A DNA stretch of 64,000 nt. It comes from Corynebacterium matruchotii. Lineage in GTDB: Bacteria; Actinomycetota; Actinomycetes; Mycobacteriales; Mycobacteriaceae. The position numbers and the translations under genes are program-made. Shown piece by piece: positions 1 through 64,000 of this stretch. The stretch spans positions 2,728,001 to 2,792,000 of the forward strand of contig NZ_CP050134.2 in the NCBI RefSeq assembly GCF_011612265.2, written 5' to 3'. The notes under the pieces were generated by a model, which was given only the letters and a program-made list of their open reading frames with translations, did not search any database and had not been told where the DNA came from. Numbering within the stretch: position 1 is the first letter of the stretch; the number at the start of each line of letters is the position of its first letter.

Positions 1-1350
1 CTTCCCGGTTTCACCCCTGACAATAAGATCGCCATGCTGGAACAAATACGCGACGAGCTGGAAATCCTCATCTGCATCAATGCCAAGGACCTGGAACGCC
101 ATAAAATGCGCGCCGACCTTGGCATTAGCTATGAGGATGACGTGCTCCGACTCGTCGATGTCTTCCGTGATCGAGGCTTCCTCGTCGAACACGTGGTCAT
201 CACCCAAATGGAGGACGACAATCGCCTGGCCGTCGCCTTTGTGGAACGGCTGCAACGCCTGGGGCTCAAAGTCGCCCGCCACCGTGTGATTCCCGGCTAT
301 CCAACCAATTTAGATTTGATCGTCTCCCCCGAAGGATTCGGCCGCAACGAATATGCCGAAACCACCCGTGACCTGGTGGTTGTGACCGCGCCGGGGCCGG
401 GTTCGGGGAAGCTCGCCACCTGCCTCAGCCAGGTGTATCACGAGCACCGCCGGGGTGTGAACGCCGGCTACGCCAAGTTTGAGACGTTCCCCGTTTGGAA
501 CCTGCCGCTGGAACATCCGGTGAATCTTGCCTACGAGGCCGCCACCGTGGATCTGAACGATGCCAATGTCATCGACCATTTTCACCTCTCCGCCCACGGC
601 GAGCAGACCGTGAACTATAACCGGGATGTTGAGGCATTTCCCCTGCTCAAAAGCATGCTGGAGCGACTGACCGGCACTACCCCGTACCAATCCCCTACCG
701 ACATGGGAGTGAACATGGCCGGCTATTGCATTGTGGACGATAAAGTTTGTTGGGACGCGAGTAACCAGGAGATCATTCGCCGCTATTTCAAGGCGCTTGT
801 CGACGAAGCCCGGGACAATTCCGACTCCACCCAATCCGATCGGGCAGCAGTCATCATGGCGAAGGCCGGCATCACCGTCGACAAGCGGGCGGTAGTGGCC
901 CCCGCCCGTGCCGTGGAGGCCGCAACCGGGGAGCCCGGCTCCGCCATCCAACTTCACGACGGCACCATCATCACCGGTGCCACCTCGGAACTTCTGGGGT
1001 GCTCCGCCGCCATGCTATTGAATGCTCTGAAATATCTTGCTGGCATTGATAGCGAAGTACATTTGTTGTCGGTGGAGTCCATCGAACCGATCCAAACCCT
1101 CAAAACGGTGCACCTGGGCAGCCGTAATCCCCGGCTGCACACCGACGAGGTGCTGATCGCTCTGTCAGTGTCCGCCGCTAGTAATGAGGATTCCCGCCTG
1201 GCCCTGGAGCAGCTGAAACAGCTCCGGGGTTGCGACGTGCACACCACCACCATTTTGGGCTCGGTGGATGAAACCATCTTCCGTAACCTGGGTATCTTGG
1301 TGACCTCCGACCCGAAGTTCCAACGCAAGAAGCTTTATCAAAAACGCTAA
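1..1350 (+). CDS. DUF1846 family protein (5' end missing)
   Basis: The reading frame is open from base 1, reading [20 protein letters not shown], so the window begins inside the gene. The first Met in view (base 34) is internal, because family members have about 50 more residues before the equivalent LPGF-D-KI-ML segment. Family-typical stretches seen are [19 protein letters not shown], the glycine-rich [19 protein letters not shown] and the closing [14 protein letters not shown]. The family is widespread in Gram-positives and has no settled biochemical function; the GPGSGK segment suggests nucleotide or phosphate binding, which is inference. It is probably a soluble cytosolic protein, as no membrane segment is seen. 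The stop overlaps the stop of the convergent ECF ATPase gene by 4 bases, leaving no room for a separate terminator. Confidence 0.85.
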
Positions 1351-2729
1351 CCAAGTGGCGCTAGCTGCACGATGTGGTCCACGCAGTGATTGAGGAATTC
1401 GATGTCGTGGCTGATGACGATCACGGTTTTCCCATCGGCTGCCAGGCCGCGGAGTAATTCGGCCACCAGTTTGAGGTGATGGTAGTCGACGCCGGAGGTT
1501 GGCTCGTCGAAAAGCAAAACTGGTACGTCCATGCTGAGGGCGGTGGCGCACACGAGTCGTTGTTTCTGGCCGCCAGACAGCGACAATGGGTGCCGGTCCG
1601 CCAACTGGTCCAGGCCGAGCTGTGCCAAAAATTCTGGGCCCGCCTCCTGCGCAACGCTTTCGGTAAACAGCTGGCGGTGCGCATCCTGCATGACCAGGAA
1701 TGCTCGGCCCGGCTTCGCCGAAAACTCAATCGTGCCGGCCTGCACACGCTGCAAACCGCACAGCACCCGGGCCAAGGTAGTTTTACCGGCACCATTGGGG
1801 CCAATAATGCCGGTGACCTTGCCTTCTGGAAAACACATGTCGGCAATGTCGAGCACGCGCCTGCCACCAAACGACACCTGCACCCCACGCACATGCACGC
1901 CCCGCTCCGCCGGAGACGGCTCGGGGACCCTATTCAACTGCGGTTTTTCGAGCGTGCGCAACCCCAACTCTTGGGCCTTGGCGCCGAGGCCGAAGAACTC
2001 CTCCCCCGTGTACATGTGGGCGACCCGACCGCCTACAATCAGCAGCACCTGGTCGACCAGCCCGCGGAGAAAATACAGGCGGTGTTCCGCAATAATAATG
2101 GTCTTACCCTGCGCCTTCAGCCGGCCCAAGAGCGCCGCAAACTCGATTATTGCCGCAGGATCCAGGTTAGAAGTGGGCTCATCAAATAACATGATCGGGG
2201 TGGTTTGCGCCACGGCTTGGGCACAGGCCACCTTCTGCACCTGCCCACCCGATAAGGTGCGCAGCGACCGCCCAGCCAAATCTGTGATCCCCACATCCCG
2301 CAATGCCGCGGCCGACCGTTTGCGCAGCTCATCCGCCGGAACCTGGAAATTCTGGCCGGCAAATGCCAGTTCGGAATCCACCTCAGTGGTGAAAAACTGG
2401 GTACGCGGGTTCTGAAACACGGTTGCGCACGACTTCCCGATCTCGTAGAGCTGCATGTCCGCAACCGATTTGGACCCTAACCGCACCGTGCCGGTTTGGG
2501 TAACCGCATGAAAATGCGGAATCAACCCATTGATTAACCGCAACACTGAGGACTTCCCGCTACCACTGGCGCCACATAATAAGGTAATCCCTGGTTGCGG
2601 GGCGAAATTCACGTTCTCTAGCACCGGCCGTTCTGGTGCCGCGGCGTAGGTCACGCTGACATTATCTATGTCGATTATGTTTGCTTCCGCAGCCAGTCCC
2701 GTATTTGTATCTGCGCTGGTGTCCGCCAT
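1347..2729 (-). CDS. ECF transporter ATPase, two fused ABC cassettes (EcfA1-EcfA2 type)
   Basis: Energises uptake by an energy-coupling-factor transporter at the inner face of the membrane. Two complete ABC cassettes lie in one chain (numbering from the first Met at 2732). The first has Walker [11 protein letters not shown] (53-62), signature LSGGQ (160-164), Walker B IMLFDEP (180-186) and switch His in AEHR (217). The second has GPNGAGKTT (311-319), LSGGQ (385-389), VLLFDEP (405-411) and SHD (441-443). Both sites look intact. Two adjacent Met codons compete; GGAGG sits 5 bases before the second (2729), which I use, and only 2 bases before the first (2732). It is the last gene of an S-T-A operon, 18 bases after the T gene. 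Confidence 0.9.
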
Positions 2730-2747
2730 CATTACCTCCAGTTCCCG

Positions 2748-3503
2748 TTATGATCGTTGCGCAATCGTCAGGCCAATAAATCCAAGAATGGCTAGTAGTA
2801 TCACCGCATCCCACGCCCCAAACCTGTGGGTAGACAGCTGTGTTGGCCGACCCGGCGCACCCAACCCGCGAATGAGGGCTGCGGCCGCGAGCTCGTCGGC
2901 GATCCGGGCCACCGCCGAGAGCAGGGGTACCACAATGTATTCGGCGGTGCGTATGGGGTGCAGCCAGGGTTTTTGGTAGCCCCGCAGTTTCATCGCTTCG
3001 ACGATTCCCCGCATTTCGTCAATGACGACGGGGAAGAATCGGAACATGACGCTGAGGGGAATGACAATCATATTGGGGAGCCGCATTTGGTGGAATGCGG
3101 TGGTGAATTCGCTGATGCGGGTGGTGCTGAACATCCATATGGCCACAGACAGGCTGACGGTGAAGCGCAGCACCCAATAGCCGACAATGCCGAGGGCCAC
3201 CCCAAGCCAGTTATTCATTCCCGGTACCCCGGGGAGTAGCGTTGCCCCGAAGCTGATGAGGATAATGGCCAGATATCCCAGGAAGAATCTCCGGGACATG
3301 TCGCAGGCAATGAGTATCCCCAGGCAAATGATGATGGGCCAGAGAGTTGATCGGGTGTTGAGGCCCATGACCAGCACATTGCAGACAATGAGGTAGAGCA
3401 GCTTCATGCGGGCATCAATATTGGTGCGGGGGCTGCTGGAGTCGCCGAGCGTGCTCTCGTTATCGGCGTGAGTGGTGTTGGCGGTGGTGTTGTTGCCGGT
3501 CAT
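2748..3503 (-). CDS. ECF transporter transmembrane coupling protein (EcfT)
   Basis: Couples the ATPase to the substrate-binding S component. The 251-residue protein has a polar N-terminus of about 30 residues followed by hydrophobic segments. The long region before the C-terminus (MRLPNMIVIPLSVMFRFFP, DEMRGIVEAMKLRG) matches the EcfT coupling helices, whose Ala/Arg-Gly motifs contact the ATPases; ALIRGLGAPGRP looks like the second such motif. The open frame extends further upstream to 3596, but the start at 3503 overlaps the stop of the upstream gene as TAATG. I take this as translational coupling, and the extra upstream residues read like out-of-frame S-component sequence. Confidence 0.87.
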   Translation of the reverse strand: MTGNNTTANTTHADNESTLGDSSSPRTNIDARMKLLYLIVCNVLVMGLNTRSTLWPIIICLGILIACDMSRRFFLGYLAIILISFGATLLPGVPGMNNWLGVALGIVGYWVLRFTVSLSVAIWMFSTTRISEFTTAFHQMRLPNMIVIPLSVMFRFFPVVIDEMRGIVEAMKLRGYQKPWLHPIRTAEYIVVPLLSAVARIADELAAAALIRGLGAPGRPTQLSTHRFGAWDAVILLAILGFIGLTIAQRS

Positions 3504-4081
3504 TACACTATCCCGGCGCGGGTGAAATGCTTTTTGAGGGTGCGCATTCCGATGAAGCCGGCAATGAGACAAACGATGAAGGTTGCGACACCCCAAATGA
3601 GGATCATGGTTGGGGTGAAGACGTGCCGCATGGTGTCGGCGTATTCGGCGCTTTTCATTTGGGCTTCAATGTCGGCGAAATAGTCGTCGGAGTTAATAAA
3701 TATGGGTGCGACGAGTGCCATGGACCAGAGTTGGAAGACGGCGTACGCTAGGGGGTTGGTGAGTTTTCCCTGGTAGTTGCCGCTGCGGGCGATGGTGTCG
3801 CCGATGAGTCCGGTGATGATGGCGGTGGGGACAACGTACCAGACGTGTCCGGTGAGCATCATGCCCAGCCCGGTGATGAGGCCGAGGATGGTGAGTGACC
3901 CGAATTGCGGCACTTTTGCTAGGTAGAGCATGATTACAATGCCGTTGATGAGGGTGCTGATGATTCCGCCGACCATAATCATGATGGGTGAGAAGATTCC
4001 GAGCATTCCACCGGAGAACATGACTACAAAATAAACGCAGCAGAATACGCCGATGAGTACTAGGTTCCTGGGGCTTCCCAT
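3503..4081 (-). CDS. ECF transporter S component, MptD family
   Basis: Integral membrane protein of 192 residues with about six hydrophobic segments, first gene of an S-T-A operon. It resembles the MptD/Trep_Strep family of putative S components, where the glycine-rich GGMLGIFSPIMIMVGGIIS segment and GHVWYVVPTAIITGLIGD are typical. Substrate specificity in this family is not established, and no riboswitch or biosynthetic neighbour gives a hint. A good ribosome binding site (AAGGAGATAACCC before ATG) supports the start. Only 32 bases separate it from the divergent secreted-protein gene, so one of the two promoters must reach into a coding region. Confidence 0.82.
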   Translation of the reverse strand: MGSPRNLVLIGVFCCVYFVVMFSGGMLGIFSPIMIMVGGIISTLINGIVIMLYLAKVPQFGSLTILGLITGLGMMLTGHVWYVVPTAIITGLIGDTIARSGNYQGKLTNPLAYAVFQLWSMALVAPIFINSDDYFADIEAQMKSAEYADTMRHVFTPTMILIWGVATFIVCLIAGFIGMRTLKKHFTRAGIV

Positions 4082-4113
4082 GGGTTATCTCCTTAGGTTA
4101 GACTTCACTAACT

Positions 4114-5106
4114 ATGAGACTAGCATTGGGCTTTTCGACGGTTCTGCTTACCGTTTGTGCTACTGTTGCTGTTCCCCTGGTTGCCGCCGGTGAGACCCGC
4201 ATGCCGACCATTCCGGATAATAATCAGGCGCAGGAACATACCCGTATCACTGTTACTACGGAGTCGGGTGAGCCGGTGACTGGGCCGGTTCATCGTGGTG
4301 ATGTGTTATTGGTTCATGGTTCTGGTTTTGATCCGCAGGCTAATAAGGGCGGGTTCCCTATCCCCGTACCGCCCGGCACCCCCAATGGGGTGTTTGTGGT
4401 GTATTCGGCGTTTCCTGAGTGGTGGAAGCCGAGCGAGAATGCGCCAGAATCCCACCGGAAGCACCCCCATGATAGGGGTATTGCGTGGATGATGCCGGCC
4501 GGCACGTTGGAGTCTATACCGTCGGCTTTTCGACGGTCGATTGCTCGTCAGACGCAAACCATGAACCCTGATGGCACGTTCACTGCCCGCCTGGTGGTGG
4601 ATCCACCGGCCCAAACACCTGGTGACCGGTGGGGTGTGTATGTGTATGCGGGTGCCGGTTCGGTGAATCCGGCGGAGGAAACGTTTGTGCCGATCCCGTT
4701 TTCTTCGGATCCGGGGCCGAACACGCCGCCTGCGGCGACACCGGATTTCACCATTGATGCCGTCACCGTTACGCAAGTGGCTCATGCTGCTGGTGGGAAT
4801 GTTACTACGAAGAATGGTGCGGCCCGGGATGGTGATCGGGTGACGTTTAGTCGGGCGGCGGATGCCGGCGATGGGATTATCCGGTATCGGGGTGTTGCGG
4901 TGGCGGCGGTGAAGTATAACGTGGTGGAGGTCGCGGTGGCCGACCCGTGGTTGGAGCCGCGCGGGAATGGGATGTGGGCGGTGACCGCTGAGGTGTCGAC
5001 TGGTGCGGATGTGGGCCCGGATTCCATGGTGCGCCGTGAGCTGGGCACTATTTCCGGCACGACGGGCACGTTCCCGCTGCTGGGTAGTTCGGTGACGGTG
5101 CGTTAG
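4114..5106 (+). CDS. secreted protein of unknown function
   Basis: 330 residues with a Sec signal peptide (hydrophobic 3-22, likely cleavage near AAG, residue 25). The mature part has no cysteine and no C-terminal membrane anchor, so it is probably released or held loosely in the envelope. The block GDVLLVHGSGFDP, then GVFVVYSAFPEWWKPS and GIAWMMPAGTLESIP, followed by a beta-rich DGTFTARLVVDP and WGVYVYAGAGS, resembles repeats found next to HtaA-type domains in actinobacterial envelope proteins, but no heme-binding HtaA domain is present. A Pro-rich linker (GPNTPPAATPD) separates a second beta-rich module. It is divergent from the ECF operon; a link to uptake is guesswork. TAGACT lies about 10 bases before ATG and no ribosome binding site is seen. 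Confidence 0.7.
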   Translation: MRLALGFSTVLLTVCATVAVPLVAAGETRMPTIPDNNQAQEHTRITVTTESGEPVTGPVHRGDVLLVHGSGFDPQANKGGFPIPVPPGTPNGVFVVYSAFPEWWKPSENAPESHRKHPHDRGIAWMMPAGTLESIPSAFRRSIARQTQTMNPDGTFTARLVVDPPAQTPGDRWGVYVYAGAGSVNPAEETFVPIPFSSDPGPNTPPAATPDFTIDAVTVTQVAHAAGGNVTTKNGAARDGDRVTFSRAADAGDGIIRYRGVAVAAVKYNVVEVAVADPWLEPRGNGMWAVTAEVSTGADVGPDSMVRRELGTISGTTGTFPLLGSSVTVR

Positions 5107-5124
5107 GCGTTAGGTTTTAGTGGT

Positions 5125-5157
5125 AATGCTGGTGCCCTCGACGCACCAGCATTTTTT
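5125..5157 (+). terminator. rho-independent terminator
   Basis: Arms AATGCTGGTGC (5125-5135) and GCACCAGCATT (5143-5153) form an 11-bp perfect stem with a 7-base loop, followed by a run of six T. It terminates the secreted-protein gene and lies before the convergent cupin gene. Confidence 0.88.
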
Positions 5158-5170
5158 GGTGTCTCCGCGT

Positions 5171-5503
5171 CTACACCACGACGAGGGTGAGGGACATGCG
5201 GGAGGGTTCGAGGGCCTCGACCGCGTGGGGATCATTGGGTGCAAGGTAAATAACGTCGCCGGGTACGACTTCGTTGTCTTTGCCGTTTATTGTGAACCGG
5301 AATCGTCCTTCGAGGATATTAATGATGACGGCCCGGGTGGAGGTGTGTTCCGTGAGGACCTGTCCGGCATCCATGGTGAACATGACGTGCCGCAATACAT
5401 CGTTATTGACGAGGACGCGGGAGGTGGTGGCTTCCTTGGAGATCGGTAGGTCGGTGTAAGTGTTGGTGTAGACGCCGGATTGGCTGACTGGGGTAGTTGT
5501 CAT
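5171..5503 (-). CDS. small cupin-domain protein
   Basis: 110 residues forming a single cupin barrel. The pattern VLTEHTSTRAVIINILEGRFRF then GDVIYLAPNDPHAVEAL corresponds to the two cupin motifs; the usual metal ligands are partly present (H and E in TEHTS, H in DPHAVE), so a metal site is possible but incomplete. Homologues with the start TxLPISKEATTSRVLVNNDVLRHVMFTMDAG are quercetinase-like or LuxR-associated small cupins of unknown substrate. Monocistronic. GGAAGG lies 9 bases before ATG. Confidence 0.78.
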   Translation of the reverse strand: MTTTPVSQSGVYTNTYTDLPISKEATTSRVLVNNDVLRHVMFTMDAGQVLTEHTSTRAVIINILEGRFRFTINGKDNEVVPGDVIYLAPNDPHAVEALEPSRMSLTLVVV

Positions 5504-5691
5504 GCTGTTGTCCTTCCTATTGGTGGGCTTGTGTCTTCCTACACTACCCCCAAAATAGCCAATAGGATAGGCCCATTATGCGTGGCTTTATTGATTTGGC
5601 GTGGTTGTGGCCCACTATACGGTTTGCGTCGCTCGGGATTATCGGGGGTGGGGTGCATTAAACTTTCCCGCGAGAAGAAAGGTGCTTTGAT

Positions 5692-6465
5692 ATGACTGTT
5701 TCCGAACGCGCTGAGGCAATTTTCACCACCGGTTCGCTTCAGGCCCCCGAGTTTGCGTCCCTGGTCGGCAATATCGCTACCGCCATTACTGCTACGGCGA
5801 AGGCCCAGGCCGAGGCCATGGGTGCGCAGGGGTCGTATGCCCGCCCGCTGGTGTTTACGGCAACCCACGATGGGTTTAGGCTTGCGGCGGCGCCCCGCCC
5901 TAAGGATTCGGCCGATGTGGAGTTGGATTTTGTGGTGCACGATATTGATGATGTTGCGCTCCGCAGGGTCGTCGATACGCTTTTCGACGATTCCCGCAGC
6001 CTCACCAGTCTGCCGTATGCTGCGCAGCGCCCCCTGGCGAATGCCGCAAGTGTTATGGCGAAGCGACATCATAGTTTCAGTGTTACACTGCAACAACGTG
6101 GAACAGATACTATCAACTATTCCGGCAATATTGAGCATATGGTGGGTCTTATCACGGAGTTTCAGACGAAAAGAGTCGTCACCGAAACCATCGAAGATGT
6201 GTTCCAATTTGATGGTTTTCAGGGGTCGTCGGACACGATTTTCCTCATGATTGATGGCACATCCTACGCCATTAAGGCCACTGACGAGCAGGTGCGGCAG
6301 GTCACGGGGTTTGTGGCCAGCCACGGTCCGGAGCTCACCTTGGATTGCACCATTGAGCAAACCACCTGGCATAAGCCGGGCCGGAAACCCACCATTATGC
6401 GTAGGTTGTGTGCCGTGTCCCGGCGGGATCGCCCCAGGGTGGGCGAACAATTTACCCTATTATGA
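5692..6465 (+). CDS. hypothetical protein
   Basis: 257 residues, no signal peptide or membrane segment, so cytosolic. I do not recognise a family. GAAAGG stands 8 bases before ATG, a good ribosome binding site that supports this strand over the long antisense frame. Composition is normal: two halves with mixed alpha/beta character (LDFVVHDIDDVALRRVVDTLFDD; TIFLMIDGTSYAIKATDEQVRQ). The middle contains a less GC-rich stretch. It stands alone between the cupin gene and a convergent secreted-protein gene, so context gives no function. Confidence 0.65.
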   Translation: MTVSERAEAIFTTGSLQAPEFASLVGNIATAITATAKAQAEAMGAQGSYARPLVFTATHDGFRLAAAPRPKDSADVELDFVVHDIDDVALRRVVDTLFDDSRSLTSLPYAAQRPLANAASVMAKRHHSFSVTLQQRGTDTINYSGNIEHMVGLITEFQTKRVVTETIEDVFQFDGFQGSSDTIFLMIDGTSYAIKATDEQVRQVTGFVASHGPELTLDCTIEQTTWHKPGRKPTIMRRLCAVSRRDRPRVGEQFTLL

Positions 6466-6527
6466 TAGGACTTTGCCCAGGTAGCATGGTGGGCGGACCT
6501 CTGATCGTGCCCGCCTGATTGGTGCGG

Positions 6528-7112
6528 CTAGGTTCCTAGTTCGTTCGCGTTGTAGGCGCCCATGGCGATGTACTGTTTCTGCGGTGTGCATTCTTGCTTC
6601 ACTGCGGTTTCTTGCTGATTGGTCACAACCAGGGATGCGAACATGTCAGCCGTGGTTTCCGCATCTTTCACGCTCTTGTCACTCGTGCCCACAATGTAAC
6701 CCACAACCTCGTTGTGCTTGCCCGGTGCGGGATTCATCATGGGGCATTTCACCGTGAACATCCCCAAACTGTCACGGTTGCTGCCTTCCGGTTCGGTGCC
6801 GTAGTCACCGGGGCACACCACTACCTCATCGAAGCGGCCCAAGGCTGGGCCAATGTTTGCCCGGGTTCCGGGTTTGACCGGCAGGCATTTGGTGTCGGGG
6901 CCGAACGCCATTTTGGCCTTCAGGTTGAGGGTTTTTGTGGTGTCGCAGTTGTTGTAGGCCTGGACGAAACCCCATTCGGTTTTCATTTCAATACAGTTGG
7001 GGGCTCGGGTTTCCGCCGCCAGCGGCTGCGCCTGGGCCACGCCAGTAAGGCAGGTGAGGCAAGTGAGTGTTACAGTGCAGGATAATAGGGCAGTACGAAA
7101 AAGTTGACCCAT
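6528..7112 (-). CDS. secreted cysteine-rich protein of unknown function
   Basis: 194 residues with a clear signal peptide (cleavage likely after AQA, residue 28). The mature chain has six cysteines (40, 56, 76, 100, 123, 175), consistent with three disulfides. The pattern C-x-EWGFVQAYNNC then D-x2-C-x3-PGTRANI and FDEVVVC recalls small secreted beta-sandwich proteins of actinobacteria with an alpha-amylase-inhibitor-like cysteine layout, but the match is only in spacing and I assign no function. It is convergent with the previous gene and AT-rich upstream. Confidence 0.68.
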   Translation of the reverse strand: MGQLFRTALLSCTVTLTCLTCLTGVAQAQPLAAETRAPNCIEMKTEWGFVQAYNNCDTTKTLNLKAKMAFGPDTKCLPVKPGTRANIGPALGRFDEVVVCPGDYGTEPEGSNRDSLGMFTVKCPMMNPAPGKHNEVVGYIVGTSDKSVKDAETTADMFASLVVTNQQETAVKQECTPQKQYIAMGAYNANELGT

Positions 7113-7451
7113 AAATTTTTCCTAATTTATTTGATCCACAATATTTTTTCCTCATCTTATCAATCCAAAAAGGTCAAATCTATCAATGCCCCTTTTTTGG
7201 GGGTTTGGTTCGTGTTGCAGGAGGATGCGGTTATCCGCTTTTGTGGTGGCGGGGGTGGGAACATGCCGATCGTATATTCGACTGATAGCGAGATAATGGT
7301 GGCATAAAGCCCTCTGGTGGCGCCATGCGGTTTCCTGATAGGCGCGACCCATCGCGTGTCGACCATGTTTTCGATGCTAGCCCCAGGCCGCCGGCCGAAT
7401 CTAGACGGCACGGTGGATATGTCGTAGGGTCGCAAGCGGTGAGGTAATGAC
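7113..7451. other. divergent intergenic region
   Basis: 339 bases between two divergently transcribed genes for exported proteins. The left part is AT-rich and probably holds the promoter of the cysteine-rich secreted protein. The right part ends in GAGG just before the next gene. Short frames here look like noise; I see no RNA gene. Confidence 0.5.
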
Positions 7452-8054
7452 GTGAATAATCGAGATTCATTGCGTAAGGCTTGGTGGCCCATGAAAACAA
7501 AAACCCGTCAATGGTGCATACTTGTAGTAATAATCCTGCTGGTTGTAGCCGGGGGCTGGGCCACCATGCAATACAAGAGGATCAACGCGGTAGGCGCTGC
7601 TATCCAACAATATGAAAAACATCTCGACGCCCAATGGATAGACAAGGACTGCACCCTGGAGCATTGTCTGAAATCCAGTAAATCACTCCCCGGAATGCTC
7701 CCAGACCGGGCCGAATTCACCCAGTATGAACGATTCAACCTCAAATGGCGCGGTGACTATGTGACCCTGAGCGCTCCCGTAACTGACGTCTGGGTGTACC
7801 GTGTGACAAAAACCAATGATGGGAAATTAGAAGCCATCGTAGGAATCGGAATCACGAGATGCGCGATAGATTCCGATGGCTATAGTTTCACAACGGATAT
7901 CCGAAAAATAACCCTTGCTCCAAGCACTATTGCGGGTGAATACGTGGTGGTGGAAGACGAATCGTATTCGGGTAAAACGCATAACCCATTATTTCCTTTT
8001 CCCAAGACGCTCTATGTCAGCAAAGATAATGGGAAACCACAATGCCCACGATGA
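7452..8054 (+). CDS. membrane-anchored hypothetical protein
   Basis: 200 residues. A basic N-terminus (KAWWPMKTKTRQW) is followed by one membrane helix (about residues 21-40, WCILVVIILLVVAGGWATM) and an extracytoplasmic domain of about 155 residues. The GTG start is chosen because GAGG precedes it by 7 bases; an internal ATG at 7491 has no such signal. Two cysteines in DKDCTLEHCLKS may pair. The rest is beta-rich (YVTLSAPVTDVWVYRV, EYVVVEDESYSG). I recognise no family; the layout resembles small anchored lipoprotein-like proteins of corynebacteria. Confidence 0.62.
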   Translation: MNNRDSLRKAWWPMKTKTRQWCILVVIILLVVAGGWATMQYKRINAVGAAIQQYEKHLDAQWIDKDCTLEHCLKSSKSLPGMLPDRAEFTQYERFNLKWRGDYVTLSAPVTDVWVYRVTKTNDGKLEAIVGIGITRCAIDSDGYSFTTDIRKITLAPSTIAGEYVVVEDESYSGKTHNPLFPFPKTLYVSKDNGKPQCPR

Positions 8055-8177
8055 AACCGACACACTAGTTTGGGAAATCCTTTGATCTAGTATTGCGGTA
8101 TGTGGTGAGATGGAATATCTTCAGATGAGTAGTTCCCGCAGCCGCCTCTCTTGGAAGCGTCCCGCTGTAGTGGCCCT

Positions 8178-8215
8178 GATAAGCCTTAGAGACCAACTGG
8201 TTTCTAGGGCTTATC
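8178..8215 (+). terminator. long hairpin upstream of leuS, probable terminator
   Basis: Arms GATAAGCCTTAGAGACC (8178-8194) and GGTTTCTAGGGCTTATC (8199-8215) pair over 17 bp with two G-U pairs and a 4-base loop. No T-run follows. It lies 124 bases after the preceding gene and about 85 bases before the leuS promoter hexamer, so it may end the upstream transcript; if leuS has an earlier promoter it could instead be a leader structure. Confidence 0.45.
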
Positions 8216-8300
8216 CGCTATTCTAGGTCGAGAAAATCCACCCCCAGCTGCGGGTTTATGCCATGGCCGGTGGGCGGGAACAGTGCTGGAGCAAACCGAC

Positions 8301-8306
8301 TACACT
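8301..8306 (+). promoter_or_regulatory. leuS -10 hexamer (leaderless)
   Basis: TACACT lies 8 bases before the leuS ATG with no ribosome binding site between, which predicts a transcript starting at or next to the start codon. Confidence 0.5.
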
Positions 8307-8314
8307 ATTTACCC

Positions 8315-11152
8315 ATGAACAATCCGAGTGAGGTACCAGCACATCGCTATTCCCCGGAACTAGCGGGTGTTATTGAGAAGAAATGGCAAACACTATGGCG
8401 GGAGAACGGCACGTTCCAGGCCCCCAACCCGGTCGGCACCCTTGCTACCGGGGCTGAGCTCCCCAGCAATAAGCTGTTTGTGCAGGACATGTTCCCATTC
8501 CCTTCCGGTGCCGGCCTACACGTGGGCCACCCGCTCGGATACATCGCCACCGACACATTCGCCCGGTTCAACCGCATGCTCGGCAAGAATGTGCTGCACA
8601 CCCTGGGCTATGATGCGTTCGGCCTGCCGGCGGAGCAATACGCCATCCAAACCGGCACGCACCCGGCGATCAAAACGCAGGAATCCATCGAAAACATGGA
8701 GCGCCAGCTGGGCCGTTTGGGGTTGGGGCACGATAAGCGCCGCGCCATTGCCACCACCGACGAAGACTATTACCGCTGGACCCAGTGGATTTTCCTTCAG
8801 ATCTTCAATGCCTGGTTCGACGCCGAGTCCAACAAGGCGCGCCGCATCGCTGAACTTGTCCCCCTCCTGGAGAACGGCTCCCGGCCCGTCCCGGAGAAAC
8901 TCGCACAGGAGTTCGGCACCTCGGACTTTACAAAGTTGGATAAGGTGCAGCAGGCCAAGGTGATTGATGAATACCGGCTGGTCTACCGGTCGTATTCCAT
9001 GGTGAATTGGTGCCCCGGCCTGGGCACGGTGTTGGCGAACGAGGAAGTGACCGCCGACGGCCGTTCCGAGCGCGGTAACTTCCCGGTGTTCCGCAAAAAG
9101 TTGTCCCAGTGGATGATGCGCATTACCGCATATGCCGACCGGCTTATTGATGATCTTGAGGTTCTGGATTGGCCCGATAAGGTCAAGAACATGCAGCGGA
9201 ATTGGATCGGCCGGTCCCGCGGTGCCGAGGTGGATTTCACCGCCGCAGGCCATTCGATCACGGTGTTCACCACCCGCCCCGACACCCTGTTTGGCGCAAC
9301 CTACCTGGTGTTGGCCCCCGAGCATGAGCTTGTCGACGCCCTCACGGCCGACACCCCCTACCCGGCTGGCACCGATTCCCGTTGGACCGGCGGCCAGGCG
9401 ACTCCCGCGGCGGCGGTGGCCGCCTACCGGGCGGCCATTGCCGCAAAGTCGGACGTCGAAAGGCAAGAAAATAAGGACAAAACCGGCGTGTTCCTGGGAA
9501 CCTACGCCACCAACCCGGTCAATGGTGAGCAGGTGCCGATCTTTATCGCCGACTATGTGCTCACCGGCTACGGCACGGGGGCGATCATGGCCGTGCCCGC
9601 ACACGACACCCGCGACTACGAGTTTGCTACCGTGTTTGGCTTGCCCATCGTGCCGGTGCTCGACGGGGATGTGACCACCGAGGCGTTTGTTGGTGACGCG
9701 CCGCACATTAATTCCGCCAACACCGACGGCCTCGACATCAACGGCAAGGACACCCCCACCGCCATTGCGGACACCATCGCCTGGTTGGTTGCGCACAATG
9801 TTGGTACGGAGAAAATTCAGTATAAGCTGCGTGATTGGCTGTTTGCCCGTCAACGCTACTGGGGCGAACCGTTCCCCATTGTGTACGATGAGAACGATGT
9901 GGCGCACGCCCTGCCCGAATCGTCCCTGCCCGTGGTCTTGCCCGAGGTGGAAGACTACAAGCCGGTGTCCTTCGACCCGGACGACGCCGATTCCGTCCCC
10001 CACCCCCCGCTGGCCAAGGCCACCGACTGGGTGAATGTGGAATTGGACCTGGGCGATGGTCTGAAGCACTATCGGCGGGACACCAATGTCATGCCGCAGT
10101 GGGCCGGCTCCTCCTGGTACCAGCTGCGCTACATTGATCCGCAGAATCCCGACGAGTTCTGTGCCCTGGAAAACGAACGGTACTGGACCGGCCCCCAATT
10201 CCCCGGCGACTGCGGTGGCGTCGACCTGTATGTGGGCGGCGTCGAACACGCGGTGCTGCACCTCATGTACGCCCGGTTCTGGCATAAAGTCCTGTTTGAC
10301 CTGGGCTATGTTTCCTCCTACGAGCCATACCGCCGCTTGTACAACCAGGGCTACATTCAGGCATTCGCCTACACGGATTCCCGGGGCGTGTACGTGCCCG
10401 CCGCCGAGGTCGAGGAGCGCGACGGCAAGTTCTACTACCAGGGTGAGGAGGTCACCCAGGAGTACGGCAAGATGGGCAAGTCGCTCAAAAATTCGGTAAG
10501 CCCCGACGAGATTTGCGACGATTACGGTGCCGACACCCTGCGGGTTTACGAAATGGCGATGGGTCCCCTGGACACGTCACGCCCCTGGGCCACCAAGGAT
10601 GTTGTGGGCGCCCAACGGTTCCTGCAACGCCTGTGGCGCCTGGTGGTGGACGAGGAAACCGGCGATGTGACCGTCTCCGACGCGGAGCTTGACGACGACA
10701 CCGCCAAGGCACTCCACCGCACCATCGCCGGCATCCGGGACGACTACGAAAACCTGCGGCTCAACACCGTGGTGGCCAAGGCGATTGAGTATGTGAATTT
10801 CCTGACCAAGCATTTCGCCGCCACACCGGTGCCGCGGGCGGCGGTCATCCCGATTGTCATCATGATCGCCCCGATCGCCCCCCACATCGCCGAGGAACTG
10901 TGGCAGCGCCTGGGCCACGACGACACCATCACCTATGTGGACTTCCCCATCTTCGACGAGAAGTGGCTGGTTGACGATGAAATCGAATTGCCGGTGCAGA
11001 TCAACGGCAAGGTGCGCAGCCGCATCATGGTTCCCACCGAGGCCGACCGCGACCAGATTGCCGCCATCGCGCTTGCCGACGCCACCATCCAATCCCACAT
11101 TGCGGACAAGACGGTGGTGAAGCAGATCGTGGTGCCCGGCCGCATGGTGAAC

Positions 11153-11167
<15 letters not shown>
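8315..11167 (+). CDS. leuS: leucyl-tRNA synthetase
   Basis: Charges tRNA(Leu) with leucine in the cytosol. 950 residues, the usual length for bacterial LeuRS. The class I signature is HVGHP (69-73, HIGH equivalent) and the KMSKS equivalent is KMGKS (719-723), followed by LKNSVSPDE. The CP1 editing domain is present: [12 protein letters not shown], the conserved Thr-rich start of the editing site, and [19 protein letters not shown]. The C-terminal anticodon-binding region ([27 protein letters not shown]) is complete. The frame is open back to 8258, but family members start near [15 protein letters not shown] and the promoter hexamer is just upstream, so I use 8315. Its 3' end overlaps the convergent PRD gene by 15 bases. 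Confidence 0.97.
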
Positions 11168-13557
<2,390 letters not shown>

Positions 13558-14766
13558 ATGGTGAATTGCAATAGGTTTTTGGCGCGGCCATCATTATGGC
13601 TTCCCGGAGTGGCCGCAGCATTCGCCGTTTTCGCTTGCTCAAAATTGAACCTAGAGAACACGCTGCCTTCATCGGTGGGGTCCGTTATCCTTCGCGGAAT
13701 GACCTTTATGACCAGCGGATTGGCCGTGTCCGTGGCGTGGGATGCCGCAAGGCTCCATGAGGTAGCACGCATCATGGGCCGCCGCAGCCAACTACTCAAG
13801 CTTGTCGGGTGGATTCTCATCCCCTGCTGGGCGTGGATTCTCGTGGCGTTTCTCCTGCTCTGGGGATACCAAATTATGGCCATGGGTGCGGTGATTTATC
13901 CGCACCCATTGACGCTTTTACTGGCCGTAATTATGGGGACAACATGGTCCATTTTGGGGATAGTTTTTGTCTGGGTACTACCGCATATTGTCGGGTTGCT
14001 TATGGCCATTATTATGCCATTTATGGTGACGTCTTTTGCCTGGACTCTTCCCGATTTTAGGTGGCGGCATATGTTTGGGGTGCCATCGTTTTGTTGCGGA
14101 TTATCTTCCACGCTCAATACGAATATGGTTCTTGCCTCAACCTTGTGTTTAACCAGCATTGCCACCGTTGGCATAGCATTTATCCTATTTGTGCGTGGTG
14201 TCCCGGCCATGCAGGTCACGCGGGTGATTTCTGGTGCCATCATGGTCATTGGTGTGGGCGGGTTTGGTGGTTCCGCAATGATAGCCCAATCATTGGAAAA
14301 CTTTGCCGCCACCCAACCCCGAGACATCAGGGAATCCGTGTGCCGGAATGGCATGTGTTTCTGGCCGGAGCACACGGAGGAACAGATCGCGGCTAATAGT
14401 GCAGCATACGACCAGATTCGCGCAACAATGCCGGCCCAATGGTTGCCGCCAATGTCACCGACCACGCCTGCGATCAGCCCGGACCCCAACTTTAAGATTG
14501 GTGTCATCAATGAATCATCATGGATGCTGGGAGAACCGAACTCGCCGCTGCCCTTCACAGACAGCGTGGATAAAAATGAAATATATGGTCATTTTGCCAA
14601 CATTCTGGTTTCGAGACAGCTGGGATTTCTGATTCCGCTTATCGATGCGGATAACTGGCAGAAATGGGCGAGCCACCAATCAAAACCAGCATCCCCGGAG
14701 GAGATTTATTCATGGGTCGATTCAGAGTTGAAACAACGAGGACTTTCCGATATTAAGCCACAATAA
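13558..14766 (+). CDS. multi-pass membrane protein, DUF7224-like permease subunit
   Basis: 402 residues with about seven hydrophobic segments in the first 250, then a polar extracytoplasmic C-terminal domain. The segment ESVCRNGMCFWPEHTEEQ matches the Cys-x4-Cys-x-WPEH pattern at the start of the DUF7224 domain found in actinobacterial ABC-2-like membrane proteins, where the cysteines probably pair outside the membrane. Such proteins usually sit beside an ABC ATPase; none is here, so it may be an orphan. The start is uncertain: no good ribosome binding site precedes ATG 13558 or the next GTG at 13561. Confidence 0.65.
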   Translation: MVNCNRFLARPSLWLPGVAAAFAVFACSKLNLENTLPSSVGSVILRGMTFMTSGLAVSVAWDAARLHEVARIMGRRSQLLKLVGWILIPCWAWILVAFLLLWGYQIMAMGAVIYPHPLTLLLAVIMGTTWSILGIVFVWVLPHIVGLLMAIIMPFMVTSFAWTLPDFRWRHMFGVPSFCCGLSSTLNTNMVLASTLCLTSIATVGIAFILFVRGVPAMQVTRVISGAIMVIGVGGFGGSAMIAQSLENFAATQPRDIRESVCRNGMCFWPEHTEEQIAANSAAYDQIRATMPAQWLPPMSPTTPAISPDPNFKIGVINESSWMLGEPNSPLPFTDSVDKNEIYGHFANILVSRQLGFLIPLIDADNWQKWASHQSKPASPEEIYSWVDSELKQRGLSDIKPQ

Positions 14767-14847
14767 AAGAATGAGTAAATTTCGATAACGCCATTTACTT
14801 CGGATGTTTTTTATGCTTAAAATTTAATCATATTTGAGGAGGTTATG

Positions 14848-15078
14848 ATGAAAGAATTATTCATGGATCCCCGGCGGGTTCTCAAGGCATTTGGTGCCGT
14901 GATCGTGGGGGTGATTGCCTACTGCGTGCTGGTCGCTCCCCTGGTCAAGGAAGGCAGTTACAGTGATGTTGTGCGCGATACTCTCGCATCGGTGGGCGTG
15001 GGATACTGTGCCGCTGTCGTGGTCGTTGGCGCCCTGTGGCTCGGGGTTATCGCGGTGATCAACCGTCGTAAGCAATAA
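14848..15078 (+). CDS. small membrane protein
   Basis: About 76 residues, two membrane helices (FGAVIVGVIAYCVLVAPLV and VGYCAAVVVVGALWLGVIAVI) and a basic C-terminus (NRRKQ). AGGAGG lies 5 bases before the second of two tandem ATG codons, which is why I start here and not at 14845. No family recognised. It stands between the permease-like gene and a strong terminator and may be cotranscribed with that gene. Confidence 0.65.
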   Translation: MKELFMDPRRVLKAFGAVIVGVIAYCVLVAPLVKEGSYSDVVRDTLASVGVGYCAAVVVVGALWLGVIAVINRRKQ

Positions 15079-15165
15079 CCAGCAAGAACACAACTAACGA
15101 GCACGGTGGCGTTGCTCCGCGGAGTAGCATGTTTCGTGCAGCAACGCCATATGGCTGCTATATTC

Positions 15166-15207
15166 GAGGCTTATTCAAGTTCCCGGCAACTGAATAAGCC
15201 TCTTTTG
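15166..15207 (+). terminator. rho-independent terminator
   Basis: GAGGCTTATTC (15166-15176) pairs with GAATAAGCCTC (15192-15202) and is followed by TTTTG. A second inverted repeat just before it, TGGCGTTGCT (15107-15116) with AGCAACGCCA (15140-15149), adds a further stem. Ends the small membrane protein transcript. Confidence 0.82.
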
Positions 15208-15238
15208 CTATCATTTACCGACTCGATAAGGGAAAATT

Positions 15239-15784
15239 ATGCGCTATGTTCTATTGCTTCGCGGCATTAACGTTGGCGGCAAGAACAAGGTAGTCATGGC
15301 TGATCTCAAGGCCGATTTGGCGGAGCTGGGGTTCCAAAACCCGGTCTCCTATATCAATAGTGGCAACCTTGTTTTTGACAGCGAAAACCGGGAGGCGAAG
15401 ATCGCGGAAACCCTGACGGACTATTTCCGCAGCACCTATGATTTTCCCCTCCCGTTTATCCTCATCAGTGCTGCCACGCTCCGCAAGGAGGCGGCCCAGG
15501 TGCCGGATTGGTGGCGGGACGAGACGGCCTACCGGCGGGATGTGCTCTTTTACCTGCCCGAGGCGAAGAAAGACGAGATTGAAGCAGCCACCGCGGATTG
15601 GGCCACCGACACGGAGCGGCTGCATTTCGGCCACACGGCCTTCTTTTACAGCAACACTAACCAGGCGGATTATCTCAAGTCCAACTATCACAAGAAGCTG
15701 CTCAAGGCTAGTTTTTATAAGCAGCTGACCATCCGCAACGGCAAAACCTTCCAGAAGCTCATTGAGCTTGCCGACGAGGCTTAA
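15239..15784 (+). CDS. DUF1697 domain protein
   Basis: 181 residues, full length for the family. The opening YVLLLRGINVGGKNKVVMADLK and SYINSGNLVF are the family signature. It is a cytosolic protein of unknown biochemical role with a ferredoxin-like N-terminal fold. Monocistronic between a terminator and a convergent gene; the stop is 5 bases from the stop of the convergent small membrane protein gene. Confidence 0.85.
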   Translation: MRYVLLLRGINVGGKNKVVMADLKADLAELGFQNPVSYINSGNLVFDSENREAKIAETLTDYFRSTYDFPLPFILISAATLRKEAAQVPDWWRDETAYRRDVLFYLPEAKKDEIEAATADWATDTERLHFGHTAFFYSNTNQADYLKSNYHKKLLKASFYKQLTIRNGKTFQKLIELADEA

Positions 15785-15789
15785 AGCGC

Positions 15790-16062
15790 CTACGCCTTGT
15801 TCTCTGGTTTTGTCATGAGTGCGGTCATGGCGTCTTGGATTGAGGTCCCAGGGTGGTCAATGCGGTATTGCTTAATTACCGCTGGATCTGGGATCTCGCC
15901 CTCGGGAATCTTTGTCGGCAGGATTCGAGAGGAAAGCACGGACATTACCAGGAAGAAGAACAAGACAAACGCAAAGATATATTCCCCGCTGATAATGGCC
16001 AGCAGAATAGCTACTGGCAGGAGGGCGTATCCGACGTACTGAAGAGTTTTTGCTAGTTTCAT
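15790..16062 (-). CDS. small two-helix membrane protein, paralogue A
   Basis: 90 residues from MKLAKTLQ. Two membrane helices (about 8-50) are followed by a cytosolic tail containing IPDPAVIKQYRIDHPGTSI. The same 19 residues, and the same MKLA start, occur in the gene at 17265-17555, so the two are paralogues on either side of a serine protease gene. The frame continues upstream to 16125 but the extra residues are polar and unlike the paralogue's start. No family function known to me. It is the last gene of a five-gene, AT-rich, minus-strand cluster. Confidence 0.72.
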   Translation of the reverse strand: MKLAKTLQYVGYALLPVAILLAIISGEYIFAFVLFFFLVMSVLSSRILPTKIPEGEIPDPAVIKQYRIDHPGTSIQDAMTALMTKPENKA

Positions 16063-16246
16063 GATGGTTCTCGCGTTTTTCTTGATGGAAGATCTGGAAA
16101 ATTGTTGGGTATGTATTATGGGCACAAGGTTGGTGTTGTTTTACCGCGAGCGACATTCACCTTAATCCTATGGATACAAGATATTATATAACCTGTCGGT
16201 GTGGTTATCTTCCAAAAATCATCTGTATAGCGTTTAAGATAGTAAG

Positions 16247-17152
16247 CTAATCTTCAGATGATTGAGTCATATGTGAAATGTTCGCAACTACGCTGAAGAG
16301 CTCGTTTGTGAGGAGAGTTCCCCAATTATGTTGAGAATTCCCATTGGTATGGATGGCATAAATGCTTGCCTTGTCATCTAAGACTGGAGCCCCTGATTGT
16401 CCACGGTAAGTATCAGTGTTGTAGTAGACTTGTTTATCAGTCATTTTAATGATAGTGCTTTTATCTTTCCATAGGGTATTTTCCGGTTTATCACTGGGGT
16501 ATCCCGCAATCGTTGCATACTGATTGAAAAGCGTGGTCTTGTTGGCGACATGCATACCAAACCATCCTATTTTATCTCCAATAGGGGTTGCTAATTTTAG
16601 TATTCCCCAGTCATTATTTATATAGTCAAAGTTTTTGTCATACCATACTTGAGTTACCTGAATAGTTCCGAAAGGACGATTATTTCCATTTCTTCCAGGT
16701 GTGAAAGTAAAATTACGGTTCCCTCTAGCAACACAATGTCCAGCAGTGAGTACTGTGTCTTTAGAAATAAGTGCCCCCGTGCAAATACCTTCATTATTGG
16801 CAGATGTAGTGTAATCGATCATTCCCAGCCAGCGGTATGGGGTATCTGTAGTGTTAGTAATAAGAGCGCGGTTATCTTCTTTGATAATTTTTTCTTCGGT
16901 TGCAATGTCTGAATCAGGAAGAGAGCCTGGATTTGAATCAGTTCTGGAGTAGCCTGGATCTTCCATCAAATTTGGATTTTCTATGGGATTTTTGGTGTCT
17001 AGATGACCATTGATGATATCGTAGCCAACTGGTTCAATAGAGATATTTTTCGTCGATTCAGCATGCGCAACGCTGACAGGGATTAGTGCTGAAAATAAGA
17101 TGGTAGTAAAAGCTGTTATGAGATTTAATAGTAACTTTCTATTTATGATCAT
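16247..17152 (-). CDS. secreted trypsin-like / V8-like serine protease
   Basis: 301 residues from MIINRKLLLN. Signal peptide 1-31 (cleavage likely after AHA), then a propeptide-like stretch of about 70 residues, then a chymotrypsin-fold domain. The catalytic triad is visible: His139 in LTAGHC, Asp181 in NNDWGILKL, Ser253 in RGQSGAP. Cys124 and Cys140 probably pair around the catalytic His. The RGQSGAPV context is that of the glutamyl endopeptidase (V8, S1B) group. The open frame extends to 17215 but the extra residues would precede the signal peptide. Base composition is clearly more AT-rich than leuS or ponA, suggesting transfer. Its neighbours are small membrane proteins and a secreted Cys protein, so a maturation role is possible. 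Confidence 0.88.
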   Translation of the reverse strand: MIINRKLLLNLITAFTTILFSALIPVSVAHAESTKNISIEPVGYDIINGHLDTKNPIENPNLMEDPGYSRTDSNPGSLPDSDIATEEKIIKEDNRALITNTTDTPYRWLGMIDYTTSANNEGICTGALISKDTVLTAGHCVARGNRNFTFTPGRNGNNRPFGTIQVTQVWYDKNFDYINNDWGILKLATPIGDKIGWFGMHVANKTTLFNQYATIAGYPSDKPENTLWKDKSTIIKMTDKQVYYNTDTYRGQSGAPVLDDKASIYAIHTNGNSQHNWGTLLTNELFSVVANISHMTQSSED

Positions 17153-17200
17153 TTTGAATCGAAATGCCTTACTCGGGATGCATTGGTTATTTTTCCATGA

Positions 17201-17240
17201 AACTGGTTCGCACACAATAATAATTGTGTGCGAACCAGTT
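17201..17240. terminator. perfect 18-bp inverted repeat between two cluster genes
   Basis: AACTGGTTCGCACACAAT (17201-17218) and its exact complement (17223-17240) enclose AATA. It lies between the end of paralogue B and the start of the protease gene. On the minus strand the stem is followed by a short T-containing stretch, so it can act as a (partial) terminator that isolates protease expression; an operator role cannot be excluded. Confidence 0.6.
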
Positions 17241-17264
17241 GATCTTATTTAGGTCATACAAGTA

Positions 17265-17555
17265 CTATGCTTGAGTTCCGTCATTGCGATTTTTCATGAT
17301 CGCATTGACTGCTTCTGGAATTGATGTTCCTGGATGATCAATACGATATTGTTTGATTACCGCTGGATCTGGGATTTCTCCACTCACATCACTATCGAAA
17401 GCAGTTTGGCGAGATAGGAGTGAATCCAGCAAAAACATTCCCAAGACGAGGCACATTATTATTGCAAAAACGTACTGCCCACCGGTGAAACAGAGTACGG
17501 CTAGAAGTGCAAGTCCTACGTAACCACAATATAGGAAGATATTTGCTAGTTTCAT
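17265..17555 (-). CDS. small two-helix membrane protein, paralogue B
   Basis: 96 residues starting MKLANIFLYCGYVGLALLAVL. Two membrane helices then a cytosolic tail with IPDPAVIKQYRIDHPGTSI, identical over 19 residues to paralogue A (15790-16062) although the membrane parts have diverged. Conservation of the tail and not the helices suggests the tail is the functional part, perhaps a docking element. Located between the protease and the 89-residue membrane protein in the AT-rich cluster. Confidence 0.72.
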   Translation of the reverse strand: MKLANIFLYCGYVGLALLAVLCFTGGQYVFAIIMCLVLGMFLLDSLLSRQTAFDSDVSGEIPDPAVIKQYRIDHPGTSIPEAVNAIMKNRNDGTQA

Positions 17556-17674
17556 AAGAACCCCATAGTAGCAGAAGCATTTATTATGTACTTGCGAAAC
17601 TCCGATAAGTTCAGTAGCAAGTGTATTGAGTGTATTACTTGCATCGCTTGAATTTCGGACAGCTTCTTAAAGAA

Positions 17675-17944
17675 TCAGGTGTGTAAGAACCACATGACCA
17701 TCACGCAAATGATACCTGCTGAGACTGCAGATAAGAGCATGAGGGATTGTTGTTTGTCTTTCACCGTTTTCGTATCACCAGACATTGCTTTTTGACCTAA
17801 CGCAAGAAGCAATGCAATCACAACGAATTTGATGAGATATGCCCAGTAAGGAACGTGATTATTTCCAAACAGCTCAAAATCAATAGTGAAAATTGTTGAT
17901 AGCAACAAGATCCAGAATACTTTATAGACTTTTGGCTTCTCCAT
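17675..17944 (-). CDS. small three-helix membrane protein, possible immunity protein
   Basis: 89 residues from MEKPKVYKVFW. Three hydrophobic segments: FWILLLSTIFTIDFELF, WAYLIKFVVIALLLALG and LMLLSAVSAGIICVMVMWFL, with a basic loop (DTKTVKDKQQ) between the last two. It starts 26 bases after the gene for the secreted four-cysteine protein, so they are probably one transcript. Size, topology and position fit the immunity proteins that accompany bacteriocins, but there is no sequence match to a known one; the role is inference. Confidence 0.62.
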   Translation of the reverse strand: MEKPKVYKVFWILLLSTIFTIDFELFGNNHVPYWAYLIKFVVIALLLALGQKAMSGDTKTVKDKQQSLMLLSAVSAGIICVMVMWFLHT

Positions 17945-17970
17945 GATGGAAGATCTCAATCGTTAAATCG

Positions 17971-18567
17971 TTAGCACTTTACGGCTGTTACCAGTGCATT
18001 CCCTGCGGTATGGCAGCCAGCGGCTACAGCACCTTGGACTAGCGGTGATCCGGGTGTAGCTGCAAGGGTACCTGGTAAGCATACAAGTCCATCCCAAGCG
18101 CCTTGCATACCCCAATGAACCCACTTATTATTCGTGCATCCTTCGTTTGTCGATTCATTTACGACAGACACTTTCTTAGTTTTTTGATCCAGATGAACTT
18201 TCTCACCAAATTCAAGATCAGGTGAAACCTTGACGATTTCTTTTCCTGATTCATTTGTCACAACCACATCTTTTCCTTTAAGCGTGATTGAGTCAGAATC
18301 ATCTAGTTCAAATTGCAATGCGCCCGTACCATTAGCCTCATCCACAGCTTTAACAGTACGAACATTGCCTTTGTCACCGAAATACATCGTGGTATTTTTC
18401 GCCTGTTGATTTTGAGGCTTCTGATCAGCCTTTACAGCAGTTGTAGCAGTGGCAGTGGTCTTTTCGGTGTTCTTCTCTACTGCCATGGCCTGGGTAGACA
18501 GTGAGAACGAGATCGGCAGAATGCCTGCCAGCATAGCAGCAAGAATCTTATTCTTCATTGCAGCCAT
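17971..18567 (-). CDS. secreted four-cysteine protein, candidate bacteriocin precursor
   Basis: 198 residues. AAGGAG lies 6 bases before the ATG at 18567, which fixes the start (the frame is open to 18630). A signal peptide (1-29, STQAMA) is followed by a low-complexity Thr/Lys/Gln linker, a beta-rich domain (about 60-137: MYFGDKGNVRTVKAVDE to KKVSVVNE) and a separate C-terminal module of about 55 residues. That module contains Cys144, 163, 185 and 198 within a Gly/Ala/Trp-rich hydrophobic sequence (WVHWGMQGAWDG, VQGAVAAGCHTAGNALV). Such a layout of leader, chaperone-like domain and hydrophobic disulfide-bonded tail occurs in actinobacterial secreted proteins of unknown role. First gene of the AT-rich cluster. 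Confidence 0.68.
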   Translation of the reverse strand: MAAMKNKILAAMLAGILPISFSLSTQAMAVEKNTEKTTATATTAVKADQKPQNQQAKNTTMYFGDKGNVRTVKAVDEANGTGALQFELDDSDSITLKGKDVVVTNESGKEIVKVSPDLEFGEKVHLDQKTKKVSVVNESTNEGCTNNKWVHWGMQGAWDGLVCLPGTLAATPGSPLVQGAVAAGCHTAGNALVTAVKC

Positions 18568-19488
18568 TAACTCCTTATCAAAAATGATGAATATATGACA
18601 TATGCCCTGTTTCCCTTGTGGGCATGCCATAAGAATATTTGCACTAATTTCTCTACGTCAATATGGCTACCCCCGATACTTGTGGGGAGCTAATAGATGA
18701 TCGCATTAACCTGAATATAAAGGGTTATTTTTGTTATATGTTTTAATATTCGCTGCTTTGATTAGCTTAGTTTGCCACGGAGGTACGTCTTATATTATGG
18801 GTAGATGACTTTAATTATTGTCTCAACTGAAGTTGGATTTTGCCACATATAAGAATTCTCTTATATGATCAATCATGGTATCTAAGTGGGAAATATCGAT
18901 GGGGTAATCTTTATCGGAGCGTTATGTTTATCCATTTCTTAAAAGCCCTGTTGTATTTATTTTATGGTTGAAATAGATACAACAGGGCTTTTATTGTAGG
19001 TTTTTGTAACATGTCTGACCTTGTATAATTGAATAATTATCGTGATATTTGTCATTGACATGTCTTGCTATTTTTGTATCGAATAGTTGTAGATGTCATC
19101 TTTCTCTATCGTTTCTTTTCAATGAGGGATAAATATTCCAAATAAAATTCCGTCATGCTATAGATGAGCATACCTGTATTGATGAGAAATTACTGTGTGG
19201 GGTAAATCGTATAAATTATGCTGCAGATTTCACCCCCGATTGCTTGATAATCCCGCGCTTTAGAAGTTGCCGAATGACTTCGGGACTACCGTGAGGTTTA
19301 TTTAATTGCTGGAGAATGCATGACCTAGATTTCCAAGATCCTTGAGACGTGTCACTAATTTTTTTGAATACGTCTCCCGGTGGCATGCGCGCAACCTTTG
19401 GGCGTCGATAAGCAACCGGTAGCCCCAAATAGGCCCTGACCTGGGGGTACCCGCGGCTTGTAGGATGTGGGTTCGTTACCCTGGTGCT
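18568..19488. other. long AT-rich gene-free region
   Basis: About 920 bases with no convincing protein gene. It holds the promoter region of the secreted Cys protein at the left, the strong hairpin at 18941-18992, and at the right the promoter of the vanZ-like gene. A minus-strand frame covers 19216-19656 but its first half is antisense to vanZ. A small RNA ending at the hairpin is possible. Confidence 0.5.
18941..18992. terminator. strong bidirectional hairpin without an assigned gene
   Basis: A 22-base arm starting AAAAGCCCTGTTGTAT (18941-18962) pairs with 18971-18992 with one G-U pair and an 8-base loop. A tracts precede and T tracts follow the stem, so it can terminate transcription in both directions, yet no protein gene ends nearby on either strand. 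Confidence 0.7.
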
Positions 19489-20037
19489 ATGAGACAGAAG
19501 CTCCAGTATCTGGCGTTGGTTTCCACAATGGGGATGATCGTCGCCCTCACGACTCTGAAGATTTTCTACCGCATCGGCAAATTGTGGCGCCCGGAACGGC
19601 AGCATGCGCGGGCCTTGGAGCTTGTGCCCTTCGACATGTTTTTCAGTGGAAAGCACTGGTTTTATCCCCTGTTTGAAACCCTGGGGAATATTAGCATGTT
19701 TGTGCCATTCGGGCTGATGTTATACATGGTGCTTCCCAGGTCGCGGTCGCGGCGGATCCTCACCGTTGTGATCGCCGGTTTCCTGTTTAGCCTGGCCATT
19801 GAGGTTGCCCAGTATGTATTTTCCGTGGGCCGCACCGACATTGACGACCTCATCTGCAACACCATTGGCGCATACGTCGGTGCGCTATTCGCACACTGGT
19901 TCGGTCCCCGCTGGCATTTGGTGTGGACAGTGCTGGCGCTGCTTGCCGCCACCGCGTTCATCGTCCTGGTGTTCGTGAGCAACGTGCCGTGCAGCACCGG
20001 CTTGAATGCGTTCTGCCACCTGAAAGAAGTCCCCTAG
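19489..20037 (+). CDS. VanZ family membrane protein
   Basis: 182 residues, about five membrane helices. The family hallmarks are LVPFDMFF, the NISMFVPFGLMLY segment, the SLAIEVAQYVF motif with the conserved Glu, and RTDIDDLICNTIGAYVGAL. VanZ-like proteins can lower susceptibility to teicoplanin-type glycopeptides or lipopeptides, but in actinobacteria the role is mostly unknown. I start at ATG 19489; an in-frame GTG at 19465 would add eight unlikely residues. Both ends are isolated, so it is probably monocistronic. Confidence 0.85.
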   Translation: MRQKLQYLALVSTMGMIVALTTLKIFYRIGKLWRPERQHARALELVPFDMFFSGKHWFYPLFETLGNISMFVPFGLMLYMVLPRSRSRRILTVVIAGFLFSLAIEVAQYVFSVGRTDIDDLICNTIGAYVGALFAHWFGPRWHLVWTVLALLAATAFIVLVFVSNVPCSTGLNAFCHLKEVP

Positions 20038-20205
20038 CCCAAGCTTTACGACGCCGCACCCCAGGGCGTGTGACTTTTCATTCAGGTGTGGGGAAATGCG
20101 ACAAATGACATATGGTCTGGTGTAAAACCGGTTTTGTGTTTATACTGAGTGCAACAGCACCCCCAACGCCTCTCAACGATGCGCCTCCTGGGGGCCCTCT
20201 AGTCT

Positions 20206-21222
20206 TTGAAGATAGAAAAACTTTACATGGTGAGCCCCTATCTGTTGCCGGAAAACCGAGAAGCCTACCTGCGTTCCAAGGGATTGATAGAAGGCGACAT
20301 ATCTGACGATGACCGCGAGTGGCTTTATTTCATTAACCCCCACTACCTGATTAGTTATGCACGCAACTACCAGTTGCTGGTTGAACAAAACCAAATCACC
20401 GAACCCAAAACCCTCAACAACATTCGGGGGATTGTTGAGGCGGACGCCCAATTAGCGGCCATTTTGATGCCATGGATGCGCACGGCCGAGCTGAATCTTC
20501 GGGCCCTGACATTGAAACATTATTGCGCAGGCCACCAGTTTGGCGACGGCTACCTGGATATTAGCCGGTGGACGCGCATGCAGGAAGGGGATGACAAACG
20601 CCTGCAAGGAGCATTGCTGAATAGTATTTCCCGCTGTGGCGAACCCCATGTGACAGAGCACTTGGATAGGAAATGGGCAAAAACCCACACTGGTGACCGG
20701 CCGAAAGTCTATGACAACCACGAACACGAGCTGTGGCTGGAGCTCTGCAGCGGGCTACCGTTATGGGCGGTTGTCGATAGTTTTTCGATGGGCACATTGG
20801 GGAAGTTTATTATGCGCTGTGGCGTGCAGTCGCAAGAAAATCCACTGTTTAAGGTCATCGCCGGAGAGCTGGGTATTACGGCGAAATATTTTGGTACCGC
20901 CGTTGAGAGTTTCGGCATCACCCGAAACCTCCTGTTTCACCACCAACGGCTGTGGATGCGCCCCATGCCGAAAAGTCCGGGACTGTCCAAAGATTTGATT
21001 CGGAAGTATCGGAACTATGATTTTAAAGAGAAACACAAGCAGGCCCAGTTCATTGCCCTGCTGACGATCTCTAGGTTCCTGCCCCGAAAGCAACGCGACT
21101 GCTACTTGGATGAGCTGGAGAACACAATCGACCAAAACGAAGTATTTTCACTGGGGATCAAGAAACCCCCGTTCCCTTGGATAAGGAAGCCTGATAGGCG
21201 TAGGAGATCGGGAAATAGCTGA
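20206..21222 (+). CDS. Abi family protein (AbiD/AbiF type, HEPN)
   Basis: 338 residues from a TTG codon; ATG at 20227 is an alternative start with no clear difference in signal. The order of features is that of the Abi_2 family: SKGL then DDDREWLYFINPHYLISYARNYQ near the N-terminus, ELNLRALTLKHYC in the middle, and TRNLLFHHQRLW, where Arg240 and His245 form the R-x4-H of HEPN ribonucleases. Family members in lactococci abort phage infection, and others are the toxin-like half of RNA-targeting systems. No antitoxin or RNA gene partner is obvious next to it. It is the first of several possible defence genes (Fic, XRE pairs) in 20-27 kb. Confidence 0.8.
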   Translation: MKIEKLYMVSPYLLPENREAYLRSKGLIEGDISDDDREWLYFINPHYLISYARNYQLLVEQNQITEPKTLNNIRGIVEADAQLAAILMPWMRTAELNLRALTLKHYCAGHQFGDGYLDISRWTRMQEGDDKRLQGALLNSISRCGEPHVTEHLDRKWAKTHTGDRPKVYDNHEHELWLELCSGLPLWAVVDSFSMGTLGKFIMRCGVQSQENPLFKVIAGELGITAKYFGTAVESFGITRNLLFHHQRLWMRPMPKSPGLSKDLIRKYRNYDFKEKHKQAQFIALLTISRFLPRKQRDCYLDELENTIDQNEVFSLGIKKPPFPWIRKPDRRRRSGNS

Positions 21223-21240
21223 ACGGCAACACGGATGAGC

Positions 21241-21254
21241 CCTAGGCGCCTAGG
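21241..21254. promoter_or_regulatory. 14-bp perfect palindrome upstream of the AbrB-type gene
   Basis: CCTAGGCGCCTAGG reads the same on both strands and lies 61 bases before the GTG start of the next gene, a position that suits an operator. It could equally be chance or part of a weak terminator after the Abi gene. Confidence 0.3.
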
Positions 21255-21315
21255 CATTCGGGTGAGCAACCAAGGGGTTTAGACGCAAGCAGCACCGCCT
21301 CCTACACTTAAAACA

Positions 21316-22389
21316 GTGAAGCAAATTCCCGAACTTCCCGTTTTTGATAAACGCTGGCTTGCGGTTGCTCCGTTAAGCATTGCCGTGGGATTTATCTTTT
21401 ACAGGTGGAATGTTCCTGCCGCATGGATTCTCGCGGCGATTCTCTGCGCCGGCGGCTGCGCACTATTGACCGGCCGTGAACTGGCGGTCCACTCCGAAGT
21501 GGAAGGATTCGCCAAGGCATTGATCGCCATGATTACGGCAGTCCCATTGATCACAACCCCACCACAGCAGTTGGCGCTCTTTATTCTTCCAGGTCTCATG
21601 GTCGCCGCCGTGACTCTGGTCATGAGTTTTGTAGGTGGGTTCGTGCTCGCACGGGCGAGCTCGGGCGAGATCACCCAGGAGACAGCAATTTTATCGTTGC
21701 TGGCGGGTGGGGCGTCCATAATGCCGCCCCTAGCCCAAGAACTGGGGGCGGATTACCGTTATGTTGCGCTCTCCCAGTATTTACGCCTGTTCACGGTTAC
21801 CATTACTTTGCCGCTGATCACACCATTATTAGGTCTGCATTCGCAGGGTGCTGTTGCCACGCAGCCTCATGGCGCATTCACGTGGATGAGCTGGGTAGTG
21901 ATGATCTTCATCGTTGTTTTCGGCGAACGGGTGGGTAAACTCCTCCACTTTCCTGCCGCAGGGCTCTCTACGCCGCTGGTTCTCACGGTCGTGGCGTATT
22001 TTCTGCTGCCGGCAGGCACATCACTGCTCCCGCCGGATGCGGTGCTGGTGGCAGCATTCGCTGTTATTGGCTGGATGGCTGGTGGTGGCTTATCGACGTC
22101 TGCCCTCACCAGCTTTGCGCGTCAACTCCCCATCACCATTGCCTTTATTGCGACCCTCCTTGCCGGGTGCGCGGCAATGGCGTGGCTGCTGCACGGTTGG
22201 CTTGACGTGTCCTATCTTGATGCTTATCTAGCCACCACACCCGGCGGCCTGGAAGCCGTGCTGGCCTTGTCAAACGAAGCCAATTCCGGCCCGGTTGTTG
22301 CTTCTGTCCAAATCATTCGGCTGTTACCCATCCTGATTATCGCGGGCTGGTTGCCGCAACTTATCCGACTATTTGTCCGCAAAAAATAG
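21316..22389 (+). CDS. AbrB family membrane permease (duplicated AbrB domain)
   Basis: 357 residues, about ten hydrophobic segments in two similar halves, as in the TIGR03082-type duplication. Typical motifs are PAAWILAAILCAGG, LLAGGASIMPPLAQELGADYRYVALSQYLRL in the first half and ATTPGGLEAVLALSNEANSGPVVASVQIIRLLPI in the second. Despite the family name it is not a DNA-binding AbrB; these are integral membrane proteins often annotated as ammonia monooxygenase or putative transporters, with unknown substrate. GTG start. The 3' end overlaps the convergent fic gene by 21 bases. Confidence 0.85.
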   Translation: MKQIPELPVFDKRWLAVAPLSIAVGFIFYRWNVPAAWILAAILCAGGCALLTGRELAVHSEVEGFAKALIAMITAVPLITTPPQQLALFILPGLMVAAVTLVMSFVGGFVLARASSGEITQETAILSLLAGGASIMPPLAQELGADYRYVALSQYLRLFTVTITLPLITPLLGLHSQGAVATQPHGAFTWMSWVVMIFIVVFGERVGKLLHFPAAGLSTPLVLTVVAYFLLPAGTSLLPPDAVLVAAFAVIGWMAGGGLSTSALTSFARQLPITIAFIATLLAGCAAMAWLLHGWLDVSYLDAYLATTPGGLEAVLALSNEANSGPVVASVQIIRLLPILIIAGWLPQLIRLFVRKK

Positions 22390-23157
22390 TTTGTGGAAGG
22401 ATTCGTGCGGGTGGGCACGTCGAAACCCCATCATGCGGTGAAACAACACGGCAGCCGGTTCGGTCGGTAGCTGGGGGCAGTCCTTCCCGACAGAGAGACC
22501 CGGTTGGAGGGCGTCGACAAGCAGGGAAGAATCCAGCGTTGCGGCGGCAACGTAGCGGGCCGCATGCACCTCGGCGGCTACAATCCGGCGCCAATCAAGC
22601 GACCACCCGGCGTGGCGCAGCATGTGGTCGAAAAAATACCGTTGAGTTCGGGAATTCCCGTCAAGGAACGGGTGAATAATCGTTAGCTCTCCCCAATGCC
22701 CCGCCACCGTGCGGAGCGCAGCCTCCCGATCCGTTGCCGACGGCGGGCTCTGCTCAATCCGCCGAAAGAGCCGGTCTAATTCCTGGTCCACGTATGCCGC
22801 CCGGCACATGGCGAGCCCCATGGCCCCCACCTCCCCGGTTCGGATCGTCCCAGCCCACGGATACACGTCACCACAAAGGTAGGCGTGCGTTTTCAGCAGC
22901 GTCTCCCTGGTGAACACCGTCAGGGGCCGTGACGATTCCAGCTTGCTGAGCCGCCGAAACGCGGTTTTCTCAACCAAATCAGTGGCATCACGGCTGGCAT
23001 CTGCCAGGACCTGATGGACCGACTCGTCCGCCGAAACCTCACCCCGAAGGATCCTCCGGGACTCCTCCCGATCCGCTTCGGTCATGGTGTAGCCTGCCAT
23101 CGTCATCGAGGCCGCCACCGCGGCAAGCCGCTGCTCAACGGTACGATTGTCCGCCAT
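22369..23157 (-). CDS. Fic family protein with N-terminal antitoxin-like helix
   Basis: 262 residues from MADNRTVEQR. The Fic motif is HPFLDGNSRTQR (162-173), with the catalytic His162 and the phosphate-binding GNSR, so AMPylation activity is plausible. VYPWAGTIRTGEV and CRAAYVDQELDRLF fit the flap and following helix. Residues 10-55 resemble a VbhA-type antitoxin fused to the enzyme (RLAAVAASMTMAG, then RGEVSADESVHQVLADA); the position of the inhibitory Glu of the S-x3-E-G motif is Ala21 here. The frame is open to 23340, but the extra residues are out-of-frame nnr sequence. It follows nnr by 7 bases, so they are cotranscribed. Confidence 0.88.
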   Translation of the reverse strand: MADNRTVEQRLAAVAASMTMAGYTMTEADREESRRILRGEVSADESVHQVLADASRDATDLVEKTAFRRLSKLESSRPLTVFTRETLLKTHAYLCGDVYPWAGTIRTGEVGAMGLAMCRAAYVDQELDRLFRRIEQSPPSATDREAALRTVAGHWGELTIIHPFLDGNSRTQRYFFDHMLRHAGWSLDWRRIVAAEVHAARYVAAATLDSSLLVDALQPGLSVGKDCPQLPTEPAAVLFHRMMGFRRAHPHESFHKLFFADK

Positions 23158-23164
23158 AACGGGA

Positions 23165-24646
23165 TTACCTGCGGGTGGTGGCAGTGAGCCGGGCCGTGGC
23201 ATCCTGCACATGTGCCGCGATGGGTGACGCCGATGTCGGCGCCGGACCATAGGGGGTTTGGGCAGCCAACCAGGCGGCATCCGCACACAGATGTACCGCA
23301 ATGATCGCAGCCTCATGCAAGGGCCGGCCCAAGGCCGCATGCCGCGCCAACCATGCCCCCATCACCCCAGCCAACACATCACCGCTCCCCGGCGTAGCCG
23401 ACCAGGAATGCCCAGAATTAATGCTGGTGATCGGCTCCGAACCGGGGGTGGCGACAAGCGTGAACCGGCCCTTCCGCACCACAATGAGCCCCAACTGTTC
23501 AGCCAACGCCTGGGTGTCGGTGAGCCGATCCGTCCTGGAGATGCCGGCGACCTCGGCCAGGGTGGCGAACTCCGCATCGTGGGGCGTGACCACCGTTGCA
23601 GCCGTCCGGTTGGCCAATAAATCCATGAGGTCCGCGTTTTTGGCGAGGAGTTTAATGCCATCGGCGTCAATAAGCAGGGGGATATTGCGGCTAAGCAAAT
23701 CCCGCAACTCTGCGGTTGTGGCGCCGCCGGGCCCGGCCACCCATGCCTGCACCTTACCGGCCGTCGCAAGACTGCTGGCAATAACCTCGGGGGTGGCATC
23801 CAACACGAAATCCCGGGCGGCACCAACGTAACGAACCATCGACGGTGTGGCCCGAACTGCGCCCTGAACACACAAAACGCCCGCGCCGGGATACCGCTCG
23901 CTGCCGGCCAGCAACCCCACCACGCCCCGTGAATACTTGTGGTCGTCCGGGCCCGGCTCCAGGGACTCAATTGCGGGGATGCGCGGGATTGGATGCAGCC
24001 CTTCCGGCCATACCCGACCTGTGCCCACTGACCGGTAAACTTGCACGTGGCTTCCCTGCGGTGCGATCCCAATGTCGCCCACCACCACCTCACCGCAGGC
24101 CGGGGACACCGCGTGGGCGTACCGCAGCGTCCCGAACGTCACCGTTGCGGTCGCGGTTATGTGCGCCCCCATCGGCACCCCAGTATCGGGATTGATACCA
24201 CTGGGGACGTCGATGGCCAGGATTGGCGTGCCCGCGCACCGGGCCAGTAATGTGGCCACATCATCCGATAGTCCTTTCGAACCACCTAATCCGATAATGC
24301 CATCAATCACCAGGTCATAATCCCCGAGCTTGGTGACAAATTGGCCGCCAGCATGTTCGAATGCCGCGGCGGCGCGTTCGTGAATTCGGGTGCCGACTCT
24401 GATCGCTTCGACGTGATGCCCGGCGCGGGCCAGCTCGGCGCCGGCGTACAGCCCGTCGCCGCCATTGCCCCCGGATCCGGCCACTACCAGCACGTTTCCC
24501 GGGTAGGCGGCATTCGGCAGCGTTTCTGCCAGCAGCGTTGCGGCTGCCTGCGCGACATGGCCGGCGGCCTGCTTCATGAGAGCGTCATCGGGGCCGATCA
24601 GCGGCGCCTCAGCGTCCCGGATGGCCTGCACGGAATAGGCATACAT
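23165..24646 (-). CDS. nnr: bifunctional NAD(P)HX epimerase / ADP-dependent dehydratase
   Basis: Repairs hydrated NADH and NADPH: the N-terminal half epimerises S/R-NAD(P)HX, the C-terminal half dehydrates the S form with ADP. 493 residues from MYAYSVQAIRDAE. The YjeF_N part shows VAGSGGNGGDGLYAGAELA, DGIIGLGG and AIDVPSGINPDTG. The ribokinase-like part shows GVVGLLAGSERYPGAGVL, LIDADGIKLL, VVTPHDAEF and TPGSGDVLAGVMGAWLA, where the Asp of GSGD is catalytic. Complete; likely cytosolic. Cotranscribed with fic. Confidence 0.92.
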   Translation of the reverse strand: MYAYSVQAIRDAEAPLIGPDDALMKQAAGHVAQAAATLLAETLPNAAYPGNVLVVAGSGGNGGDGLYAGAELARAGHHVEAIRVGTRIHERAAAAFEHAGGQFVTKLGDYDLVIDGIIGLGGSKGLSDDVATLLARCAGTPILAIDVPSGINPDTGVPMGAHITATATVTFGTLRYAHAVSPACGEVVVGDIGIAPQGSHVQVYRSVGTGRVWPEGLHPIPRIPAIESLEPGPDDHKYSRGVVGLLAGSERYPGAGVLCVQGAVRATPSMVRYVGAARDFVLDATPEVIASSLATAGKVQAWVAGPGGATTAELRDLLSRNIPLLIDADGIKLLAKNADLMDLLANRTAATVVTPHDAEFATLAEVAGISRTDRLTDTQALAEQLGLIVVRKGRFTLVATPGSEPITSINSGHSWSATPGSGDVLAGVMGAWLARHAALGRPLHEAAIIAVHLCADAAWLAAQTPYGPAPTSASPIAAHVQDATARLTATTRR

Positions 24647-24665
24647 GACCCCAGGATAACGGTTT

Positions 24666-25496
24666 TTACGATGCCGCACGTCGCCCTAACCCCGCGATCC
24701 TTCGGCGCACTTCCGGCGGTGGGGGTGTGTGGCGTTCGGGTTCCACCGCCGGCACGATTGGGGGTGGCCCATCGTGTGCGCACCGGATGACCAGGCTGTT
24801 TCCGTTGGTGTCTTCGGTTTGGGCCATGCCGCGGTCGTCGCAGTGTGGGCACGCCGCAATGCTCGCTTTACGACGCTCAGCCTCCCGGTTTTCCCACTCC
24901 ACCACCAAGGCTTCGGCTCTTTCCCGCTCGGCCCGGCATGCGTGGCATGCCGGCACGTAGCCGTTTGGTGGGATGTGCGCATGGTCGGGGCAGCGGGCCG
25001 CTGCGGGGTTGGGCGGGGGATCGGCGGTGACCTGTCCCCCTCCTCTCTTATTCTCTTCTATTACTTCTTCTCTTACGCGAGGGACGTCATCGTGGACATT
25101 GTGGTGGACATCCTGAGGTGGGCTGTTTTGTGGTTTTGCTGGTTTTCGCTGTTCAGGCCGGTTTTGGGCTCGTGATCGCTGTTTTGATTCCCGCCATTTT
25201 CTGCGCCGTTCTTCCACCTCTTCTCGGGACAAATTGTGTTCAAACCAGTGACAAAAGATGTACACTTTGGTTCCATTTTGTTCGGATTCTGCCCATACAT
25301 TGTTCTTGATGAGTGTCTTAATTTGTCGCACGGTGCCGCCAAGATGGCGGACGATTTTGGCGGGGATGACCCCGTCGGTGAGGTGTCGTTTGCACCAGGT
25401 GCCGCAGGTGACCCAGAGGCCGCGGGCGGACATATTGACTTCGAAGAATTCGGGACTGTCGTAGAAATTGACGTCGACCGGAAAATAGATGGACAT
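24666..25496 (-). CDS. phage/plasmid-type replication-associated protein
   Basis: 276 residues. The N-terminal 90 residues (VDVNFYDSPEFFEVNMSARGLWVTCGTWCKRHLTDGVIPAKIVRHLGG then VYIFCHWFEHNLSREEVEERR) match the winged-helix start of actinophage proteins found in replication modules. After a basic, Gln/Pro-rich linker come two Cys-x2-Cys pairs (CPDHAHIP with CHACRAERE; CPHCDDRG), possible zinc sites. No other phage structural or integrase gene is near. It diverges from an XRE regulator gene, the arrangement of a phage control region, so this looks like a phage or integrated-plasmid remnant. GAGGAG precedes ATG. Confidence 0.7.
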   Translation of the reverse strand: MSIYFPVDVNFYDSPEFFEVNMSARGLWVTCGTWCKRHLTDGVIPAKIVRHLGGTVRQIKTLIKNNVWAESEQNGTKVYIFCHWFEHNLSREEVEERRRKWRESKQRSRAQNRPEQRKPAKPQNSPPQDVHHNVHDDVPRVREEVIEENKRGGGQVTADPPPNPAAARCPDHAHIPPNGYVPACHACRAERERAEALVVEWENREAERRKASIAACPHCDDRGMAQTEDTNGNSLVIRCAHDGPPPIVPAVEPERHTPPPPEVRRRIAGLGRRAAS

Positions 25497-25664
25497 GTGG
25501 GCTCCTCATCGTTGCCAGAGGCGGTTGCTGCATCATATTTGCAGTTAAAAGTGTTATTTACGATACGTTCCTATATAATCACATACTAATTAGATTCTCG
25601 TGACTGTGCCATAACGGGTGTGAGTGCTCTGGGACTAGTGCTGTCATGCGGTAGAAATTAGGGT

Positions 25665-26174
25665 ATGACTGAACCGGTATTTATAAGTGAAAATCCTGAA
25701 TCATTTGGTGTTGCAATTAAGCGGTTACGGGAAGCACAAGGATGGACACGAGCAGATTTCTTACGGCAACTAGGAAAAACCGGCTACTACATGCACGCAA
25801 CCACATTAAAAAGAATCGAGGAAGGCGAGCAGATAGCAAAGGTTCATGAGGCAGTTATCATTTCCCGATTATTCGGTGTGACTGTTGAAGAGATGGGTCC
25901 TGTAGGAATGGATGAGGAAAAGCAGCTGCTTGCTTATCTCAAACATTCAAATACGCTATTCGCGGATATTGGGGCGAGGTTTACTGAGATAGTGAGTTCT
26001 TGGCTACAGGAACGACAGACATTGCAACAACATGTAGAAAGGGCTAATGAGTTGGGATTAGCCGAGAGTAATGAAGATCTATCTACTGCTCATCAATTAT
26101 TACTTAAATTTGGCACATTTGAAGCTATTCAAAAAGATGTTCTAAATAGGCTTAAAGAAAAAGAGAACAGGTGA
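25665..26174 (+). CDS. XRE-type DNA-binding protein, copy 1
   Basis: 169 residues. An N-terminal HTH_3 domain (about 14-75: IKRLREAQGWTRADFLRQLG, then HATTLKRIEEGEQIAKVHEAVIISRLFGVTVEEM) is followed by a helical region probably used for dimerisation (WLQERQTLQQHVERANELG). It diverges from the phage-type gene and is followed 44 bases later by a paralogue. Likely a repressor of its own region. More AT-rich than copy 2. No ribosome binding site is seen before ATG. Confidence 0.8.
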   Translation: MTEPVFISENPESFGVAIKRLREAQGWTRADFLRQLGKTGYYMHATTLKRIEEGEQIAKVHEAVIISRLFGVTVEEMGPVGMDEEKQLLAYLKHSNTLFADIGARFTEIVSSWLQERQTLQQHVERANELGLAESNEDLSTAHQLLLKFGTFEAIQKDVLNRLKEKENR

Positions 26175-26218
26175 GACGCTCAAAATGCTGGCTTGGTTTT
26201 TCCGGTAAAAATTGAGGT

Positions 26219-26725
26219 ATGAACAATACTTCATGGGTCGACCACTCCGAGTTATTCGGCGATACAGTCCGGCAAATGCGTGAAGCTCGCGGGTGGACCC
26301 GGGCTGATTTGCTGCGTGAATTAGACAAAATCGGCTACTGCATGCACGCCACAGTGTTGGCGCGGATTGAAAAAGGCGACCGAATCGCTAGAGTCGCCGA
26401 AGCCCTCGCAATCGCACAATTATTCGGAACAACTGTTGAGGAAATGAACTCCGTCGGCATGAGCGACAAGACCTGGGCAATCATCCAGCTCAATCGCACA
26501 AATGCCCTGTTCGCCGATACCGGAACCCGGCTTTCCGAAATAATTGAGCATTGGTTAGAAGAGCGCCAAACGTTACGGCGTCGCATAGAAGCAGTAGAAG
26601 GATTCGGGGTGACCGAGGAAGACGACGACCTGTCCACCGCCTACCAGCTGCTTGCCGAATTCGGCACGCTCGACGCCATCCAAAAGTACGTCGTAACCAA
26701 GCGTAAAAGAGAAAGCGCAGGCTAG
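26219..26725 (+). CDS. XRE-type DNA-binding protein, copy 2
   Basis: 168 residues, collinear with copy 1: QMREARGWTRADLLRELDKIGYCMHATVLARIEKGDRIARVAEALAIAQLFGTTVEEM and a C-terminal WLEERQTLRRRIEAVEGFG. The helix-turn-helix recognition region differs little (HATTLKRIEEG against HATVLARIEKG), so the two may bind similar sites. Its higher GC suggests an older residence or a different donor. The stop overlaps the convergent nei gene by 4 bases. Confidence 0.8.
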   Translation: MNNTSWVDHSELFGDTVRQMREARGWTRADLLRELDKIGYCMHATVLARIEKGDRIARVAEALAIAQLFGTTVEEMNSVGMSDKTWAIIQLNRTNALFADTGTRLSEIIEHWLEERQTLRRRIEAVEGFGVTEEDDDLSTAYQLLAEFGTLDAIQKYVVTKRKRESAG

Positions 26726-27528
26726 TCACCTTTTTGGCAGGTGGGGCACCAGAAAAGATTCCGCCCTTCCATCACCTGCTCGTTGATAGGTGTGCCGCAT
26801 ATATAGCATTTCTGACCGGCACGCCTATACACATATACCTCCCCGCCATGGTCGTCGACACGCGGCGGGCGATTCATTGCCTCGGGCGTGTGTTCGGGTC
26901 GCACGGTGTCGATGCGCCCCGCCTTGACCCCCTCGGCCATGAGCTGCACCAGATCAGCCCAAATCGCGTCGAAATCCGCATCCTTACCGCTGCTAAACGG
27001 GTCAATCCCCAGCCGAAATAGCGTCTCAGCACGGTAAATATTGCCCACGCCAGGAAACAACGACTGATCCATAAGCAGCGACGCAATACTCCGGTTCGAC
27101 TTATTGACCTTCTCTTTAATGGGCTTCGGGTCCGCATCGGCCCGCAGCGGATCCGCCCCCAGCTTATCGACGGCCACCGCCTTCTCCTCCGCCGTAATCA
27201 GCCGACACCACTGTGGCCCCCGCAGGTTTGCAGCAATAGTATTGGTGGCCATGTGCAGCCGAATCTGCCCCTTGGTTTCCGCAGGGTCCTCGAAATGCAA
27301 CGAACCGATGAGCCCCAAATGTATATAGATAATGCGCTCCGGTTGGGAAACATCAAACTCGATAAACAGATGTTTCCCATAGGCATCCGACTCCAGGTAT
27401 GGCTGACCGTCCAGGGTTCGGGCCTGGGCATCAAATCTGCCCTGCGGCGAGGTGACTATTGGGCTGGTGTCCGTGAATTCACGATTGAGATGTTGGGCAA
27501 GACGATGAATGACGTGGCCTTCAGGCAT
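26722..27528 (-). CDS. Fpg/Nei family DNA glycosylase (Nei2-like)
   Basis: Base-excision repair enzyme removing oxidised pyrimidines, with AP-lyase activity. 268 residues from MPEGHVIHRLA, placing the catalytic Pro at position 2 and Glu at 3. YGKHLFIEF holds the conserved Lys, SLLMDQSLFPGVGNIYRAETLFRLGIDP is the H2TH region, and the C-terminal zinc finger is CYICGTPINEQ...FWCPTCQ (Cys-x2-Cys...Cys-x2-Cys). The frame is open to 27549 but Pro2 must be next to the start, so 27528 is the start. It abuts hairpin array A upstream. Confidence 0.92.
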   Translation of the reverse strand: MPEGHVIHRLAQHLNREFTDTSPIVTSPQGRFDAQARTLDGQPYLESDAYGKHLFIEFDVSQPERIIYIHLGLIGSLHFEDPAETKGQIRLHMATNTIAANLRGPQWCRLITAEEKAVAVDKLGADPLRADADPKPIKEKVNKSNRSIASLLMDQSLFPGVGNIYRAETLFRLGIDPFSSGKDADFDAIWADLVQLMAEGVKAGRIDTVRPEHTPEAMNRPPRVDDHGGEVYVYRRAGQKCYICGTPINEQVMEGRNLFWCPTCQKGD

Positions 27529-27570
27529 AGGTGTGTAGTCTAGTCCCATTCCCCGTCCAAAGCATGTCTA

Positions 27571-28756
27571 CTAGTGGAGCCGCGTTGCTTTCTCATGCTG
27601 CAGGGAGATCCTCGGGGCCGGCCCCAGCACCTTAGCGGCCGCAAACTCCAGCTCAGCACTTGTGCGGCACCAAGCTTGCCTGTAGCTGTTCTTCTAAGCT
27701 GCGAAACCCTCCTGTGGCAAGCTTGGGGGCTTACGTTTCGACAGAAACGCAGCTTAGAACAATTACTAACAGTACTGCTTTCGTGTATCCACGAGGCTGC
27801 ATGAATGCTAAGCGGGGTTTCCACCTGAAACTGATGCCTTTGGGTGCTCCTTGAACTGGAAACCCCGCTTATCAGAAGTGCTGAGCTAGACTTCGGATTC
27901 CCTCCCCATGCTTCTCTTGTTGTTACGTATATCTGCTACCCTGAACTCAAGCTTAGTACTGGTGCAGCTGGCCTTGTAGCGCAATCTCTAAGCTGTAAAA
28001 CCCTCCCGATTGAGCTTGGGCGCCTTGGGTTTTGGCGGAAGTGGAGCTTAGAACATGCACTACCCGTTTCTCCCTGGGGCTGCAAGAGTTCTAAGCGGGG
28101 TTTCTCCCAATGGGCTGGCGCGCTCCAGGCGAAACACAGGACCTAAACCAGAAACCCCGCTTAGATAATATGCAGCCCTACTACTTCACGCTGCCCAAAT
28201 TCAAGCTCAGCATCCGTGCAGCCGACTATGTAGCACTACGCCTAAGCTGTAAAACCCTCCCAGCTGAGCTTGGCCGTCTTGGGTTTTGCCAGAAATGCAG
28301 CTTAGAACGCTTACTACTCGTGTTTTCTCGTGGCTGCAATTGTTCTAAGCGGGGTTTCTGGCTGAAACTGGTACTCGTAGGTGGCCCCGAAACCAGAAAC
28401 CCCGTTTAGCAGAAGTGCTGAGCTTGACTTTGGGTTTTTGCCTGTTGCTACTCCTGCTGGTATGCACACCTGCTACCCGGAACTACAGCTCAGCACTAGT
28501 GCAGCCAATGCCGTAGCACAATATCTAAGCTGCAAAACCCTCCCAGAGACGCTTCAAAAGCACCACGTTTTGACAGAAACGCAGCTTAGAACACCTGCTA
28601 TCCGCGTCGCCCCACCACAGCCTGGAGTTGCAAGAGTTCTAAGCGGGATTTCTCCCAATAGGCTGGCGCGCCCCATCCGAAACAAGGCGCCTAAACCGGA
28701 AACCCCGCTTAGATAATATGCAGCCCTACTACTTCACGGGTGCTAAGCGGGGTTTC
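27571..28756. repeat. hairpin array A: about four cycles of three alternating long hairpins
   Basis: A 1.2-kb non-coding array with a period of about 254-294 bases. Each cycle has three hairpins. H1: CTAAGCTGcaAAACCC ... GGGTTTT ... GCAGCTTAG, at 27694-27757, 27988-28051, 28242-28305 and 28525-28589. H2: CTAAGCGGGGTTTC ... GAAACCCCGCTTAG, at 27808-27871, 28091-28164, 28345-28409 and 28639-28712, plus a solitary left arm at 28743-28756. H3: AGTGCTGAGCT ... AGCTCAGCACT, at 27877-27960 and 28414-28497, with degenerate or one-armed copies near 27571-27660 and 28203-28213. Loops are about 40-60 bases and less conserved. Reading frames through the array are interrupted and shift between cycles, so it is not protein-coding. 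Confidence 0.9.
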
Positions 28757-29309
28757 TGTCGTGGGCAGTGCCGTTGGGCGGATCCTATAGCAGATTCCCT
28801 GCTCAGGAAGCATGTAGCATTGTGATATGGCCGTGTCAGCCTCCACATATACAAGGCATATCTGGCACATTTGGTACATCTGGGGCGTTCGGCATGTGGC
28901 AAATATGCGGTCGCGGTGGGCGCAGGGGATGGGGTTTGCGTGCGGGAGGGCGTCGTCAAGCAAGGAGGGAAGGAGGGGGAGGGCGGGTACCCCAATAAAC
29001 TTCCTGTTCAGAATGGGTTATGGGGGTGCTGCGGGGGTGTGGCGCGAATTGGGGAATGCCCTCGCACCGTGCTCGTATAAACCATGACTTATGGATGGCA
29101 TGTCATCGTGGGGGCAAGAAAAAGTAATAAATACCAGTATTATGCCTACCCCTAGGTGGGTCGCAGTGGGTGTTTCGAACAGCCACTATTAAACTTAGGC
29201 AGTAACTGCATAGCTTAAGAACTCACAGAATCGGAGTTGATATAGAAACATCCGGTTCGCGTTGCGTGCTTGACCACAAGCAGTTGCTTTGTCGAACAAG
29301 GAGAAATTC
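28757..29309. other. intergenic region upstream of the Pel-like locus
   Basis: About 550 bases with no supported gene. A purine-rich stretch lies near 28960-28985. The promoter of the pelG-like gene must be in the last 150 bases. I saw no match to a cyclic-di-GMP riboswitch core. Confidence 0.5.
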
Positions 29310-30677
29310 GTGTCCAGTAAGCGCCCCACAACCCGCAGCTTGCCGCTAATCGTGTATTTGGTCATTGCAGTGGCCGCATTGATCGGTACCGGCGCCGGGT
29401 GGGCTTGGTATGTCACCTACCCACCTGAGCGAATGGTGGCACTCATTGTCGGTATCGTTGCCGTTGTAGTGGTGGCGGCGGCGCTTTTAGCGAATCGGCG
29501 TGCCTGGCAGATCATCATGAATCTAGCCCCCACGGCCTTACTGCTTGCAATATTGCCCTTTGTGACCAAGCAACTTGGTGCGCAAACCACCATTGTGGTG
29601 CTTGTGGCCATCACCACGCCATGGTTGGTTGGTACCGCAATGCTGCCGGCGTTTCGGCCGGTGGCTAGGCTGTCCGGCACGGATAAACAGGCCAAGCAGG
29701 ATTTTGTTCGGGAATTCTGCCGCGGCTGGCTGCTCATGCTGGTCTTCACGCTCATCCCGGTGGGGATTTTTTCGCTTCTCCTTCTTATCTGTGGTTGGTC
29801 CGCCGGCAACGTTGGCCTCTATATTGCCGGCGTCATGAGTAATGTGTTTTTCCTGCATTGCCTCATACCCACCATGGAGATCCGCAAGGAAGCGGTCGTG
29901 GCCGGCTGGGTTGCCTACGGGGCGGTGTTCTTCTTCCTCCCCGGATTCTGGTACCTTGCCCCTCTCGCCGGCGCGGTGCTGCAAATCCCCTTCCTTGGGA
30001 AGGGCCTGCTTGGTTTATTCCGGGCTCCCGCCATGGATCTGCAAAGTATGCTGGCCAAGGCTGTGTATGGGGTGCTCATTGGTGGGGTGCTGTGGATGGA
30101 TAAATTCTTGGTTCTGGTGCTCACGCCGAACGAGGAAAACCTTTGGCTGGCATACACCGCCATTATTCCCGTCACGGTGACGCTCGCGGTGTGTAACGCC
30201 ACGAAGTTCCCGGACTTGCAGCACAGTTTTGACCAGCTAGTGGATGATGTGGCCCACCGGCCGTTGTCGCAATTGGGGAGCGATATTTCAAATTCTCGGG
30301 GGAACCTGGCCTATTTGGTGGCTAGCACTATTGCGGTCAGCACGTCTGCAAGTTTAGGCTCGTTGCTCATGGGTGGTGTTTTTGGCATTCAACATGGGTA
30401 CACCAGTTTGTTGCTGTTCTTGTTGCCGGCCACATTGGTGGCGGCATATGTCAGTATGGCGCAGTTAAGTCAGGTGCGGCGGCACGTGAACGCGGCGGTT
30501 GGTGCTGGCGGCTATTTGGTATTGGTGACGGTGGCGTTCGCATTCCTGTCACCATTGGTGGGTTTGGTTATGGCGTTGTTGGTTTCGTCGGTTGTGGCTA
30601 TGTTAGCGGCGGTCCGAGTGGAGCGCAGCGTGGTTGATGCACCATATGAACTCTTCTGGCAAAAGGCGGTGGCATGA
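29310..30677 (+). CDS. PelG-like polysaccharide exporter (MATE/MOP-type membrane protein)
   Basis: 455 residues, 12 or more membrane helices. The start is the GTG at 29310, 6 bases after AAGGAG; the open frame begins slightly earlier. The segment GVLIGGVLWMDKFLVLVL...LAYTAIIPVTVTLAV resembles the PelG core (WADKW...LAYLSIIP) and the protein is followed, with a 4-base overlap, by a PelF-like glycosyltransferase, the same pairing as in pelFG. In Pel systems PelG carries the polymer across the inner membrane with PelF, PelD and PelE. PelD, PelE and the outer-membrane parts are absent here, as expected for at least the last in this cell type. Polymer identity is unknown. Confidence 0.72.
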   Translation: MSSKRPTTRSLPLIVYLVIAVAALIGTGAGWAWYVTYPPERMVALIVGIVAVVVVAAALLANRRAWQIIMNLAPTALLLAILPFVTKQLGAQTTIVVLVAITTPWLVGTAMLPAFRPVARLSGTDKQAKQDFVREFCRGWLLMLVFTLIPVGIFSLLLLICGWSAGNVGLYIAGVMSNVFFLHCLIPTMEIRKEAVVAGWVAYGAVFFFLPGFWYLAPLAGAVLQIPFLGKGLLGLFRAPAMDLQSMLAKAVYGVLIGGVLWMDKFLVLVLTPNEENLWLAYTAIIPVTVTLAVCNATKFPDLQHSFDQLVDDVAHRPLSQLGSDISNSRGNLAYLVASTIAVSTSASLGSLLMGGVFGIQHGYTSLLLFLLPATLVAAYVSMAQLSQVRRHVNAAVGAGGYLVLVTVAFAFLSPLVGLVMALLVSSVVAMLAAVRVERSVVDAPYELFWQKAVA

Positions 30678-33600
30678 TGCCCAATAATGAAAACGATAAA
30701 GACACATCGAGCTTGCCGACGGACGTATCGCGGGATGCGTCAAAACTCAATCATCCCAAGCCGGCAAGCCGACCAACCACACCTAAATCGGCTATTAAAG
30801 GCAGTGGGCAGCTGCGGAAGGAACCCTTATTCCCCTCCCGCACCGACATGCCCACCCCTCCCAAGGTGGCCGATGAGCCGGAGAAGCCTCGCACTCCGCT
30901 GTTCCCATCGTGGCATTCGGAAAAGTCGGAAAAATCCGATCCCGAGCCGCCACGTACCCCCCTATTTCCGTCATGGCATAACGAGCGGCCCCCCACACGT
31001 CCCATGGAGACGGCCAAGCCATCCGAACCTTTGTTCCCGTCCCGATCATCGTCAACAAATCCGAATCGGCATTTGGCAAATGACTCTGACGTAGAGAAGC
31101 CCAAGACTCCGCTGTTCCCATCGTCAAATTCGAAACCACGATCATCTGGTGACGACCCCGACATCCCGGACAAGCCGCTGTTCCCGTCTACCGGCGGTTT
31201 TCGGCAGTCGAAGACCCAGTCGCACGATCCGATATCCATTTTCAGTGGGTTCACGATGATGGATAATCCCACACCGCCACCGGTACAGAAACCCAAGCCA
31301 CCGAAGCCGACGTCCCGACCGAAACCCGAAACGTCGAAGCAGGATCGACCCGCATCTATTTTCGATGATTTCAAGTTCATTAAGCCGAAGTCCGAACCGG
31401 ATTCCGAGCCGGAGCCTGCCCCAAAGGCTGAAGCTCCTCAGGTGCAGCCCGAGGCTCCCGTGGCGCCGAAGCCCCCCAAGGCGGCTGAGACTCCCACTGT
31501 GGCGGAGCCGGAGCCCACCGTGGACGTCACACCGGAACCCGAGCCGGCACCTGCAACACCCGAGCAATCGGCCCCACCGGTATCCAAGACCCCGGCGTCC
31601 CCACCGCAGGCGGCATCGACACCAATCGTGCCAACCGCACCATCTACGCCGGACGTTTCGGACGTGGACGTGCCTGATGCACCTGAAACATCGGATGCGC
31701 CGGACACGTTGGAAGTGTCCGATACATCGGATTCCGCAACCATCAAGCCGGAATTACCCAAACACGAGCAGGCATCATCCATGCTCGGCAGCTTTGATTT
31801 CGTCAAAGCCCCCGAACCGGAATCCCGGCCTACGGAACCTGACGAGTCACCAGTGCCAATTGTGTCGGCGGAACCGCCGGCGGCCGAAGCACCTGAGTCT
31901 GAAGCAACGGGAGTAACTGAAGCTGCCGAACCAACCGAGGCGGTGGAAGTGCCGGAAGACCCGGAAACCACCGGCATTGGGGAAGAACTGCCCACATCAA
32001 GCATATGGACTGATGGTTTCAGCTCACTGAAACCCATTACCCCCTTGCCGCCCACCATCACTAATTTCGATGATGACGATGACTTCGACTACACCCCACT
32101 CTTTAACGAGTTGGGGGCCCAAGTGGCGGCGTCGAAGGCCGAGTCGGCGGCGAAACCTGAACCCGAGCCGGAACCTGAACCCGAACCTGAGCCGGAAGAG
32201 CCGGAGGCATCCGACGAGTTGGGGGTCATAAAGCCGCTCATCATTGGACACCAGGCGGATCTGAAACCATCCACTAACCCGTTTTCCGCAATAGTGCGGC
32301 AACCCCTGGCGTCGCCGGAGCCCGAGCCCGAAGCCATACAGGACCCCACATTGGGGGTAGCAGGGGTCTCAGAATCAGTGACACAGGTAACACCAACTGT
32401 GCCAACCTCGCCAACTGCGTCGACTGTGCCGGAGGCACCGGAAGTTCCGGCAGCCCCAGAATCTTCGACGCCACCGGAGGCAGCGCCGGCGCCCGCCAGG
32501 ATCCCTACGGCTGTCACCACCCCCGCGCCCGCCGTCCCTGAGGCTCCGCCGGTAAAGCCGTCGAAGGCGCGGAAACCTGTGGACGTCGACAAGCTCAAAG
32601 CCGAATTGAGCGAGTGGGGCGCTTGGGCGTCCATGCCACAGCTGGGGTCAAAGAAACCGCAGGACAAGAAGAAATCCAAGGTGGGCGGGCCATCATTGGT
32701 GTACCGCTTTCCAGGCGACAGTCAGGTGTTACAGGAGGTCGATATTGCGGTTGTGATGGAATCCACATATCCGTTTACGGCGGGTGATACGGCGGTATCG
32801 GTGCAGAACATTATTCGGCACAATCCGGACCTCACATTCGGCGTTATCCACATCGCAGATAATTCGAACGCACCTGCGAAAAGCATGTTTGAGCTTCCCG
32901 CAAATGTGAAGTGGGTTGACGTGATTTATCTCGAATCGACGGAAGTCTCGGAAAAATTTTCCGGCCTAGTATCGTCACCGGTGACCGATGAGCAAGTCCG
33001 AGAAGTGCTTGACGCTATTGAATCATCGGTGACCGGCAACCATGAACCGATGCATGCGTTGTACGAGAACGCCATCAATCCGCAAACCCGCACATGGTCG
33101 GCGTGGGGCGCGCTTGGGCATCGGGAATTCATGAACGCCGCAATTAAAGCCGCAGGTAAAGCCGATGATATTAGCCTCAGTCAGCTCTTCGACCTCGCCT
33201 ATAATTTCTTCTTGCGGATCTATACGCTACTCGATCGGGTGCTGCCTACTGCGCGGGTGTATCACGCGCATTCCAGTGGCAATGCCGGCCTCGTGGCCGC
33301 GGCAGGTGCGGTGCAGAACAAGGGCAAATTCTTCCTCACCGAGCACAACCTGAATATTCGTGACTCCATTAACAAACTATTGAGCCGGGATCTCAACCGG
33401 CGGGTTACTAGTGAAGCACCACTAAAGCTAACCACAGATACGTTCGAACGCTTCTGGACCCAGTGGTGGCTCGAACTTGGGGCATTAAACTATGCAGAAG
33501 CAGAGTTGATTACTTACCTGTATCCGCAGGCTGTTACCGATGCCCAAGAGCTAGGCGGCGCCCAGGAGAAAGCGGAAGTTCTTCCTGACGGTATTGAGTG

Positions 33601-34294
33601 GGAAGACCTGGAGATTCCCCGCATTTGGCGGCAGCAGGCAGTGCCGAAGCTGGAGCGCAAAATCAGTTGGAAACTCGCAGTTGTGGGAGATTTCCAGCCG
33701 AGCAAGGGCATCATCGAGCTCATTGATGCGGTCAAATTGATGGTGGATGGTGGGAAAACCGATGTGCGCGTCGACCTGCTCAAGCCCGCCGACGGCAGCA
33801 CCACCGACGAACCGGAATATTATTCGCGTTGTGTTGCTCACATTAAGCAATTGTCGGTAGAAAACTATGTGCGGTTGCGTGATGTGAAAGACGCCCGCGA
33901 CGTGATGCACGAATACGATGCACTGGTAGTGCCCAGTTTCCAGGAGAGCCAACCCCATGCGGCACTCGTGGCCATGACCATGGGTGTGCCAATTATTGGC
34001 TCCAGTGTGGGCGGCATGAACGCTCTAGTCACCGAAGAATTATCGGATGCGCAGCATAAGAAGATTGGTGCAAGTGGGGAATTAGTTCCCCCCGGTGATT
34101 CAGCGGCTCTTGCTACACTTATGGCAAAGCTTACGCAAAGCCCAGAACTTTATCGTGCATGGCATGAAAATGCCCTCGCTCGCATCAAGGCTTTTTACCT
34201 TTTGCCACAGGTTATGCGTCGCTATAACGCGATCTATCGCAATCTTGGGGCAGGGAAACACAAAGTAATTGGTGGCATGGCGATGGTGCCGTGA
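30674..34294 (+). CDS. PelF-like glycosyltransferase with a ~670-residue disordered N-terminal extension
   Basis: 1206 residues. From about 675 on it is PelF-like: EVDIAVVMESTYPFTAGDTAVSVQNII...NPDLTFGVIHI (DUF3492), YHAHSSGNAGLVAAAG, KFFLTEHNLNIRDS, then a GT4 domain (KLAVVGDFQPSKGIIELIDAVK, ENYVRLRDVKDARDVMHEYDALVVPSFQESQP, MGVPIIGSSVGGMNALV). The donor-site EX7E motif is altered: ESQPHAALV has the first Glu but Val where the second should be. Residues 1-670 are Pro/Glu/Ala/Ser-rich and predicted disordered, with six copies of a PLFPS motif (about 50-175) and four looser SIFxxFxFxKP-like copies. ATGA overlap with the pelG-like gene shows coupling. No signal peptide; cytosolic. Confidence 0.78.
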   Translation: MMPNNENDKDTSSLPTDVSRDASKLNHPKPASRPTTPKSAIKGSGQLRKEPLFPSRTDMPTPPKVADEPEKPRTPLFPSWHSEKSEKSDPEPPRTPLFPSWHNERPPTRPMETAKPSEPLFPSRSSSTNPNRHLANDSDVEKPKTPLFPSSNSKPRSSGDDPDIPDKPLFPSTGGFRQSKTQSHDPISIFSGFTMMDNPTPPPVQKPKPPKPTSRPKPETSKQDRPASIFDDFKFIKPKSEPDSEPEPAPKAEAPQVQPEAPVAPKPPKAAETPTVAEPEPTVDVTPEPEPAPATPEQSAPPVSKTPASPPQAASTPIVPTAPSTPDVSDVDVPDAPETSDAPDTLEVSDTSDSATIKPELPKHEQASSMLGSFDFVKAPEPESRPTEPDESPVPIVSAEPPAAEAPESEATGVTEAAEPTEAVEVPEDPETTGIGEELPTSSIWTDGFSSLKPITPLPPTITNFDDDDDFDYTPLFNELGAQVAASKAESAAKPEPEPEPEPEPEPEEPEASDELGVIKPLIIGHQADLKPSTNPFSAIVRQPLASPEPEPEAIQDPTLGVAGVSESVTQVTPTVPTSPTASTVPEAPEVPAAPESSTPPEAAPAPARIPTAVTTPAPAVPEAPPVKPSKARKPVDVDKLKAELSEWGAWASMPQLGSKKPQDKKKSKVGGPSLVYRFPGDSQVLQEVDIAVVMESTYPFTAGDTAVSVQNIIRHNPDLTFGVIHIADNSNAPAKSMFELPANVKWVDVIYLESTEVSEKFSGLVSSPVTDEQVREVLDAIESSVTGNHEPMHALYENAINPQTRTWSAWGALGHREFMNAAIKAAGKADDISLSQLFDLAYNFFLRIYTLLDRVLPTARVYHAHSSGNAGLVAAAGAVQNKGKFFLTEHNLNIRDSINKLLSRDLNRRVTSEAPLKLTTDTFERFWTQWWLELGALNYAEAELITYLYPQAVTDAQELGGAQEKAEVLPDGIEWEDLEIPRIWRQQAVPKLERKISWKLAVVGDFQPSKGIIELIDAVKLMVDGGKTDVRVDLLKPADGSTTDEPEYYSRCVAHIKQLSVENYVRLRDVKDARDVMHEYDALVVPSFQESQPHAALVAMTMGVPIIGSSVGGMNALVTEELSDAQHKKIGASGELVPPGDSAALATLMAKLTQSPELYRAWHENALARIKAFYLLPQVMRRYNAIYRNLGAGKHKVIGGMAMVP

Positions 34295-34472
34295 TGATGC
34301 TGCGGTTGTACATGGTGCCGCGGAAACGTTATTGATTGTGCAATGGCTTTGTTGAAAACAATGCTGGGGCACAATCATGACGGAATTCTGATGTATCGTG
34401 TGCTGTTCGTGGCGGTTCTGGTGGCTTATGGCAGTGAGCGTATAACCACATTCGTACCAGCTACTAGAGGAG

Positions 34473-35732
34473 GTGGCTGACATCTCTACGCCTGAAGATT
34501 CACCCATTAATTCCACATCAGAAGACCCGTTCGAAGTCGCATCTACTGAGGCAGACGCTGCGCCTGCTGATGCCGCATCAGCCGAGGTTGGGGGCACCGA
34601 ATCGGTGAACTCCGCCGAGGCTCCCGAAGCCGCTGCGGCCCCCAAGGTCAACCTTGCTGAAGCCATTGATGCTGTGCCGTTCCCCGAGTTCAGCCGTGCC
34701 GCATCGGCGACCGGCGAGTCAGAGACAACCCCGGCGGAATCCGGGGAACCATTAAAACCGCATCCCCGGCTTTCCTGGGTTCGGCATGGGCATCCGATAT
34801 CGTCGTGGCAGTTGAAAAAGGCCGCAGGCAGGTACCATGTTGCGATTCTGAACCCGTGGGAGCTTCGCGCCGCCCACAATCTTAAAAAGCACAACCCGCA
34901 CATGAAGGTGCTGGCCTATAAGAATCTCAGCTCGGTGCCCACCGCCGCGGCCGAAGAAAAAGGCCCGATTTACACCTCCGGCATACATCCAGTCATGGCC
35001 CAGAACCTGGGCACGAGCGCCCGGCTGACCCGGCGCGTTTCGCACAAGGGTCGTGACCACCAGCGGGTGTGGGATCTCACCTACCAGCAGGCTTGGTTGG
35101 GTGGTGTTGCCGCGGAGATGGTCGATAGCCCGTTCGACGGGGTGGTGGTTGATTCTGATCTTGATGAAAGGTTTTTCCGCCACGAATTGGACAGAGAACA
35201 AATGTATGAGGGCATAGAAAAGCTGTTCAATCGGGCTGGTGACCGGTTGACTTCCATGGGGAAGATAGTTGTGCCGAATTTCCCGGCTCGGGATGGTAAT
35301 TGGCGGGGTCAGGGCCGCTTCGGTGGTGTGTTCGAATCCAATTGGTTGGGTTGGGGCGGCGCCGGCGATGGGTGGTTGAGCGCCGATGAGTGCGTGGAGC
35401 AGGCCCGTCGTTTGAATGAGGCCGAGGGGCAGATTATTCTCCGGGCCCCAGGCGCGAACCGTAACTATATTCGCCATTTGGGGTTGGCGTTGGCGGCGGC
35501 GTGGGTGTTTTTCCCGCAGCGTGAGGTATCGGTTGCGGCGACGGGCGCCGATGATTTCAATGGTGTGCCGTTGGTTCCCGAGGTTGATCTTGGTGATCCC
35601 ACCTCGGATGTGATTCGTGACGGGGATTTGTTCCGCCGCGAGTTTACCGGTGGTGTCGCCAGGATAAATTTGAGTGAAACCACATCTATTGATGGGTTGC
35701 GTCCGCATTCCGGCAGCGTGGAGGCTTCGTAG
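34473..35732 (+). CDS. GHL15-like putative glycoside hydrolase
   Basis: 419 residues without a signal peptide. The first 95 are acidic, Ala/Ser/Glu-rich and probably disordered, like the N-terminus of the preceding protein. Then follows a TIM-barrel-like domain: [85 protein letters not shown] and [25 protein letters not shown]. This fits the putative hydrolase group GHL15/spherulin-4-like; Asp residues in VVVDSDLD are candidate catalytic residues. The annotated GTG (34473) lies inside the AGAGGAGG ribosome binding site; ATC at 34482 is 8 bases after it and may be the real start. Probably part of the Pel-like locus (178-base gap). Confidence 0.7.
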
Positions 35733-35767
35733 TGAGCCTGTTGGTGCTTGCCGCCTAGGCGCGTGTT

Positions 35768-35803
35768 ACCTCCCCGGACTTTTTGGGTTCGGGGAGGTTT
35801 TTG
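35768..35803 (+). terminator. rho-independent terminator
   Basis: ACCTCCCCG (35768-35776) pairs with CGGGGAGGT (35790-35798), followed by TTTTT. Ends the Pel-like locus. Confidence 0.88.
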
Positions 35804-35847
35804 TGGGTTTTGGGGTGCCGTGTTGTTGGCTACTAGGCTGGGAAGGC

Positions 35848-36780
35848 ATGAGCCTTGGCAAGATTCTCCTGTTTTATAAGTTCACCCCTATTGCGGATCC
35901 GCAGGCGATGCGGTTGTGGCAGCGTGACCTGTGTGAGCTGCTTGGTCTTACCGGCCGGATTTTGATTTCGGAGCATGGTATTAACGGCACCTTGGGGGGT
36001 GACATGGAGGATTGTAAGCGGTATGTGCGGAAGTTTCGGGAGTATCCGGGGTTTAAGGACACGGAGTTTAAGTGGTCGGCTGGTGGGGCCGATGATTTTC
36101 CGAAGTTGTCGGTGAAGGTTCGGGATGAGATTGTGGCGTTTGGGGCGCCGCAGGAGCTGCGGGTGGATGAGCATGGTGTTGTTGGTGGGGGCGTGCATTT
36201 GAAGCCGGAGGAGGTGAACCAGTTGGTTGCGGATCGCGGCGATGATGTGGTGTTTTTTGATGGGCGGAATGCGATGGAGGCCCAGATCGGTAAGTTTAAG
36301 AATGCGGTGGTGCCGGATGTGCGGACGACGCATGATTTTATTCGGGAGTTGGAGTCCGGCAAATATGATTGGATGAAGGATCGGCCGGTGGTGTCGTATT
36401 GCACTGGGGGGATTCGGTGCGAGATTTTGTCGGCGCTGATGAAAAATCGTGGGTTTACCGAGGTGTATCAGATTGATGGGGGGATTGTGCGCTATGGGGA
36501 GAAGTATGGGAACCATGGTTTGTGGGAGGGGTCGTTGTATGTGTTTGACAAGCGCATGCATATGGAGTTTGGGTTAGGCACGAAGGACCCGGGGTTTGTG
36601 CAGTTGGGGCATTGTAAGTGCGGTAAGCCGACTAATAAGTTTGAGCATTGTGTGAATGAGGATAATTGTCGGGATTTGGTGCTGATGTGTGAAGATTGTT
36701 ACGCGAACCCGGCGACGCGGCATTGTGGTCGGGAGGAGTGCGCCGAAGTTGCTGCTCAGGTGGCTGCTGTGGCGGGTTAG
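35848..36780 (+). CDS. trhO: tRNA uridine(34) hydroxylase (rhodanese family)
   Basis: Catalyses oxygen-dependent 5-hydroxylation of U34 in tRNAs (YceA/TrhO family). 310 residues from [14 protein letters not shown]. An N-terminal acylphosphatase-like part ([12 protein letters not shown]) precedes the rhodanese domain with the active-site loop CTGGIRCE (Cys185). The C-terminal Cys-rich region ([24 protein letters not shown]) is typical of the family. The frame is open to 35674, but those residues overlap the previous gene and the terminator; GGAAGG just before ATG 35848 supports the shorter start. Confidence 0.93.
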
Positions 36781-36835
36781 TGTTTGGTGAGGTATTGACC
36801 ACCTTCGTCCCATGGGGTGGGGTTTTGATGGAAAA

Positions 36836-37579
36836 ATGTCAACCATGGCATCAAAACTTTTAGCGCATGGCGCGCATGTGACTAGCGTCGATAATAAGCT
36901 TGGCGAATTATTGTGGTTGAGCCCGGTTGCGAAACTTGATGGGCCGGGGGCGATTCGTGGCGGTGTGCCGATTATTGGGCCGTGGTTTGCGGCGCTCACC
37001 GGCCAGGAGCCGAAGCATGGGTGGGCCCGGGTGTCGCAGTGGCAGCTTATCGACGACGCTACCGCACGGATCACGAAGGATGGTCTGGAACTTCAGGTGG
37101 TTGTGGTGAATCATGCGACTGGGTTCACCATGACGTATAGTGCCCGGAATGTGGGTGATGAGCCTAGGAAGATCCAGTTGGCGTTTCACCCGTATTTCCG
37201 GGTTGCCGATGTGGAGAAGGTGACGGTGTCTGGGGTGGATGGCGCCGATGTGTATGACGCGGTCACGAAGACGCACGTGACCCAGCAGGGGGATTTGACG
37301 TTTACGGCTGGTGAGTATGATCGCATTACCCGGGGTGGGGATTATGAGTATGTGATTTCCGACCCGGGGTTACGGCGTCGCATTATTGTGAGTTCGTCGG
37401 CGGCGGATAGTGTGGTGGTGTGGAACCCGGGCGAGAACACTATTGCCGATATTGGTGACGAGTGGCGGCATTTTGTGTGTGTGGAGCCGGCACTGTTGGG
37501 TGAGGATTATCAGGGGGTGGTAGTTGAGCCCGGGGGGAATCGTACGATTTCGTTGACGGTGCAGGCGGAAGCGTTTTAG
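36836..37579 (+). CDS. D-hexose-6-phosphate mutarotase (aldose 1-epimerase family)
   Basis: Interconverts alpha and beta anomers of hexose-6-phosphates. About 247 residues. Family features: ELLWLSPVAK, AIRGGVPIIGPWFAAL, KHGWARVSQWQL with the catalytic His, KIQLAFHPYFRVADVEKVTVSG with the second His, and VVWNPGENTIADIGDEWRHFVCVEPAL with the catalytic Glu. The start is uncertain: candidates at 36812, 36836 and 36845, none with a strong ribosome binding site; I choose the one that fits family length. Its stop overlaps that of the convergent dehydrogenase gene by 4 bases. Confidence 0.87.
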   Translation: MSTMASKLLAHGAHVTSVDNKLGELLWLSPVAKLDGPGAIRGGVPIIGPWFAALTGQEPKHGWARVSQWQLIDDATARITKDGLELQVVVVNHATGFTMTYSARNVGDEPRKIQLAFHPYFRVADVEKVTVSGVDGADVYDAVTKTHVTQQGDLTFTAGEYDRITRGGDYEYVISDPGLRRRIIVSSSAADSVVVWNPGENTIADIGDEWRHFVCVEPALLGEDYQGVVVEPGGNRTISLTVQAEAF

Positions 37580-38625
37580 GGGGTGAGCATGGCCTTGAGG
37601 GCGGTGCGGGAGTCCATTGCCTGGTAGGCGTCGGCTACTTGTTCGAGCGGCAGGGTGAGGTCGAAGACCTTGCCCGGGTTGATTTTGCCGGAGAGCACGT
37701 CGGCGATCCCTGCTTCGAGGTAGTTGCGGACTGGTGCGGGGCCGCCGGCCAGGCGGGCGTTTTTGCCGAAGAGGGAGCCGAATCCGATGGGTGCTTCTTC
37801 GTATTGGGGAACCCCAACCCGGGAGATGATGCCGCCGGGGCGGACCACGCCTACCGCTTGGTCGTAGGCGGGCATGTGGCCTACGGCTTCGAGTACCACG
37901 TGAGAGCCGTAGCCGCCGGTGAGGTCCATGACTTGGGCGATGCCGGCTTCGCCACGTTCGGCCACCACGTCGGTGGCCCCGAATTCGCGGCCCAGGTCGG
38001 TGCGGTCTTTGTGCCGGCCCATGAGGATGATGCGTTCGGCGCCGAGGGATTTGGCGGCGAGTACCGCGGAGAGGCCGACGGCGCCGTCGCCGATGACGGT
38101 GACGATTTTGCCGGGTGTGACTTCGCCCATGTGGGCGGCGTGGTAGCCGGTGAGGTAGACGTCGGAAAGCGTGAGCAGGGAGGCGAGCAGTTCGTCGTTG
38201 GCGGTGTCGGGGTTGATGCCGGGGACTTTCACCATGGAGCCGTCGGCGAGGGGGATGCGGGCGTATTGGGCCTGGAGTCCGCCGGGGTCGGGTTGGCCGT
38301 AGAAGCCGCCGTGGATGCAGGAGGTTTGCATGCCTTCTTGGCAGTAGACGCAGGTGTTGTCTTGGTAGGCGAAGGGGACGATGACGAAGTCGCCGGGGTG
38401 GACGGTGGTGACGTCGCTGCCTACTTCTTCCACGACAGCAATGAGTTCGTGACCCATGGGGTTGCCGGCATCGTTGCGGGGCATGTTGTGGTAGGGGTGC
38501 AGGTCGGAGCCGCACACGCAGGCGCGGACCGTGCGCACGATGGCGTCGGTGGGGTGTTTGATGGTGGGTTCGGGAACGTCGGCGATGCGCACATCACCGG
38601 CACCGAACATGAGTGTGGCTTTCAT
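37576..38625 (-). CDS. zinc-dependent alcohol dehydrogenase (MDR family)
   Basis: 349 residues from MKATLMFGAGDVRI. The catalytic zinc site is Cys38 in CVCGSDLHPYH and His59-Glu60 in MGHE; the cofactor fold shows VIGDGAVGLSAVLAAKSLGAERIILMG, with a Gly/Arg following strand that suits NADP or NAD. The structural zinc loop has only three of the usual four cysteines (92, 95, 103), as in some formaldehyde/alcohol dehydrogenase subfamilies. Substrate cannot be told. AAAGG precedes ATG 38625; the frame is open to 38667 but without signal. Confidence 0.9.
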   Translation of the reverse strand: MKATLMFGAGDVRIADVPEPTIKHPTDAIVRTVRACVCGSDLHPYHNMPRNDAGNPMGHELIAVVEEVGSDVTTVHPGDFVIVPFAYQDNTCVYCQEGMQTSCIHGGFYGQPDPGGLQAQYARIPLADGSMVKVPGINPDTANDELLASLLTLSDVYLTGYHAAHMGEVTPGKIVTVIGDGAVGLSAVLAAKSLGAERIILMGRHKDRTDLGREFGATDVVAERGEAGIAQVMDLTGGYGSHVVLEAVGHMPAYDQAVGVVRPGGIISRVGVPQYEEAPIGFGSLFGKNARLAGGPAPVRNYLEAGIADVLSGKINPGKVFDLTLPLEQVADAYQAMDSRTALKAMLTP

Positions 38626-38692
38626 TGGTGGACCTTTCATTGATAAGAAAGCACACCATGCTACCACAAGCCAATAATGTAGGTTTCACCTA

Positions 38693-39172
38693 TTAATGAT
38701 GCATCAGGGCCATTTGGAACGTCGTAGTCATCCACAACATGGCAAAGGGGATGACAAACCAAAACGTGCCCATCCACGGCCGCCACCTGGTATACGACAC
38801 TAATTTGCGATACATCATAATCGCCGTGCCGAACATACTAGCGATAGGAATCATGCTGGTGGCAAACGGCCACCAAATCTCCGCCTGCCGCGAACAAAAC
38901 CACGTGGCCGTCCCCGCCTCGCAATACTCCCCACCCTGCATCCGAGCCACCACCGCCAAGAACCCGGCAACCAGCAACGTCACCACCGGCGTGAGTACCG
39001 CCCACAATATAGCCTGACGAGTGGAACGCCGATTCGCCTGCGCCACCACCAGCGGGTCCGGAGCATCCGCCAACTCATCAAAATCACGCGGCACCGGCCG
39101 CATCATATTGGTGAAATCGGCATCGGTAATAAGGTCATTCTCTGGGTGATCGAGATACGATTGATTCAACAT
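38693..39172 (-). CDS. membrane protein of unknown function
   Basis: 159 residues. A polar N-terminus of about 50 residues (DFDELADAPDPLVVAQANRRSTRQ) is followed by three hydrophobic segments (AILWAVLTPVVTLLVAGFLAVV, WWPFATSMIPIASMFGTAIMMY, MGTFWFVIPFAMLWMTTTF). Two cysteines lie in the first outer loop (EYCEAGTATWFC). No family recognised. It starts 9 bases after the SDR gene and is likely cotranscribed. Confidence 0.72.
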   Translation of the reverse strand: MLNQSYLDHPENDLITDADFTNMMRPVPRDFDELADAPDPLVVAQANRRSTRQAILWAVLTPVVTLLVAGFLAVVARMQGGEYCEAGTATWFCSRQAEIWWPFATSMIPIASMFGTAIMMYRKLVSYTRWRPWMGTFWFVIPFAMLWMTTTFQMALMHH

Positions 39173-39181
39173 GGGATCCCT

Positions 39182-39847
39182 TTACAACAACGGGGGCAAG
39201 GCAGGGCGAACAACAACATCAGTAAGGCTTGCATCACGTGGCGTCTCTAGCACATCCCCCACAACCCGGGCAATGGTATTCGGATCAAGATACTCATCCG
39301 GGATATACGGCAACCCCTCCTGGGCCCGAATCGCCCGCTGCATATCCGTAGCAATCCGACCGGGAAAAACACTGGTCACCCGAATCTCCGGCTCCTCGGC
39401 CCGCAACGCATCACACCACCCCCGCGCCGCATGCTTGCTGGCACTATAAGCACTCCAACCGGCCGCAGCCTGCCTGCCCGCCCCCGAATTGAGATACACC
39501 ATCGTCCCCCGCGCAGCCCGCAACGCCGGCAAGAACCGTTGCGTCAACTCCACCGGCGCCAAATAATTCACCGCCATATGCTGCGCCGCAACCTCCCGCG
39601 ACTGGCCCCGCCCAACGCTCGCAATCCCAGCACAATGCACCAGCGCATCAAGCTTGTCGACGCCCGGGGCGGCGTCGTCAAGCGGAACCAAAAAATCCGC
39701 CTGCCACCATGTCAACCGCGAATGCTGGAGATCGGCTGGGGCAGTACGGTAATGGGCAAATACTCGATAGCCCCGATCGAGCAATAACCTTGTGACCGAC
39801 AGGCCCACGCCACGGCTAGCACCGGTGACAATTGCGTGGGGGATCAT
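39182..39847 (-). CDS. short-chain dehydrogenase/reductase
   Basis: 221 residues from MIPHAIVTGASRG. Cofactor motif TGASRGVG (8-15), NAG equivalent HCAG (71-74), catalytic Ser121, Tyr134 and Lys138 in YSASK. Arg in the second strand (HYRT) suggests NADP preference. The substrate is unknown. The frame extends to 39886 without a family match. It may form an operon with the membrane protein downstream. Confidence 0.9.
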   Translation of the reverse strand: MIPHAIVTGASRGVGLSVTRLLLDRGYRVFAHYRTAPADLQHSRLTWWQADFLVPLDDAAPGVDKLDALVHCAGIASVGRGQSREVAAQHMAVNYLAPVELTQRFLPALRAARGTMVYLNSGAGRQAAAGWSAYSASKHAARGWCDALRAEEPEIRVTSVFPGRIATDMQRAIRAQEGLPYIPDEYLDPNTIARVVGDVLETPRDASLTDVVVRPALPPLL

Positions 39848-39895
39848 ACCCGAATTATAGCGATCAACAAGGGAAAATAGAATCAAACTAAAGTA

Positions 39896-39937
39896 TCAAA
39901 AAAGCGCCATTGGGTAAACCTATATACCCTGGCGCTT
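39896..39937 (-). terminator. rho-independent terminator of malR
   Basis: AAGCGCC (39902-39908) pairs with GGCGCTT (39931-39937), with an inner GGGTA/TACCC pair. On the minus strand the stem is followed by a run of T. Confidence 0.8.
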
Positions 39938-39949
39938 GCGGAAACGTCA

Positions 39950-40468
39950 CTAGTTATTGTCGAGAGTGCCGTCCAAAATCGCTTGAACATTGGAGCGGCG
40001 AGATGCCTTTTCGAACGCTTTAAGTGCTTCTTCGGTGTCATAGGCTTCTGATAGTTCATTGATCAAATTGGCCAGTTTGGTGATGTCGCCCAGCTTCTCC
40101 TCTGGTAAAGCTGCCAGCATATTTGCTAGGTAGGCGGTGCGTTCATTACCAACCCGCTCCAACTCAGACTTACCAAACGGCGTCAACTGCACCTTGACAC
40201 CACGACGGTCAGTCTCCTCCCGAATCCGCTCAATCATGCCGCGGTCCTCTAACTGGTGCAAAGCATTCGATGCCGTAGGCATACGAATCCCCTCAGCCTT
40301 AGCGATCTGGCTGATGCGCGCCGGGCCCTCATTATCGAGCCGGCTCAAAATCGTTAATTGCGGACCCGTGAGATCGGACGTTTCCGCTAGTCGGAAATAT
40401 AATACGTACAACTTAGTTAGGGCGGGCCGAATCCGTGCCGCCAACTCTCGATGTGCTTGTGATGTCAT
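39950..40468 (-). CDS. malR: MarR-family regulator, MalR-like
   Basis: 172 residues from MTSQAHRELA. A winged-helix MarR domain: LTGPQLTILSRLDNEGPARISQIAKAEGIRMPTASNALHQLEDRGMIERIREETDRRGVKVQLTPFG, with recognition helix MPTASNALHQLE and wing DRRGVKV. A long C-terminal dimerisation tail follows. In C. glutamicum MalR is encoded next to the class A PBP gene and governs envelope and stress genes; the same neighbour order here is the ground for the symbol, which is therefore by synteny and family. It is divergent from the DUF5318-ponA operon, which it may regulate. Confidence 0.82.
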   Translation of the reverse strand: MTSQAHRELAARIRPALTKLYVLYFRLAETSDLTGPQLTILSRLDNEGPARISQIAKAEGIRMPTASNALHQLEDRGMIERIREETDRRGVKVQLTPFGKSELERVGNERTAYLANMLAALPEEKLGDITKLANLINELSEAYDTEEALKAFEKASRRSNVQAILDGTLDNN

Positions 40469-40672
40469 GAAACACATTCTATCGGTTTGTCAACAAACCT
40501 ACCGCCCGAGATGCCGGAAACCCCGAAAAACTTTGATTTTATGATTGATTCCAAGGTATTTTATAAACCTTTAATAGGCTGCATTATTACAGTAATGTCA
40601 GAAGAATCTTTGGTTCAGATGGGGGTAATTTTCCCTTTTGTGGTAAAGATTAGGAGTATGCATCAATGACGC

Positions 40673-40678
40673 TACACT
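40673..40678 (+). promoter_or_regulatory. -10 hexamer of the DUF5318 gene (leaderless)
   Basis: TACACT, 7 bases before the GTG start, no ribosome binding site. Same sequence and spacing as in front of leuS. Confidence 0.5.
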
Positions 40679-40685
40679 GTATGGG

Positions 40686-41063
40686 GTGGTGGAATTTCAA
40701 GGCCAAATTTCACATCGGTTTGCCCGGGCTAAAACCCTCGCCGCTTGGCGGGCTAACAAGGTGAAACAAGATACTATTTGCGATGCTGATTCCTTGCTTC
40801 TAGCTGCGGCTAAGTTTCATGGAGTTCCGGCATCCACTCCCTGTCCTATCTGTAACAAAACCAACCTTCGAGAGGTGCTGTGGGTCTATGGCGACGAATT
40901 AAAACGAGCGGCGGGCAGTGCTCGATCACTTACAGAAATTGAACAATTTGCAGCCGCCGGATTAACCTTTACCGTCCACCGAGTCGAGGTGTGCACGAAC
41001 TGCAAATGGAATTATTTACTCATGACTGCAATTGCAGCTCCTTCTTATAAAAGTGATACTTAA
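40686..41063 (+). CDS. DUF5318 zinc-ribbon protein
   Basis: 125 residues, GTG start. Two Cys pairs, CPIC (53-56) and CTNC (103-106), form a probable zinc ribbon. The region WVYGDELKRAAGSARSLTEIEQFA between them is typical of the actinobacterial family that precedes ponA (Rv0049 in M. tuberculosis). Function unknown; the constant position before a peptidoglycan synthase hints at a role in envelope growth. It is 134 bases before the PBP gene. Confidence 0.85.
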   Translation: MVEFQGQISHRFARAKTLAAWRANKVKQDTICDADSLLLAAAKFHGVPASTPCPICNKTNLREVLWVYGDELKRAAGSARSLTEIEQFAAAGLTFTVHRVEVCTNCKWNYLLMTAIAAPSYKSDT

Positions 41064-41197
41064 CACATAAAGCCCCTGAGTGGTGATTATGCTAACACAC
41101 GGGGTTAAAACCATCTCGAACGGGAGTGTGACCACGCTAGAGAACATACTAAAGTCATAGGTTAATCAAGGCTGCTTAACATTGAGGAAGAACTGTC

Positions 41198-43426
41198 GTG
41201 ACAAACAAACGCAACACTCGCAAACCCGTGGGCTCGCGGCCTAGTCGACCCCGCAATAAAAAGCGGCCCACCAGCAAGAAGAAAAACCGCAATAAATGGC
41301 TAAAAATTGGTGTCATAAGCACTATACTCGTCATGTTCTTAAGCCCATTTCTTCTTTTTATGGTTGCTTATCTCATGGCGGATGTGCCGAAACCCAGTGA
41401 GTTACAGAACAAGCAGATCTCCCATATTTATGCCAGCGATTCAACCACCGAATTGGCCCGCATCGTTCCAGCTGATGGCAACCGCCAAGAAGTGCCTTTC
41501 GAACAAATACCCGAAGTGGTGCAGCATGCCGTGTTAGCCGCTGAGGACCGGCAGTTTTACACCAATAGCGGCTTCTCCTTCACCGGGTTTGGTCGCGCTA
41601 TATTAGGCCAGCTGACCGGCAATTCCTCCGCCGGTGGTGGTTCGACCATCACCCAGCAATATGTGAAGAAAACCTTAGTGGGCGACGAGTCATCCTTTAA
41701 GCGTAAGGCCAAAGAATTAGTGTATTCCGTGAAAATGGCCAACGAGTGGAGCAAAGAAGAAGTGCTCGGCGCCTACCTCAACACCATTTATTTTGGGCGT
41801 AACGCCTACGGCATCGACGCCGCCGCCCGCGCCTACTTCGGCATCCCCGTCCAGGAACTCAACGCCAGCCAGGCAGCCGTGCTGGCGGCCTGTATTCAGC
41901 GGCCCAGCCAGCTTGACCCCCGAAACAACTTCGCCGAGGCGGAGGAACGCTGGCGGTACGTGCTCGATGGCATGGCTGAAGAAGGCTGGCTCAGCCCCTC
42001 CGACCGGGCTTCTCAAACCTACCCTGAAACCATCGACCCGGCCACCATCCCGGAACAGGCGCCCGAAGTTTCTGGGCCCAATGGGCTCATTAAAAACCAG
42101 GTGCTCGCCGAGCTGGGCAATCTTGGTATTGATGAAAGCGAAGTCCAAACCCGGGGTCTGAAGGTCACCACTACTATCGACATGAAAGCCCAAAACACCA
42201 CCGTCGACATGGTCAATGCCGAGCTGGCCAAACAGCGGGAAAACGTGCGGATGGCCGCGGTGTCCGTGGAACCAAAAACCGGCGCGGTTCGCGCCTACTT
42301 TGGCGGTAACGACGGCAATGGGTGGGACTATGCTAACGCCCCCCTGCAAACCGGCTCCACCTTCAAAATCTTCACCCTGGCAGCTGCGGTATCCCAGGGC
42401 ATCCCCACTAGCCAGGTGGTTTCCGACGCCAGCTACCAACTCCCCAACACCGTGGTGCCCGGCGGCGGGTGCCGGGGCGGCTGCACCATTAAGGAAGCCC
42501 TCAAACGATCACTCAACCCCCCATTCCTCCGGTTGCAGGGGGAACTGGCCCACACCACCCAAGATACGGCCGACATGGCCCACGCCCTCGGCGTCGCTAG
42601 GTCCTTGCCCGGCATTGAAAAAACCCTCACTGAAAACGGAGCCGCCCCCTTCGAAGGCATTACCCTGGGCCAATACCAGTCCAGGCCTCTCGACATGGCC
42701 CACGCCCTGGCAACCCTCGCTAACCTGGGGGTTTACCATGACGCACACTTCGTGGAACGGGTGGAAGCCGCGGACGGGCAGGTCCTTTACCAGTTCGATG
42801 CCGGCGCGGGCGAGCGTCGTCTAGCAAAAAAGGTAGCCACCAACGTGCTCGAAGCCATGGCACCCATCGCCGGGTGGTCTGGCGGCAATAACCTTGCCGG
42901 TCGCACCTCCGCCGCGAAAACCGGCACCACCCAGCTGGGCGACACTGGCCAAAACAAGGACGCCTGGATGATCGGCGCCACCCCGCAACTCGCCACCGCA
43001 GTGTGGGCCGGCACCGACAGTGGCGAAGCGCTGATTAGCCAATACGGCGCCGATATTTACGGCGCTAACCTGCCCGCAACCGTGTGGAAAAACATTATGG
43101 ATGGCGCGCTCGAAGGGCAGCCGGCCGAAACCTTCCCGGCCGCGGAATCCATGGGCTTCACCCGTAGCGGTGGCGCCATCGGCCCGGTGGTTGCGCAACC
43201 ACAGTCGGTGCCGACCCAGCAGGCACCCGTCGTGACAAACACGCCGGACACCAACACCGGGCGGCAAGAAACCATCGAAATTCCTGGGCTGCCAGACATT
43301 ACCCTGCCGGGGAATGTGACCAATAACGTGCCCAATAACATGCCCGGCACCATGCCGGGGAATCTCCAAGACTTACAGCAACAATTAGAGAATCCCCGAG
43401 GGCAGAACACCACCCAAAATCAATGA
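41198..43426 (+). CDS. mrcB: class A penicillin-binding protein (transglycosylase/transpeptidase)
   Basis: Polymerises lipid II into glycan strands and cross-links them. 742 residues, GTG start after GAGGAAG. A basic cytosolic tail (1-35) and one membrane anchor (36-60) precede the GT51 domain with catalytic Glu116 in AAEDRQFY, GGSTITQQYVKK and AYLNTIYFGRNAYGIDAA. The transpeptidase has Ser387 in STFK, SLN (438-440) and KTGTT (574-578). The tail after about 660 is Pro/Gln/Asn-rich with repeats such as NVTNNVPNNMPGTMPGN, probably wall-facing. Equivalent to mycobacterial PonA1. Confidence 0.95.
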   Translation: MTNKRNTRKPVGSRPSRPRNKKRPTSKKKNRNKWLKIGVISTILVMFLSPFLLFMVAYLMADVPKPSELQNKQISHIYASDSTTELARIVPADGNRQEVPFEQIPEVVQHAVLAAEDRQFYTNSGFSFTGFGRAILGQLTGNSSAGGGSTITQQYVKKTLVGDESSFKRKAKELVYSVKMANEWSKEEVLGAYLNTIYFGRNAYGIDAAARAYFGIPVQELNASQAAVLAACIQRPSQLDPRNNFAEAEERWRYVLDGMAEEGWLSPSDRASQTYPETIDPATIPEQAPEVSGPNGLIKNQVLAELGNLGIDESEVQTRGLKVTTTIDMKAQNTTVDMVNAELAKQRENVRMAAVSVEPKTGAVRAYFGGNDGNGWDYANAPLQTGSTFKIFTLAAAVSQGIPTSQVVSDASYQLPNTVVPGGGCRGGCTIKEALKRSLNPPFLRLQGELAHTTQDTADMAHALGVARSLPGIEKTLTENGAAPFEGITLGQYQSRPLDMAHALATLANLGVYHDAHFVERVEAADGQVLYQFDAGAGERRLAKKVATNVLEAMAPIAGWSGGNNLAGRTSAAKTGTTQLGDTGQNKDAWMIGATPQLATAVWAGTDSGEALISQYGADIYGANLPATVWKNIMDGALEGQPAETFPAAESMGFTRSGGAIGPVVAQPQSVPTQQAPVVTNTPDTNTGRQETIEIPGLPDITLPGNVTNNVPNNMPGTMPGNLQDLQQQLENPRGQNTTQNQ

Positions 43427-43486
43427 GATTGAAGAATAATGAGGCGGTTATGGCGAGCGTAACCGCCCAACGGGGTAAAACTGCGC

Positions 43487-43492
43487 TACGCT
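43487..43492 (+). promoter_or_regulatory. -10 hexamer of the GT87 gene (leaderless)
   Basis: TACGCT ends 8 bases before ATG 43501; no ribosome binding site. An inverted repeat GGCGGTTA/TAACCGCC (43443-43467) lies upstream and may weakly terminate mrcB. Confidence 0.4.
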
Positions 43493-43500
43493 AAAGCGCG

Positions 43501-45048
43501 ATGAACGCCACCGTACACAACCGATACTCACCCGCAGTCGAGGAACCCATGGCTGCGGGTTTTATCGAATTCATTGGTGGCAAACTCGGCCGCTATGCCC
43601 AGGTGGGGACGCAACGATACTGGACGCCCCTGCGGGTGCTCCTCATGTTCGCTGTCATATTTTTAGGGCTGGCATACCTCAGCAAAGCCTACTGCCTGGA
43701 ATCGGTACTGCCAGGTGCCGGCCTCGGCGGCGCCGGAAGCGCTGGTAGTAGCGGTGGGGCAGGCGCTACCACCGGGGCTGGGGAGGCGCTATTGAACTGG
43801 TCCGGGAATCGCCAATATACCGCCGCCTGCTACAGCGATACCATTGCCGGCTACACCCAGTTTTCCTACAACTTCCCCTACAATGTGCCTGTAGCGGACG
43901 CCCCCAAAAGCCCAGTCCTGTCGACACTCTTTGGGTGGGTCATGTACTGGATTTCGGGCATGGTCGGTGTGGTGGTGCGGTTGGTGGGTTTGCAGATAGC
44001 GCCGCCAGTGGTGTACTTCGCGGTGACCGCGGTGACGCTATCGATACTGTGGATGATTACCGTGCGGATCATGGTAGACCTGACGGGCAGCCGGGTGTGG
44101 GACACGCTGCTGCTCACCTGTTCACCGGTGGTGATTGTGCACGCATTCACCCACTGGGAAATCCTGTCTATCACCACCGCGGTGGGCGCATTATGGTGCC
44201 TGTCCCGCCAACACTTCGGGTACGCGGGCGTGTTCATCGGCCTGGGCATCAGCGCCCAAATATGGCCGGTGTTTTTACTACTTGCGTTGTATATCATTGC
44301 CGGCCGCAACGACCAGTGGTGGGAAACCCTGCGATGCACGCAGTTCACCATTCTAAGCTGGGCGGCCATCAACATCCCGGTGGCGGTACTGTTTCCGCAC
44401 ACATGGTTTCGGTACTTCGTTGACGTGTACCTGCAAATGTGGGACTGGCAGTCCGGTTTTGCGCTACTGATCCGGGAGACGAATTGGTTAGGGTTTGACC
44501 GCGCCACCACACTCAACCTGGTGACGGTTGGCATGTTCTCGGTCCTGCTGGTCATGATTATCGCGGTGATCTGCCAATCCCCCAGCACACCCGGTGTCCC
44601 CGAGGTCACGCTCCTGCTACTTGTTGCGTGGCTGTTGAGCACGAAAGAGTGGAGCTCCCAGTTTTCCCTATGGCTGGTGCCAATCATCGTGCTAGCGGTG
44701 CCGAAATGGCGGCTGGTCTTTGCCTGGGGGGCGGTAGAAGCAGTGCTATGGTATGTGCAGGCGCTGCATATGTTGGGAAAAGACCACCTGGGGCTGCCGG
44801 GCGGCATGCTGGATTTCATGTTGATTATCCGCGGCGGTTTATTATTAATGCTGGTGTGGGTGATGCTGCGTGACAATATTCCTCACATCCCCAAAACCCG
44901 CCGCCGAGCCTATAGGAAGCACACATGGACAGCACCACAATCGCCACAATGGGAAGCGTCTTTATGGGATTTCTCTGCTTCGGCGGATCGTTCGCCAGCT
45001 ACATGTACCACAAGCCGGCGAAGCTCACCTGGGGACTCTTCGCCATAG
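43501..45048 (+). CDS. GT87-type polyprenol-phosphate-dependent mannosyltransferase-like membrane protein
   Basis: 515 residues with about ten membrane helices, at the position of Rv0051 in mycobacteria. The first outer loop after helix 1 is Gly/Ser-rich and includes AGYTQFSYNFPYNVPVADAP; later helices carry TCSPVVIVHAFTHWEILSITTAVGALW and GVFIGLGISAQIWPVFLLLALYI, the glycine/tryptophan patterns of DUF2029/GT87 enzymes, which use decaprenyl-phosphomannose outside the membrane. The last 41 residues (from HTWTAPQSPQ) are low-complexity and lie over another gene, so a late frameshift is possible. The exact sugar acceptor is unknown. Confidence 0.78.
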   Translation: MNATVHNRYSPAVEEPMAAGFIEFIGGKLGRYAQVGTQRYWTPLRVLLMFAVIFLGLAYLSKAYCLESVLPGAGLGGAGSAGSSGGAGATTGAGEALLNWSGNRQYTAACYSDTIAGYTQFSYNFPYNVPVADAPKSPVLSTLFGWVMYWISGMVGVVVRLVGLQIAPPVVYFAVTAVTLSILWMITVRIMVDLTGSRVWDTLLLTCSPVVIVHAFTHWEILSITTAVGALWCLSRQHFGYAGVFIGLGISAQIWPVFLLLALYIIAGRNDQWWETLRCTQFTILSWAAINIPVAVLFPHTWFRYFVDVYLQMWDWQSGFALLIRETNWLGFDRATTLNLVTVGMFSVLLVMIIAVICQSPSTPGVPEVTLLLLVAWLLSTKEWSSQFSLWLVPIIVLAVPKWRLVFAWGAVEAVLWYVQALHMLGKDHLGLPGGMLDFMLIIRGGLLLMLVWVMLRDNIPHIPKTRRRAYRKHTWTAPQSPQWEASLWDFSASADRSPATCTTSRRSSPGDSSP

Positions 45049-45110
45049 CCGTGGTGCTGATTACGGTGATCCCGGTGACGTTGGCGGTGTTCTCCGCCAG
45101 CACCCCATAG
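44925..45110 (+). CDS. small two-helix membrane protein overlapping GT87
   Basis: 61 residues with two membrane helices (IATMGSVFMGFLCFGGSFASY and LTWGLFAIAVVLITVIPVTLAVF). GGAAG stands 5 bases before ATG, and an in-frame TAG lies directly before that signal. It overlaps the GT87 3' end by 124 bases in another frame. The well-formed membrane segments and ribosome binding site suggest this is the true reading of the region. Confidence 0.62.
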   Translation: MDSTTIATMGSVFMGFLCFGGSFASYMYHKPAKLTWGLFAIAVVLITVIPVTLAVFSASTP

Positions 45111-45184
45111 CTTTACGACGTTGTCTAAAGCGTTTTATTCATGTGCCCTGTAGCTTTCTTCGGCGTCGTGCCATAATGGGCGGC

Positions 45185-45535
45185 ATGACTGAGCATAATG
45201 AACATCAAGAACACGAACACCTAGAGCAGCTCATCGACAAGGTAAAAACCACATTGGACTCTCACGTGCAGCAGACTGGCCCCCATGACCATGAGGTTTT
45301 AAAACAACAATTACAGGATGTCAATGCGGCGTTCGACGAGCACGTGAAGCATCATCACGCTGGTGATGACGACCAGTCGCATGCGGATCACGTCGCTATT
45401 GAAACGAAACTCAAGAATGTGCTCGACAAGTTTGAGGAGCATGTGAAGCACGACGTTGAGGCCGGACATGACCAGCTCAAATCCCAGTTAGATGAGTTAG
45501 TGACCAAGTTTAAGGCCCACACCAAGCACTCATAA
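45185..45535 (+). CDS. small His-rich helical repeat protein
   Basis: 116 residues, rich in His, Asp, Glu and Lys, without signal or membrane segment. It consists of about four helical repeats of roughly 28 residues ending in FDEHVKHH, FEEHVKHD or FKAHTKH; the first is LIDKVKTTLDSHVQQ. The histidines fall at similar positions and could bind metal; the helices probably form a coiled coil. CATAAT (45172-45177) lies 7 bases before ATG and no ribosome binding site is seen, so it is probably leaderless. The frame is open from 44870 but that part is antisense-like noise. No family recognised. Confidence 0.7.
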   Translation: MTEHNEHQEHEHLEQLIDKVKTTLDSHVQQTGPHDHEVLKQQLQDVNAAFDEHVKHHHAGDDDQSHADHVAIETKLKNVLDKFEEHVKHDVEAGHDQLKSQLDELVTKFKAHTKHS

Positions 45536-46420
45536 TTGCAATAAATCTTGCGCTATGGCGGCTCCTTGTCCGGGTGGCCGCCATTCGCAGTTATTGCATG
45601 GTGTGCAATGAAAATCATTGAGCGGGGCTGGTTCCTGGTTGCCAGAATTGTCGAATCTATTTCTAAGTAGTACAAGTGAGTGGTTGATGAGGATGGTGAG
45701 ATAACAGATCCTATAGAGAGTATTGGGAACAGTGATTAGGGGAAGCCATAGAAGCGTAGTTGATTTCCCTTGACATAACAGGTGCCAGATGGCTTTTATA
45801 GAGATCCCCCTAGGGGATCCCTGGCTAAAATGGCCTCCCCAGTGGAATTTTCCCAGTTTTACCGCTTCCGTCGCCACCCCACGCCTAATAGCCGTCGCAC
45901 CTCCATATGCGACGGCTTCTGTAGGTTCGCACCACCAGGTAAAAGGCCAGGTTACCGGTGGCCCCACATCGCCGCTCTCGATGTAGGATTGCTGCTAGAA
46001 GCACTTTAGCGGTCCTAGTTGTTGATATTTTCTATCGTGTCCTGTACTAGGATGAGAAAGCAGGACGGAGGTTGACTACTAACTAGTGGCTCTCGCAGAT
46101 ACTTTTGCAAAGAGTCACGACATCCACCGCCAGCTGGAGGCGGCGGATTACGAAACTCCCAGCAGAAGTGGATAACTTCTCGCTATTCAGAAGCATCTCA
46201 AAAACAAAATCACCTGACTCAAGTAAAACCATTCCACGATGATGAAATATTGCTGATGAAGCCTAGCCTAAAACCTTGCTTCCAGATTCAATCACTTCTT
46301 TAGTATTCATATACATCTTTTTACACTTAAATCCTCCGTATTTCAAGGGGTAAGTATTTGAAATGATATTTTTATATTGATGATTGGTTACTAAGGGTCA
46401 TGGAGTGATAAAATAACCGT
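45536..46420. other. gene-poor region at the left edge of the accessory block
   Basis: About 885 bases with no supported gene. It contains a near-palindrome GATCCCC-CTA-GGGGATC (45803-45819). Overlapping frames of 75-145 codons on both strands (45530-45967) have no family resemblance and no start signals. It may be eroded DNA at an insertion boundary. Confidence 0.45.
46409..46414 (+). promoter_or_regulatory. -10 hexamer of XRE gene (leaderless)
   Basis: TAAAAT, 6 bases before ATG 46421. Confidence 0.4.
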
Positions 46421-46708
46421 ATGAATACCTTATATAGCCCTGGGGCCATCCCGGTCTTTGAACTACGGCATCGGGTCCGGTTGGCAAGGGAGCATGCGAG
46501 CCTAAGCCAGGGAGAACTGGCGGAAGCATCAGGGCTATCAAGGCCGGGGATCGCCAAGATTGAGCAAGGTAGCACTAAGCCACGCAGAACCACATTGCTG
46601 CTGATTGCGCTGGCCACCGGAGTCGACAGCTATTGGTTGGAAACGGGGGAATCGCCAAAAACGAATGCTTTTCGGGCACCTCATCCGCCAGACGAACACA
46701 CCTCCTAA
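46421..46708 (+). CDS. phage-type XRE regulator, copy 1
   Basis: 95 residues. HTH_3 domain over about 14-75: RHRVRLAREHASLSQGELAEASGLSRPGIAKIEQGSTKPRRTTLLLIALATGVDSYWLETGE. The ending ATGVDSYWLETGE is typical of actinophage Cro-like proteins. Probably a local repressor. No ribosome binding site. It precedes a paralogue and the two response-regulator genes. Confidence 0.82.
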   Translation: MNTLYSPGAIPVFELRHRVRLAREHASLSQGELAEASGLSRPGIAKIEQGSTKPRRTTLLLIALATGVDSYWLETGESPKTNAFRAPHPPDEHTS

Positions 46709-46770
46709 TTATTATTGGTCACCGAATAAGTTTCATTGTGCTTTTCCAGTCGATTAGCTAACCTGGCCAT

Positions 46771-47016
46771 ATGGAATCAAGGGGATCTATACCAGTGATG
46801 TCACTACAGCAACGCATGCGGATATCCCGGGAAAACGCCGGCCTCAACCAGGAAGAAATGGCCAAAAAGATCGGCATTGGCCGCGCCACGTATGCCAAGA
46901 CGGAGCAAGGGGTTCGTGAACCGCGGCGTGGGGAATTACTGGCCATCGCGGCGATCACCGGCGTTGATAGCCATTGGCTAGAGACTGGAGAAGTGTCGGA
47001 AGCTGGCGAGAACTGA
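46771..47016 (+). CDS. phage-type XRE regulator, copy 2
   Basis: 81 residues, paralogous to the preceding gene: RMRISRENAGLNQEEMAKKIGIGRATYAKTEQGVREPRRGELLAIAAITGVDSHWLETGE. TAACCT (46759-46764) lies 6 bases before ATG. The recognition helix differs (RATYAKTEQG against RPGIAKIEQG), so the sites bound may differ. Confidence 0.82.
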   Translation: MESRGSIPVMSLQQRMRISRENAGLNQEEMAKKIGIGRATYAKTEQGVREPRRGELLAIAAITGVDSHWLETGEVSEAGEN

Positions 47017-47556
47017 CTGAATAAAAACCAGGGTGGTGTCCACACGGTTGACAGGTGGAGTTTTCGCTACGTTGGCGATGTAATGAAGCGTGATGAAAAA
47101 TAGAGCTAATCGAAAATATTTTCTATTACGATCCCGAGTGACGGTGCCCTGTCATTCAGATGTGCGCTAATTATTATCGCATGCCCTAGAACTTGGGAGT
47201 ATTCCATTATTTCCCCAGCTTATATTAGCTGTGTATTATACAATGATTTGTATGGTATGCTTTACTTTCTCGATATAGCTGAGAAGACGGTGCCGGTTTT
47301 TCTGGTTATTACCGGAAAACCGGAAGATTAATAAGGAATATGTCGGTAAATAGCTGATTTACCATTTTCAATTATACCGTTCATGTTTTCGATAATTAAT
47401 TTGAGAACCTGTGACATTATGAAAAAAGATCACATAAAAACACTGGAAAACTCGTCATTTTACCGGAGGCATTGATGCAGGTTTGGTGCCCCAATTTCTG
47501 AGGGGTTTAAGCTGAAAGCCATGTTTTTCTTTCCTAAGATTCGATACTCTTAGCCT
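47017..47556. other. AT-rich intergenic region before the response regulators
   Basis: 540 bases, no supported gene. An inverted repeat CCGGTTTT (47293-47300) with AAAACCGG (47316-47323) could be a terminator or operator. The rest is AT-rich. Confidence 0.5.
47543..47548 (+). promoter_or_regulatory. -10 hexamer of response regulator 1 (leaderless)
   Basis: GATACT, 8 bases before ATG 47557, with no ribosome binding site. Confidence 0.4.
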
Positions 47557-48231
47557 ATGACTATTCGAGTGGCGCTCATTGAAGATCATCCGACAACCAT
47601 TTTGGGGGTGAAGAGCATGCTTGAGAACGCGAAAGACATAGAATTCGTCAAAGGATTCCCCACCGTAACGGCCTTTTTTGACTATGTTCGGTTCGTTCGA
47701 ACCGGTATCGCCCTCCACCCAGTCGATGTGGTCCTCTTAGACTTGCGCCTGGCGGACCTCTCCATGCCCTACGACAATGCCAAAGCCCTCATCGACCAAA
47801 AACTAAAGGTATTAGTTTATTCATCATTAGAATCTCCCTATCTTATTCGAGATGTATTACGCGCCGGCGTCCATGGGGTCTTCGAAAAGAATAGAAGCGC
47901 CGAAGAACTATTGGATGCCATCAGAATCGTGAGCGCCGGAAACACGCACGCAACAACTGAATGGGCATCTATCATTGATAGTAATTACCAGGCGCTAGGA
48001 GTGGACCTATCCCCACGGCAACAAGAGGTCCTAGAACTCATTGCCTCTGGGGAAACCGACCGAGCTATCGCCGAAATGCTCAACATTCGGCAAAGCACGG
48101 TCAACGACTATGTCAACCGTATCCGCACCAAATTCGCGCAGGCGGGTTGCGAGACCGAGGGGAGGGGGGAACTCATTAAGCAGGGTATGTACAGCGGTAT
48201 TTTGCCTGGGCCATCCGATCCTCGGAACTAA
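47557..48231 (+). CDS. LuxR-type response regulator 1
   Basis: 224 residues. Receiver domain 1-125 with acidic pair Glu9-Asp10, phospho-acceptor Asp62 in VVLLDLRLAD, and Lys111 in FEKNRS. The C-terminal LuxR/GerE helix-turn-helix covers about 152-215 (LSPRQQEVLELIASGETDRAIAEMLNIRQSTVNDYVNRIRTKF). The receiver has an extra loop (FVRTGIALHPVDVV) shared with regulator 2. Followed by a hairpin terminator and then its paralogue; the cognate kinases are probably the three encoded on the other strand. Confidence 0.9.
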   Translation: MTIRVALIEDHPTTILGVKSMLENAKDIEFVKGFPTVTAFFDYVRFVRTGIALHPVDVVLLDLRLADLSMPYDNAKALIDQKLKVLVYSSLESPYLIRDVLRAGVHGVFEKNRSAEELLDAIRIVSAGNTHATTEWASIIDSNYQALGVDLSPRQQEVLELIASGETDRAIAEMLNIRQSTVNDYVNRIRTKFAQAGCETEGRGELIKQGMYSGILPGPSDPRN

Positions 48232-48270
48232 ACACCTGCTCATGGGTACAACAATGGTGCCCTTTATTCT

Positions 48271-48291
48271 GGGGTCTTCTGTGAAGACCCC
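48271..48291 (+). terminator. hairpin between the two response regulators
   Basis: GGGGTCTTC (48271-48279), loop TGT, GAAGACCCC (48283-48291), followed by TATTTAT. A 9-bp perfect stem that probably limits read-through from regulator 1 to regulator 2. Confidence 0.75.
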
Positions 48292-48326
48292 TATTTATCC
48301 AGTACTGATTTCGATATGGTGAGTTC

Positions 48327-48998
48327 ATGAGAACTATAAAAGTAGCAATGATTGATGACCACCCATCAACTATTTTGGGGGTAAAAACCGCGGTCAACCA
48401 GGCTAACGACATGGAATTCTATAATGGGTACGCCACCCTCCCAGAATTTTATGAAAACGTGTACGGACCCTCCCGGAAGGCAGTGATCTACCCGGTGGAC
48501 GTGGTACTCCTGGATTTACGACTCGCGGACTCCTCAAACCCTTACGACAACACCATTGCTCTTATCAAGCTTGGCTTCAAGGTTCTCATCTACTCCTCCC
48601 TGGAATCCCCCTTCCGATTCCGAAGCGTCCTCGGTGCCGGGGCGCACGGGCTCTTTGAAAAAAGCCGATCCATGGAAGAATTATTATCCGCCATTCGACT
48701 CGTGGCTGCTGGGAATACCTTCTCCGACGCCGAATGGGCATCCATCATCGACAGCAACTATAAGCTACTGAACGTAAAATTATCGGATCAGCAAAAAACC
48801 GTACTGGAACTCATGGCCGCCGGGGAAACCGACAAAATGATCGCCAAAAAAATGGGCATTTCCCCCAACACGGTTCGGGATTATATTAATCGAATCCGCG
48901 ACAGCTTCGCCAAGGCGGGCAGCACTCCCGAGGGGAGAGTTCTCCTGGTTCGGGAGGGGATTAAAAGCGGCATCCTTCGGTGTCCTACGGATCCCTAA
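48327..48998 (+). CDS. LuxR-type response regulator 2
   Basis: 223 residues, clear paralogue of regulator 1. Acidic pair Asp10-Asp11, phospho-acceptor Asp63 in VVLLDLRLAD, Lys in FEKSRS, and a LuxR helix-turn-helix (LSDQQKTVLELMAAGETDKMIAKKMGISPNTVRDYINRIRDSF). GGTGAG lies 3 bases before ATG, a weak ribosome binding site. The recognition helix SPNTVRDY differs from RQSTVNDY of regulator 1. The stop overlaps the stop of kinase 1 on the other strand by 4 bases. Confidence 0.9.
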   Translation: MRTIKVAMIDDHPSTILGVKTAVNQANDMEFYNGYATLPEFYENVYGPSRKAVIYPVDVVLLDLRLADSSNPYDNTIALIKLGFKVLIYSSLESPFRFRSVLGAGAHGLFEKSRSMEELLSAIRLVAAGNTFSDAEWASIIDSNYKLLNVKLSDQQKTVLELMAAGETDKMIAKKMGISPNTVRDYINRIRDSFAKAGSTPEGRVLLVREGIKSGILRCPTDP

Positions 48999-51145
48999 TT
49001 CCAGCGCAGCGAGGCATATCGGTCCCGCCCCGCGGGCAGCAGCCGCAATGTTAACGTGTGGGGGTTCTTCCCCAAGGCGTCGGTGGTATTGGCGATGATT
49101 TTGCTGTGCTCTTCGGGGTCGGCGCAGGTGGGGCTTCGGTCGTCGATAAGCGTGACTCGGCTGCCGGCCGCCCTGGCCCGCCACACCGCCGCCGTGAGCT
49201 CCGGGACGTCCAGGAGCGGGGATCGGATGGCGTCGCGTAGCCGCAGTTCCATGAGCTTTGCCACCATGGGGTCGTCGACAAGCTGGAGCAGCGAGTGCAG
49301 CCATTTCGTCATCTCTGAGGTGTATCGTTGCAGGTCCGGCTCCAAATATTCGTTGCTGTCCACCCGCTGGAGCGTAGGCAGCGACTTGACCACCCAATTG
49401 AGCTGGAGCGGCACAATCGTCGCAGGAATAAGCAGCGGTATGCACGCAATAATCGAGCTTGCCGACGCCAAAAGGTCCAGCCTCAGCCACGACTCGGCGA
49501 CATACGTTATTACCGCAAACCCCACCCACATCGCCCACGCCACCCCCGGTCGCAGCCGTAACGCCAAATACATTGCTAGCACCACCGAATAGGAGACAAA
49601 CCAGCCATAGCGTTGGAGCTGCGGCGGCTGCGGATAATGCGAAAACTGTCCAATCGTCATGAGGGCACTCACGCACACAATCAAAATAATGGTGTTCCGC
49701 CACGGTAACCGCAACTGGGACCGGTCCGTGAGCGACCACAATGCGCCCGCCACCAGCCCCATGCTGATAATCAGCACATGCCACTGCCCCCTATGGTCGT
49801 AGGGCATCACATCGAAAGTGAAGATAGCAAGCGCATACGCCGCCACCCAGGGCCGAAACAGCCGATCAAACCCCAGCTTCTGCACCTGGTATAGAAGCAT
49901 GTTCTGCTGCTCTTTCGACCCCTCAGGCGCCGCCACGGTATCCGTCACATTCCAAGTAATCTCATATCGGGTGCCCTGTTCCGGGGCGGACATGAGACTC
50001 ACGGATACCCCATTGTAGATTTGTGGGCGCTTGAGCATGGTAATCTTCACACCCGCATGATTATGCGAGACCTTATCGATGTGAAAACCCGGGCCCGAAT
50101 CCCGAAACACAATATTCATCACGGTGCTATTCCAACTAATGGTGAGCTCCCGCGTGGCTTGTGGGGCGTGCTCCACCGAATTATGGGACGCCTCAGCCAC
50201 CGCATCAATAAGAGCCATGGCGGTCTTAAACGGCAACGGCATGGTGAGATCGGCAACAGCCTGAATGGTGATCTTGGTAGATTCGGTCACGGAATCCCGC
50301 AGCATAGTAATAAAATTCCCCACCGACATGGTGTCCGCCTGCGTCACATCCATGATATTGATGCGCGGCACATCGGTAACAGGCGTCAGTCCCGCCGCAG
50401 CGGAATTCAAAGTGGGCAAAACCTTGTCGTGGATACGGCTAGTAAAATAGCTCTCCAGCTCGGAAAACGATTGTGACCGCAAGAATGTCATATTGGCCTG
50501 AGCACTCTGAAAAATCGCTGCATCAGTCTGCCGACTCGTGTGGATTCCGCTATACACCATGAACAACACCGGCCCGGAAATCAGGGTGGAATACAGGGCT
50601 GCGTCAAAATCACTCATGTGCCAAAACGGCAGCTGATTATCGTGCAATGTCACAACCATCGAGGTGGTCATCAGCATAGTGACAAACCACCACCAGTGCG
50701 GAAATAGCATCATGAGTAAACACGCTGGGATCCCCACGAAATCCCCCAACAGCATGTCCCCGATCGCCGAATGCCCATAATGGGCCAATTGCGCTATCTG
50801 AATCATCGGGAACTGGGCATACGCCAGGGCAGAACCCGGCAGGGCCAGAAGGTACAGCACCCGCTTATTCATCATGACGGCAATTACCAAGAGCACCAGC
50901 GACCCGGCAAACATGACCATGGCAACCATGATCCACCCGCCGTAACTGTCATTGGTGGAAAGGCATGAATAAATTAAGCTCGACTTCATCACCAAATATC
51001 CGCAGTAAGAAACCAAACAGATAATAGTGATGTAGCGGATCAGCTTTAACTCGGTGATTCGTGGTTGTTGAGGAATAAAGAAATCGGAGTAATGGTGACT
51101 TCGCGGTGCCGGGCGTGCGAGCTGAACCAAATCCGAATCCTTCAT
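48995..51145 (-). CDS. sensor kinase 1, two membrane blocks around a central HATPase
   Basis: 716 residues from MKDSDLVQLARPAPR. This start aligns with the starts of kinases 2 and 3 and has a -10 hexamer 7 bases upstream, although the frame is open to 51238. Order of parts: membrane block 1 (about 35-200); short dimerisation helix with phospho-acceptor His239 in RIHDKVLPTLN; HATPase_c (about 310-400) with Asn322 in ASHNSVEHA and DSGPGF (349-354); membrane block 2 (about 430-610); soluble tail of about 110 residues (RDAIRSPLLDVPELT, ending LLPAGRDRYASL). The kinase core belongs to the HisKA_3/NarL-partner group, matching the LuxR-type regulators next door. Confidence 0.8.
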   Translation of the reverse strand: MKDSDLVQLARPAPRSHHYSDFFIPQQPRITELKLIRYITIICLVSYCGYLVMKSSLIYSCLSTNDSYGGWIMVAMVMFAGSLVLLVIAVMMNKRVLYLLALPGSALAYAQFPMIQIAQLAHYGHSAIGDMLLGDFVGIPACLLMMLFPHWWWFVTMLMTTSMVVTLHDNQLPFWHMSDFDAALYSTLISGPVLFMVYSGIHTSRQTDAAIFQSAQANMTFLRSQSFSELESYFTSRIHDKVLPTLNSAAAGLTPVTDVPRINIMDVTQADTMSVGNFITMLRDSVTESTKITIQAVADLTMPLPFKTAMALIDAVAEASHNSVEHAPQATRELTISWNSTVMNIVFRDSGPGFHIDKVSHNHAGVKITMLKRPQIYNGVSVSLMSAPEQGTRYEITWNVTDTVAAPEGSKEQQNMLLYQVQKLGFDRLFRPWVAAYALAIFTFDVMPYDHRGQWHVLIISMGLVAGALWSLTDRSQLRLPWRNTIILIVCVSALMTIGQFSHYPQPPQLQRYGWFVSYSVVLAMYLALRLRPGVAWAMWVGFAVITYVAESWLRLDLLASASSIIACIPLLIPATIVPLQLNWVVKSLPTLQRVDSNEYLEPDLQRYTSEMTKWLHSLLQLVDDPMVAKLMELRLRDAIRSPLLDVPELTAAVWRARAAGSRVTLIDDRSPTCADPEEHSKIIANTTDALGKNPHTLTLRLLPAGRDRYASLRWN

Positions 51146-51484
51146 TCTTGAGATTCTATTGGTTTTCTCCAAGCTAGGACCCCTAATCAGGGCCCCAATC
51201 TTCTGGGGCAGCAGCGGGGAACCGAGACGACGTGCCATTTCGGTTGTACGGCAACCTTAAACCCATAATATCCAACAAGGATATCTTAAGGTGGAGGCCC
51301 ATAAAAATATGGGCTGTTACCTTGAGAAGATTAGAGCTATGCTTGTAACATGGTTGCGGTTTTGCGCAATAGTCTATGGATTGTGCAAAGAAAATCTTAA
51401 TTCTATTAAGGTTTTTATGTGGCCAATAGCACTGCTTTCACTCAGGCGGTTGTCGGCATTATTTTTGGAAAGGATAACGAAATC
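51146..51484. promoter_or_regulatory. divergent control region between kinase 1 and the anchored protein
   Basis: Holds the kinase 1 -10 hexamer (51153-51158), an inverted repeat ATATCC-AACAA-GGATAT (51268-51284) and a hairpin GCCCATA-AAAA-TATGGGC (51297-51314) enclosed by AAGGT (51288-51292) and ACCTT (51319-51323). The second structure lies in the leader of the anchored-protein gene. An ATATCC...GGATAT pair also occurs upstream of kinase 2. Confidence 0.5.
51153..51158 (-). promoter_or_regulatory. -10 hexamer of kinase 1
   Basis: TAGAAT on the minus strand, 7 bases before ATG 51145, the same layout as kinases 2 and 3. Confidence 0.55.
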
Positions 51485-52234
51485 ATGCCTGTTCATTTTG
51501 ATTGGCGGAGCTTGCAACAATACGCTCTGCCGGCGTTGGGGATTGTATCTCTGCTGGTGTCAGCGATCATTGCGGTTGCCGGTGGGTTGGGTCTGGGTGG
51601 CTCCTCCTCGGAGAACGACAACACGGATGCCAATGTCATTTTCAAGGTTGTGGACCAGCACGGGATGCCGCGTGTTTGTTTGCTGATTCCAACAACAAGT
51701 CCACATGATGATAAAGCCAGGTATAACAATCTCGATGGAACCTATCCCATCAAAGCAAAACCTGGCCAAACGGTGACAGCTATATTCAGCTGTAATCAGG
51801 CCAAAGACGGTGTCTTAGACACCGTGGAAGTATCCGCCGTCGCCCCAGAGACCGGTGTGCTAGAACAAAAAGTAGTGGTCCCCAGCCCGAATGCGCCATC
51901 GGCAAATACGCAATCATCATTACTCGATGACAGTGGCAAGGATGTCAACGTCGTATTCAAAGTCGTGGACCAGCACGGACTTCCGCGCTTTTGCCACGTT
52001 AAGCCAACCGGTGCTCTTCACACCGATAACATAGTGTACACCTCACAGCTGGGAACGTACGGCGTGAAAGTAGAACCAGGTTCCACGGTGACCCGGATTT
52101 TTGATTGCAAACCGTCGGAGCCAGGCACCCAGGTTGTTGAGGCCAGTGCCATCGCACCGCAAGGTGATGGAAAAATCCTGCAAGAAGTAGTGATCCCGGA
52201 TCCGAACTCCCCATCGGCCTCATTCAGCAGCTAG
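51485..52234 (+). CDS. membrane-anchored protein with two homologous extracytoplasmic domains
   Basis: 249 residues from ATG 51485, which has GGAAAGG about 10 bases upstream; the frame starts at GTG 51419. One N-terminal membrane helix (about 13-36, YALPALGIVSLLVSAIIAVAG) then two repeats of about 95 residues (48-142 and 153-245). Each begins with VIFKVVDQHGMPRVC or VVFKVVDQHGLPRFC, continues with a GTYxxKxxPGxTVT segment and ends VVxPxPNxPSA. Each repeat has two cysteines 38 residues apart (65/103, 170/208), likely a disulfide. The pattern resembles small Ig-like (carboxypeptidase-regulatory-like) beta folds. Placed among the sensor kinases, it may be their ligand or accessory sensor; no family recognised. 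Confidence 0.7.
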   Translation: MPVHFDWRSLQQYALPALGIVSLLVSAIIAVAGGLGLGGSSSENDNTDANVIFKVVDQHGMPRVCLLIPTTSPHDDKARYNNLDGTYPIKAKPGQTVTAIFSCNQAKDGVLDTVEVSAVAPETGVLEQKVVVPSPNAPSANTQSSLLDDSGKDVNVVFKVVDQHGLPRFCHVKPTGALHTDNIVYTSQLGTYGVKVEPGSTVTRIFDCKPSEPGTQVVEASAIAPQGDGKILQEVVIPDPNSPSASFSS

Positions 52235-52240
52235 GTGCCG

Positions 52241-54403
52241 TCACCGCGCCACAAGCGTGGCGTACCGGTCCCGCCCCGCCGGCAGCAGCCGGATTGTGGC
52301 CGTGCTCGGGCCTTCAGCCAGCTTTGCCACCGCGTCGGCAATGATGCGCTGGTGTTCCTCGGGGTCGGGATCGGCGGGGCTCCGACTGTCGATAAGCGTA
52401 ACCTGGGTGCCCGACGCCCGGGCCCGCCACACCGCCATCGTGAGCTCCGGGACATCCAACAGTGGGGACCGGATGGCGTCACGAATCCGCACCTCCATGA
52501 GCTTTGCCGTCGCAGGATCGTCGACAAGCTGAAGCAAGGAGCGCAGCCACCCGGTCATCTCCGCCGTATACTGCTGCTGCGCCAACGCCGTTTCCCACTG
52601 CAAATGCTCATTGCGGTTCACCCGCCGGAGCGCAGGCAGCAACCGCACCACCCACTTTACCTGCAGCGGCATCAGCGTCGCCGGAATAAGCAACGGAATA
52701 CACCGCAAAAACATGCTTGCCGGTGCCACCAAATAGAACCCCAACAACGAATCCACCACATAGGTTATCGCCGCAAACCCCAGCCACATCGACCACGCCA
52801 CCCCCGGCCGCAGCCGCAACGCCAAATACATGGTCACCAACAGGGCATACGATAAATACCAGCTAAAATGCTGGTCTCGTATGGGGCGGGGATAATGCGA
52901 CAACTGGCCCACAAATATAAGGGCACTGACGCACGCAACCAAAATGATGGTATTATGCCATGGCAACTGCACCTGCGAGCTATCCGTGAGCGCCCACAGT
53001 CCCCCTGCTAAAAACCCGGTGCCGGCAAGCAAAATATGCCACTGACCAGTGTGATCGTACTGTATGGTGTCAAACGCAAATGCGGCAAGCATGACTATCA
53101 CCCATCGCATCCGAAACAGCTTATGAATCCCTAATAACTCCGCATCGGACGGGACATACGTGTCCTGCTTGTTGGTAACACTCGGTGACCTGGCAGAATG
53201 GTCCGTCACCCATGTGACCTCATAGCGAGTGCCCTGCTCTGGACTGGACGTGAGATCGACCGTCACCCCATCATAGATTTGTGGGCGGTCCGTCATAATG
53301 ATGTTCACGCCCGTGTGCTTCCGCGACGCCTTATCGACGCGAAACCCCGGCCCGGTATCCCAAAACACCACAGACATGATGGTGCCATCCCAATTGATCA
53401 TCAGCTCACGATGAGCATTTGGGGCATAGCGCACCGAATTATGGTGCGCCTCACTAATGGCATCAACCAGGGAAATGGCGGTTTTCAGCGGCAACGGCGT
53501 GGATGCATCGGCGATTCTATTGATGATGACCTGGGTGGATTCGTCGACGGAATCCTGCAATGAGGCAATAAAACTTTCCACCGGTATGGTGCCAACATTC
53601 GTGTCATTCGTGATATCCGCCTTGGCGACATCGCTGATGGGGATGAGCCCGGCGGCAGCCGCATTTAGGGTCGAGAGCACCTTGTCGTTAATGTGATGGA
53701 TGAAATAGGCCTCCAATTCGGCCAGGTAGCGTGACCGCAATACCGTGGTGGTGGCCTGATACTCCTGAAACACCGCTTGGTCCGCCGCACGGCAGACCCG
53801 AATCCCATTGTACGCAATGAATAGGGCTGGGCCGCAGATCAAGGTGGAATAGAAGGCGCCATCGAAATCGTAGTAGTGCCAAAACGGTAGATAGCCGTCC
53901 GATAAGGCCGACATCATGCAGATGCTGAGTAGGCAGAAAATATAGCAATACACATTGGGAAAAACCGTCACCAATAGGCAGGTTGGGATGCCGCTGAAGT
54001 CCGCCAAGTATAGATTCCCCACCGGGGAATTCCCCCGGTCGAACAGCTCCATCATTTGAATCAGCTGAAACTGACTGTAGGCCACGGCCGAGCCGGTCAG
54101 GGCAACAACATAACCCATCCGAGTGTTAATAATTGCGGCAACCACCAAACCCGCAAGCGTGATGACGAATAACCATATGGAGACCGTGGTCCATACCGGA
54201 AAAATAAAATCTTTCGTGAGATACTCCCGCAGTATTTCCCACTTCAGCGTCAAATACCCAAGATAGGCAACAAAACACACGAGCGTAATACACCGGATAA
54301 GCGTGAGTTCGGCAAGTCGGGGTGGGGTACGGGCCGCCAAATCCGAATACTGACGGATCTTGGGCGCGGGCTGGGCCACACGAGCGAGAACCGAACTTTC
54401 CAT
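52241..54403 (-). CDS. sensor kinase 2, lacks the phospho-acceptor histidine
   Basis: 720 residues with the same architecture as kinase 1: membrane block 1, short dimerisation helix, HATPase_c with EAHHNSVRYA and DTGPGF, membrane block 2, conserved tail (RDAIRSPLLDVPELT, ending LLPAGRDRYATL). The histidine position reads HHINDKVLSTLN: Asn239 (codon AAC) stands where kinases 1 and 3 have His. Two histidines lie 2 and 3 residues before it. It may be a pseudokinase, a phosphatase, or act as heterodimer partner. Convergent with the anchored-protein gene (6-base gap). Confidence 0.8.
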   Translation of the reverse strand: MESSVLARVAQPAPKIRQYSDLAARTPPRLAELTLIRCITLVCFVAYLGYLTLKWEILREYLTKDFIFPVWTTVSIWLFVITLAGLVVAAIINTRMGYVVALTGSAVAYSQFQLIQMMELFDRGNSPVGNLYLADFSGIPTCLLVTVFPNVYCYIFCLLSICMMSALSDGYLPFWHYYDFDGAFYSTLICGPALFIAYNGIRVCRAADQAVFQEYQATTTVLRSRYLAELEAYFIHHINDKVLSTLNAAAAGLIPISDVAKADITNDTNVGTIPVESFIASLQDSVDESTQVIINRIADASTPLPLKTAISLVDAISEAHHNSVRYAPNAHRELMINWDGTIMSVVFWDTGPGFRVDKASRKHTGVNIIMTDRPQIYDGVTVDLTSSPEQGTRYEVTWVTDHSARSPSVTNKQDTYVPSDAELLGIHKLFRMRWVIVMLAAFAFDTIQYDHTGQWHILLAGTGFLAGGLWALTDSSQVQLPWHNTIILVACVSALIFVGQLSHYPRPIRDQHFSWYLSYALLVTMYLALRLRPGVAWSMWLGFAAITYVVDSLLGFYLVAPASMFLRCIPLLIPATLMPLQVKWVVRLLPALRRVNRNEHLQWETALAQQQYTAEMTGWLRSLLQLVDDPATAKLMEVRIRDAIRSPLLDVPELTMAVWRARASGTQVTLIDSRSPADPDPEEHQRIIADAVAKLAEGPSTATIRLLPAGRDRYATLVAR

Positions 54404-54645
54404 GATCTACGATTGTATACCTTTAAAATGCGACTACAGGTGCGTAATATCCCCAAGTTATTGGATATGTAACCCGATTCATAACGCCGCCATGGTTCAC
54501 CAAGGATGATCGCCAGAGCGGGGGTCATTTAGGTGACCATGAAAACCAGGGCACTGTGGGGAAGCTATATAGCTACTATGATTACACTGAAAATTATAGC
54601 CCTTCCAGTACATATGCCCCAGGAGATACCATGCCTCCCAGCGGA
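54404..54645. promoter_or_regulatory. control region of kinase 2
   Basis: Contains the -10 hexamer at 54412-54417 and an inverted pair ATATCC (54447-54452) / GGATAT (54463-54468) at a distance that would cover the -35 region or just upstream. No gene in the remaining bases before the end of kinase 3. Confidence 0.45.
54412..54417 (-). promoter_or_regulatory. -10 hexamer of kinase 2
   Basis: TACAAT on the minus strand, preceded by TA as in kinase 3 (TATACAATC), 8 bases before ATG 54403. Confidence 0.55.
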
Positions 54646-56805
54646 TCAGTAATACACTAAGGTGGCGTAGCGGCTCCGGCCAGGCGGCAGAAGCCGCAGC
54701 GTCAGCTTGCTGGGTTGAGACTCCAAGGCTGCGATAGCGTTCGCAATGATGGCGGGATGCTCCACCGGATCGGGATTGGGGTCTTGCTCGCTTCGGGCGT
54801 CGATAAGCACCACCTCGGTGCCGGCTTCCCTGGCCTGCCATACCGCCGCCGTCAGCTCGGGAACATCCAACAGTGGGGACCGGATAGCGTCACGCAATCG
54901 CTTCTGCATGAGCCCCGCGGTGGCCGGGTCGTCGACAAGCGACAAAAGTGAACGCAACCAACCGGTCATAGCCTGCACATACTGCTTCTGCGTGAGCGCG
55001 CGGGCAAGCTCCAAATGCTCATTCCGCTGCACCCGCTCCAACGCCGGAAGCGACCGAACCGCCAACGCCACCTGAGACGGAACCAATGTTGCCGGCACAA
55101 AGAGCGTAATTCCCACAAATAAGCTGATCGGCCAGGCGGACAATTGAATATTCATGATGTCGTCAACGACAAACGTGGCGGCGGTAAGACTCAGCCACAC
55201 TACCCACGCCGTAATAGGGCGCAACCGCAATGCCATATTAGCCACCAAAATAAGCCCATACGATAAAAACCAGTGCGAATGATACGGCATAAGCGGGCTA
55301 TAATGCGCCAACTGCCCGGTCGACACCAACCCCACAACACAACCCGACAAAATAATGGTGTTCCGCCGTGGTAACTTCAACTCTGTTGTACTCGTCAACG
55401 CCCACAGCCCGCCCGCAAAAAACGCCGACCCAATAATAAACGCCGGCCACCTGCCCTCATGGTCGTAACGGTACGAGTCGGCGAAAAACACCAGAAACGC
55501 ATACACCGCCCAGCGTGGCCGAAAAATATCTGCAACACCAATCAGTTTTGACACCGACAACGGCTCAGCGGTGGCCGCTAACTCTTGTTGCGGAACTAAC
55601 TGCCACGTCAACCGGTATCGGGTACCCTGCCCCGGCGCGGTCGTGAGCTGCGCTGACACGCCCGGGTGGTTTCGGGGTCGCTCAAGCATGGTGATGGTCA
55701 CGCCCGCATGGTGATGCGGGATCTTTGCGACGTTAAACCCAGGGCCGGTGTCCGCAAACACAATGCTCAACTGGGATTCGTCCCATGTTGCCACCAGTTC
55801 CCGTTGGGCCTGTGGGGCGTGCGCAATGGAATTGGTGTAGGCCTGTTCGATGGCCGCTAGCATTGTGGCCGCGATTTCCATGGGAATCGCCACCGTGTTA
55901 CTGGTGGATTCCGGCATGACGACCCGGGTGTCGTCTCCCACCTGGGTTTTGAGGTTTTGGATAAATGTGGTGAGCGGCATGGAACCTGTTGGCATCAGGT
56001 CAAAAATATCAATGGTATGGATGTCTTCGGGATCGGCAACCCCCTTGTTGATGTTATTGAGTGTGGACAATATTCGGTCGTGAATATTACTTAGTGATGT
56101 GGTCTCTAGCTCTTTCAACTGGTTTGACCGTTGAATACTGGTGAGTGCCTGGTACTCGTCAAACGCCGCCTTGTCTGCTCTGCGGCTGGTGGCCACCACA
56201 TGGTGCACCATGTACATCCATGGGGTGCCGATAAAAGTGGAATAGAGCACATCAAACACGTAGGGGCGCAGCATGATGGAGTTGACGTTTTGGCTGGTGG
56301 CAACTACCGGAATGATAATGATTGCCATAATCATGCCTATTTTGCCGAGTTTTCGGTGCAGAATGGACACCGTGAGGCAGGTGGGGATGCTGGCAACATC
56401 TCCCAGGTGGAGTTGGTCCCAAGGGGAGTCGTGAAAAATGATGAGCTCGGTGATCTGAATGGTAGCCAATTGCAGATAGGCCACCATGGCGATGGAAATG
56501 ACAATGGTGTAGATCGGATGCTTGTTGACAATGATGGCGAACAATAAACTCGCCAGGCTCAAGGAGAAAATGACAAAGGCGCTATTGGTCCATGTGATAA
56601 ACCGGTGGTTGTTTCTGAGAAATTCCAGAAATGGGCCGAACTTGAAGAGGATATTCGTAATATATGTGGCCAGTCCAATGAGGGTGATGTACCGGAGCAG
56701 GGTTAATTCGGTGAGCGCAGGTGGTTTTTGTGTGATTGTTTGATCGGAATAGTCCCGCCTTCTGGGGGCGGGTTGCGCGAGCTGCGCAATCTCTGATTCC
56801 GTCAT
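54646..56805 (-). CDS. sensor kinase 3, two membrane blocks around a central HATPase
   Basis: 719 residues, paralogue of kinases 1 and 2. Phospho-acceptor His242 in NIHDRILSTLN is present; HATPase motifs are EQAYTNSIAHA and DTGPGF; membrane block 2 starts near WAVYAFLVFFADSYRYDHEGRW, a segment shared by all three (YDH-GQWH in 1, YDHTGQWH in 2). The tail has RDAIRSPLLDVPELT and ends LLPPGRSRYATL. The most diverged of the three in membrane block 1. It borders hairpin array B upstream. Confidence 0.82.
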   Translation of the reverse strand: MTESEIAQLAQPAPRRRDYSDQTITQKPPALTELTLLRYITLIGLATYITNILFKFGPFLEFLRNNHRFITWTNSAFVIFSLSLASLLFAIIVNKHPIYTIVISIAMVAYLQLATIQITELIIFHDSPWDQLHLGDVASIPTCLTVSILHRKLGKIGMIMAIIIIPVVATSQNVNSIMLRPYVFDVLYSTFIGTPWMYMVHHVVATSRRADKAAFDEYQALTSIQRSNQLKELETTSLSNIHDRILSTLNNINKGVADPEDIHTIDIFDLMPTGSMPLTTFIQNLKTQVGDDTRVVMPESTSNTVAIPMEIAATMLAAIEQAYTNSIAHAPQAQRELVATWDESQLSIVFADTGPGFNVAKIPHHHAGVTITMLERPRNHPGVSAQLTTAPGQGTRYRLTWQLVPQQELAATAEPLSVSKLIGVADIFRPRWAVYAFLVFFADSYRYDHEGRWPAFIIGSAFFAGGLWALTSTTELKLPRRNTIILSGCVVGLVSTGQLAHYSPLMPYHSHWFLSYGLILVANMALRLRPITAWVVWLSLTAATFVVDDIMNIQLSAWPISLFVGITLFVPATLVPSQVALAVRSLPALERVQRNEHLELARALTQKQYVQAMTGWLRSLLSLVDDPATAGLMQKRLRDAIRSPLLDVPELTAAVWQAREAGTEVVLIDARSEQDPNPDPVEHPAIIANAIAALESQPSKLTLRLLPPGRSRYATLVYY

Positions 56806-56812
56806 GATAGTG

Positions 56813-56818
56813 ATTGTA
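56813..56818 (-). promoter_or_regulatory. -10 hexamer of kinase 3
   Basis: TACAAT on the minus strand within TATACAATC, 7 bases before ATG 56805. Confidence 0.55.
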
Positions 56819-56935
56819 TAATGCTCGTATTTGCTAAGCGATCGTTATTGCTACTTTTTAGCTTCAGATTATGGCCTGCGATTGCTTGGGGTGAGCTGGG
56901 GTGTGGGAGTTGGGGTGGGTGGTGTGGGCTTGTCG

Positions 56936-58041
56936 GAAACCCCGCTTGGGGTTTTGCAGTCTTTCTGCTTCACCATTGCTAAGCGGGGTTTCTGGTTGGG
57001 GGCTCGGATGAAAAGTGTTGGGAAAGCGCCGGTTTGCTAGGAAACCCCGCTTAGAATTAGTGCAGCTCTGGGTAAAGTTCTGGCAGCAGATGTTCTAAGC
57101 TGCGTTTCTCCCGAAATTTGGGCTTTCCAAGATGCTTTGGGAGAGTTTTGCAGCTTAGAGAAAGCGCTATAGGCGGTGCTGCATTAGTGCTGAGCTGCAG
57201 TTCCGGGTAGCAGGTGTGCATACCGGCAGGAGTAGCAATCGGCAGAAACCCAAAGTCCAGCTCAGCACTTCTGCTAAGCGGGGTTTCTGGTTTTAGGATC
57301 ACCCAAAGGCATCGGTTTCAGTTGGAAACCCCGCTTAGAACTCTTGCAGCCACAGAAAAATACAAGTAGTAGGTGTTCTAAGCTGCGTTTCTGCCGAAAC
57401 TCGCGGTTTCTGAAGGAACTCAGGAGAGTTTTGCAGCTTAGAGGAGACGCTATAGGCGGTGCTGCATTAGTGCTGAGCTGTAGTTTGGGGCAGCAGTTGT
57501 GCATACCAGCAGGAGGGGTGATGGGAGGAACTCTGAAGTCAAGCTCAGCACATCTTCTAAGCGGGGTTTTCGGTTGGGTACGGTTCGATTTGCCTGGGGT
57601 GGTGTCGGCTTGTTGGGAGAAACCCCGCTTAGAACTGTTGCAGCCTCAAGCTGTCGTGGAACAGCGCAGATAGCAGGTGTTCTAAGCTCCACTTCTCCCG
57701 AAACTTGGGCTTTCCAAGATGCCCTGGAAGGGTTTTGCAGCTTAGACATTATGCTACGGAATTGGCTGCACTAGTGCTGAGCCTGAGTTTGAGGTAGCAG
57801 GTGTGCATACCAGCAAGAAAGTCGGCGGACAGAAATCTAAAGTCCAGCTCAGCACTTCCGCTAAGCATGGTTTCCGGTTTTGGGACCACCCACAAGTACT
57901 AGTTTCAGACGGAAACCAAGCTTAGAACATCTGCTGCCAGAACCTTACCCAGGGCTGCAATAACTCTAAGCGAGGTTTCTGGTTGGGTGCGGTTCGATTC
58001 GTCTGGGTTGGTGTTGACCTATTGGGAGAAACCCCGCTTAG
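56936..58041. repeat. hairpin array B: three cycles, inverted relative to array A
   Basis: Same three hairpins as array A, in reverse-complement order. H2: 56979-57054, 57274-57338, 57557-57632, 57861-57925 and 57966-58041, with a solitary right arm at 56936-56947. H1 (reading CTAAGCTGCGTTTC ... GTTTTGCAGCTTAG): 57095-57158, 57378-57441 and 57682-57745. H3: 57186-57269, 57469-57551 and 57773-57856. The period is about 283-304 bases. The H2 copy at 57861-57925 has TGG in both arms where others have GGG, with one added mismatch. Frames through it are broken; not protein-coding. Confidence 0.9.
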
Positions 58042-58228
58042 AACATATGCTGCCTAGGTTGGGTTGATGCTGGTGGGAGTTTGCCGGGTTGCGGGGAACA
58101 TGTTTCGACTTTGAGCAGTAAATAAGGTATGTTTGACGGGTTGCTGACGCAACGACCCTCCTGCCACAACCAATACGGGTTGCGGCCGAAACTACGATAT
58201 TGAAAGACCATAGGAGGTGATGAGGTCC
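58042..58228 (+). promoter_or_regulatory. rpsF promoter and leader with possible hairpins
   Basis: Between array B and rpsF. The leader has GTTGC-TGAC-GCAAC (58140-58153) and CAACC (58167-58171) with GGTTG (58178-58182), followed by CGGCCGAAAC. Many rpsF leaders carry a structure bound by S6:S18 with an exposed CCG; this could be one, but I cannot fold or align it, and rpsR is not in the operon. Confidence 0.3.
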
Positions 58229-58516
58229 GTGCGTCACTACGAAGTTATGATCATTTTGGATCCGATCCAGGATGAACGCACCGTTGCCCCGTCCCTGGAC
58301 AAGTTCCTTGAAATTGTCCGCAAGGAAAACGGCACCGTGGAAAAGGTTGATATTTGGGGGAAGCGCCGGTTGGCGTACCCCATCGCTAAGAAGGAAGAGG
58401 GCATTTACGTCGTCGTGAACCTTCATTGCGAGTCTGCTACCGTTCAGGAATTTGACCGTGTTCTGACCCTGAATGACAGCGTTCTGCGCACCAAAGTTCT
58501 GCGCAACGATAAGTAA
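58229..58516 (+). CDS. rpsF: 30S ribosomal protein S6
   Basis: 95 residues. [64 protein letters not shown] is a plain S6 sequence. I start at GTG 58229, which matches homologues beginning MRHYEVM; GTG 58217 and ATG 58220 are in frame. AGGAGG (58212-58217) is 11 bases upstream and a second GAGGT is closer. First gene of rpsF-ssb-rplI. Confidence 0.96.
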
Positions 58517-58601
58517 AATCCTTGCGTAAAACCTTGCGTGTCCAAGGTTATGACTAAGGTTGCTTGTAGTAACTGAAAAATACGCAGAAAGGCTAACGAA
58601 C

Positions 58602-59246
58602 ATGGCATCAGGAGACGTGAATATCACTGTTGTCGGCAACGTAGTTGCTGACCCGGAGCTCCGCTTCACCTCAACTGGGGCGGCGGTTGCTACCTTCCGA
58701 GTTGCCTCGACTCCGCGTCGGTATGACTCCCAGTCCGGTCAATGGGTTGATGGGGAAGCACTATTCCTCACCTGTAATGTGTGGCGGCAGGTTGCCGAGA
58801 ACATTGCGGAAACCCTGACTAAGGGCATGCGGGTTATTGTTACCGGTCGCCTCCGGTCCCGCTCGTACGATACCCAGAATGGGGATCGGCGTACGGTCAT
58901 GGAGCTGGAAGTTGATGAAGTTGGTCCGTCACTGCGCTATGCGACGGCACAAGTTACCCGTAATCCCCGTGGTGAAGGCGGTGGCAATTATGGTGGTGGT
59001 TTTGGCGGCAATCAGGGTGGCGGCATGCGGCAACAGCAGCAGGCCCCAGCCCAGCAGCAGTCTGCACCGCAACAACAGCAGCAGATGCAACCGCAATATT
59101 CGCAGCCACAGCAACAGCAATCGCAGCAGCAACCACAACAACGGTCGTCACAACAACAGCAGCAACCACCCGCCAATGATCCTTGGTCATCCGCACCACC
59201 AGCCAATGGTGGTTTCGGGGGCGCTGATGATGAGCCTCCGTTCTAA
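58602..59246 (+). CDS. ssb: single-stranded DNA-binding protein
   Basis: Binds single-stranded DNA and recruits replication and repair partners. 214 residues from [22 protein letters not shown] fold over 1-120 ([16 protein letters not shown] core, [13 protein letters not shown]), then a Gly-rich and very Gln-rich linker, and the acidic tip DDEPPF that docks partner proteins. AGAAAGG precedes ATG. In the usual place between rpsF and rplI. Confidence 0.96.
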
Positions 59247-59288
59247 AACCCAGTGAAAACCTTATAATTTCCATGAAAGGCAGGGGTC

Positions 59289-59741
59289 ATGAAACTGATC
59301 CTCACCGCTGCCGTTGAGAACCTCGGTGTCCCTGGTGATATCGTCGAGGTGAAGAACGGCTACGGACGTAACTACCTGCTTCCGCGCAACCTCGCAATTG
59401 TTGCGACCCGTGGCGCAGAGAAGCAGATCGCCACCATGAAGCGTGCTCAAGAAGAACGCGCCATCCGCGACCTCGATCACGCTCGTGAGGTCAAAGAACA
59501 ACTCGAAGCACTTACTGACGTGTCCATCTCTGTGCGGACTTCGGAAAAGGGTAAGATCTTCGGTTCGGTGTCTGCCGACAATATTGCCGCTGCCATTAAG
59601 GCTGCCGGTGGTCCCAAGTTGGACAAACGCAGCATTGAGTTGCAGAAGGGTGCCGTGAAAACTGTCGGCTCCTATTCCGTGAACGTCAAGCTGCACTCCG
59701 ATATTGCAGCAACTGTGAACTTCCAGGTTGTAGCTGCCTAA
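59289..59741 (+). CDS. rplI: 50S ribosomal protein L9
   Basis: 150 residues. Starts MKLILTAAVENLGVPGDIVEVKNGYGRNYLLPRNLA, the L9 signature, followed by the long connecting helix and the C-terminal domain (SVRTSEKGKIFGSVSADNIAAAI). GAAAGGCAGGGG precedes ATG. Last gene of the operon. Confidence 0.97.
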   Translation: MKLILTAAVENLGVPGDIVEVKNGYGRNYLLPRNLAIVATRGAEKQIATMKRAQEERAIRDLDHAREVKEQLEALTDVSISVRTSEKGKIFGSVSADNIAAAIKAAGGPKLDKRSIELQKGAVKTVGSYSVNVKLHSDIAATVNFQVVAA

Positions 59742-59786
59742 CAACCAGCTACAACGGTCACATTTGTGACCCAACGACAACAGCAC

Positions 59787-59825
59787 AAAACGAGCTAGCC
59801 TCAGCGCCGGCTCGTTTTATTTTTG
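59787..59825 (+). terminator. rho-independent terminator of rplI
   Basis: AAAACGAGC (59787-59795) pairs with GCTCGTTTT (59810-59818), followed by ATTTTTG. A 16-bp palindrome GGTCACA-TT-TGTGACC (59756-59771) just before it forms a second hairpin. Confidence 0.88.
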
Positions 59826-59908
59826 CATACATGTTGCGGAAAGTTTAAGAAAAATCAGCTGGTGATATAGGTTTCCTTGATGAGTAAGGTTCCCACACTT
59901 GGGGGGCC

Positions 59909-60113
59909 TGTGGATAACCCTGTGGATAACTCCCCGCAGGTAGTAGCAAAATCATAGTTTTACCCAATGTCAAACCCGCTGGTAACCGATTTATCCACAA
60001 GATGAAAATATGTTCTGAACTGCGTAGATAATAAGTTTGCAGCAAGTTTATCCACAAGGATCACTCGTTTTCCACAGCCCCTGTGGATAACTTTATCCCC
60101 AGGCTGTGCATAA
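59909..60113. promoter_or_regulatory. DnaA-box cluster
   Basis: Eight 9-mers equal or close to the DnaA box TTATNCACA lie in 205 bases. Exact TTATCCACA: 59991-59999 and 60048-60056 (plus), 59909-59917, 59921-59929 and 60082-60090 (minus). Exact TTATGCACA: 60105-60113 (minus). One mismatch: TTTTCCACA 60068-60076 and TTATCCCCA 60093-60101. Stretches between boxes are AT-rich. No dnaA, dnaN, rpmH or rnpA is in the window, so this is not the standard dnaA-linked origin layout. It may be a DnaA-titration or regulatory cluster near dnaB, or an origin element. Confidence 0.8.
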
Positions 60114-60307
60114 TGCTGGTAGCAAAGTGTAGAAAATCCCCTGATTCCGAGTAGAAAAATCCCCCCATATGCAACATGAAACCCATGGCATGTTAAGGAA
60201 AAACTCAGGTATGGGGGTAGTCGTGTGGCGGAGAAGCATTCATCTCGATATTCGACTAGGATTCATAAAGTCATGACCTGCGGGTTTGCTACAATCGGGT
60301 AGGGAGA

Positions 60308-62029
60308 ATGTTCACACCAACCAATAGCGTGCCGTTAGAAGAATACGCACTTATCGCCAACCACCACACTGTGGCGCTGATTTCCCGCGCCGGTCGGGTT
60401 GACTGGTTTTGTCCGCAGGTTGACCACACTGCTACCTTCGCGGCCCTCTTGGGGGAACCAAAACACGGCAGCTGGAGCATTACTGTTGATGATGCGAATA
60501 TGACCGCCCGCACCTATCTGGATCACCCCGATCACCTGATTCTCCACACCACATGGCTTTCCGCCACCGGCACCGCCGAGGTGGTGGATTACCTGGAGGG
60601 AACCACCCTGGTGCGCGCCGTGACCTGCACCACCGGGGATATCACCGTGAGCCATGATCTGAAAATCCGCACCGACTATGGCTCGCGCTCCCCAGCCTGG
60701 CACGATCACTTCCGCTTCGTTGACCGGCAGGGGGAGGCGGTCACGGCCCTCCACGGGCCCGAATTGCACCACACCGGCAGGAATGCTGATTTTGTCGGCT
60801 CCTTTGACCTGGTGGCCGGAACCACACTGACCTGGACCCTGGGCGAAACCGCGGCGCCACAGAGGGAATTTCGGGAAGCGCCCCTGCCCCCATATAACGG
60901 TCAGTGGGTGCGGCTCGCCGAACGCTCCGCCATGGTGCTGAACGCCCTGGCGCTCACCAATGGGGCGATTCTTGCGGCCCCTACCGCCTCCCTCCCGGAA
61001 ATCATCGGGGGCGACCATAATTGGGATTACCGGTTTTGTTGGCTCCGGGATTCCGCGTTCGCCATAGACTCCCTCCTCATGGCGGAACAGAACGGCTACA
61101 CCCGGGCCCCGGTGCGGGAGCGGGCCGTGGCGTGGCGGGATTGGTTGGTGCGCACCATCGACCCCGAGAATCTCCAGATTGTGTATGGGGTGCGGGGCGA
61201 GACCCATTTGGAGGAGCGCATCCTGGCCCATCTGCCTGGCTATCTCGACTCCCTGCCGGTTCGGGTGGGGAATGCCGCTGCATCCCAGTTTCAGGCCGAT
61301 GTGGTGGGGGAGATTCTTTTGGTCTGTCGGCACATGCGGGAGGCTGGAATCCCGGAGACTGAGGAGTCATGGCGGCTACAAACAAGGCTGTTGGATTATT
61401 GCATCAAAAACTATGAGCGCCGGGACCATGGTATTTGGGAAATGCGGGGGGAGCTTCACTATTTCACCCATGGGCGGGCCATGATGTGGGCGGCATTCGA
61501 TTGCGCCCTGGATGCCGTCGCAAAGCATGAAACGCTGACCGGGGACACCGAAACCTGGCGGAAATACCGCGACCAACTCTATGACGAGATTTTCAGCCGC
61601 GGCTTCGACGCCGAGCGGAACACGTTTAGGCAGATTTACGACAACCCCGGCGTCGATGCGTCGCTGCTACAGCTGCCACACACGGGCATTATTGCGGTGA
61701 CCGATCAGCGCATGCACGACACGGTGGTGGCCATTGTGCGGGAGCTTGGCGACGACCATGGGCTCATATACCGCTATAACAGTGATGGCCCCCGGGCGGA
61801 ATACCCCTTCCTCATCTGCAATTTTTGGCTTGCCGAGCATTATGCGCGGGCCGGCCACCTGGATGCCGCCACCAGGCTCTTAGAGCAGCTAGTCGGCTAT
61901 GCAAACGATTTGGGGTTGCTGGCGGAGGAATACGATCCGGTGCGGGAACGGTTGGCCGGTAATTTTCCGCAGGCATTCTCACATATCGGAGTGATACGTG
62001 CGGTCGATGCAATTGCGCGGGCTCAGTGA
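60308..62029 (+). CDS. GH15 family glucosidase (glucoamylase/trehalase-like)
   Basis: 573 residues without a signal peptide, so intracellular. An N-terminal beta-sandwich (LEEYALIANHHTVALISRAGRVDWFCPQ) precedes the (alpha/alpha)6 barrel. WDYRFCWLRDSAFAI is the GH15 substrate-binding motif; the general acid is Glu378 in GIWEMRG and the base is in LLAEEYDP (Glu540/541), followed by GNFPQAFSHIGVI. In mycobacteria such proteins act as trehalases, so trehalose or a maltodextrin is the likely substrate. TACAAT (60290-60295) is the probable -10; AGGGAG is almost adjacent to ATG. The DnaA-box cluster lies just upstream. Confidence 0.9.
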   Translation: MFTPTNSVPLEEYALIANHHTVALISRAGRVDWFCPQVDHTATFAALLGEPKHGSWSITVDDANMTARTYLDHPDHLILHTTWLSATGTAEVVDYLEGTTLVRAVTCTTGDITVSHDLKIRTDYGSRSPAWHDHFRFVDRQGEAVTALHGPELHHTGRNADFVGSFDLVAGTTLTWTLGETAAPQREFREAPLPPYNGQWVRLAERSAMVLNALALTNGAILAAPTASLPEIIGGDHNWDYRFCWLRDSAFAIDSLLMAEQNGYTRAPVRERAVAWRDWLVRTIDPENLQIVYGVRGETHLEERILAHLPGYLDSLPVRVGNAAASQFQADVVGEILLVCRHMREAGIPETEESWRLQTRLLDYCIKNYERRDHGIWEMRGELHYFTHGRAMMWAAFDCALDAVAKHETLTGDTETWRKYRDQLYDEIFSRGFDAERNTFRQIYDNPGVDASLLQLPHTGIIAVTDQRMHDTVVAIVRELGDDHGLIYRYNSDGPRAEYPFLICNFWLAEHYARAGHLDAATRLLEQLVGYANDLGLLAEEYDPVRERLAGNFPQAFSHIGVIRAVDAIARAQ

Positions 62030-62103
62030 TGGTACTAATGATAGAGAGAAAATTTTTCCCCAACCAGACCAACCACAGCTAATAATGAGGGGGTGAATCG
62101 GCA

Positions 62104-63606
62104 ATGAGCAGCGACTTTCCCAGCGAACCAGATTTTAGCGACGAACCAGCAGAACCCCCGGCATCCTTGGTACCCATGCCATCCATGTCCGAGGGGTCTC
62201 GCCGCAGCCGAGACGGCCGAGGCAGCTGGAGTGGCCGAGGCGGGCGCACCAACGGTCGAGGCGACGACCAAAACTATGATGATTTTCGCCAGCCACCCCA
62301 CGATATTGATGCGGAGCAAGGCGTCCTCGGGGCCATGCTCCTGAGCCCCACCCTTGTGGTCGACATCATAGAAACCCTCGTGCCTGATGATTTTTATCGG
62401 CCCGCCCACCAGCTCATTTATAACGCCATCATCGACCTGTTCAGTAATAACAAGGAGATCGACCCGCTGATCGTTGCTGGCCGGCTGGACCGCGACAATA
62501 ATCTCGAACGTATTGGCGGATCCACCTATTTGCACACGCTGGTGTCGGCAGTGCCCACCGCCGCCAATGCCCGCTACTATGCGGAAATCGTGGCGGAAAA
62601 AGCGGTGCTCCGGCGGCTGGTGGCTGCCGGCACCAGGGTAGTGCAGCTCGGCTACGAAGGCACCGAAGGCGCCGAGTTGGAAACCGTGATCGACATGGCG
62701 CAACAACAGGTGTTCGATATCGCCCAGCGGCACCATGTGGAAGACTATTCCGTGCTTGCCGACCTGATCCAACCCACCATGGACGAACTTGACCTGATTT
62801 CTGTGCAGGGCGGGCTGGCCCGGGGCATCCCCACCGGGTTTGAAGATCTCGACAATCTCACCAATGGGCTCCATGGGGGCCAAATGATTATTGTCGCGGC
62901 CCGGCCGGGTGTGGGCAAATCCACCCTGGCGCTGGACTTTGTGCGCTCCTGTGCGATCAAGAACGGCAAGGCCGCGGTCATTTTCTCCCTGGAAATGGCG
63001 AAAAGCGAAATTGTCATGCGCATATTATCCGCCGAGGCTGACGTGAAACTGTCGGACATGCGGTCGGGGCGGATGACCGACCAGGATTGGGCGAAGCTTG
63101 TGAATCGGCTCGACACGATCGAGCATTCCCCCATTTATATTGATGATTCCGCCAGCCTCACCATGATGGAAATCCGGTCGAAGTCACGCAAACTCAAGCA
63201 GGTAGCAGACCTGCAAATGATTGTGGTTGATTATCTTCAACTGATGAGCAGCGGCAAACGAACCGAGTCACGGCAGCAGGAGGTGGCGGAATTCTCCCGC
63301 CAGCTGAAACTCTTGGCGAAGGAACTCGATGTACCATTGGTGGCGATTTCCCAATTGAACCGGGGGCCAGAGTCGCGCACGGATAAACGCCCCCAAATTG
63401 CGGATCTTCGTGAGTCGGGTTCCCTGGAACAGGATGCGGACATAGTGATGTTGCTGTATCGTCCAGATAGTCAGGACAAAGACGACACGCGGGCGGGCGA
63501 AGCAGATATCATTGTGGCGAAGCACCGTGGTGGTCCCATTGATACTGTGCAGGTGGCACATCAACTGCATTTCTCGCGGTTTAAGGATATGGCCCGGCAA
63601 TTATAA
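62104..63606 (+). CDS. dnaB: replicative DNA helicase
   Basis: Unwinds DNA at the replication fork. 500 residues. A basic, Gly/Arg-rich N-terminal tail of about 60 residues (RSRDGRG, GRGGRTNGRG) precedes the DnaB N-domain (HDIDAEQGVLGAMLLSPTLV). RecA-like domain: Walker A RPGVGKST with Lys272, Walker B VVDYLQLM, and DLRESGSLEQDADIVMLLYR. No intein. GGGGGTG lies about 8 bases before ATG. Confidence 0.97.
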   Translation: MSSDFPSEPDFSDEPAEPPASLVPMPSMSEGSRRSRDGRGSWSGRGGRTNGRGDDQNYDDFRQPPHDIDAEQGVLGAMLLSPTLVVDIIETLVPDDFYRPAHQLIYNAIIDLFSNNKEIDPLIVAGRLDRDNNLERIGGSTYLHTLVSAVPTAANARYYAEIVAEKAVLRRLVAAGTRVVQLGYEGTEGAELETVIDMAQQQVFDIAQRHHVEDYSVLADLIQPTMDELDLISVQGGLARGIPTGFEDLDNLTNGLHGGQMIIVAARPGVGKSTLALDFVRSCAIKNGKAAVIFSLEMAKSEIVMRILSAEADVKLSDMRSGRMTDQDWAKLVNRLDTIEHSPIYIDDSASLTMMEIRSKSRKLKQVADLQMIVVDYLQLMSSGKRTESRQQEVAEFSRQLKLLAKELDVPLVAISQLNRGPESRTDKRPQIADLRESGSLEQDADIVMLLYRPDSQDKDDTRAGEADIIVAKHRGGPIDTVQVAHQLHFSRFKDMARQL

Positions 63607-63608
63607 TT

Positions 63609-63632
63609 CACCCCTATTTGGGGTGGTGTTTT
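63609..63632 (+). terminator. rho-independent terminator of dnaB
   Basis: CACCCC (63609-63614), loop TATTT, GGGGTG (63620-63625), then GTGTTTT. A short stem. Confidence 0.65.
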
Positions 63633-63709
63633 GCGGAAATATTTAAAAAGAATATTAAATCAGGATATTATTTGTTTGAATAATCTGTTATCATCCAAGC
63701 GGGGTTCAC

Positions 63710-64000
63710 ATGGTATTCCAATTATTTACATCTATTCTCGCCTCGATCGTGGCGTTTTTCGGCGCGATCGTGCCGCTTAATGATGACGTAAAACACTGGT
63801 TTGCCGATATTACCGTCGGCAAAACACTCGACACCGTGTTGCCTGCCGACGCCCATCCGGTGTCGGCAGCCGAGTTGAAAGACGTGCGTTCCGGTAACTG
63901 GATGTCTGTAGTTCGCCCCCAAACCACCACAATGTTTTTCGGGGATTATTACCGCGACGCACCCAAAAAACTACCGAATATTGGGGAAGAATTCGGTGGC
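63710..64000 (+). CDS. exported protein (3' end outside window)
   Basis: 97 codons are open from ATG 63710 to the end of the window. MVFQLFTSILASIVAFFGAIVPL is a signal peptide or anchor; the following part (VKHWFADITVGKTLDTVLPADAHPVSA, then RSGNWMSVVRPQTTTMFFGDYYRDAP) is not recognised. GCGGGG stands about 6 bases before ATG, a weak ribosome binding site. It may be an envelope protein; more sequence is needed to name it. Confidence 0.6.
   Translation, partial: MVFQLFTSILASIVAFFGAIVPLNDDVKHWFADITVGKTLDTVLPADAHPVSAAELKDVRSGNWMSVVRPQTTTMFFGDYYRDAPKKLPNIGEEFGG

Follow-up and report, generated by a model that had tools for sequence, protein, structure and literature searches.

Bacterial interspersed repeats have mostly been explained as selfish doublets or as RNA hairpins, and helically phased operator and iteron arrays are familiar from the lambda operators, plasmid partition sites and Rep iterons. 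In the sections of the sources used here, the BIMEs formed by REP sequences are described as intergenic, present in >100 copies, alternating in orientation and regularly spaced, with a proposed role in chromosome organisation (PMC2817692), and the REPINs of Pseudomonas fluorescens SBW25 as inverted doublets around a variable middle, with preferred distances, compensatory changes and some tandem clusters (PMC3116915). Within the genus Corynebacterium, the part of the report on C. diphtheriae used here lists Cod-1, Cod-3 and Cod-5 as stem-loop repeat families, with Cod-1 and Cod-5 marked I in its table, which we take to mean intergenic (PMC2267715). A Corynebacterium family of the kind described below was not found in the sections of the literature covered, which included PMC2817692, PMC3116915, PMC2267715 and PMC1590033.

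The subject of this study is an array of approximately 1.2 kb (array A), one of about 38 found in the 2,866,540-bp single-contig genome of Corynebacterium matruchotii. It lies in a stretch of 64 kb that was analysed as a whole (the window; positions 2728001-2792000 of the chromosome, contig C1). The original prediction for this locus considered it unlike REP layouts, which was too strong, as BIMEs and REPINs too, according to the sections used of PMC2817692 and PMC3116915, consist of inverted elements that alternate at set spacings. What is new here is a helical phasing of 10.50 bp, confinement around oriC, a regional spelling of the repeats and a distribution limited to 2 of 242 genomes of the genus.

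Layout of array A and structure of the repeat unit

Array A had been described as three hairpins, H1, H2 and H3, repeated in the cycle H3-H1-H2 over window positions 27571-28756. An arm scan of the window located the arms at the places, in the order and with the spacing claimed, and the cycle holds, with direct-repeat families recurring at 254-294 bp (family D4 at 294, 254 and 284, family D6 at 283, 254, 294 and then 104). The bulk of the interval belongs to the array, but its 5′ end (27571-27640) does so only weakly. The H3 elements have four right arms (family D8: 27644, 27944, 28198 and 28481) and, with one mismatch allowed, two left arms (27877 and 28414), so that two of the four are full hairpins and the other two are half-sites only. 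The elements of the array are listed in Table 1, together with neighbouring features and the array consensus sequences of the chromosome.

Table 1. Elements of array A and its surroundings (window positions), and array consensus sequences by distance from oriC
Feature	Position	Strand	Basis
H3 right half-site AGCTCAGCACT, opens array A, left partner not found	27644..27668	.	arm scan
H1 unit 1, 100 bp	27676..27775	.	R1 and R2 model matches
H2 unit 1, 101 bp	27790..27890	.	R1 and R2 model matches
H3 arms AGTGCTGAGCT / AGCTTAGTACT, overlapping outer arm of H2 unit 1	27877..27960	.	arms read; models silent
H1 unit 2, 100 bp, weak	27970..28069	.	R1 and R2 model matches
H2 unit 2, 110 bp, about one helical turn longer	28073..28182	.	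R1 and R2 model matches
H3 right half-site without left partner	28198..28222	.	family D8
H1 unit 3, weak	28224..28323	.	23.2 and 13.6 bits; absent from R2 matches
H2 unit 3, 101 bp	28327..28427	.	R1 and R2 model matches
H3 unit, 112 bp	28400..28511 (chromosome 2756400-2756511)	.	R1 match
H1 unit 4, 101 bp	28507..28607	.	R1 and R2 model matches
H2 unit 4, 110 bp	28621..28730	.	R1 and R2 model matches
Closing H2 half-site, no clear partner	28735..28757	.	R2 partial match 28735-28814
GCTTGACGACG, genome-wide 11-mer, 137 bp past the edge of array A	28951..28961	-	sole orientation seen at array edges
Array B, homologous to A, inverted orientation, about 29 kb away	56961..58059	.	model matches and A/B comparison
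Left neighbour of array A, Fpg/Nei-type DNA glycosylase	26722..27549	-	Pfam
Right neighbour of array A, 462-aa membrane protein, no Pfam match	29289..30677	+	precedes DUF3492 and glycosyltransferase-domain gene
Array consensus TGCTGAGCTGGAGTT	-589 to -460 kb from oriC; variants at -545 and -314		
Array consensus TAAGCATGGTTTTC	-194 to -123 kb from oriC; one variant at -163		
Array consensus CTAAGCGGGGTTTC	-6 to +104 kb from oriC; variant at -16		
Array consensus CTAAGCTTGG	+119 kb from oriC		
Array consensus TGGTGGGC	+133, +137 and +368 kb from oriC		
Array consensus YTTAGC/CTAAGC-TTGGGTTC types	+226 to +304 kb from oriC		
Array consensus CTAAGCATGG	+329 kb from oriC		
Array consensus TGCTGAGCTGGAG	+363, +366 kb from oriC		
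Array consensus TGAGCT types	+524, +685 kb from oriC		

From their sequences, H1, H2 and H3 appear to be versions of a single element, an inverted pair of ~27-bp half-sites with the consensus GCWGCA-N4/5-TKCTAAGC-NNGG-KTTYC, followed by a variable middle and then the mirror image. The covariance model R1, built from 20 units of which some came from array A, picks up all four H1 and all four H2 units. Of the two complete H3 units it scores the one at 28400-28511, and the one at 27877 was not reported. The arms had been claimed to be better conserved than the loops, and comparison of arrays A and B bears this out, with 316/379 matching positions in half-sites (83%) versus 478/647 elsewhere (74%); in the alignment logo, information was near background outside the half-site. 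The half-sites have no internal palindrome of their own, the longest perfect stem averaging 3.29 versus 3.24 in shuffled sequences, and only 44 of 326 start with GTAG, the commonest start being GCTG (76). The R-box core of integron attC sites, GTTRRRY/RYYYAAC, was not present in the logo, which shows GCWGCA and CTAAGC blocks.

The surroundings of array A hold several features of their own. On the left, a region of about 2 kb (window 24666-26725) encodes two paralogous XRE regulators and a 276-aa protein with, by eye, a phage- or plasmid-like appearance; the region is likely to be an insertion beside array A, because the syntenic gap of MAG L090 measures only ~13 bp. The two XRE genes were considered as source of a binder of the array, which the distribution of their relatives did not support (E≤1e-10 in only two other genomes of the genus, neither of them the genome G119 discussed below). 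To the right, window 29289-35732 encodes the 462-aa membrane protein, a DUF3492/glycosyltransferase protein and a 419-aa protein, a set that we take to resemble a Pel-type exopolysaccharide locus. Three similar membrane proteins of 719-747 aa, possibly sensor kinases by eye, are encoded at window 48995-56805, and the one beside array B had no Pfam match.

Distribution of the family on the C. matruchotii chromosome

Applied to the whole genome, R1 gave at least 150 matches (1,503 first-pass candidates, of which 150 were scored and all matched). With a broader model, R2, the stretches examined yielded 176 distinct units, some of them overlapping or compound, which fall into 38 clusters; after filtering, a different grouping rule placed 163 units of 85-135 bp in 39 clusters. 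R2 units occur both singly and in runs, and the model matches fall on both strands. By ORF context the arrays are intergenic, in tandem, divergent and convergent settings; a few contain small ORFs that pass a simple coding filter, the coding status of which is doubtful. The neighbours with Pfam matches are ordinary genes, such as those for PEPCK, LeuA, an arabinosyltransferase, GroEL, L7/L12 and PorA, and no family common to the array-flanking genes was seen in the Pfam scan (31/69 flanking proteins). Promoter- and terminator-like sites within the arrays were at chance level. The exact H2 13-mer is present in 31 copies in the genome (18 + 13), all of which are located at 2664-2786 kb.

Helical phasing and alternation of half-sites

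In a scan of periods from 6 to 20 bp on 163 re-anchored units, the spacing of half-sites lying no more than 600 bp apart was best described by a period of 10.50 bp in each of the four orientation classes (pairs: LL 331, RR 332, LR 474, RL 348), and this phase holds within as well as between units. An alignment-free count of CTRAGC/GCTYAG 6-mers in the arrays gave the same 10.50 bp in all four classes (R 0.46-0.58, 310-405 pairs), whereas the 6-mers outside arrays had other best periods, with R at 10.5 of 0.02-0.21 (14-35 pairs). The maximum R among 1000 jittered LL sets of these 6-mers was 0.165. Consecutive L-L distances of half-sites gave R=0.59 (n=122). Reversed sequence is uninformative as a control, because palindromes survive reversal; the controls used were partners slid out of register, jittered positions, shuffled labels and DNA outside the arrays. 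The comb is also visible in the lengths of the 176 units, which were 89 (1), 99-102 (73), 110-112 (69) and 120-122 bp (11), with the remaining 22 being partial, compound or of odd length, and the stretches between units have preferred lengths near 4, 13-14, 24-25, 34-35, 48, 57, 79, 89 and 100 bp.

Tested singly, with a common L-R offset estimated from all the data, 21 of the 34 arrays with two or more units reached nominal p<0.05, among them array A (R=0.74) and array B (R=0.92), and 13 did not, with the arrays at 2664 and 2675 kb not significantly phased (R 0.27 and 0.46); the p-values are too small, as paralogous arrays are not independent. In the second species with the family (genome G119), the L-R period was 10.45 (R 0.60, n=71), and the LL, RR and RL phases were weak (R 0.30, 0.29 and 0.21). 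Neighbouring 6-mers alternate in orientation in 221 of 266 cases (0.831), versus 0.552 after label shuffling (maximum 0.643). The alternation in the unit-based counts (LR 159, RL 118, LL 4, RR 4) follows largely from the definition of a unit as an inverted pair.

These distances bear on the possibility that the arrays are neutral repeats, which slippage and conversion would expand and homogenise without any function, the phase being a legacy of a founder array. Such an origin would fit the restriction to one clade, the poor conservation of positions and the local homogenisation described below, but when the 56 distinct L-L distances are taken alone they still lie on one 10.5-bp comb (R=0.45). 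Spacers this varied on one comb are not the product of duplicating one founder, and we consider the neutral explanation improbable.

Pairing between the arms of a unit

In the 20 aligned units, 86.1% of the cells were paired versus 79.8% after shuffling, and pairing did not exceed 45.9% when the partners were slid out of register. Cells changed on both sides numbered 35, versus 15.9 in shuffles (0/500 as high), a covariation that is not assignable to one strand. No Rfam family was matched in a search of the window. When folded as single-stranded DNA, four hairpins of array A outscored dinucleotide shuffles (z = -2.32 to -5.65). The left and right halves of one unit also match each other better (0.772, inner block) than do halves taken from different units of that array (0.718), an excess equalled in 0/2000 permutations, and with unit ends as anchors the direction was the same (0.715 versus 0.648). 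A model of pure half-sites does not require this within-unit matching, which fits either selection for a hairpin or quasi-palindrome correction by template switching; the latter would also account for local homogenisation.

The arms would stay complementary if a folded strand functions, either as structured RNA or as single-stranded DNA hairpins, and the double-sided changes, the in-register pairing, the within-unit matching and the folding of the four hairpins all speak for such a function. It would give no role, however, to the 10.50-bp phasing of loops and spacers, and full pairing is not required, since the two arms of some units differ: in 9 of 163 units, ≤9 of the 17 inner positions agree, and the array at 2664-2665 kb, read by eye, has units with two unlike arms in both orientations. 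Together with the absence of an Rfam match, the chance level of promoter- and terminator-like sites and the matches on both strands, this makes a folded strand an improbable basis for the arrays. Of the structured RNA in the original prediction the covariation is real, and the RNA itself is not favoured.

Position on the chromosome and regional spelling

The origin region is marked by the DnaA-box repeats at 2,681-2,685 kb and by the parS sites (GTTTCACGTGAAAC) at 2,706-2,715 kb, both assigned by motif. All clusters found are located within 686 kb of oriC, at a median distance of 284 kb versus ~717 kb for random places, a confinement that covers the spellings known to the models among the matches listed, with other spellings possible far from the origin. 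Even at E≤1, there were no R2 matches in a further 24 stretches totalling 476,540 bases, of which 13 (260 kb) are located at 0.56-2.02 Mb and the remainder, likewise free of arrays, on the origin side. A plain inverted-repeat scan likewise detected no arrays in the far samples, where it found a lone 20-bp inverted repeat at 2,018,159; G119 holds an array at the matching place.

The similarity of arrays falls with the distance between them (Mantel r -0.39 and -0.41, 0/5000 permutations) and rises again for pairs >800 kb apart, and the consensus sequences accordingly change by zone (Table 1). In a mirror test of opposite replication arms, r was -0.21 (21/2000 as low) and -0.33 (4/2000). This is only suggestive of spellings that may be roughly mirrored on both arms, and such an order could also come from origin-symmetric inversions.

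Other repeats were noted in the same part of the chromosome. The parS sites form a dense cluster at 2706320-2715584 with GCTTTACGACG 11-mers between some of them, and R2 detected no hairpin arrays in this cluster. Three tandem copies of GCTTTTCGACG are located beside the DnaA-box region (chromosome 2681027-2681059). The 11-mer GCTTKACGACG has 286 copies in the genome versus 7 for a control (one copy lies at window 28951-28961), and occurs in most of 61 genomes of the genus, in tens to 515 copies, being at chance level in >12. It is often found in inverted pairs (for example at chromosome 2127187-2127219), as are the uptake-signal terminators of Neisseria. It lies within 600 bp of the edge at 15 of 76 array sides, always in one orientation relative to the array and never in the other. 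Its pairs were considered as terminal repeats of a transposon and rejected, as the motif is genus-wide and accompanies only these 15 sides.

Occurrence in other genomes and possible mobility

The covariance search of Corynebacterium genomes proposed with the original prediction did find the family, but in only 2 of 242 genomes of the genus, that of C. matruchotii and G119, which is 53% complete (R2, with the best 16 candidates per genome scored under strict filters). Among 41 genomes searched with R1 (24 of the same genus, 16 of the same order and its own), only its own gave a match. G119 has 81 matches on 3 of its 30 contigs, which are, as far as tested, syntenic with 1.88-2.18 Mb of C. matruchotii. 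Out of six comparable gaps between genes, one has units in both genomes (G119 contig C9, 173.4-173.8 kb), three only in G119 and two only in C. matruchotii; in one gap, an array in G119 stands against only a GCTTTACGACG...CGTCGTAAAGC inverted pair here (2127187-2127219). Genes also align in order with the MAG Corynebacterium sp. S30M_Sa_12, at up to 85% protein identity, and the gap holding array A, ~1.75 kb in C. matruchotii, is ~0.55 kb there and has no model matches. Comparison of array A with plasmids and phages (blastn) gave no match, and there were no matches to four hairpin patterns in viral contigs or to one hairpin pattern in GTDB contigs, sets from which its own and near genomes were possibly left out.

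Such differences in presence at syntenic gaps would be expected if the inverted pair were itself a mobile unit moved in trans, as in a REPIN/BIME-like miniature family, whether as a rival explanation or as the mode by which the arrays spread. Further points in its favour are that units occur singly and in runs, that halves match best inside a unit, and that inverted doublets, set spacers and compensatory changes match the REPINs in the sections used of PMC3116915; the phasing would then reflect a transposase that has to synapse a pair of ends separated by only a few turns of DNA. The genome, however, had no match to the transposase family PF01797, for which 5 of 14 named control genomes were positive, and unit edges had no clear target-site duplication, a feature of MITEs (4-8 bp, shifts -4 to +9; no shift gave more than 3 of 163 units, with 0.7 expected for 4 bp). 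Phasing also extends between units, the half-sites have no palindrome of their own, the spelling is regional, and no copies were found in the samples from 0.56-2.02 Mb. We therefore regard a REPIN-like family as an unlikely explanation, though ahead of the neutral and folded-strand ones. The mobile repeat family of the earlier reading is possible as a mode of spread, given the variable presence of arrays, and finds no support in target-site duplications or PF01797.

A possible docking platform for a DNA-binding protein

A third option raised originally, an array of protein-bound chromosomal sites, is supported by the phasing, as the period of 10.50 bp puts the sites on one face of the helix. 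We think it moderately probable that these are phased docking arrays for a DNA-binding protein specific to the clade, a reading that builds on the motif, its inversion and alternation, the phasing, the intergenic location, the regional spellings and the origin-centred confinement. It is favoured because hairpins do not predict 10.50-bp phasing and assembly of a protein on one face of the duplex does. A transposase that acts on closely spaced ends could account for phase within units, though not between them. Side-by-side or looped assembly of a protein on duplex DNA, as at operators and iterons, calls for alternating inverted sites that stay in phase for hundreds of base pairs.

We infer that a protein binds the arrays and assembles along the DNA. 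In each array, inverted ~27-bp half-sites, mostly of alternating orientation and all on one face of the double helix, would together serve as platform for a putative sequence-specific protein of a small Corynebacterium clade. Bound protomers would touch their direct neighbours or meet through short loops of DNA (4-8 helical turns within a unit), and with such contacts spacers could change by whole turns only. This putative protein may perhaps organise or mark origin-proximal territory, and local homogenisation by conversion, template switching or short-range copying may have given each zone its spelling, both of which are guesses from map position. The poor conservation of array positions between the two species counts against docking arrays, being unexpected for an essential architecture. 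More speculative, and in our view rather improbable, is a position-coded scaffold, in which a dedicated protein would polymerise on the phased inverted sites throughout the territory around the origin. The zone spellings, roughly mirrored on the two replication arms, would then work as addresses by which arrays belonging to one zone meet and define a macrodomain. Arrays that are phased, spelled by zone and centred on the origin are a sign, readable in the sequence itself, that a large nucleoprotein assembly may form on a bacterial chromosome, and spacers that obey the helix over 600 bp raise the question which protein this is and whether it defines a chromosomal domain.

Comparison with known repeats and site arrays

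As portrayed in the sections used of PMC2817692, BIMEs share with the C. matruchotii arrays the >100 intergenic copies (here 176 units in 38 clusters), the alternating orientation and the regular spacing. The internal palindrome of each REP is missing from the half-sites, however, a 5′ GTAG tetranucleotide (or similar) is not the rule in them, and the RAYT gene (Y1, PF01797) of REP, BIME and REPIN systems is missing from the genome. We class the arrays as interspersed mosaic repeats but not as members of the REP family, since these three defining features are lacking. Their spacers sit on a 10.5-bp comb; the 49 REPs found in 400 kb of E. coli MG1655 had linkers of 60 and 67-69 (LR) and mostly 29-35 bp (RL), with no evident comb in a sample too small to be decisive (LL 7, RR 5). 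REPINs, as far as the sections used of PMC3116915 describe them, are alike in their inverted doublets, variable middle, preferred distances, compensatory changes and some tandem clusters, and differ in having one or two spacer lengths, versus the comb and regional spellings seen here. The Cod-1, Cod-3 and Cod-5 families are stem-loops of the same genus, set beside these arrays by description only, from the part of PMC2267715 used here.

Operators and iterons differ from the C. matruchotii arrays, which are chromosomal, number in the dozens, consist of inverted pairs and would be bound by a putative protein. What the two have in common is repeated sites on one face of the helix, an arrangement that allows contacts between bound proteins.
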